The notes under the pieces: model-generated
Databases searched by the model: none
What the model saw: the letters and a program-made list of their open reading frames with translations, nothing else
What the model was told of the DNA's origin: nothing
Made by a program: the position numbers and the translations under genes
Part shown: positions 1 to 24,590 of the stretch, piece after piece
Numbering within the stretch: position 1 is the stretch's first letter
Layout: each line of letters starts with the position of its first letter
From: a virus
IMG/VR virus record: IMGVR_UViG_3300030104_003714
Coordinates: 1-24,590 of that record
Length of the DNA stretch: 24,590 nucleotides
Reading direction: 5' to 3' (one strand)

Positions 1-1494
1 ACAGTAAATAGTGGACTTGCTCAATTTGGAACAGTAGATGAACCAATTAAAGTTCTTGAAGGAACTTATCTTACATCGCAATTTGTTGTTGATGGATCTT
101 TAGAGCAAAGATTTATTTTAAATAACTCATCTATTGACACATCTTCAATTGTTGTATATGTAAAAGGTGCTGCAGATCCCGGATTAGGTAAACAGTATAA
201 TTTAATTGATAACATTGTTAATGTTACATCCGCATCTGAGACATTCTTGATACAGGAAGTACAGGATGAGAACTATGAATTGTTATTTGGTGATGGAACA
301 TTTGGTAAAAAAATAGAAGACGGTGCAGTAATTACAGTTCAATATGTTGTTACTTCAGGTAAGGATGGTAATGGGCCATCTGTGTTTACATTCTCTGGTA
401 GTTTTCAAGATTCAAACAATAATATAGTAGTACCAACATCAATACCAAATGTAGATACTATACAGGCATCCTCAAATGGTGGTGACATTGAATCAATTGA
501 CTCAGTTAAATATTTTGCACCTAGACTCTACTCTGCACAGTACAGGGCAGTTACAGCAAGAGATTACGAAAGTATAATCCAAACTGTATATCCTAACACA
601 GAAAGTGTATCAGTCGTGGGTGGTGAAGAGTTAGATCCACCTCAATTTGGTACGGTATTCATTACTATTAAACCAAAGAATGGTGATTTTGTATCTGACT
701 TTGATAAAACACAAATTTTACAGAAGTTGAAGAGTTACTCTTTAACAGGTATTAATCAAAAGATTGTAGATCTACAGGTATTGTATGTGGAAGTTGAATC
801 ATTCATATACTATAATTCGACTGCAGTTGAAAATGTAAATGATCTTAAGACTAAAATTACATCATCTCTTACAACTTACTCTCGATCAGGGGATGTAAAT
901 CGATTTGGTGGTAGATTTAAGTATAGTAAGGTATTGAATGTAATTGATAATATTGATAAAGCAATTACCTCTAACATTACAAGAATACAAATACGTCGTA
1001 ATTTGAATGCACTGATCAATCAGTTTGCTCAGTATGAATTATGTTTTGGTAATCAATTTAATGTAAAGCCTGGTGGATTGAACATTAAGAGTACAGGATT
1101 TAAAATTCAAGGTAATAGTGATACTGTTTATATTACTGATACACCAAATGCAGATTTACTGACTGGAGTTGTCTCTGTAGTTAAAAAGGATTTGGAAACA
1201 GGAACCAATGTTGTTGTGGTTAAATCTGCAGGAACTGTTGATTATATTCATGGTGAGGTTAATTTAACTACAATTAACATTACGGAGACTGAAAAGGCAA
1301 ATAATATTGTCGAAGTACAGGCATTCCCAGAATCCAATGATGTCATAGGATTACAAGATCTATACTTAGATTTTAACATCCCCAGTAGTACCATAAATAT
1401 GGTGAAGGACACTATTACATCTGGTGAGCAAATATCTGGTGTTGGCTATAAGGTAACATCATCCTACTCAAACGGAGAACTAAACAGGTCATAA
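1..1494 (+). CDS. 6: Baseplate wedge subunit gp6 (5' end outside window)
   Basis: The frame is open from base 1, so this is the C-terminal 497 residues of a longer protein; T4 gp6 is about 660 residues. The visible part carries the baseplate-J/gp6 hallmarks. A GDGTFGKKI motif lies near visible residue 95. A conserved block follows with FAPRLYSAQYRAVTARDYE and then a DPPQFGTVFITIKP stretch. In T4, gp6 dimers form the inner ring that joins neighbouring wedges around the hub, together with gp7 and gp53. The gp7-like giant gene begins one base after the TAA, and gp8 comes next, which is T4 order. A TTG at 247 could be read as a start, but the same frame codes plausible protein upstream, so it is internal. 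Family assignment is from remembered signatures and gene order, and is firm. Confidence 0.9.
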   Translation, partial: TVNSGLAQFGTVDEPIKVLEGTYLTSQFVVDGSLEQRFILNNSSIDTSSIVVYVKGAADPGLGKQYNLIDNIVNVTSASETFLIQEVQDENYELLFGDGTFGKKIEDGAVITVQYVVTSGKDGNGPSVFTFSGSFQDSNNNIVVPTSIPNVDTIQASSNGGDIESIDSVKYFAPRLYSAQYRAVTARDYESIIQTVYPNTESVSVVGGEELDPPQFGTVFITIKPKNGDFVSDFDKTQILQKLKSYSLTGINQKIVDLQVLYVEVESFIYYNSTAVENVNDLKTKITSSLTTYSRSGDVNRFGGRFKYSKVLNVIDNIDKAITSNITRIQIRRNLNALINQFAQYELCFGNQFNVKPGGLNIKSTGFKIQGNSDTVYITDTPNADLLTGVVSVVKKDLETGTNVVVVKSAGTVDYIHGEVNLTTINITETEKANNIVEVQAFPESNDVIGLQDLYLDFNIPSSTINMVKDTITSGEQISGVGYKVTSSYSNGELNRS

Positions 1495-1495
1495 A

Positions 1496-2400
1496 ATGAT
1501 AGGAACTGGAATCGAAAAACGTATACAAGTTCAGCAAATAATCGAAAGTCAACTTCCTGAGTTTATACTCTCAGAAAGTCCTAAGACAGTTGACTTTTTA
1601 AAGCAATACTACATCTCTCAGGAGCATCGAGGTGGTGTAGTAGATTTAAGTGACAATCTAGATCAATATATTAAATTAGATAATTTAACACCAGAGGTAA
1701 TTGTTGGTGTTACAACTCTTACTGCAGGTATAACAACTGCAAGTGATACAATTACAGTATCGACAACTAAAGGTTTTCCGAATGAGTATGGTCTTTTAAA
1801 GATAGATGATGAGGTAATTACATATACTGGTATTACAACTAATAGTTTTACAGGTTGTGTAAGAGGTTTTAGTGGTATCACATCATTTACTGATACAAAT
1901 AATCCCGGTGAATTAGTATTCACACAATCAACCACAAGTGTTCATGATGCTAATTCTGTAGTTAATAACCTAAGTGTTCTGTTTCTACAGGAGTTTTATA
2001 AGAAAGTAAAGACTTCTCTAACACCAGGCCTTGAAGATACTAAATTTATATCTGATTTAGATGTTAGTAACTTTATTAAAGAATCTAAATCATTATACCA
2101 ATCTAAAGGAACAGCAGAATCTTTCCGCATTTTGTTTAATGTTTTGTATGGATTGTCTCCAAAGATCATTGACCTAGAAGAATTTTTAGTCAAACCATCT
2201 GGTGCTGAGTATATTCGTAGAGAAATAATATTAGCAGAGGTAATAAGTGGTGATCCAAATAAATTACTTGGACAAACAGTTACAAAATCAGATGATTTAC
2301 AAACTAATGCTTCGGTATCAGAAGTTGAAATAGTAACACGAAATAGAAAGACTTTCTACAAGATTAGTTTATTTGTAGGATTCAATGATAGAAGTGGTAT
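1496..2400 (+). other. gp7-core-like block 1 of the giant protein
   Basis: This encodes residues 1-300. The order FLKQYY, SKSLYQSKGTAESFRILF, GAEY, LLGQTV parallels, from memory, T4 gp7 segments reading FESRSYDFYSTKGIEASYK, GAGTEYDI and LVGQTI. In T4 this part binds gp6 and gp53 in the wedge core. A small beta insertion (about residues 70-130, with LLKIDDEVITYTG then a RGFSGI turn) interrupts it. The alignment was made by eye and needs a profile search. Confidence 0.6.
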
Positions 2401-5400
2401 TAATGGTACATTTACCATACCCGGAAAATCAAAATCAATAGGTAATGTATCTGCAGGATCCTCTGTAATCACCGTAGATTCGACTGTAGGGTTCGGAACG
2501 ACAGGAACAGTAATATCTGGCATAAACACAATTACATACGGTGACAAGACTGTTAACCAGTTCTTAAACTGTACCGGTATTGGATCATCAATTTCAAGCA
2601 CTGATGATGTAAGGGCTGATGAATTTATATTTGGATATGAAGATGGTGATTTAACTAAAAGAGTAGAATTAAGAATAACAGGTGTTTTATCTGATTTTGA
2701 ATTACTAGAAAGAACAGGATCCAGTGTTACCAGTGAAGGTGAGAGAATTACTGTTAAAAATTTAGGAGAAGTAGTACCAAATCCAAGTGTAAACAAAACC
2801 AAAAAAGAAGTATTTTTTAATTCATGGATTTACAATACATCATGTACATTTGAAATTGACTCAATTAATGGATCGACATTCTTACTTAAATCTGACTTTG
2901 ATAAGTCAAATCTAAAAGAGGGTGATAAAGTTGATATTATAAGGAGAGGAACTGAGATTATAGATGTATCCGATGCAGTAATTAAAACCACAAATCCGAC
3001 TGGATTGCAGGATAAGCAATTAATATTAGATAATATTGTAGGATTCACTCCTGCAACAGGTATCAGTTATAATATTCGTAGAAAATTAGATAGGGCTTTT
3101 AGTACTACATCACAATTACAGTTTGGTAATAATGTAATTACATCTAATGTTCAGAATACTTATAATGACGGTGATGAAAATTACTATGTTGCATCTTCAT
3201 CATTACCATCATATGACATTACCGAAACTGTATCAAAGAGTGTTATTCCTAATTCAACAGGAACTTCTCTGCAAGGATTTAATAATGTAACACAAAAATA
3301 TTCAATTATATCATTTGCAACTGATACTGAATTTAGAACAGGTGATGCAATATTCTACAAACCTTCAAGTACACCTTTAACAGGTTTAGAAGAGGGTGTA
3401 TATTACGTTGAAGTATTATCACAGAAGAATCAGATAAGATTATACAGTTCAAGATCATTCATACCAATCTCAGATTTCTTAGAATTTACATCAAGTGGTT
3501 CAGGAAGTCATAGTTTTGTACTTTTACGTCATAAAAACGAACTCATTGGTGTTCAGAAGATACTTAAAAAATTCCCAACTGAAGCAAATATTGAATCTGG
3601 TTTATCGACACCTACAGAACCCGGTTCAACCGGTATATTGGTAAATGGTGTAGAGATAACAAACTACAAATCACTGGATAAAATTTATTATGGCCCACTT
3701 AAAGATGTAAAGGTTTTCAATGGTGGTAGTAATTTTGATGTAATAAATCTTCCAAATATTATATTACCTCAAGTTGCATCAGGTACAACTGCTTTAGTTC
3801 AACCTGTTATTCAAGGAACTCTTAAAGAAGTTCTTGTTGATCAACAAGATTTTGATATTGAAAATGTCTTATCACTTACATTAAGTGGTGGTAATGGAAC
3901 TGGTGCTATATTAAAACCAATTGTATCTAAAAGATTTAGAGAATTATCATTTGATGGCAGAAATTCTGCTACAAGAGGTGGTGTTGATATTGCAAATGAT
4001 CAAATTATTTTTGATAAACCACATAATTTACTTAGTGGTGAACCATTAGTATATAATAATAACAATAATTTATCATTAGGTGTAGGATCATTTAAAGGAT
4101 CTAATACTGATCAAAATAAAACATTATCAAATGGATCAATATATTTTCCAGAAGTAGTTGGCATATCATCAATAAAATTATTTGAAACACTTAACGATTT
4201 TAACTCAGGTATCAATACTGTTGGATTTACAACTGTAAATACTCAGGGTACTCATAAATTCAGATTACTAAACAAGAAAAATCATCTTCGTTCAGTAGTC
4301 ATTGAAAATGCAGGAACAGACTATACTAATCGTAAATTACTTGTAAAACCAGTTAGTATATCAACGATTGAAAATACTGTTAACTTTGTAGATCATGGAT
4401 TCTTAGATGGTGAAGTTGTAGCATATAATTTTGAAGCAGGTGGAGCCACTATTGTTGGTTTATCATCTGCAAATCAGTATAAAGTTATTGCATTAGATAA
4501 TGATACATTTAGAGTTGCTAATGCAGGTGTAGGGGGAACAGACAACTCTGATTATCTCAGAGGTGATTATGTCAAATTTACCAGTGCTGGTACAGGATTA
4601 CAGGAATTTAAATATCCTGAAATTGAATTAAATATTAAAGCAGTATATTCACCAACAACATTTGCACGTAATGGTGATTTAGTTGTAACACCAGTTGTTC
4701 GTGGATCAATTATTAAAAATTATCTGTATGAACCCGGAACAAATTACGGATCAGAAATACTTAACTTTGAGAAAAAACCCGGAGTAACATTACAAAACGG
4801 TAAGCAGGCTGAAATAAGAGCAATTGCATCTGAAGGTAAAATTATTGCAGTAGATATTAGATTTGGAGGAAAAGAATATTTCTCTCCACCTGACTTAGAA
4901 TTTGTCGGAGTTGGATCTGGTGTTGGTGCAAAATTAAGACCTATTGTAACTAATGGTAAAATTACAGATGTAAAAATAGTAAATCCCGGAATAGGTTATA
5001 CAGCAACACCAACCGTAAGAGTCAAACCTGCTGGAAGTGGACAAATATTTGAACCATCAATCAGATCTTTAACAATTAACAGTTTAACTCGATTTGGTGA
5101 TGAAGTATTATTAAGGGAGTCTGATGATAACTTGCAGTATGCAGTTGTTGGATATAATACATCAATTTACTCAACATTATTTGAAGATCCAGATTCAATT
5201 ACAGGACATTCTCCTATAGTTGGTTGGGCATATGATGGAAACCCAATTTATGGGCCTTACGGTTACATTGATCCTGCAGATTCAGATTCAGCAATAGTAA
5301 TTTTAAATACAAGTTATACTCTGAATACAAGTAATGTAACTAATAGACCTACATCTTTTGCAGGTGGTTTCTTTGTTGAAGATCATCAATATGATGATTC

Positions 5401-8400
5401 TGGTGATTTAGATGAAAGTAATGGTAGATTCTGTAAAACACCTGACTATCCAAATGGTGTTTATGCATATTTTGTTGGTGTAAGCACTGGTGCTCAAGGT
5501 AATCTTGATCCTAAGTTCCCATACTTTATAGGTGATAACTATAGATCAAAACCAATTGATGATAACTTCTTAATAGATCAAAATAATTTTGATTTTAATA
5601 CAAGCAAACTTATCAGAAATACCCTTCCATACAAAGTTGCAGATCCAACAGCTGATAATGATTTCCTTATTGAATCAAATGAATCTGTTGAACAAAGTTC
5701 TATTGTAGAATCTGTAACAAGAGGTTCTGTAGAAGGTTTCCAAATTGTTGAATCTGGTAGTGATTTTAAAGTTGGAGATAGTCTAAACTTTGATAATACT
5801 AATTCCTCTGGAGGGGGTGCTAGTGCCTCTATATCAAAGGTAACTGGTAAACCAATTACAAGTGTAGATACAACAGTTCAGACCTATAATAACGTCGTAT
5901 ACGTTAGAGATAGTGCAACTCAAGTAAGTGCTTTCATATCAACATCACATACATTTGCAAATAATGATCAAATCGTTGTTTCAGGTCTATCTACTAGCAT
6001 TCCAAACTTAACTGATTCTCATACTGTAGGTGTTACTTCAGAACAAGTTGTTCTTTATAAGTCTTTAAGTGCAAATTCTTCTGCAGGTATCGTTACTGAC
6101 ATATATGTTTCTAGTATTCCTGATAGAGTATCTGCAGGAAGTAGTATTGGTATTGGAACAGAAAAACTACTTGTACTCAATACATTTAGAGATAGACAGA
6201 TATTAAGAGTTAAGAGAGGTGTTGTAGGTGCAGCAAATACAGCACTTCATGCTTTGTCATCACCAGTTTTCACAGTGCCCCAAAAGTTTACAATACCATT
6301 AGTAACAGCACCTTTTGAATCCAAAGTAAATGATAAGGTATTTTTTAATCCAAAGGAGCAAGTTGGACTAGCATTGACTGCTGGAACTGTCATTGGTATG
6401 GCTAAATCATTCACAACTGGTGAATTATCGAAAGTTATTAGTGTTCCTGCAAAGAGCATCTTCCTACCTAATCATCCATTTGTAAGTAATCAGCAATTAA
6501 CATTTAAAATTCCTAGTGGTGCAGGTGCATTATCCGTTGGTACAGGTGTAACTCAAGCAGTAACTGCTAGTTTTAACTTATCAGATGGTGCTACTGTATT
6601 TGCTAAAAGAATTTCAAGTGATTTAGTAGGATTGTCAACAATTAAAGGTGGAGAGACTATTTTCTTCAAGACATCACCTACTGATAGTTTTGAATACTTA
6701 CTTGAATCTAATTTTACACAAGTAACTGGTAAGGCTCAGGAAATAACAGCACATGTTGCAGTATCAACTTCTCATGGTTTAACTGAATTAGATACTATCG
6801 ATCTTACTTTAGATTCAAACAGGTCTGGTGGAATTGGTATATCAACTTCAGTTATAGTTAAGTATTCTTCATCAGAAGATAAAATTCTTATCAATCCATT
6901 AACTGTAGCACAAACAAATATTGGTGCCGATACAATCTTTAAAGATGATCATGGATTCTCAACTGGTGAAAAAGTATTTTACGATGGTGGAACATCACAA
7001 GCAACAGGTTTATCAACTTCATCATATTTTGTATACAGAATAGATGATAATTCATTCCAACTTGGTGAAACTTTATTTGATGTTCAGAATGAACCCCCTA
7101 AAGTAGTTGGTATTACAACAAATACTGGTGGAAGTGGCCAAGAGTTCTCACTAATTAATCCTTCACTATCAGTTACTAAAAATAATGATTTAGTATTCTA
7201 TGTTTCTGATTCTTCATTAAATGGATTTAAGTTCAATTTATATTATGATAAAGACTTTAAGAATGAATTTGTATCTACTGGATCAACTGAATCATTCTCT
7301 GTTACTAAAGTAGGAACAGTAGGTGTAGGAACAACTGCAACAGTTACTCTTAATTACAAATCAGAAAATCCAATCAACGTTTTCTATACACTAGAGAAGA
7401 CTGGATTTATTAGTACATCAGATACTGACGTTCAGAATGGATCAAGAATCAATTATATTAATAGCGAATATGAAGGAACATACACTGCTTTTGGTGTAGG
7501 AACCACATCATTTAATATATCATTACAAAATGTTCCTGAAAAATTAAATTATGTTCAGACTGAAGTAGATACAATGTCTTATTTGACCAATTCTACATCA
7601 GCATCTGGTGGAGTTGGAAGAATTAACTTAGCATCTGGTGGTTTTGGTTATAAAAAGATTCCCGGAATATCCAGTATAACATCTGTAAATGGTATAAACG
7701 CAAAAATACTTTGCTTATCAGCTAGTGTGAACAAGATAAACAAGGTTCGTATTCTGGATCCTGGCTTTGAGTATCATTCAGATCAAACATTAAGACCAGA
7801 AGCAAGAATATCTCCAACAATAACTCTTATTAACTCAGATGTAATTTCTGAAATACAAGTTATATCTGGTGGTAAAAACTACATCTCAGCTCCTGATTTA
7901 GTTGTTGTTGATCCGGAAACAGGACAATTAACTGATCAAGGTGTTATTGAACTATCATTAAACTCAAGTTCTATTGCATCTGTTAATATTATTAGTTCTC
8001 CAAAAGGATTAAAACCAGTTGAACAAAGAATTAGAACAATCAATAACTCAAATGGTATATCAGTTTCAAGTATATCTGGTATGTCAACAACAACGACAAC
8101 TGGTATTGTAACTTGTACATTAGTAACACCCATAGGTGGATTTGCTCCAGCACCATTTGCTGTAGGTGATCAGATATTTGTAGAAGGTATTCAACTTGAG
8201 TCAACTGAAGGATCCGGTTATAACTCAACAGATCATGGATTCGTATTCTTTACTATAAGTGACTATCAAAATACTAGTCCTGCAAAATTAGAATTTAATT
8301 TAACAGGTATTGGTGTAAGTATTGGTATTGCAAAAACATCTCAAACTAATTATGCAACAATCACTAATTTCAACAATTATCCTCAGTTTAGAACAATTCA

Positions 8401-11400
8401 AAAATCTGCTGAGTTCAGAATCGGTGAGAGGTTAGCAGTTAAAGAAAATAATAACTTTGTATTATCTAATCTATCTGTTCTTGAGAATAATCCTGATGAA
8501 TTTATCAAGATATTTGGTAAGAGAGAATTAGTTGTTGGAGATGAGATAAGAGGTGAGATAACTGGTACACAGGCCACAATCAATTCTATCGCATTAAACA
8601 GAGGAAGATTTGATGTAGATTATGCACTCAGACAGGATCGTGGATGGAATACTGAAGTTGGTAAATTGAGTGAAGATTATCAGGTTTTAGCAGATAATGA
8701 TTACTACCAAAACTTATCATACACAATTCAGAGTCCAATAACCTTTGAAGAAATTGTAGATCCTGTGAATAGACTTGTTCATACTACAGGATTAAAGAAT
8801 TTTGCTGATACTGGTATTACATCAACTGCAAAAAGTGGTATTTCTTCAACATCTGATCTTGTTATTGCAAGAGACCTTGTAAGTGAGGAAAGAGTAGATA
8901 CTATTAACAACTTTGACTTAGTAGTTGATACAGATACACTTATTGGAGGAACTCAATCTAAATTCCTTAAATTACGCAATCAAAAACTTGCAAGTTACAT
9001 TGAGTGTAGAACAAACCGTGTTCTTGATATCGATGATATTAGTTCTCAGTTCTCAAATACAAATAGTTCTCAAAATAATAGAATTGACTTTGCAATAAAT
9101 GAAAATTATGAAAGTTTCTTAATTCAAACTAAAAATCCAACTACAAGTGAGATTCAGGTAGATGAGGTAGTTGTATTCAAAGATAATACTGATACATTTA
9201 CTTTTGAGAAAAACAATATAGGTATTGGAACTCAAAAAATTGTTGATGTTATTGGATTTACAGATTCAGCAACAAGTGATACTTCATTAAGAGTCACTCC
9301 AACAGACCCATTTGACGATGATTTAGATATCAAAGTATATCGTAATACATTCAATAGCACATTAGCTGGTATCAATACACAGAGTGTTGGATTTGTTAAC
9401 TTAGTTGGTGTTGCAAAATCAGTTAACCCAAGCACTACAGTTAGTCTTGTAAGTTCTCCTGTTGGAGTTACATCTGCATTCTATGCAACTGTAGAGGTTA
9501 CTGATGTTGATACAAATGAAAAGAATTTAGTTGATATCTATGCAACTCATGATGGAACAAACTCATACTTCACTGAGTACTATGTTGATAGTGGTGATAT
9601 TGCAAACTTCTCGTCAAACTTTATTGGAACATTCACTTCAAATCTAAGTGGAGGTATTCTTTCAATTGATTTCCAAAATACAGGTATTCATACTGCAATA
9701 CTTAGATCAAAAGCAGTTGGTCTTGGACTTACATCAGTTGGAATAGGAACATTTAGATTTAAAGATACTGCACAATTAGATGGATCTGAAAGAACTGTTA
9801 ATTTACAGTCAAACTTCAAACGTGTAAGTAGCACATCCACAATTGTAGGTGTAGATTCAAACAAATTCAGTACAATTAAGAGTATTGTTAAGGTTGCAGT
9901 AGGTTCAACTATTGCAATACATCAAGTTTTAGCAACTCATAATGGAACTGACACTTCATTAGTTCATTATCCATTCATATCAATAGGAAGTACAGCTGGT
10001 ATCGGTACATTTATTGCAAACTACGCAAACAATAAATTCAATCTTAGATTCAATCCTGATACTGGTGTGTCCGATGCAGAAGTTTCTGCTTACAGTGAAA
10101 TAATATACACAGATCTTGATCTATTCAATGTTCCACCTGATTTAACATATGGTCGTGTTACAGAATCAGTTGCAGTTCGTCAATACAATGCTGTAAATGG
10201 TAATAGAGCAAATAAAACTGAGTTTGAATTGAAGCATGGTGGTGTTCCAATTTTTGCAAAAGTATTTTCACCATCGGATGCTACAAAATTAAATCCTGTA
10301 ACAGGTGTCTTTACTATTAATGATCACTTCTTTAGCACGGGTGAAAAACTTAAGTACACACCGAAGAGTACATTTATCGGTGTTACGGCTGATGCGATGG
10401 AAACATCTGCAGGAACTGATCTTACAACTGATGTATTTGCAATCAATCTAACACAAGATACTTTCAAATTAGCATTGACAAAATCAAATGCTAATGCTGG
10501 AACTGGTGTTACATTTACATCATTAGGAGCAGGAAATGCTCATCAACTTGAAATGACCAAAAAACTTGAGAAGAGTTTGATAAATGTTGATGGATTGATA
10601 CAATCACCAATAGCATTTACACCTGTTAATACTACAGTTACAAATAATGGTGGTAGTATTTCAGCATCAGATGCAATCTTTAGTGTTGCTGGTATTTCAT
10701 CAATTATTGAAGGAGATATATTAGAAGTTGGAACTGAATTGATGAAAGTTACTTCAGTTGGTCTTGGAACAACTGCACTTGGCCCAATATCTGGTAACGG
10801 TGCATTAAACTTAGTTGGTGTTGACAGAGGATCATTAGGAAGTACAGCAGCATCACATAATGATTCAACTGCGATTCGCAAATTTAAGGGATCATTCAAT
10901 ATAGTTGATAGTAAAATACACTTTACAGATGCTCCTAAAGGAACAAACTTTGCAGCACAAGATCCATCAAGTTTACCATTCCCAAGATCTGATTTCCACG
11001 GTAGAGTCTATCTTAGAAATGATTACACAAATAATAGAATCTTTGATGATATATCAGATGGATTTACTGGAATTGCTGCAACACACATAGTTAAAGTTGG
11101 TGGAGCAAATACAACTGGTATTCAAACTGGTGGTAGTATTGTTCTTCTAAATGGAATATTCCAAACACCAACAACAGATAATAATCAAGGAAATAATTAT
11201 GATTATATCTCAGATGCTAGTGCAGGTATTACAACAATCGTATTTACAGGTATTACATCTACAGACGGTTCAAAAATTGTTAGCGAATCTGATATTAACT
11301 TAAATCAGTTACCTAGAGGTGGAATGATAGTTTCACTTGGATCAACTGGTGGTTTAGGTGTTGCTCCTCTTGTAGGTGCTGCTGTGACAGTGGTTAAGAA

Positions 11401-13816
11401 TGCAAATGGTGTTCTTACATCTGTTGGTGCTGGTGCAACTGATCAATTAGGATCTGGATATCGTGGATCAGTTTCAATCGGTGTTACTGATATTGCTTAT
11501 GAACATCGTTTTGCAAGTTCTGGTATCGGATCAATAAGAAAGAGTAATTTCAGTACCGGTGATGCTTTCACTGCCACAAATGCAGTTTATACATCTCATA
11601 CTGGTGTATTAGTGATAACCATTCCAAATCATGGATTAACTACAAGTGATACAGTTGGTATTGATACTGGTGGTTTAGTATTCAGATGCTCTAAGGATAA
11701 TTTCCAAACATTACATCCATATCCTCGTTCAGTATCCGTTACTGCACAAGGAACAAGAAGTGATCCCGTTGCTGGTATTCAAACAACTATTACTGCTAAA
11801 ACAACTAATACAATTACTATAAACGTTGGCCCCGGTGGTGGTGCTGGTACAGGTGCAGTTGTTAATGCAACTGTTGGTGCCGGTGGTACATTAGCATTTA
11901 CTGTTGCAAATGGTGGTACAGGTTATGTTAATCCAAGAATCAATATACCATCACCAACTTATGAAAATCTTGAGGTAGTCGGTGTATCAAGACTAGGAAT
12001 TGGTGCTACAACAGATACTGGATTAGGATTGAAGATATCTGTAGATGTTGGTGCTGCTTCAACAGTTGGAGTAGGATCTACACTTCATACAGTTAAATCA
12101 TTTAAGGTCACTAGAAATGGTTTTGGATTTAAGAAAGGAGATGTATTTAAAGTTGTTGGTTTAGTTACTGATAGACAGTTAACTAATAGAGTTAATGAGT
12201 TTGAATTAACAGTTACTGAAACATTTACAGATAACTTCTCATCTTGGGACTTTGGTGAGTTTGATTTCATTGATCCTATTAAGAACTTACAAAATGGTGT
12301 AAGAAAGAGATTCCCAATCAAAGTAAATGGTGAACTATTAAGTTTTGAGATTGATGGAGCAAATGCTCAGTCATCATTGGTTATTATGCGTAATTTACTT
12401 ATGATCTATGTGAATGGTGTATTACAAGAACCCGGTGTAGCATATACATTTGATGGTGGTACTACATTTGCATTCTCAATAGCACCAAGTGCTGATGATG
12501 ACGTTGCAATCTTCTTCTATAAAGGATCTGTTGGAGGATCTAGCCCAGATACAGTTACAGTAGATGTTCAAGAAACATTGAAAGCTGGTGATATTATTGA
12601 AGTTGGTTCAATATCAGGTGATTTAGGACAATCTGAAAGAACTGTAATTGGTATTACTACATCAGATACATTTGAAACTGAAATTTACACTGGAACAGGT
12701 ATTAACCAAAATACATTTAAACCAATTGTAAACTGGAAGAAACAAAAAGTTGATAAGATTATACGAGGTGATGTTGTATCAAAAGCAAGAGATTCGATTG
12801 AACCACTTATATTCCCAACTGCACGAATCATTGGTAATATTTCAACTGCTACAGCTGCAGGAACAAATATATTTGTTGATGATGCACAGTTCTTTGAATA
12901 TGAAGAGGATCATTCAAGCATTAACATTAATAGTTTTGGTGGTCTGTTAATCAATAATGTTAATCCAGTTGCTGCTGCTCTTACTGCAACAGTGTCTGCT
13001 GGAGGAACTATATCTGCTATCACAGTTGTATCTGGTGGAAGTGGTTATGTAGGATCAACAACAAGTGTATCAATTGCTGCTCCAGTAGGCGTGGCAAACA
13101 CATTATTTGCTCAAGTAGGCGTATCTACATTTGCAACTGCAACTGCAACGATTACTAACGGATCAATTGCATCAGTAGCAGTGAATAATATTGGTCTTGG
13201 ATATACAACTGCAAATCCACCAATAGTTCTCGCACCTTTCCCTGAATTGATTTCTGAAGAGATCACTAATATTAAAGAAGTTGCAGGATTCTCTGGAATA
13301 ATAACAGGTATTACTACAACAACTGTAGGAGTATCAACATTAGGTCTTAGAATTGGTCTTGCAAGAACTTCTGATAACTTTAATGATCTTCAGGCTGGAT
13401 ATCCAATTTATATTTTTGATACCACAGTTGGTAATGGAGTAACCTCAATTAACTTAAGTGGTAACAATAATGATATTGTTGGTGTTGGAACACTATTTGC
13501 AGATAACATCTATATTATTCAATCAATTACTAAGAGTGGACAAAATGCTGAAATAGTCACGAATATTCACTCAGGAACTGTTCACGCAGGATTGACTGCA
13601 TCACACACCGCAAATGGTGGGTATAATGGTCGATTCTCATGGGGTAGATTCTTTAATTCATCAGGTGCGTTTAGTAGACCAGAACCAATTTCAATTGGTG
13701 TAACAGGTCATACAGTTGGACTTTCAACAGGTACAGGAATATCAACTTTCCCAACAATTCAAAGGAGAGTATTTGGTCTTCGTGATACCGGTGCAGTCCG
13801 TAAAACATTAAGTTGA
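1496..13816 (+). CDS. Giant gp7-like baseplate wedge protein with YHYH-like and many beta-repeat modules
   Basis: This 4106-residue protein sits exactly where T4 has gene 7. Residues 1-300 resemble the C-terminal core of T4 gp7: FLKQYY (34-39), SKSLYQSKGTAESFRILFNV (197-216), GAEY (236-239) and LLGQTV (257-262). Residues 2380-2440, with DNDYYQNLSY (2400-2409) and VNRLVHTTGLKNFA (2424-2437), resemble the next part of that core. Between and after these lie beta-rich modules: a YHYH-like domain (1243-1326), several G-x-GY repeats, 'HGF-x-TGE' repeats, a duplicated 130-residue domain (around 2683 and 2813), and a conserved block starting near W3584. There are no membrane segments or signal peptide. 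The ATG lies one base after the gp6 stop; a weak AGG sits about 7 bases upstream. It ends in tandem stops TGA TAG. Role as wedge core with a fibre-like extension is inferred; homologues are usually called 'structural protein'. Confidence 0.75.
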   Translation: MIGTGIEKRIQVQQIIESQLPEFILSESPKTVDFLKQYYISQEHRGGVVDLSDNLDQYIKLDNLTPEVIVGVTTLTAGITTASDTITVSTTKGFPNEYGLLKIDDEVITYTGITTNSFTGCVRGFSGITSFTDTNNPGELVFTQSTTSVHDANSVVNNLSVLFLQEFYKKVKTSLTPGLEDTKFISDLDVSNFIKESKSLYQSKGTAESFRILFNVLYGLSPKIIDLEEFLVKPSGAEYIRREIILAEVISGDPNKLLGQTVTKSDDLQTNASVSEVEIVTRNRKTFYKISLFVGFNDRSGINGTFTIPGKSKSIGNVSAGSSVITVDSTVGFGTTGTVISGINTITYGDKTVNQFLNCTGIGSSISSTDDVRADEFIFGYEDGDLTKRVELRITGVLSDFELLERTGSSVTSEGERITVKNLGEVVPNPSVNKTKKEVFFNSWIYNTSCTFEIDSINGSTFLLKSDFDKSNLKEGDKVDIIRRGTEIIDVSDAVIKTTNPTGLQDKQLILDNIVGFTPATGISYNIRRKLDRAFSTTSQLQFGNNVITSNVQNTYNDGDENYYVASSSLPSYDITETVSKSVIPNSTGTSLQGFNNVTQKYSIISFATDTEFRTGDAIFYKPSSTPLTGLEEGVYYVEVLSQKNQIRLYSSRSFIPISDFLEFTSSGSGSHSFVLLRHKNELIGVQKILKKFPTEANIESGLSTPTEPGSTGILVNGVEITNYKSLDKIYYGPLKDVKVFNGGSNFDVINLPNIILPQVASGTTALVQPVIQGTLKEVLVDQQDFDIENVLSLTLSGGNGTGAILKPIVSKRFRELSFDGRNSATRGGVDIANDQIIFDKPHNLLSGEPLVYNNNNNLSLGVGSFKGSNTDQNKTLSNGSIYFPEVVGISSIKLFETLNDFNSGINTVGFTTVNTQGTHKFRLLNKKNHLRSVVIENAGTDYTNRKLLVKPVSISTIENTVNFVDHGFLDGEVVAYNFEAGGATIVGLSSANQYKVIALDNDTFRVANAGVGGTDNSDYLRGDYVKFTSAGTGLQEFKYPEIELNIKAVYSPTTFARNGDLVVTPVVRGSIIKNYLYEPGTNYGSEILNFEKKPGVTLQNGKQAEIRAIASEGKIIAVDIRFGGKEYFSPPDLEFVGVGSGVGAKLRPIVTNGKITDVKIVNPGIGYTATPTVRVKPAGSGQIFEPSIRSLTINSLTRFGDEVLLRESDDNLQYAVVGYNTSIYSTLFEDPDSITGHSPIVGWAYDGNPIYGPYGYIDPADSDSAIVILNTSYTLNTSNVTNRPTSFAGGFFVEDHQYDDSGDLDESNGRFCKTPDYPNGVYAYFVGVSTGAQGNLDPKFPYFIGDNYRSKPIDDNFLIDQNNFDFNTSKLIRNTLPYKVADPTADNDFLIESNESVEQSSIVESVTRGSVEGFQIVESGSDFKVGDSLNFDNTNSSGGGASASISKVTGKPITSVDTTVQTYNNVVYVRDSATQVSAFISTSHTFANNDQIVVSGLSTSIPNLTDSHTVGVTSEQVVLYKSLSANSSAGIVTDIYVSSIPDRVSAGSSIGIGTEKLLVLNTFRDRQILRVKRGVVGAANTALHALSSPVFTVPQKFTIPLVTAPFESKVNDKVFFNPKEQVGLALTAGTVIGMAKSFTTGELSKVISVPAKSIFLPNHPFVSNQQLTFKIPSGAGALSVGTGVTQAVTASFNLSDGATVFAKRISSDLVGLSTIKGGETIFFKTSPTDSFEYLLESNFTQVTGKAQEITAHVAVSTSHGLTELDTIDLTLDSNRSGGIGISTSVIVKYSSSEDKILINPLTVAQTNIGADTIFKDDHGFSTGEKVFYDGGTSQATGLSTSSYFVYRIDDNSFQLGETLFDVQNEPPKVVGITTNTGGSGQEFSLINPSLSVTKNNDLVFYVSDSSLNGFKFNLYYDKDFKNEFVSTGSTESFSVTKVGTVGVGTTATVTLNYKSENPINVFYTLEKTGFISTSDTDVQNGSRINYINSEYEGTYTAFGVGTTSFNISLQNVPEKLNYVQTEVDTMSYLTNSTSASGGVGRINLASGGFGYKKIPGISSITSVNGINAKILCLSASVNKINKVRILDPGFEYHSDQTLRPEARISPTITLINSDVISEIQVISGGKNYISAPDLVVVDPETGQLTDQGVIELSLNSSSIASVNIISSPKGLKPVEQRIRTINNSNGISVSSISGMSTTTTTGIVTCTLVTPIGGFAPAPFAVGDQIFVEGIQLESTEGSGYNSTDHGFVFFTISDYQNTSPAKLEFNLTGIGVSIGIAKTSQTNYATITNFNNYPQFRTIQKSAEFRIGERLAVKENNNFVLSNLSVLENNPDEFIKIFGKRELVVGDEIRGEITGTQATINSIALNRGRFDVDYALRQDRGWNTEVGKLSEDYQVLADNDYYQNLSYTIQSPITFEEIVDPVNRLVHTTGLKNFADTGITSTAKSGISSTSDLVIARDLVSEERVDTINNFDLVVDTDTLIGGTQSKFLKLRNQKLASYIECRTNRVLDIDDISSQFSNTNSSQNNRIDFAINENYESFLIQTKNPTTSEIQVDEVVVFKDNTDTFTFEKNNIGIGTQKIVDVIGFTDSATSDTSLRVTPTDPFDDDLDIKVYRNTFNSTLAGINTQSVGFVNLVGVAKSVNPSTTVSLVSSPVGVTSAFYATVEVTDVDTNEKNLVDIYATHDGTNSYFTEYYVDSGDIANFSSNFIGTFTSNLSGGILSIDFQNTGIHTAILRSKAVGLGLTSVGIGTFRFKDTAQLDGSERTVNLQSNFKRVSSTSTIVGVDSNKFSTIKSIVKVAVGSTIAIHQVLATHNGTDTSLVHYPFISIGSTAGIGTFIANYANNKFNLRFNPDTGVSDAEVSAYSEIIYTDLDLFNVPPDLTYGRVTESVAVRQYNAVNGNRANKTEFELKHGGVPIFAKVFSPSDATKLNPVTGVFTINDHFFSTGEKLKYTPKSTFIGVTADAMETSAGTDLTTDVFAINLTQDTFKLALTKSNANAGTGVTFTSLGAGNAHQLEMTKKLEKSLINVDGLIQSPIAFTPVNTTVTNNGGSISASDAIFSVAGISSIIEGDILEVGTELMKVTSVGLGTTALGPISGNGALNLVGVDRGSLGSTAASHNDSTAIRKFKGSFNIVDSKIHFTDAPKGTNFAAQDPSSLPFPRSDFHGRVYLRNDYTNNRIFDDISDGFTGIAATHIVKVGGANTTGIQTGGSIVLLNGIFQTPTTDNNQGNNYDYISDASAGITTIVFTGITSTDGSKIVSESDINLNQLPRGGMIVSLGSTGGLGVAPLVGAAVTVVKNANGVLTSVGAGATDQLGSGYRGSVSIGVTDIAYEHRFASSGIGSIRKSNFSTGDAFTATNAVYTSHTGVLVITIPNHGLTTSDTVGIDTGGLVFRCSKDNFQTLHPYPRSVSVTAQGTRSDPVAGIQTTITAKTTNTITINVGPGGGAGTGAVVNATVGAGGTLAFTVANGGTGYVNPRINIPSPTYENLEVVGVSRLGIGATTDTGLGLKISVDVGAASTVGVGSTLHTVKSFKVTRNGFGFKKGDVFKVVGLVTDRQLTNRVNEFELTVTETFTDNFSSWDFGEFDFIDPIKNLQNGVRKRFPIKVNGELLSFEIDGANAQSSLVIMRNLLMIYVNGVLQEPGVAYTFDGGTTFAFSIAPSADDDVAIFFYKGSVGGSSPDTVTVDVQETLKAGDIIEVGSISGDLGQSERTVIGITTSDTFETEIYTGTGINQNTFKPIVNWKKQKVDKIIRGDVVSKARDSIEPLIFPTARIIGNISTATAAGTNIFVDDAQFFEYEEDHSSININSFGGLLINNVNPVAAALTATVSAGGTISAITVVSGGSGYVGSTTSVSIAAPVGVANTLFAQVGVSTFATATATITNGSIASVAVNNIGLGYTTANPPIVLAPFPELISEEITNIKEVAGFSGIITGITTTTVGVSTLGLRIGLARTSDNFNDLQAGYPIYIFDTTVGNGVTSINLSGNNNDIVGVGTLFADNIYIIQSITKSGQNAEIVTNIHSGTVHAGLTASHTANGGYNGRFSWGRFFNSSGAFSRPEPISIGVTGHTVGLSTGTGISTFPTIQRRVFGLRDTGAVRKTLS
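4820..5043 (+). repeat. Tandem G-x-GY type beta repeats (giant protein)
   Basis: Residues about 1109-1183 contain two consecutive units of the pattern 'G-x-I-x-x-V-x-I-x-x-x-G-x-x-Y-x-x-x-P', one with GKIIAVDIRFGGKEY and the next with GKITDVKIVNPGIGY. Each is followed by a strand and a G-S-G-x-G-A-like turn. The same unit recurs elsewhere in this protein, in gp8 and in the DUF4815 protein. Confidence 0.75.
5190..5560 (+). other. YHYH-like domain with degenerate histidine motif
   Basis: Residues 1243-1257 read GWAYDGNPIYGPYGY, and residues 1306-1320 read DESNGRFCKTPDYPN followed by GVYAYF. These two blocks in this order are the signature of the YHYH domain (Pfam PF14240), also found in large virion proteins of marine T4-like phages. 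The motif that names the family is YAYF here (1323-1326), so both histidines are replaced. A purely structural role is likely. Confidence 0.8.
8640..8815 (+). other. gp7-core-like block 2 (YYQ...SY...VH motif)
   Basis: Residues about 2382-2440 carry a GWNTEVGKLSEDYQVLADND lead-in, then YYQNLSYTI and VNRLVHTTGLKNFAD. A pattern of this kind (tandem Tyr, a hydrophobic SY-I strand, then V-x-x-x-VHPxG-x-x-F) is widespread in phage baseplate and fibre-base proteins. It resembles T4 gp7 where SYYVMKIKS is followed by IRFVHPVGFGF. It is separated from block 1 by about 2,080 residues, against roughly 60 in T4. Alignment is by eye. Confidence 0.55.
9470..10120 (+). repeat. In-frame duplicated domain of about 130 residues
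   Basis: Two adjacent copies are anchored by ATHDGT (residue 2683) and ATHNGT (residue 2813). At DNA level the anchors are gcaactcatgatggaac (9542) and gcaactcataatggaac (9932), which differ at one base and are exactly 390 bases apart. In each copy the anchor is followed by an aromatic strand, a G-T-F strand (IGTFTS / IGTFIA) and a G/N-turn before a hydrophobic strand (ILSIDF / FNLRFN). This is a tandem domain duplication inside the giant protein; the remainder has diverged. Confidence 0.7.
12235..12560 (+). other. Conserved beta domain beginning SSWDFGEFDFIDP
   Basis: Residues about 3582-3688 contain SSWDFGEFDFIDPIKNLQNG, then an RKRFPIKVNGELLSFEID strand pair, then LMIYVNGVLQEPGVAYTFDG and a DDVAIFFYKG strand. 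The 'I-x-V-N-G-V-L-Q-x-P-G-x-x-Y' pattern is common in phage fibre and baseplate proteins, where it makes a small beta sandwich. It is one of the best conserved blocks of this protein type, as judged from recollection of cyanophage sequences. Confidence 0.55.
12980..13240 (+). repeat. Tandem G-x-GY type beta repeats near the C-terminus of the giant protein
   Basis: Two units are visible: GGTISAITVVSGGSGYVG and then NGSIASVAVNNIGLGYTT, about 60 residues apart. Each ends in a short P-x-I/V strand. They match the units at 4820-5043 in pattern but not closely in DNA, so they are old duplicates rather than a recent expansion. Confidence 0.75.
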
Positions 13817-13826
13817 TAGTTTCACG

Positions 13827-13834
13827 TATAAATA
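13827..13834 (+). promoter_or_regulatory. T4-type late promoter upstream of gp8
   Basis: TATAAATA, an exact match to the T4 late promoter -10 element, lies in the only gap of this cluster between the giant gene and gp8. In T4 this element is read by host RNA polymerase carrying gp55, with gp33 and gp45. Transcription should start near 13840, leaving a leader of only about a dozen bases before the ATG at 13853. No strong Shine-Dalgarno sequence is seen in the purine-rich leader. Confidence 0.8.
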
Positions 13835-13852
13835 TAGAAAAAAAGCGATAAA

Positions 13853-15412
13853 ATGCCAGCAGTAGTCACTGATCAGTTTAGAATATTAAATGCAAGTAAC
13901 TTTGTTGATACGGTTACTGGGATAGGAGGAACTGATCCATCAAATTCATTTTATGTTACATTAGGTCTGCCCAATCCAACAATTGTGGGGTTTGGTAGAA
14001 CTTCTACATGGAATACAAGCACTCCTAATCCTGTTGATAATATCAATAATAACAACAATATTGGTGATACTACTTTATTTGGTAAAAGAGTTACTGGTAA
14101 GAATGTAAGAAGATTGATAAGAAAGGTCGATTGGACACAAGGAACAAGATATGAAATGTATCGTCATGACTATAGTATTGATTCACCTTCACCGGTAACT
14201 CAGTCAGCAAGACTATATGACTCAAGATATTATGTAATTAACGAAAACTTTAATGTATACATTTGTATTGATAATGGTTCATCAGGTATCAACACTACTG
14301 GAAATGCATCACAAGATCAACCAACCTTTACAGATTTAGAACCATCAAGAGCTGGAGAGAGTGGAGATGGTTATATTTGGAAGTTCTTGTACACTGTATC
14401 ACCAAGTGATATTATTAAATTTGATTCAACTGAGTTTATTGCAGTTCCAAATGATTGGACAACAACTAACGATGCTACAATTCAAGCAGTACGTGAAAAT
14501 GGTGATTCTGATTTAAACAATAACCAAATTAAGAAAGTTTATATTGATAATCAAGGTAATGGATATTCAGGGGGAGTTGGCCAAGAATTTAATATTCTAG
14601 GAGATGGTACAGGAGGTAAGGTAGTAGTTGATGTAGTCGGAGGTAAGATTACAAACGCTGTCATATCTGCTGGTGGTAAAGGATATACTTACGGTATTGT
14701 TGATTTAGGAACTATCAATGCGAATACCTCAATCAAAGCAAAATTAATACCAATTATACCACCTTCAAAAGGTCATGGATTTAATGTCTATGAAGAACTA
14801 GGTACAGATAGAGTTCTATGTTATGCAAGATTTGGGGGAGACAACAAAGATTTCCCGTTTGATACTAAATTTGCTCAAGTCGAACTAGTTAAAAATCCAA
14901 CATCAGTTGGAACGACATCAATTTACTTTAGTGATTCTTATTCATCACTTAACTCTATTAAGTTTCCATCAACTACAACATCAGTTCCAACTATCGGTGA
15001 AAAGATTAGTCAATCTGTCACCGGAGGTACAGCTGTTGGTTATGTTGCATCATTTGATAAAGAAACTAAAGTATTGAAATACTTCCAAGATAGATCACTC
15101 TATTTTGGTAATGGTGAAGATCAAACAGATTATGTTGGTATATCTACTTTGGGACAGAAGTTTGCATTCCAATCAACTGCAAACCCAATAACTGCTCCAA
15201 GCGGATTCTCCGGATCTGTTGAGACTACATTTAGTTCAGGTATTACCACAGTTGGTACTAAGAATGTAGGTTTAGGTGTGACTTTCACAAATGGACTTGC
15301 TGAACCTGAAATAAATAAAGGGTCAGGTGATATAATCTACATTGACAATAGGGCGACTATTACAAGAAACGCAAGACAAAAAGAAGACGTAAAAATCATT
15401 CTGGAATTCTAA
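13853..15412 (+). CDS. 8: Baseplate wedge subunit gp8
   Basis: This 519-residue protein matches the T4 gp8 family (PF09215) at both ends of the fold. GDGYIWKFLY (171-180), followed by EFIAVP, corresponds to GDGYVWEYLF and EYIVVP in T4 gp8. The C-terminus IIYIDNRATITR...IILEF corresponds to MIYMENRPPI...ILFTF. FAQVELVKNP corresponds to FRQISIITNP. T4 gp8 is 334 residues; the excess includes a G-x-GY beta module at residues 222-300 and a second beta-rich stretch (about 360-490). An asparagine run (NINNNNN) lies near residue 65. gp8 forms dimers on the outer wedge that contact gp7 and gp10 in T4. It is preceded by its own late promoter and followed after three bases by the DUF4815 gene. T4 comparisons are from memory, but several anchors agree. 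Confidence 0.92.
   Translation: MPAVVTDQFRILNASNFVDTVTGIGGTDPSNSFYVTLGLPNPTIVGFGRTSTWNTSTPNPVDNINNNNNIGDTTLFGKRVTGKNVRRLIRKVDWTQGTRYEMYRHDYSIDSPSPVTQSARLYDSRYYVINENFNVYICIDNGSSGINTTGNASQDQPTFTDLEPSRAGESGDGYIWKFLYTVSPSDIIKFDSTEFIAVPNDWTTTNDATIQAVRENGDSDLNNNQIKKVYIDNQGNGYSGGVGQEFNILGDGTGGKVVVDVVGGKITNAVISAGGKGYTYGIVDLGTINANTSIKAKLIPIIPPSKGHGFNVYEELGTDRVLCYARFGGDNKDFPFDTKFAQVELVKNPTSVGTTSIYFSDSYSSLNSIKFPSTTTSVPTIGEKISQSVTGGTAVGYVASFDKETKVLKYFQDRSLYFGNGEDQTDYVGISTLGQKFAFQSTANPITAPSGFSGSVETTFSSGITTVGTKNVGLGVTFTNGLAEPEINKGSGDIIYIDNRATITRNARQKEDVKIILEF
14516..14760 (+). repeat. G-x-GY beta module inserted in gp8
   Basis: Residues about 222-300 of gp8 contain IKKVYIDNQGNGYSGG and then GGKITNAVISAGGKGYTYG. 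This is the same two-unit pattern found in the giant protein and the DUF4815 protein. T4 gp8 has no such segment between EYIVVP and FRQISIITNP, so it is an insertion relative to T4. Confidence 0.7.
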
Positions 15413-15415
15413 AAA

Positions 15416-18400
15416 ATGCCACAAAAAACGAATTTAAATATAAGTCCTTATTTCGACGATTTCAAAAAGGATAATAATTTCTATAGGGTCTTGTTTAATC
15501 CGGGAAAACCCGTACAAGCAAGAGAACTAACCACACTTCAATCTATCTTACAAGATCAGATTGAATCTTTTGGTAGTCATATGTTTAAAGAGGGATCAAT
15601 GGTGATTCCCGGAAACATATCATATGATGCAGAGTATTTTTCAATAAAATTAGACTCAAATCATTTAGGTGTTGCAGTTTCAGTATATGTTGATAGTTTA
15701 AAAGGCAAAATCTTAACAGGACAAAGTAGTGGCATCAAAGTTCTTGTTGATGATTATGCTCTTCCAAATGATTCAACTGGTATTACAGATTTAACATTCT
15801 TTATCAAATATATTGATTCTGGTAGTAACAACTCAGTCTCATTCTTAGAGGATGGAGAGGATTTACTTGTTGATGAGGGATTTGTGTACGGAAATACTCC
15901 AGTTAATGCTGGAGACTCTGTGGCTACCCTTATAGAGGCAGATGCTTGTAAAACAGGATGTAAGGCATCTATTGCAGATGGTGTATTCTTCATTCGTGGT
16001 CATTTTGTTAACGTTTCTGCTGATAAATTAGTTCTTGATCCATATACAAACAATCCATCATATAGAGTTGGTTTATTTGTACAGGAAGAATTGGTAAATG
16101 CTGATTCAGACTCATCATTGAATGATAATGCAAGAGGATTTTCAAACTTTGCAGCTCCCGGTGCAGATAGATTAAAAATATCTACAAAACTAACCAAAAA
16201 ATCATTAACAGATTTTAATGATAAGAATTTTATTGAATTAATTCGTCTTGATGATGGTGAACTTAAAAAATTACAAAATTCTACACAATATTCTTTAATT
16301 AGAGACTACTTTGCAAAAAGAACTTTTGAGGAGTCTGGAAACTACTCACTTAAAAACTTCCAATTAAATGCATTTGAATCTCTTAATGATGGTTTATCAA
16401 ATGAGGGTGTATTTACATCTAATGAAACAACTGATCAAGGTAAAACACCTTCTGATGACTTATTAGCACTTAAAGTATCACCCGGAAAGGCATATGTAAG
16501 AGGATATGATATTGAAAGACCAGCCACAACAATATTAGACTTAGATAAACCAAGAGATAAGAAAGTAATTGAAAATAGTTCAGTACCATTCAGACTTGGT
16601 AATTTATTCCAAGTTAACCGTGCTGCTGGAACACCAAAAATTGGTTTAGATGGAACTGGAACTATTGCTCTATTTGATCAAAGAAAGGGATCAACAAACA
16701 ATGCTACCAGTGGAACAGGAACTCAGATAGGTGATGCAAGAGTATATGCATTTGAGAATCATGATGCATCTGGTGGTTCTGCTGCAACAAAATTTGATTT
16801 GTATCTATTTGACATACAAACATATACAGTTTTAGTTGTAAATAAAGCAGTATCAAACACTGATTTACCTGATTCATCATTTGTGGAGGGTTTATCAAGT
16901 GGTGCAACAGGATTTTCTGCAGTATCCGGTGGTAATAGTACAACTGTTACATTAAGAGGTACATCAGGAACATTTATTGCTGGTGAAGAAATAAGAATTA
17001 ATGATAATATTGGTGGTGCTACAAGAAGTATAAAAACTGTAACTGAAAAATCACTTAGAGATGTCAAATCCGTATACCAAGATGCATCTGCATTAGGTTT
17101 GCAGACTGATTTTAGTGCAGATATGGTTCTAAAATCCTCACCAATCAAGGAATTAGGATCCGGTGACGAAGTTAATGTAGATGGATCTAATATTTTAACC
17201 TGTGCTGGTAAGACATTTGGTTCACTAAGAGTTGGTGATATATTAATACTTAATTTAACAACAGACGCATCTCCTAGATTTAATCGTGTATCTGCCATTT
17301 CTACTGATTTGAAATCAGTGACACTAGCAGCAGTGCAATCTGTAACTGGTGTTTGTGTTGGAACTGTATTAGCATCCGCAACTCCAACTGGTATTAGTGT
17401 TGGTAAACCTGCAGTTAATAATGAAAATGCTGGATTATTTGCACAGTTACAGGAAAAAAATGTATCTGATGTTGATCTAAGTAACTCAGAATTGACAATT
17501 AAAACTCAAATTACTGGTGAAGCCACTGATGCAAATGGTTTGTTATCATTTAATCTCTCAAATTTGGTAGGTATTACAAGTGCTTTATTTGAAACATTTG
17601 ATAATGACAGATATTCAGTGCATCTTTCAAACGGAAATATTGAATCTGTATCAACAGATCAGTTTACTTTATCAAATAATGCATCAACCGTAACAATAAC
17701 AGGATTAACAGCAAGTCAATCAAATGTGGTTGTAAACGCAACTGTTAAAAAGGTTTCAATTAGTACAAAACAAAAAACATTTGATCGAAGTCATGTTGTT
17801 AATGTTGACAAATGTATTTCTGGTATATCAACTGCAAATGGTCTAACACAAAATAACTTTGTAGGACTTCGTGTTGATGATAAAGTCATTTCTTTAAATA
17901 CACCTGATGTTGTTAATGTTGTTGGTGTATATGAATCAGTAACAAATGTTGCTCCAGTATTAGATAAATTAATCTTTGTAAGTGGACTGTCTTTAAATAC
18001 TGCTTCAATACTAGGTGAAAAGATAATAGGATCTCAAAGTGGTGCGATAGCTCAAATTACTGAGAGAACAAATGCAACAACTGTAGAAATTGCATATTTA
18101 ACTCAACAGAATTTCCTTATAGGTGAAACAGTTACATTTGAAGAATCAAATATTATTACTAACTTACAAAATGTCACTGCAGGATCATATTTAAATATAA
18201 CATCAAGTTTTAATTTAGATAAGGGTCAAAAAAATGCATTCTATGATTTTTCAAGAATTGTTAGAAAGGATGGAGAAAGAGTTCCAAACAGAAGACTTAA
18301 AATTGTAGTAAACAGATATACCATTCCTTCAAATGATAAAGGTGATGTGTATACAGTTGGATCTTATGATGAAGATAGATTTAGTAAAGATGTTCCAATT

Positions 18401-21400
18401 CTTGAAGGTGATATAAGAGCATCAGATACATTAGACTTTAGACCTAGAGTTGCTGATTTTTCTGCTACAACTAGTTCACCATTTGATTTCCAAAATAGAA
18501 ACTTTGCAACTGGTGGTGTGAATCCAACATTAGTTCCATCTCCAAACGAAAGTTCAATAATTGGAATTAGTCACTATCTACCTAGAACTGATAAATTAAT
18601 ACTTGATCCTTCAGCAAATATTGATAACAGATATACTTCAGGAGAATTTGTTGTTGTTCAGGGTGTATCATCTAAGAATCCCATAGCTCCAGAGGATATT
18701 GAGTTAGGTATGACAGTGGCTAAAATTGAAATGCCAGCATATCTTTATGATCCAAAAGATGTAAAAATTACTGTAGTTGATAATCGTAGATATACGATGA
18801 GAGACATTGGTAAAATTGAGGATAGAGTAGAAAACTTAGAGACAGTTACATCATTAAGTCTTCTTGAATTGGATACAAAAACACTCCAAGTACAAGATGC
18901 TGATGGATTAGCAAGATTTAAGAGTGGTTTCTTTGTAGATGATTTTAAAAATAATTCACTACTTGATGTAAATAATCCAGATTGTAAGGTAGATATTGAC
19001 TTAGAAAATAGTCAACTTGTAACACCTACTGATTTTTATTCACTTAAACCTGAATTAGCATTAGATCCTTCAGTGGATTCTACAACTGCTGATTTTTCTG
19101 CAGATCTAAATTTATTAGATTCTGGTATCAGAAAGACCGGTGATATATTAACATTAGATTATGAAGAGGTTACACTTCTTGATCAACCATTAGCATCAAG
19201 AGTAGAGAATGTAAACCCATTCAATGTTGTATCATTCCGTGGTAATTTGGTTATCAATCCTAGTGCAGATACTTGGACAAGAAACGTTATATTAGATAAT
19301 GGTAATCGTACATTATTTGGTGATCCTGCTGATAGTTTTGCATCACAAGTATTAGTAAGTAGTGAACCAGAAACACATATACGTTCAAGAAACGTTGGTT
19401 TTGAAGCAACAACATTAAAACCAAACACAAGATACTATCCATTCTTTGATAGTTCAAGTGGTATTGATATAATTCCAAAATTAGTTGAAGTTACTATGTT
19501 CTCTGGTGTGTTTACAATCGGAGAAAATGTTCAAGCATTTGTAAGAACAAGTACAACTGGTGATTTTGGCCCACAAAGAATAGGAAGATTTAGGTTATGT
19601 CAACCAAATCATAAGATAGGCCCATTCTCAGCACCAACAGGAACATATTCAACAAATCCTTATAATACAGCAGTTACTATTCCTACAACATATTCATCAT
19701 CATCAACAGTGTTGAATATTGATATTGCCTCACTTCTAGAGGAAGCACAGGGTAGATATTTTGGAAGAGTTAATACTGAAACAGTAATTGTTGGTGAAAC
19801 AAGTGGTGCGATTGCAAATGTATCAAATGTTAGATTATTAACTGATAGAGTTGGTGATTTAAACGGATCATTCTTTATTCGTAATCCACTATCAACTCCA
19901 ACACCACCTTTAAGATTTACTAATGGTGATAATTCATTCAAACTAACTTCTAGTCCAACAAATGAACTTTCAGTTCCCGGTTCACCATCTGTAAGTAGTG
20001 TTCAATCAACATATAGCACAAGTGGTATTGTAGATACACTTTCACAGACAACGATAGGCATAAGGGAGTTACCACCACCTCCAATTCCTGTAATAATCAA
20101 TATTACAAACGTATTCATACAGCAGGAGGTTCAAGATGATGACCCACTTGCTCAATCATTTACAGTGGATGAAACTGGTGCATATTTAACATCAGTAGAC
20201 ATCTTTATGAGAAAGAAAGATGCTAAAGAAAAATTAACTGTTCAAATAAGAACTATGGAGTTAGGAACTCCAACAACAATTGCAGTTCAAAACTTTGCAC
20301 AAGTTGTTCTTGATCCTTCTCAAGTTAATGTATCTGAAGATGCATCTGTTGCAACAAACGTTAAATTCCCATCACCAATCTTCCTTGAAGGTGGTGAACA
20401 ATATGCAGTTGTTCTATTAGCACCAACAACTAATAATTATGAGGCATGGATTGCTCGTATGGGTGATGCAACAATTGATACTCAGGCACTACCTGATTCT
20501 GAAAGTGTTGTAATATCTCAGCAGTATATTGGTGGTAGTTTATTTAAATCACAGAATGGTTCAATCTGGACAGCAAGCCAGTTTGAAGATATGAAGATTA
20601 AGTTAAATAAGGCAAAATTCACTACAACGGATGCTACAGCATTCTTCTATAATCCTTCATTAGATTACGAAAGTGATCAGGTTCCAACACTTGCACCAAA
20701 TGCAGTAAAAGCATTACCACGTAAGTTGAAAGTTGGTATTGATAATATTACAGCAGCAATACCTGCTGCTCAATCATTGACTAGCGGTAGAAAAGTTAGT
20801 GATAGTACAAGTGCTGGTGCTGTTAATGGACTCATTGAATCTGTTGGTGGCCCAATTAATGCTAAAACTATAACGAATGCCGGTATTGGATATTCAAATG
20901 GAACATTCACAAGTGTACCAGTATTCCCAATAACTGGTAATGGATCTGGTGCGGTGGCAAGTGTTACTATATCAAGTAATGTAGTAAACTCAGTTAGTTT
21001 TACTAATGCTGGTAGTGGATATGCAGCTGGAGATGTTGTAGGTCTAACCACATCAAATATGGTAAAAGGTGGTGGTGCTCAGATTACCATTTCGTCATTA
21101 ACAGGGACTGATACTTTATACCTTACAAATGTGCAGGGAGAGGCATTTACAACTGGACAAGATTTGGTTGTATTTAATAATGCTGGAACTGCAGTTGCAT
21201 ATGGAAGCACAGACATTACAAGTTCAGCAGTTCTTAGTGATTTGAATACTGGTAATGTATTAGAGGTATCACATTATAATCACGGTATGACTGCCGATAA
21301 TAACATAGTTGAATTATCAAATGTAGAACCTACTACTCAACCTATTAAGATTGAAGCAGAAATAGGACTACAGGATTCAACAATCGTTGTTGGTGCTGCA

Positions 21401-22594
21401 AACACTTCCGAATTTGCAACATTTGAAGGTATTTCAACATCAACTGGTTATGTGAAAGTGAATAGTGAAATTATATTCTATAATTCAATTAGTAATACTT
21501 CTATAGGTATTGGTCAAAGAGGAGTTGACGGTTCATTAATCGTTAATCATCCAATCAATAGTATTGGACGTAAGTATGAGTTCAATGGATTATCTCTAAC
21601 AGGTATCAATACATCTCATACAATGCCTAATACAGATCTTCTTCAATCTAAGAAAGATATTGACAAATACTATCTTGAAATACCAAGAGGTGCAGGTAGA
21701 GCAAATCTTCAAAATAGATCGGCAGGTGATACTCAGGCTAGTTTCACTGATGAAAGATCTGGTGGTGGAAAAGAAATTCAAGCATCTAAGAACATTCAGT
21801 ATAACTCTGTTTATCCTGTATTCAATACATTACAACCCGGAAAAACAAAAGTTTCTTCACAGATTAGAACTGTAAGTGGAACTAGTGCAGGTGGTAATGA
21901 AGTATCATTCTTAGATCAAGGATATGAAGATATCGAATTGAATAAGGTGAACCCACTAGCAACAACAAGAATTGTTGCATCATCTCAAAATGAGGCAGTT
22001 AGAGTCAGTGGACTACCTAAAAATAGGACAAGCACTGTATCAATGAGATTTACTACAGAGGATGAAAACTTATCTCCAGCAGTTGATACTATGAACGGAA
22101 CTGTAATCTATGTTAGAAATAGATTAAACAAACCAGTTAGTGACTATGTAAATGACGATAGAGTTAAGTTAAATAATGATCCACACGCTGCGGTTTACAT
22201 TTCAAACCGTGTTGATCTTAAGCAACCAGCAACTTCACTTAAAGTATTAGTAAGTTCTGATAGAAGAAATTCTGCAGACTTCCGTACTTTATTCAAATTG
22301 TTTAGACAAGATTCTGAAGGAGTTGAACAATCATTTAATTTATTCCCCGGTTTTGATAACCTAACAGATACTGATGGAGATGGATTTGGTGATTTAGTTG
22401 TAGATGCTTCTAAGAACAGTGGAAGACCAGATGCTTTGACACCTGCGAGTGTTGATGGAGAATTTGTTGAATATGTATTCTCAGTTGATGACTTGGCTGA
22501 GTTCACAGGATTCCAGATTAAAATTGACATAAACGGTACAAATGAAGCAGAGGCACCTAAGTTTAAGGATCTAAGGGTGATAGCTTTAGCATGA
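15416..22594 (+). CDS. DUF4815 virion structural protein (2392 residues)
   Basis: The N-terminus has the DUF4815 (PF16075) signature: NISPYFDDF, then NPGKPVQARELTTLQ (28-42), IPGNISYD, and a conserved SYRVGL / APGADRLKI stretch near 215-255. Further conserved blocks follow: NAFYDFSRIVRKDGERVPNR (about 940-960), DTLDFRPRVADF, a VENVNPFN block, a PPPPIP linker (1553-1558), DPLAQSF (1576-1582) with GGEQYAVVLLAP, a tandem G-x-GY module (about 1816-1880), and a C-terminal VYISNRVDLKQPATSLKVL block. An Asp loop DTDGDGFGD (2318-2326) resembles a calcium-binding loop. The gene starts three bases after gp8 stops and holds the T4 gene 9/10 position, so the N-terminus probably attaches to the wedge and the rest projects as a fibre-like structure. 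That role is inferred; the family assignment is secure. Confidence 0.85.
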   Translation: MPQKTNLNISPYFDDFKKDNNFYRVLFNPGKPVQARELTTLQSILQDQIESFGSHMFKEGSMVIPGNISYDAEYFSIKLDSNHLGVAVSVYVDSLKGKILTGQSSGIKVLVDDYALPNDSTGITDLTFFIKYIDSGSNNSVSFLEDGEDLLVDEGFVYGNTPVNAGDSVATLIEADACKTGCKASIADGVFFIRGHFVNVSADKLVLDPYTNNPSYRVGLFVQEELVNADSDSSLNDNARGFSNFAAPGADRLKISTKLTKKSLTDFNDKNFIELIRLDDGELKKLQNSTQYSLIRDYFAKRTFEESGNYSLKNFQLNAFESLNDGLSNEGVFTSNETTDQGKTPSDDLLALKVSPGKAYVRGYDIERPATTILDLDKPRDKKVIENSSVPFRLGNLFQVNRAAGTPKIGLDGTGTIALFDQRKGSTNNATSGTGTQIGDARVYAFENHDASGGSAATKFDLYLFDIQTYTVLVVNKAVSNTDLPDSSFVEGLSSGATGFSAVSGGNSTTVTLRGTSGTFIAGEEIRINDNIGGATRSIKTVTEKSLRDVKSVYQDASALGLQTDFSADMVLKSSPIKELGSGDEVNVDGSNILTCAGKTFGSLRVGDILILNLTTDASPRFNRVSAISTDLKSVTLAAVQSVTGVCVGTVLASATPTGISVGKPAVNNENAGLFAQLQEKNVSDVDLSNSELTIKTQITGEATDANGLLSFNLSNLVGITSALFETFDNDRYSVHLSNGNIESVSTDQFTLSNNASTVTITGLTASQSNVVVNATVKKVSISTKQKTFDRSHVVNVDKCISGISTANGLTQNNFVGLRVDDKVISLNTPDVVNVVGVYESVTNVAPVLDKLIFVSGLSLNTASILGEKIIGSQSGAIAQITERTNATTVEIAYLTQQNFLIGETVTFEESNIITNLQNVTAGSYLNITSSFNLDKGQKNAFYDFSRIVRKDGERVPNRRLKIVVNRYTIPSNDKGDVYTVGSYDEDRFSKDVPILEGDIRASDTLDFRPRVADFSATTSSPFDFQNRNFATGGVNPTLVPSPNESSIIGISHYLPRTDKLILDPSANIDNRYTSGEFVVVQGVSSKNPIAPEDIELGMTVAKIEMPAYLYDPKDVKITVVDNRRYTMRDIGKIEDRVENLETVTSLSLLELDTKTLQVQDADGLARFKSGFFVDDFKNNSLLDVNNPDCKVDIDLENSQLVTPTDFYSLKPELALDPSVDSTTADFSADLNLLDSGIRKTGDILTLDYEEVTLLDQPLASRVENVNPFNVVSFRGNLVINPSADTWTRNVILDNGNRTLFGDPADSFASQVLVSSEPETHIRSRNVGFEATTLKPNTRYYPFFDSSSGIDIIPKLVEVTMFSGVFTIGENVQAFVRTSTTGDFGPQRIGRFRLCQPNHKIGPFSAPTGTYSTNPYNTAVTIPTTYSSSSTVLNIDIASLLEEAQGRYFGRVNTETVIVGETSGAIANVSNVRLLTDRVGDLNGSFFIRNPLSTPTPPLRFTNGDNSFKLTSSPTNELSVPGSPSVSSVQSTYSTSGIVDTLSQTTIGIRELPPPPIPVIINITNVFIQQEVQDDDPLAQSFTVDETGAYLTSVDIFMRKKDAKEKLTVQIRTMELGTPTTIAVQNFAQVVLDPSQVNVSEDASVATNVKFPSPIFLEGGEQYAVVLLAPTTNNYEAWIARMGDATIDTQALPDSESVVISQQYIGGSLFKSQNGSIWTASQFEDMKIKLNKAKFTTTDATAFFYNPSLDYESDQVPTLAPNAVKALPRKLKVGIDNITAAIPAAQSLTSGRKVSDSTSAGAVNGLIESVGGPINAKTITNAGIGYSNGTFTSVPVFPITGNGSGAVASVTISSNVVNSVSFTNAGSGYAAGDVVGLTTSNMVKGGGAQITISSLTGTDTLYLTNVQGEAFTTGQDLVVFNNAGTAVAYGSTDITSSAVLSDLNTGNVLEVSHYNHGMTADNNIVELSNVEPTTQPIKIEAEIGLQDSTIVVGAANTSEFATFEGISTSTGYVKVNSEIIFYNSISNTSIGIGQRGVDGSLIVNHPINSIGRKYEFNGLSLTGINTSHTMPNTDLLQSKKDIDKYYLEIPRGAGRANLQNRSAGDTQASFTDERSGGGKEIQASKNIQYNSVYPVFNTLQPGKTKVSSQIRTVSGTSAGGNEVSFLDQGYEDIELNKVNPLATTRIVASSQNEAVRVSGLPKNRTSTVSMRFTTEDENLSPAVDTMNGTVIYVRNRLNKPVSDYVNDDRVKLNNDPHAAVYISNRVDLKQPATSLKVLVSSDRRNSADFRTLFKLFRQDSEGVEQSFNLFPGFDNLTDTDGDGFGDLVVDASKNSGRPDALTPASVDGEFVEYVFSVDDLAEFTGFQIKIDINGTNEAEAPKFKDLRVIALA
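20860..21080 (+). repeat. G-x-GY beta module in the DUF4815 protein
   Basis: Residues about 1816-1885 contain AKTITNAGIGYSNG and, about 40 residues later, VNSVSFTNAGSGYAAGD, with a TGNGSGAVASVTI strand between them. The pattern is the one seen in gp8 and the giant gp7-like protein. Confidence 0.75.
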
Positions 22595-22797
22595 TTAGAG
22601 TTGAAGGACACAAAAATCTCTATAGAGATGAAAAGTCCGGTGCTATCATCAATTGCGATTCCACTGGATACTCGCAATATAAAAAGTCCAGACACCGGAA
22701 TCAATCCCAAAAATCTGAGATTGATCGCCTAAGATCCGAGATAGATGAAATCAAATCATTGCTCGGTGAAATGATAAAGAAAAATGAATATAAATAA
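22591..22797 (+). CDS. Small conserved coiled-coil protein (68 residues), function unknown
   Basis: The ATG overlaps the TGA of the DUF4815 gene (ATGA), and AAGGGTGA lies about 10 bases upstream, so translation is probably coupled. The first 30 residues (VEGHKNLYRDEKSGAIIN and onward) form a compact, charged stretch. From about residue 42 to 64 the heptad spacing IDRLRSEIDEIKSLLGEMI predicts a short coiled coil. Proteins of this size, with a similar N-terminal 'EGH-x-NLYRD' start and a coiled tail, occur at this locus in marine T4-like phages as hypothetical proteins. It may be a minor virion component or a chaperone for the long proteins beside it; neither is shown. Its last three codons contain the next late promoter. 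Confidence 0.8.
   Translation: MIRVEGHKNLYRDEKSGAIINCDSTGYSQYKKSRHRNQSQKSEIDRLRSEIDEIKSLLGEMIKKNEYK
22789..22796 (+). promoter_or_regulatory. T4-type late promoter overlapping the end of the 68-residue gene
   Basis: TATAAATA is exact and is formed by the last codons TAT-AAA-TAA (Tyr-Lys-stop). Transcription would start near 22802, giving a leader of about 24 bases before the ATG at 22826. It would drive the 114-residue, 76-residue and fibre genes as a separate late unit. No other exact copy of the octamer was noticed in the window apart from 13827. Confidence 0.8.
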
Positions 22798-22825
22798 ATC
22801 ATAGATCATCATTATTATTGAATAG

Positions 22826-23170
22826 ATGGCAGCAGTATATGTTAGCAATCTTGTTATAAACACAGGAGCGACATTCACACAGAAATTTTCACTTGAAAAT
22901 GTTTCTTCAAATTCGGCACTTGAGTTGTCTGGATTTGGAGTTAGATCTGAGATGAGAAAACACTCTGGTAGTGTTGGTGCAGCAGCGACTTTTACAGCGT
23001 TGATATCTGACCCAGCCACCGGAACTATTCAAGTCGGACTAACAAGTACTACCACTGCTGGATTAAAACCCGGAAGATACGTCTATGACGTTATTGTTTC
23101 GGACAGTGCAGGTGAAGTTACAAGAGTTGTAGAAGGATCCGTTTTGGTGCGTCAAGGAGTAACCCGCTAA
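22826..23170 (+). CDS. Small beta-rich virion protein (114 residues), possible fibre-attachment subunit
   Basis: The sequence alternates short strands and turns: MAAVYVSNLVINTGATFTQK, a GFGVRSEMRKHSGS segment, then LKPGRYVYDVIVSD followed by a VVEGSVLVRQGVTR tail. The 'L-K-x-G-x-Y-x-Y-D-V ... G-x-x-x-V' ending resembles the small beta sandwich at the N-terminus of phage baseplate/receptor-binding proteins such as BppU, but this is a pattern resemblance only. Similar short genes come just before the tail-fibre gene in marine T4-like phages. The start is the first ATG after the late promoter; no clear Shine-Dalgarno sequence precedes it. It overlaps the next gene by one base (TAATG). Function is inferred from position. 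Confidence 0.75.
   Translation: MAAVYVSNLVINTGATFTQKFSLENVSSNSALELSGFGVRSEMRKHSGSVGAAATFTALISDPATGTIQVGLTSTTTAGLKPGRYVYDVIVSDSAGEVTRVVEGSVLVRQGVTR
23154..23159 (+). promoter_or_regulatory. Strong ribosome binding site for the 76-residue gene
   Basis: AAGGAG lies inside the end of the 114-residue gene, 10 bases before the ATG at 23170. It is the most canonical Shine-Dalgarno sequence in the window and fixes the start used here. Confidence 0.75.
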
Positions 23171-23400
23171 TGCCAGATAACATAAAAGTCAGAGTTGGTC
23201 AACAAAATGCTGTTAAAGTCGTATCGTCTTTAGCAGGAAATGTGAGTGGAACTTTAGCAGGTTTAGCTGACGTTGACATAACTAATCCACAGAATGGTAT
23301 GGTTCTGGTATACGATTCTAGCACTACTAAATGGACAGGAGTTCTTGAACTAACACCCGGTTCGCAACAAAACTTAGATATCAATGGGGGAAACTTCTAA
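23170..23400 (+). CDS. Small fibre-associated virion protein (76 residues)
   Basis: The N-terminus MPDNIKVRVGQQNAVKVVSS is followed by a LAGLADVDITNPQNGMVLVY stretch ending DSSTTKWTG. The 'L-x-D-V-D-x-T-x-x-x-x-G-x-V-L-x-Y-D-x-x-T-x-K-W' pattern is a widespread trimeric tail-fibre motif, often repeated in longer fibres, here present once as a free-standing protein. It starts inside the stop of the previous gene (TAATG), and its TAA directly abuts the ATG of the fibre gene, so the three genes are probably translated as a coupled set. A role as an adaptor or short trimer near the fibre base is inferred. Confidence 0.75.
   Translation: MPDNIKVRVGQQNAVKVVSSLAGNVSGTLAGLADVDITNPQNGMVLVYDSSTTKWTGVLELTPGSQQNLDINGGNF
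23386..23391 (+). promoter_or_regulatory. Ribosome binding site for the fibre gene
   Basis: GGGGGA lies 9 bases before the ATG at 23401, inside the end of the 76-residue gene. It supports the fibre start immediately after the TAA. Confidence 0.6.
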
Positions 23401-24590
23401 ATGGCAAGTATAATACGAGTAAAAAGATCGACTGGTGCGAGTGCTCCGTCGGGTCTAAACTTCGGTGAATTAGCATTAACAATTGGTGCTGGAACTCAAG
23501 CTAACAGGGGTGAAAGACTCTTTGTTGGTGATGATAGTACTAACTCTGATATTGTCGGAGGTAAATACTATACCGATCTGATGGCACACGCTGCTGGTAC
23601 AGTTGCTGGTGTTTCAAACTCTGCTAACGCAGCAAATGGTTTTGTAGCAATACTAGATCAAAACCGTAAAGTAGACTTATGGAATGTAGATAATTTAACT
23701 TTAGATGCGAATACTCTATCGTCATCTAATACAGACGGAGATATAATATTTGATCCGAATGGATCTGGCGAAGTAATGATCCCAGATGACACCAAACTTG
23801 GATTTGGTGGTGGTAGTGCAGGAACAGGAACAGCTGATGCAACTATTGAATATGATGAAAATGGTTCAGATCAACTAACATTTGCCGGTTCAGATGTAAG
23901 ATTTAATATTGCAACTCAATCAAATAGTAAAGATACAGGTTCAGTATTTACAGAGGGTGGACTTGGTGTAGAGAAGAATGTCAATATTGGTGGTAATTTA
24001 AATGTAACTGGTGTATCAACATTTGCTGGTGGTGCTATAATCCCACCCGGTCAAGCACTGACAGTTGGTAATATTGGTATTTCATCAAACAGAATCGAAA
24101 GTTTAACTGGTGGTGGTAATCAAATCTTTATTGACCCATTCCCAAGTGGATTGAGTAACGAAGGTGATGTTATCATTAAAGGTAACTTACAAGTTGATGG
24201 TACAACAACTAACGTTAACTCTACTACGGTAACAGTTAACGATGCCATCATGAAGGTTGGTGATGTAACCAGTAAGAGAACTGTTATGGCCACTGTTTCA
24301 AGTGGAACAAATACTATCACAGTTGACTCCGTTACTGGATTACAGGTTTCTGATGTTATTGCTGGAACAAGTATTCCCAATAATACAACAATTGCTTCAA
24401 TAAACTCAGGCACAAAAGTAGTAACATTAAGTGCAAACGTCACTGCTGGAATATCAACAGCATCTCAGTTAACTATCACTCACGCGAAGGATACTAATAC
24501 TGACCGTGGTATTTCATTCAACTATAACATAAGTTCAGGTGTAGGTAATAACAAACTTGGATTCTTCGGAATGGATGATAGTGCTACTGC
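23401..24590 (+). CDS. Tail fibre protein, N-terminal part (3' end outside window)
   Basis: The frame is open from the ATG at 23401 to the window edge, giving 396 codons without a stop. The N-terminus MASIIRVKRSTGASAPSGLN, followed by GELALTIGAG and RLFVGD, is the usual head of tail-fibre proteins in marine T4-like phages and resembles the Mtd-type N-terminal domain that docks fibres to the baseplate. Next come conserved strands: VAILDQNRKVDLWNVDNLTL, then DGDIIFDPNGSGEV. GDVIIKGNLQVDGTTTNVNS (from residue 255) is a repeat typical of these fibres. A module at about residues 296-360 interrupts the usual step from VNDAI..VGD to DTNTDRGISF. It directly follows the 76-residue gene without a gap. 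The receptor-binding tip lies outside the window. Fibre identity is confident; the receptor is unknown. Confidence 0.85.
   Translation, partial: MASIIRVKRSTGASAPSGLNFGELALTIGAGTQANRGERLFVGDDSTNSDIVGGKYYTDLMAHAAGTVAGVSNSANAANGFVAILDQNRKVDLWNVDNLTLDANTLSSSNTDGDIIFDPNGSGEVMIPDDTKLGFGGGSAGTGTADATIEYDENGSDQLTFAGSDVRFNIATQSNSKDTGSVFTEGGLGVEKNVNIGGNLNVTGVSTFAGGAIIPPGQALTVGNIGISSNRIESLTGGGNQIFIDPFPSGLSNEGDVIIKGNLQVDGTTTNVNSTTVTVNDAIMKVGDVTSKRTVMATVSSGTNTITVDSVTGLQVSDVIAGTSIPNNTTIASINSGTKVVTLSANVTAGISTASQLTITHAKDTNTDRGISFNYNISSGVGNNKLGFFGMDDSAT

Follow-up and report, generated by a model that had tools for sequence, protein, structure and literature searches.

A two-unit GxGY module recurs among virion proteins at a viral baseplate locus and has moved between genes in related phages

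Phage Ig-like domains are small beta-domains that occur in fibre, baseplate, tail-tube, capsid, and Hoc proteins; they are common to several functional classes and are often dispensable (PMC9022992, PMC8718954). Additional tail sheath domains are extra beta-domains set off the tube-contacting core, for which virion stabilisation or assistance in adsorption has been proposed (PMC9230969). For both kinds of addition, the roles proposed are particle stabilisation or help with weak adsorption (PMC9022992, PMC8718954, PMC9230969). As a general pattern, Smug et al. (2023) describe homologous domains common to functional classes that include baseplate, neck, and tail fibre (PMC10684548).

The window considered here, the whole 24.6-kb record analysed, comes from a T4-like marine phage and encodes a partial gp6, a gp7-like giant protein, gp8, a DUF4815 protein, and two further ORFs. 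This gene order is that of gp6, gp7, gp8, and PSSM2_113 in P-SSM2, a T4-like cyanophage whose gp8 is 59% identical to that of the window. The gp8 of IMG/VR contig L011 is identical to the window gp8, and its virus is probably the window virus or an overlapping one. Three genes concern us:

1496..13816, + strand: gp7-like giant baseplate protein, 4106 aa, with most of the units (ORF; phrog_2885 baseplate wedge subunit, 3671 bits)
13853..15412, + strand: gp8 baseplate wedge protein, 519 aa (Pfam Phage-Gp8, E=2.9e-12; phrog_438)
15416..22594, + strand: DUF4815 protein, 2392 aa (Pfam PF16075, E=2.5e-52; phrog_358)

The label "gp7" for the giant protein follows gene order and the P-SSM2 annotation, its match to Pfam Baseplate_wedge reaching 13.4 bits only. 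The window gp8 belongs to the T4 gp8 family by both sequence and fold: hhalign pairs it with T4 gp8 at 99.5%, and its model (mean pLDDT 69, moderate) matches T4 gp8 1n7z with a Foldseek E-value of 2.9e-7. The DUF4815 protein scores 178 bits against PF16075, where the cut-off is 30, and is a member of that family. Its homologue in S-T4 (L002 19569-26948) is annotated as "virulence-associated VriC protein", and that of P-HM1 as "VrlC"; nothing in this analysis speaks for a virulence role.

The GxGY module consists of two beta units with a G-x-G-Y ending, about 75-90 aa in all. The two G-x-[GE]-Y units are captured by one HMM, and the T4 genome has no match to the module at E<=1. Units are short, rich in G, T, V, and I, and follow the pattern A-x-A-x-V-x-x-G-x-I-x-x-V-x-I-x-x-G-x-[GE]-Y-x-x-x-P-x-V-x-I; the conserved positions are the turn glycines, Y, and P, and no binding-site pattern was seen among them. 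The window contains the following copies, together with one site to which we return below:

4805..5053, + strand: two-unit module in the gp7-like protein, aa 1104-1186 (70.3 bits with the A1 profile, in which this row is itself included)
7586..7915, + strand: array of degenerate GxGY units in the gp7-like protein, aa 2031-2140 (three unit matches, 18-23 bits)
7679..7699, + strand: empty site TSVNGIN in the gp7-like protein, aa 2062-2068 (flank-specific BLAST and alignment)
11840..11953, + strand: single GxGY unit in the gp7-like protein, aa 3449-3486 (33 bits, single-unit model)
12971..13240, + strand: two GxGY units in the gp7-like protein, aa 3826-3915 (26 and 34 bits with the single-unit model; 24.3 with A1)
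14516..14743, + strand: two-unit module inserted in gp8, aa 222-297 (profile models; hhalign against T4 gp8)
20849..21091, + strand: two-unit module in the DUF4815 protein, aa 1812-1892 (gp8-only model, 25.1 bits; phrog_438, E=4.6e-7)

Unit and two-unit profile matches thus confirm the places in the giant protein, gp8, and the DUF4815 protein to which the original prediction had assigned the repeat. The module at 4805-5053 is the best A1 match in the giant protein and is also found by the gp8-only model and phrog_460; the array at 7586-7915 is weaker under the two-unit profile (5.8-8.5 bits), and a few more single units in this protein score below 10 bits. Shortly after its strongest GxGY module, the giant protein has a YHYH domain (Pfam PF14240, E=1.3e-24; window 5183-5482). 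A possible second repeat, ending in x-R-G-x-x-G, occurs at window 1736-1885, 6098-6265, and 10661-10876, and perhaps, from similarity by eye, at 21374-21556 in the DUF4815 protein. These stretches were chosen by eye and a small model was built from the same stretches, which is hence no independent test; it did not match the similar-looking DUF4815 stretch.

That one homologous module is common to the gp7-like protein, gp8, and the DUF4815 protein is confirmed by profile comparison. Circularity was avoided by building separate models from 35 gp8 modules only and from 28 DUF4815 modules only, and each single-family model picks out the module where expected in both remaining proteins. The gp8-only model matches the DUF4815 protein at aa 1812-1874 (25.1 bits, E=2.3e-7) and gp7 at aa 1113-1169 (16.3 bits), and the DUF4815-only model matches gp8 at aa 225-285 (17.8 bits, E=5.6e-5); top scores of reversed and shuffled controls for the two-unit models were 6.1-8.2 bits. 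Cross-matches were also obtained with public PHROGs models, which are independent of those built here: phrog_438, the gp8 family, matches the DUF4815 protein at aa 1809-1891 (E=4.6e-7), and phrog_460, a neck family, matches gp7 at aa 1105-1181 (6.3e-7) and gp8 at aa 203-281 (0.003). The module search gave 666 matches above 10 bits, versus 0 in reversed ORFs. The units therefore align in one HMM, as had been anticipated. A model of seven single gp7 units scored about 2 bits at gp8 and the DUF4815 protein, values that 30 and 19 of 1000 shuffles reached; this failure is attributed to low power, and for that reason the two-unit family models were used.

Predicted structures agree as well. AlphaFold was run on gp8 with 53 sequences and on a DUF4815 fragment of 267 aa with 40; compared by strand order, the module has six predicted strands in matching order in both models, with the GxGY turn between strands 1-2 and 4-5. 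The strands are E228-233, 244-250, 253-262, 265-276, 281-283, and 297-301 in gp8, and E86-93, 101-110, 119-125, 128-136, 146-149, and 161-167 in the numbering of the fragment; pLDDT is about 80-86 for the module of gp8, and in DUF4815 the module core reaches about 92-95. The DUF4815 fragment, in which 90 of 267 residues are of low confidence, returned 0 Foldseek matches in the PDB at E<=0.001. Against predicted viral proteins the model returned 48 at that threshold, including a neck protein, fibres, and a wedge protein.

The GxGY module is an unnamed domain family, outside Pfam and NCBIfam and unrecognisable in the PDB by the searches run. No family in either library covers it, and Pfam Ig-family models (Big_1, Big_2, I-set, fn3) gave no match for 14 and 15 modules. 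Profile searches of the PDB yielded no significant structure match; a weak one (E=0.039), to residues 446-505 of the tailspike Dpo31/Dpo36 (28lx, 28mg, 8ck1), was not repeated with profile A5. No description of the module was found in the literature searched, and a search on the motif letters, confined to open-licence literature in which papers rarely print motifs, found nothing relevant. Within gp8, the module has an entropy of 0.94 versus 0.79 and 0.96 in its surroundings; it is about equally conserved and not hypervariable, as would be expected of a structural part.

The repeat had been described as a feature of three neighbouring wedge proteins, and this proves too narrow: it is also present in neck, hub, sheath, fibre, siphophage tail-tube, and some bacterial proteins. 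PHROGs families matched by the modules comprise wedge subunits, head closure Hc2, hub/lysozyme, fibres, and several large virion proteins. Across nine phage genomes, every match that could be placed on an annotated gene lies in a virion protein (a few weak matches were unplaced), the carriers being gp5 hub-lysozyme, gp7, gp8, DUF4815, gp14 (neck), tail sheath, and fibres. T4 gp8 is without the module, and its C-terminal region aligns on both sides of it (hhalign). In the tail sheath of Stenotrophomonas phage BUCT608 (L009 30617-32596), GxGY units at aa 242-321 sit between the match to gp18 domain III and the sheath C-terminal domains; the sheath of Rhizobium phage P10VF has a module match too. 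The gp8 of BUCT-ZZ01 (L008 507-2087) apparently has about four GxGY units rather than two, so unit copy number varies. A single-sequence search of bacterial genomes found two kinds of GxGY carrier: a lambda-like tail tube protein, encoded by a Pseudomonas contig that is probably a prophage, and large repetitive proteins of secreted appearance from Acidobacteria, Verrucomicrobia, and Armatimonadetes. L154, L155, and L153 (Acidobacteria, Verrucomicrobia) have several units each, with 12 overlapping matches in L154.

Movement of the module can be seen at individual sites. One gp7 site is filled in S-H38, syn9, Syn33, S-SSM4, and P-RSM6 by a gp8-type module of about 95-101 aa, and is empty, with 7-12 residues between the flanks, in the window, S-T4, AG-345-D19, L032, and L054. 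The window has 7 residues there, and the flanks of S-H38 align to the adjoining aa 2061 and 2069. In the phage collection, 294 public records match this filled region of S-H38 over 80% or more of its length. In P-RSM6 (L149, record 103907-129628), one annotated ORF of about 8570 aa contains the site and is the largest phage protein encountered. The S-H38 insert scores 59 bits against the full gp8 profile over module columns only; among 198 modules, it and the gp8 module of S-H38 are each other's best match, with 53% identity. In a 64-row module tree, gp7 inserts and gp8 modules lie on one side of a branch with support 96/85; grouping the inserts with other gp7 modules is rejected (AU p=0.0007), and gp8 modules alone as one clade are not (p=0.23), results that rest on 71 columns and on groups chosen for testing after a quick tree had been viewed. 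Given the latter value, gp8 is the likely, not proven, source of the gp7 insert. The insertion site falls within an array of degenerate GxGY units, and recombination between units would thus be a natural mechanism.

A second case is provided by the tail tube of Pseudomonas siphophages, where the module is a clean insertion of about 80 aa with both flanks alignable: it is present in the Pseudomonas contig and phage PseuP_224, and PMG1 and HK022 have a short loop in its place. The contig protein (L152 2635-3381) is lambda-like with a two-unit GxGY insertion that its PMG1 and HK022 homologues do not have. An empty site was also sought in DUF4815, where the flanks were too diverged and none could be aligned. 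For the window itself the evidence points to inheritance. When only relatives in another protein are counted, the nearest one lies in the same gene for 38 of 42 modules of gp8, 45 of 47 of DUF4815, 74 of 80 of gp7, and 20 of 24 of gp14, which argues that the three copies of the window are old and inherited in place. The proposal that the module moved between adjacent genes therefore stands in part. Relatives carry a gp8-type insert in gp7, and in the module tree these inserts side with gp8 modules (96/85); modules of the window lineage follow their own genes.

We consider it probable that the GxGY module is a portable accessory beta-domain, housed in permissive loops of virion proteins and spread between virion genes, with a putative stabilising or adhesive role. 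This reading follows from its occurrence in many unrelated virion proteins, its presence and absence among relatives, its position within or between conserved domains, and its ordinary conservation, and we read the module as behaving like phage Ig-like domains. Convergence on a GxGY turn, or a likeness of low-complexity beta-rich composition, might be suspected from units so short and so rich in G, T, V, and I, and from a seven-unit gp7 model no better than shuffles of gp8 and DUF4815; it is nonetheless very improbable, since the two-unit models cross-match at expected sites while reversed and shuffled sequences stay at or below 8.2 bits, the 666 matches above 10 bits stand against none in reversed ORFs, and matches cover the module alone, with sharp borders. 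Descent of gp7, gp8, and DUF4815 from one ancestral protein, the module being merely retained, would suit adjacent genes in one tail gene cluster. It is set at an equally slight chance: outside the module, gp8 is related to T4 gp8; in the S-H38 giant protein, only the module columns of the gp8 profile find a match; and empty sites exist in gp7 and the tail tube.

Other explanations concern function. That the module is an adhesin for host-surface or environmental glycans, as proposed for some Ig-like domains, is possible but doubtful. It is distributed much as phage Ig-like domains are, and weak carbohydrate binding has been suggested for those domains (PMC8718954); large repetitive proteins of bacteria, secreted by appearance, carry it too. 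Yet what is conserved is turn glycines, Y, and P with no binding-site pattern, and the gp8 module is not hypervariable. We hold it unlikely that the modules of gp7, gp8, and DUF4815 interlock homotypically and so clamp neighbouring wedge proteins. Three adjacent wedge genes carry the module in the window, the gp7 of one clade acquired a gp8-type module, and the module is conserved rather than hypervariable, all as interlocking would have it; however, S-H38, Melnitz-1, BUCT-ZZ01, and BUCT608 have a gp8 module and no match in the DUF4815 protein, and the occurrence in neck, hub, sheath, fibre, siphophage tail-tube, and bacterial proteins is left unexplained. One domain on neck, sheath, hub, wedge, and fibre proteins could suggest a homotypic snap-fastener, in which module-module contacts join virion parts and gaining a copy recruits a protein to the particle; this is a speculative idea to which we give little credence.

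As a portable accessory domain, the module would be built of two units, each a beta-hairpin with the G-x-G-Y turn and a further strand, and would be accommodated by virion protein loops that tolerate insertion and are probably exposed at the surface. It may spread as copies pass from one virion gene to another and as arrays of its own units gain or lose members, recombination there being eased by the homology of the units. In the window phage it would decorate gp7, gp8, and the DUF4815 protein, adding a compact beta-surface outside the conserved core and leaving core assembly contacts alone; this surface could add to the packing of neighbouring subunits or confer adhesion that is weak and non-specific. 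Of these roles, packing or stabilisation seems likelier, since conservation falls on structural residues and the gp8 module shows no hypervariability.

The tail proteins of large T4-like marine phages are giant and poorly annotated, and a portable module accounts for part of that bulk. Naming it explains many confusing cross-annotations and gives a marker of virion protein growth, and the natural plus/minus pairs, above all the Pseudomonas siphophage tail tube, make the function of a decorating domain directly testable. Among known systems, the weak lead (E=0.039) from tailspike Dpo31/Dpo36 has two GxGY turns in residues 446-505, with spacing similar to the module. Like the Ig-like domains (Big_1, Big_2, I-set, FN3), the GxGY module occurs in several virion classes and is missing in relatives; unlike them, it is made of two GxGY units without a Pfam Ig-family match, lies inside host domains as well as in arrays, and extends to neck gp14, hub gp5, and sheath. 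Additional sheath domains are mostly called Ig-like, whereas GxGY is one sequence family common to other virion proteins. Shuffling of beta-domains among phage structural proteins is already known from the available part of Smug et al. (2023), where the GxGY module is not mentioned (PMC10684548); here the movement of the module is seen at individual empty and filled sites.
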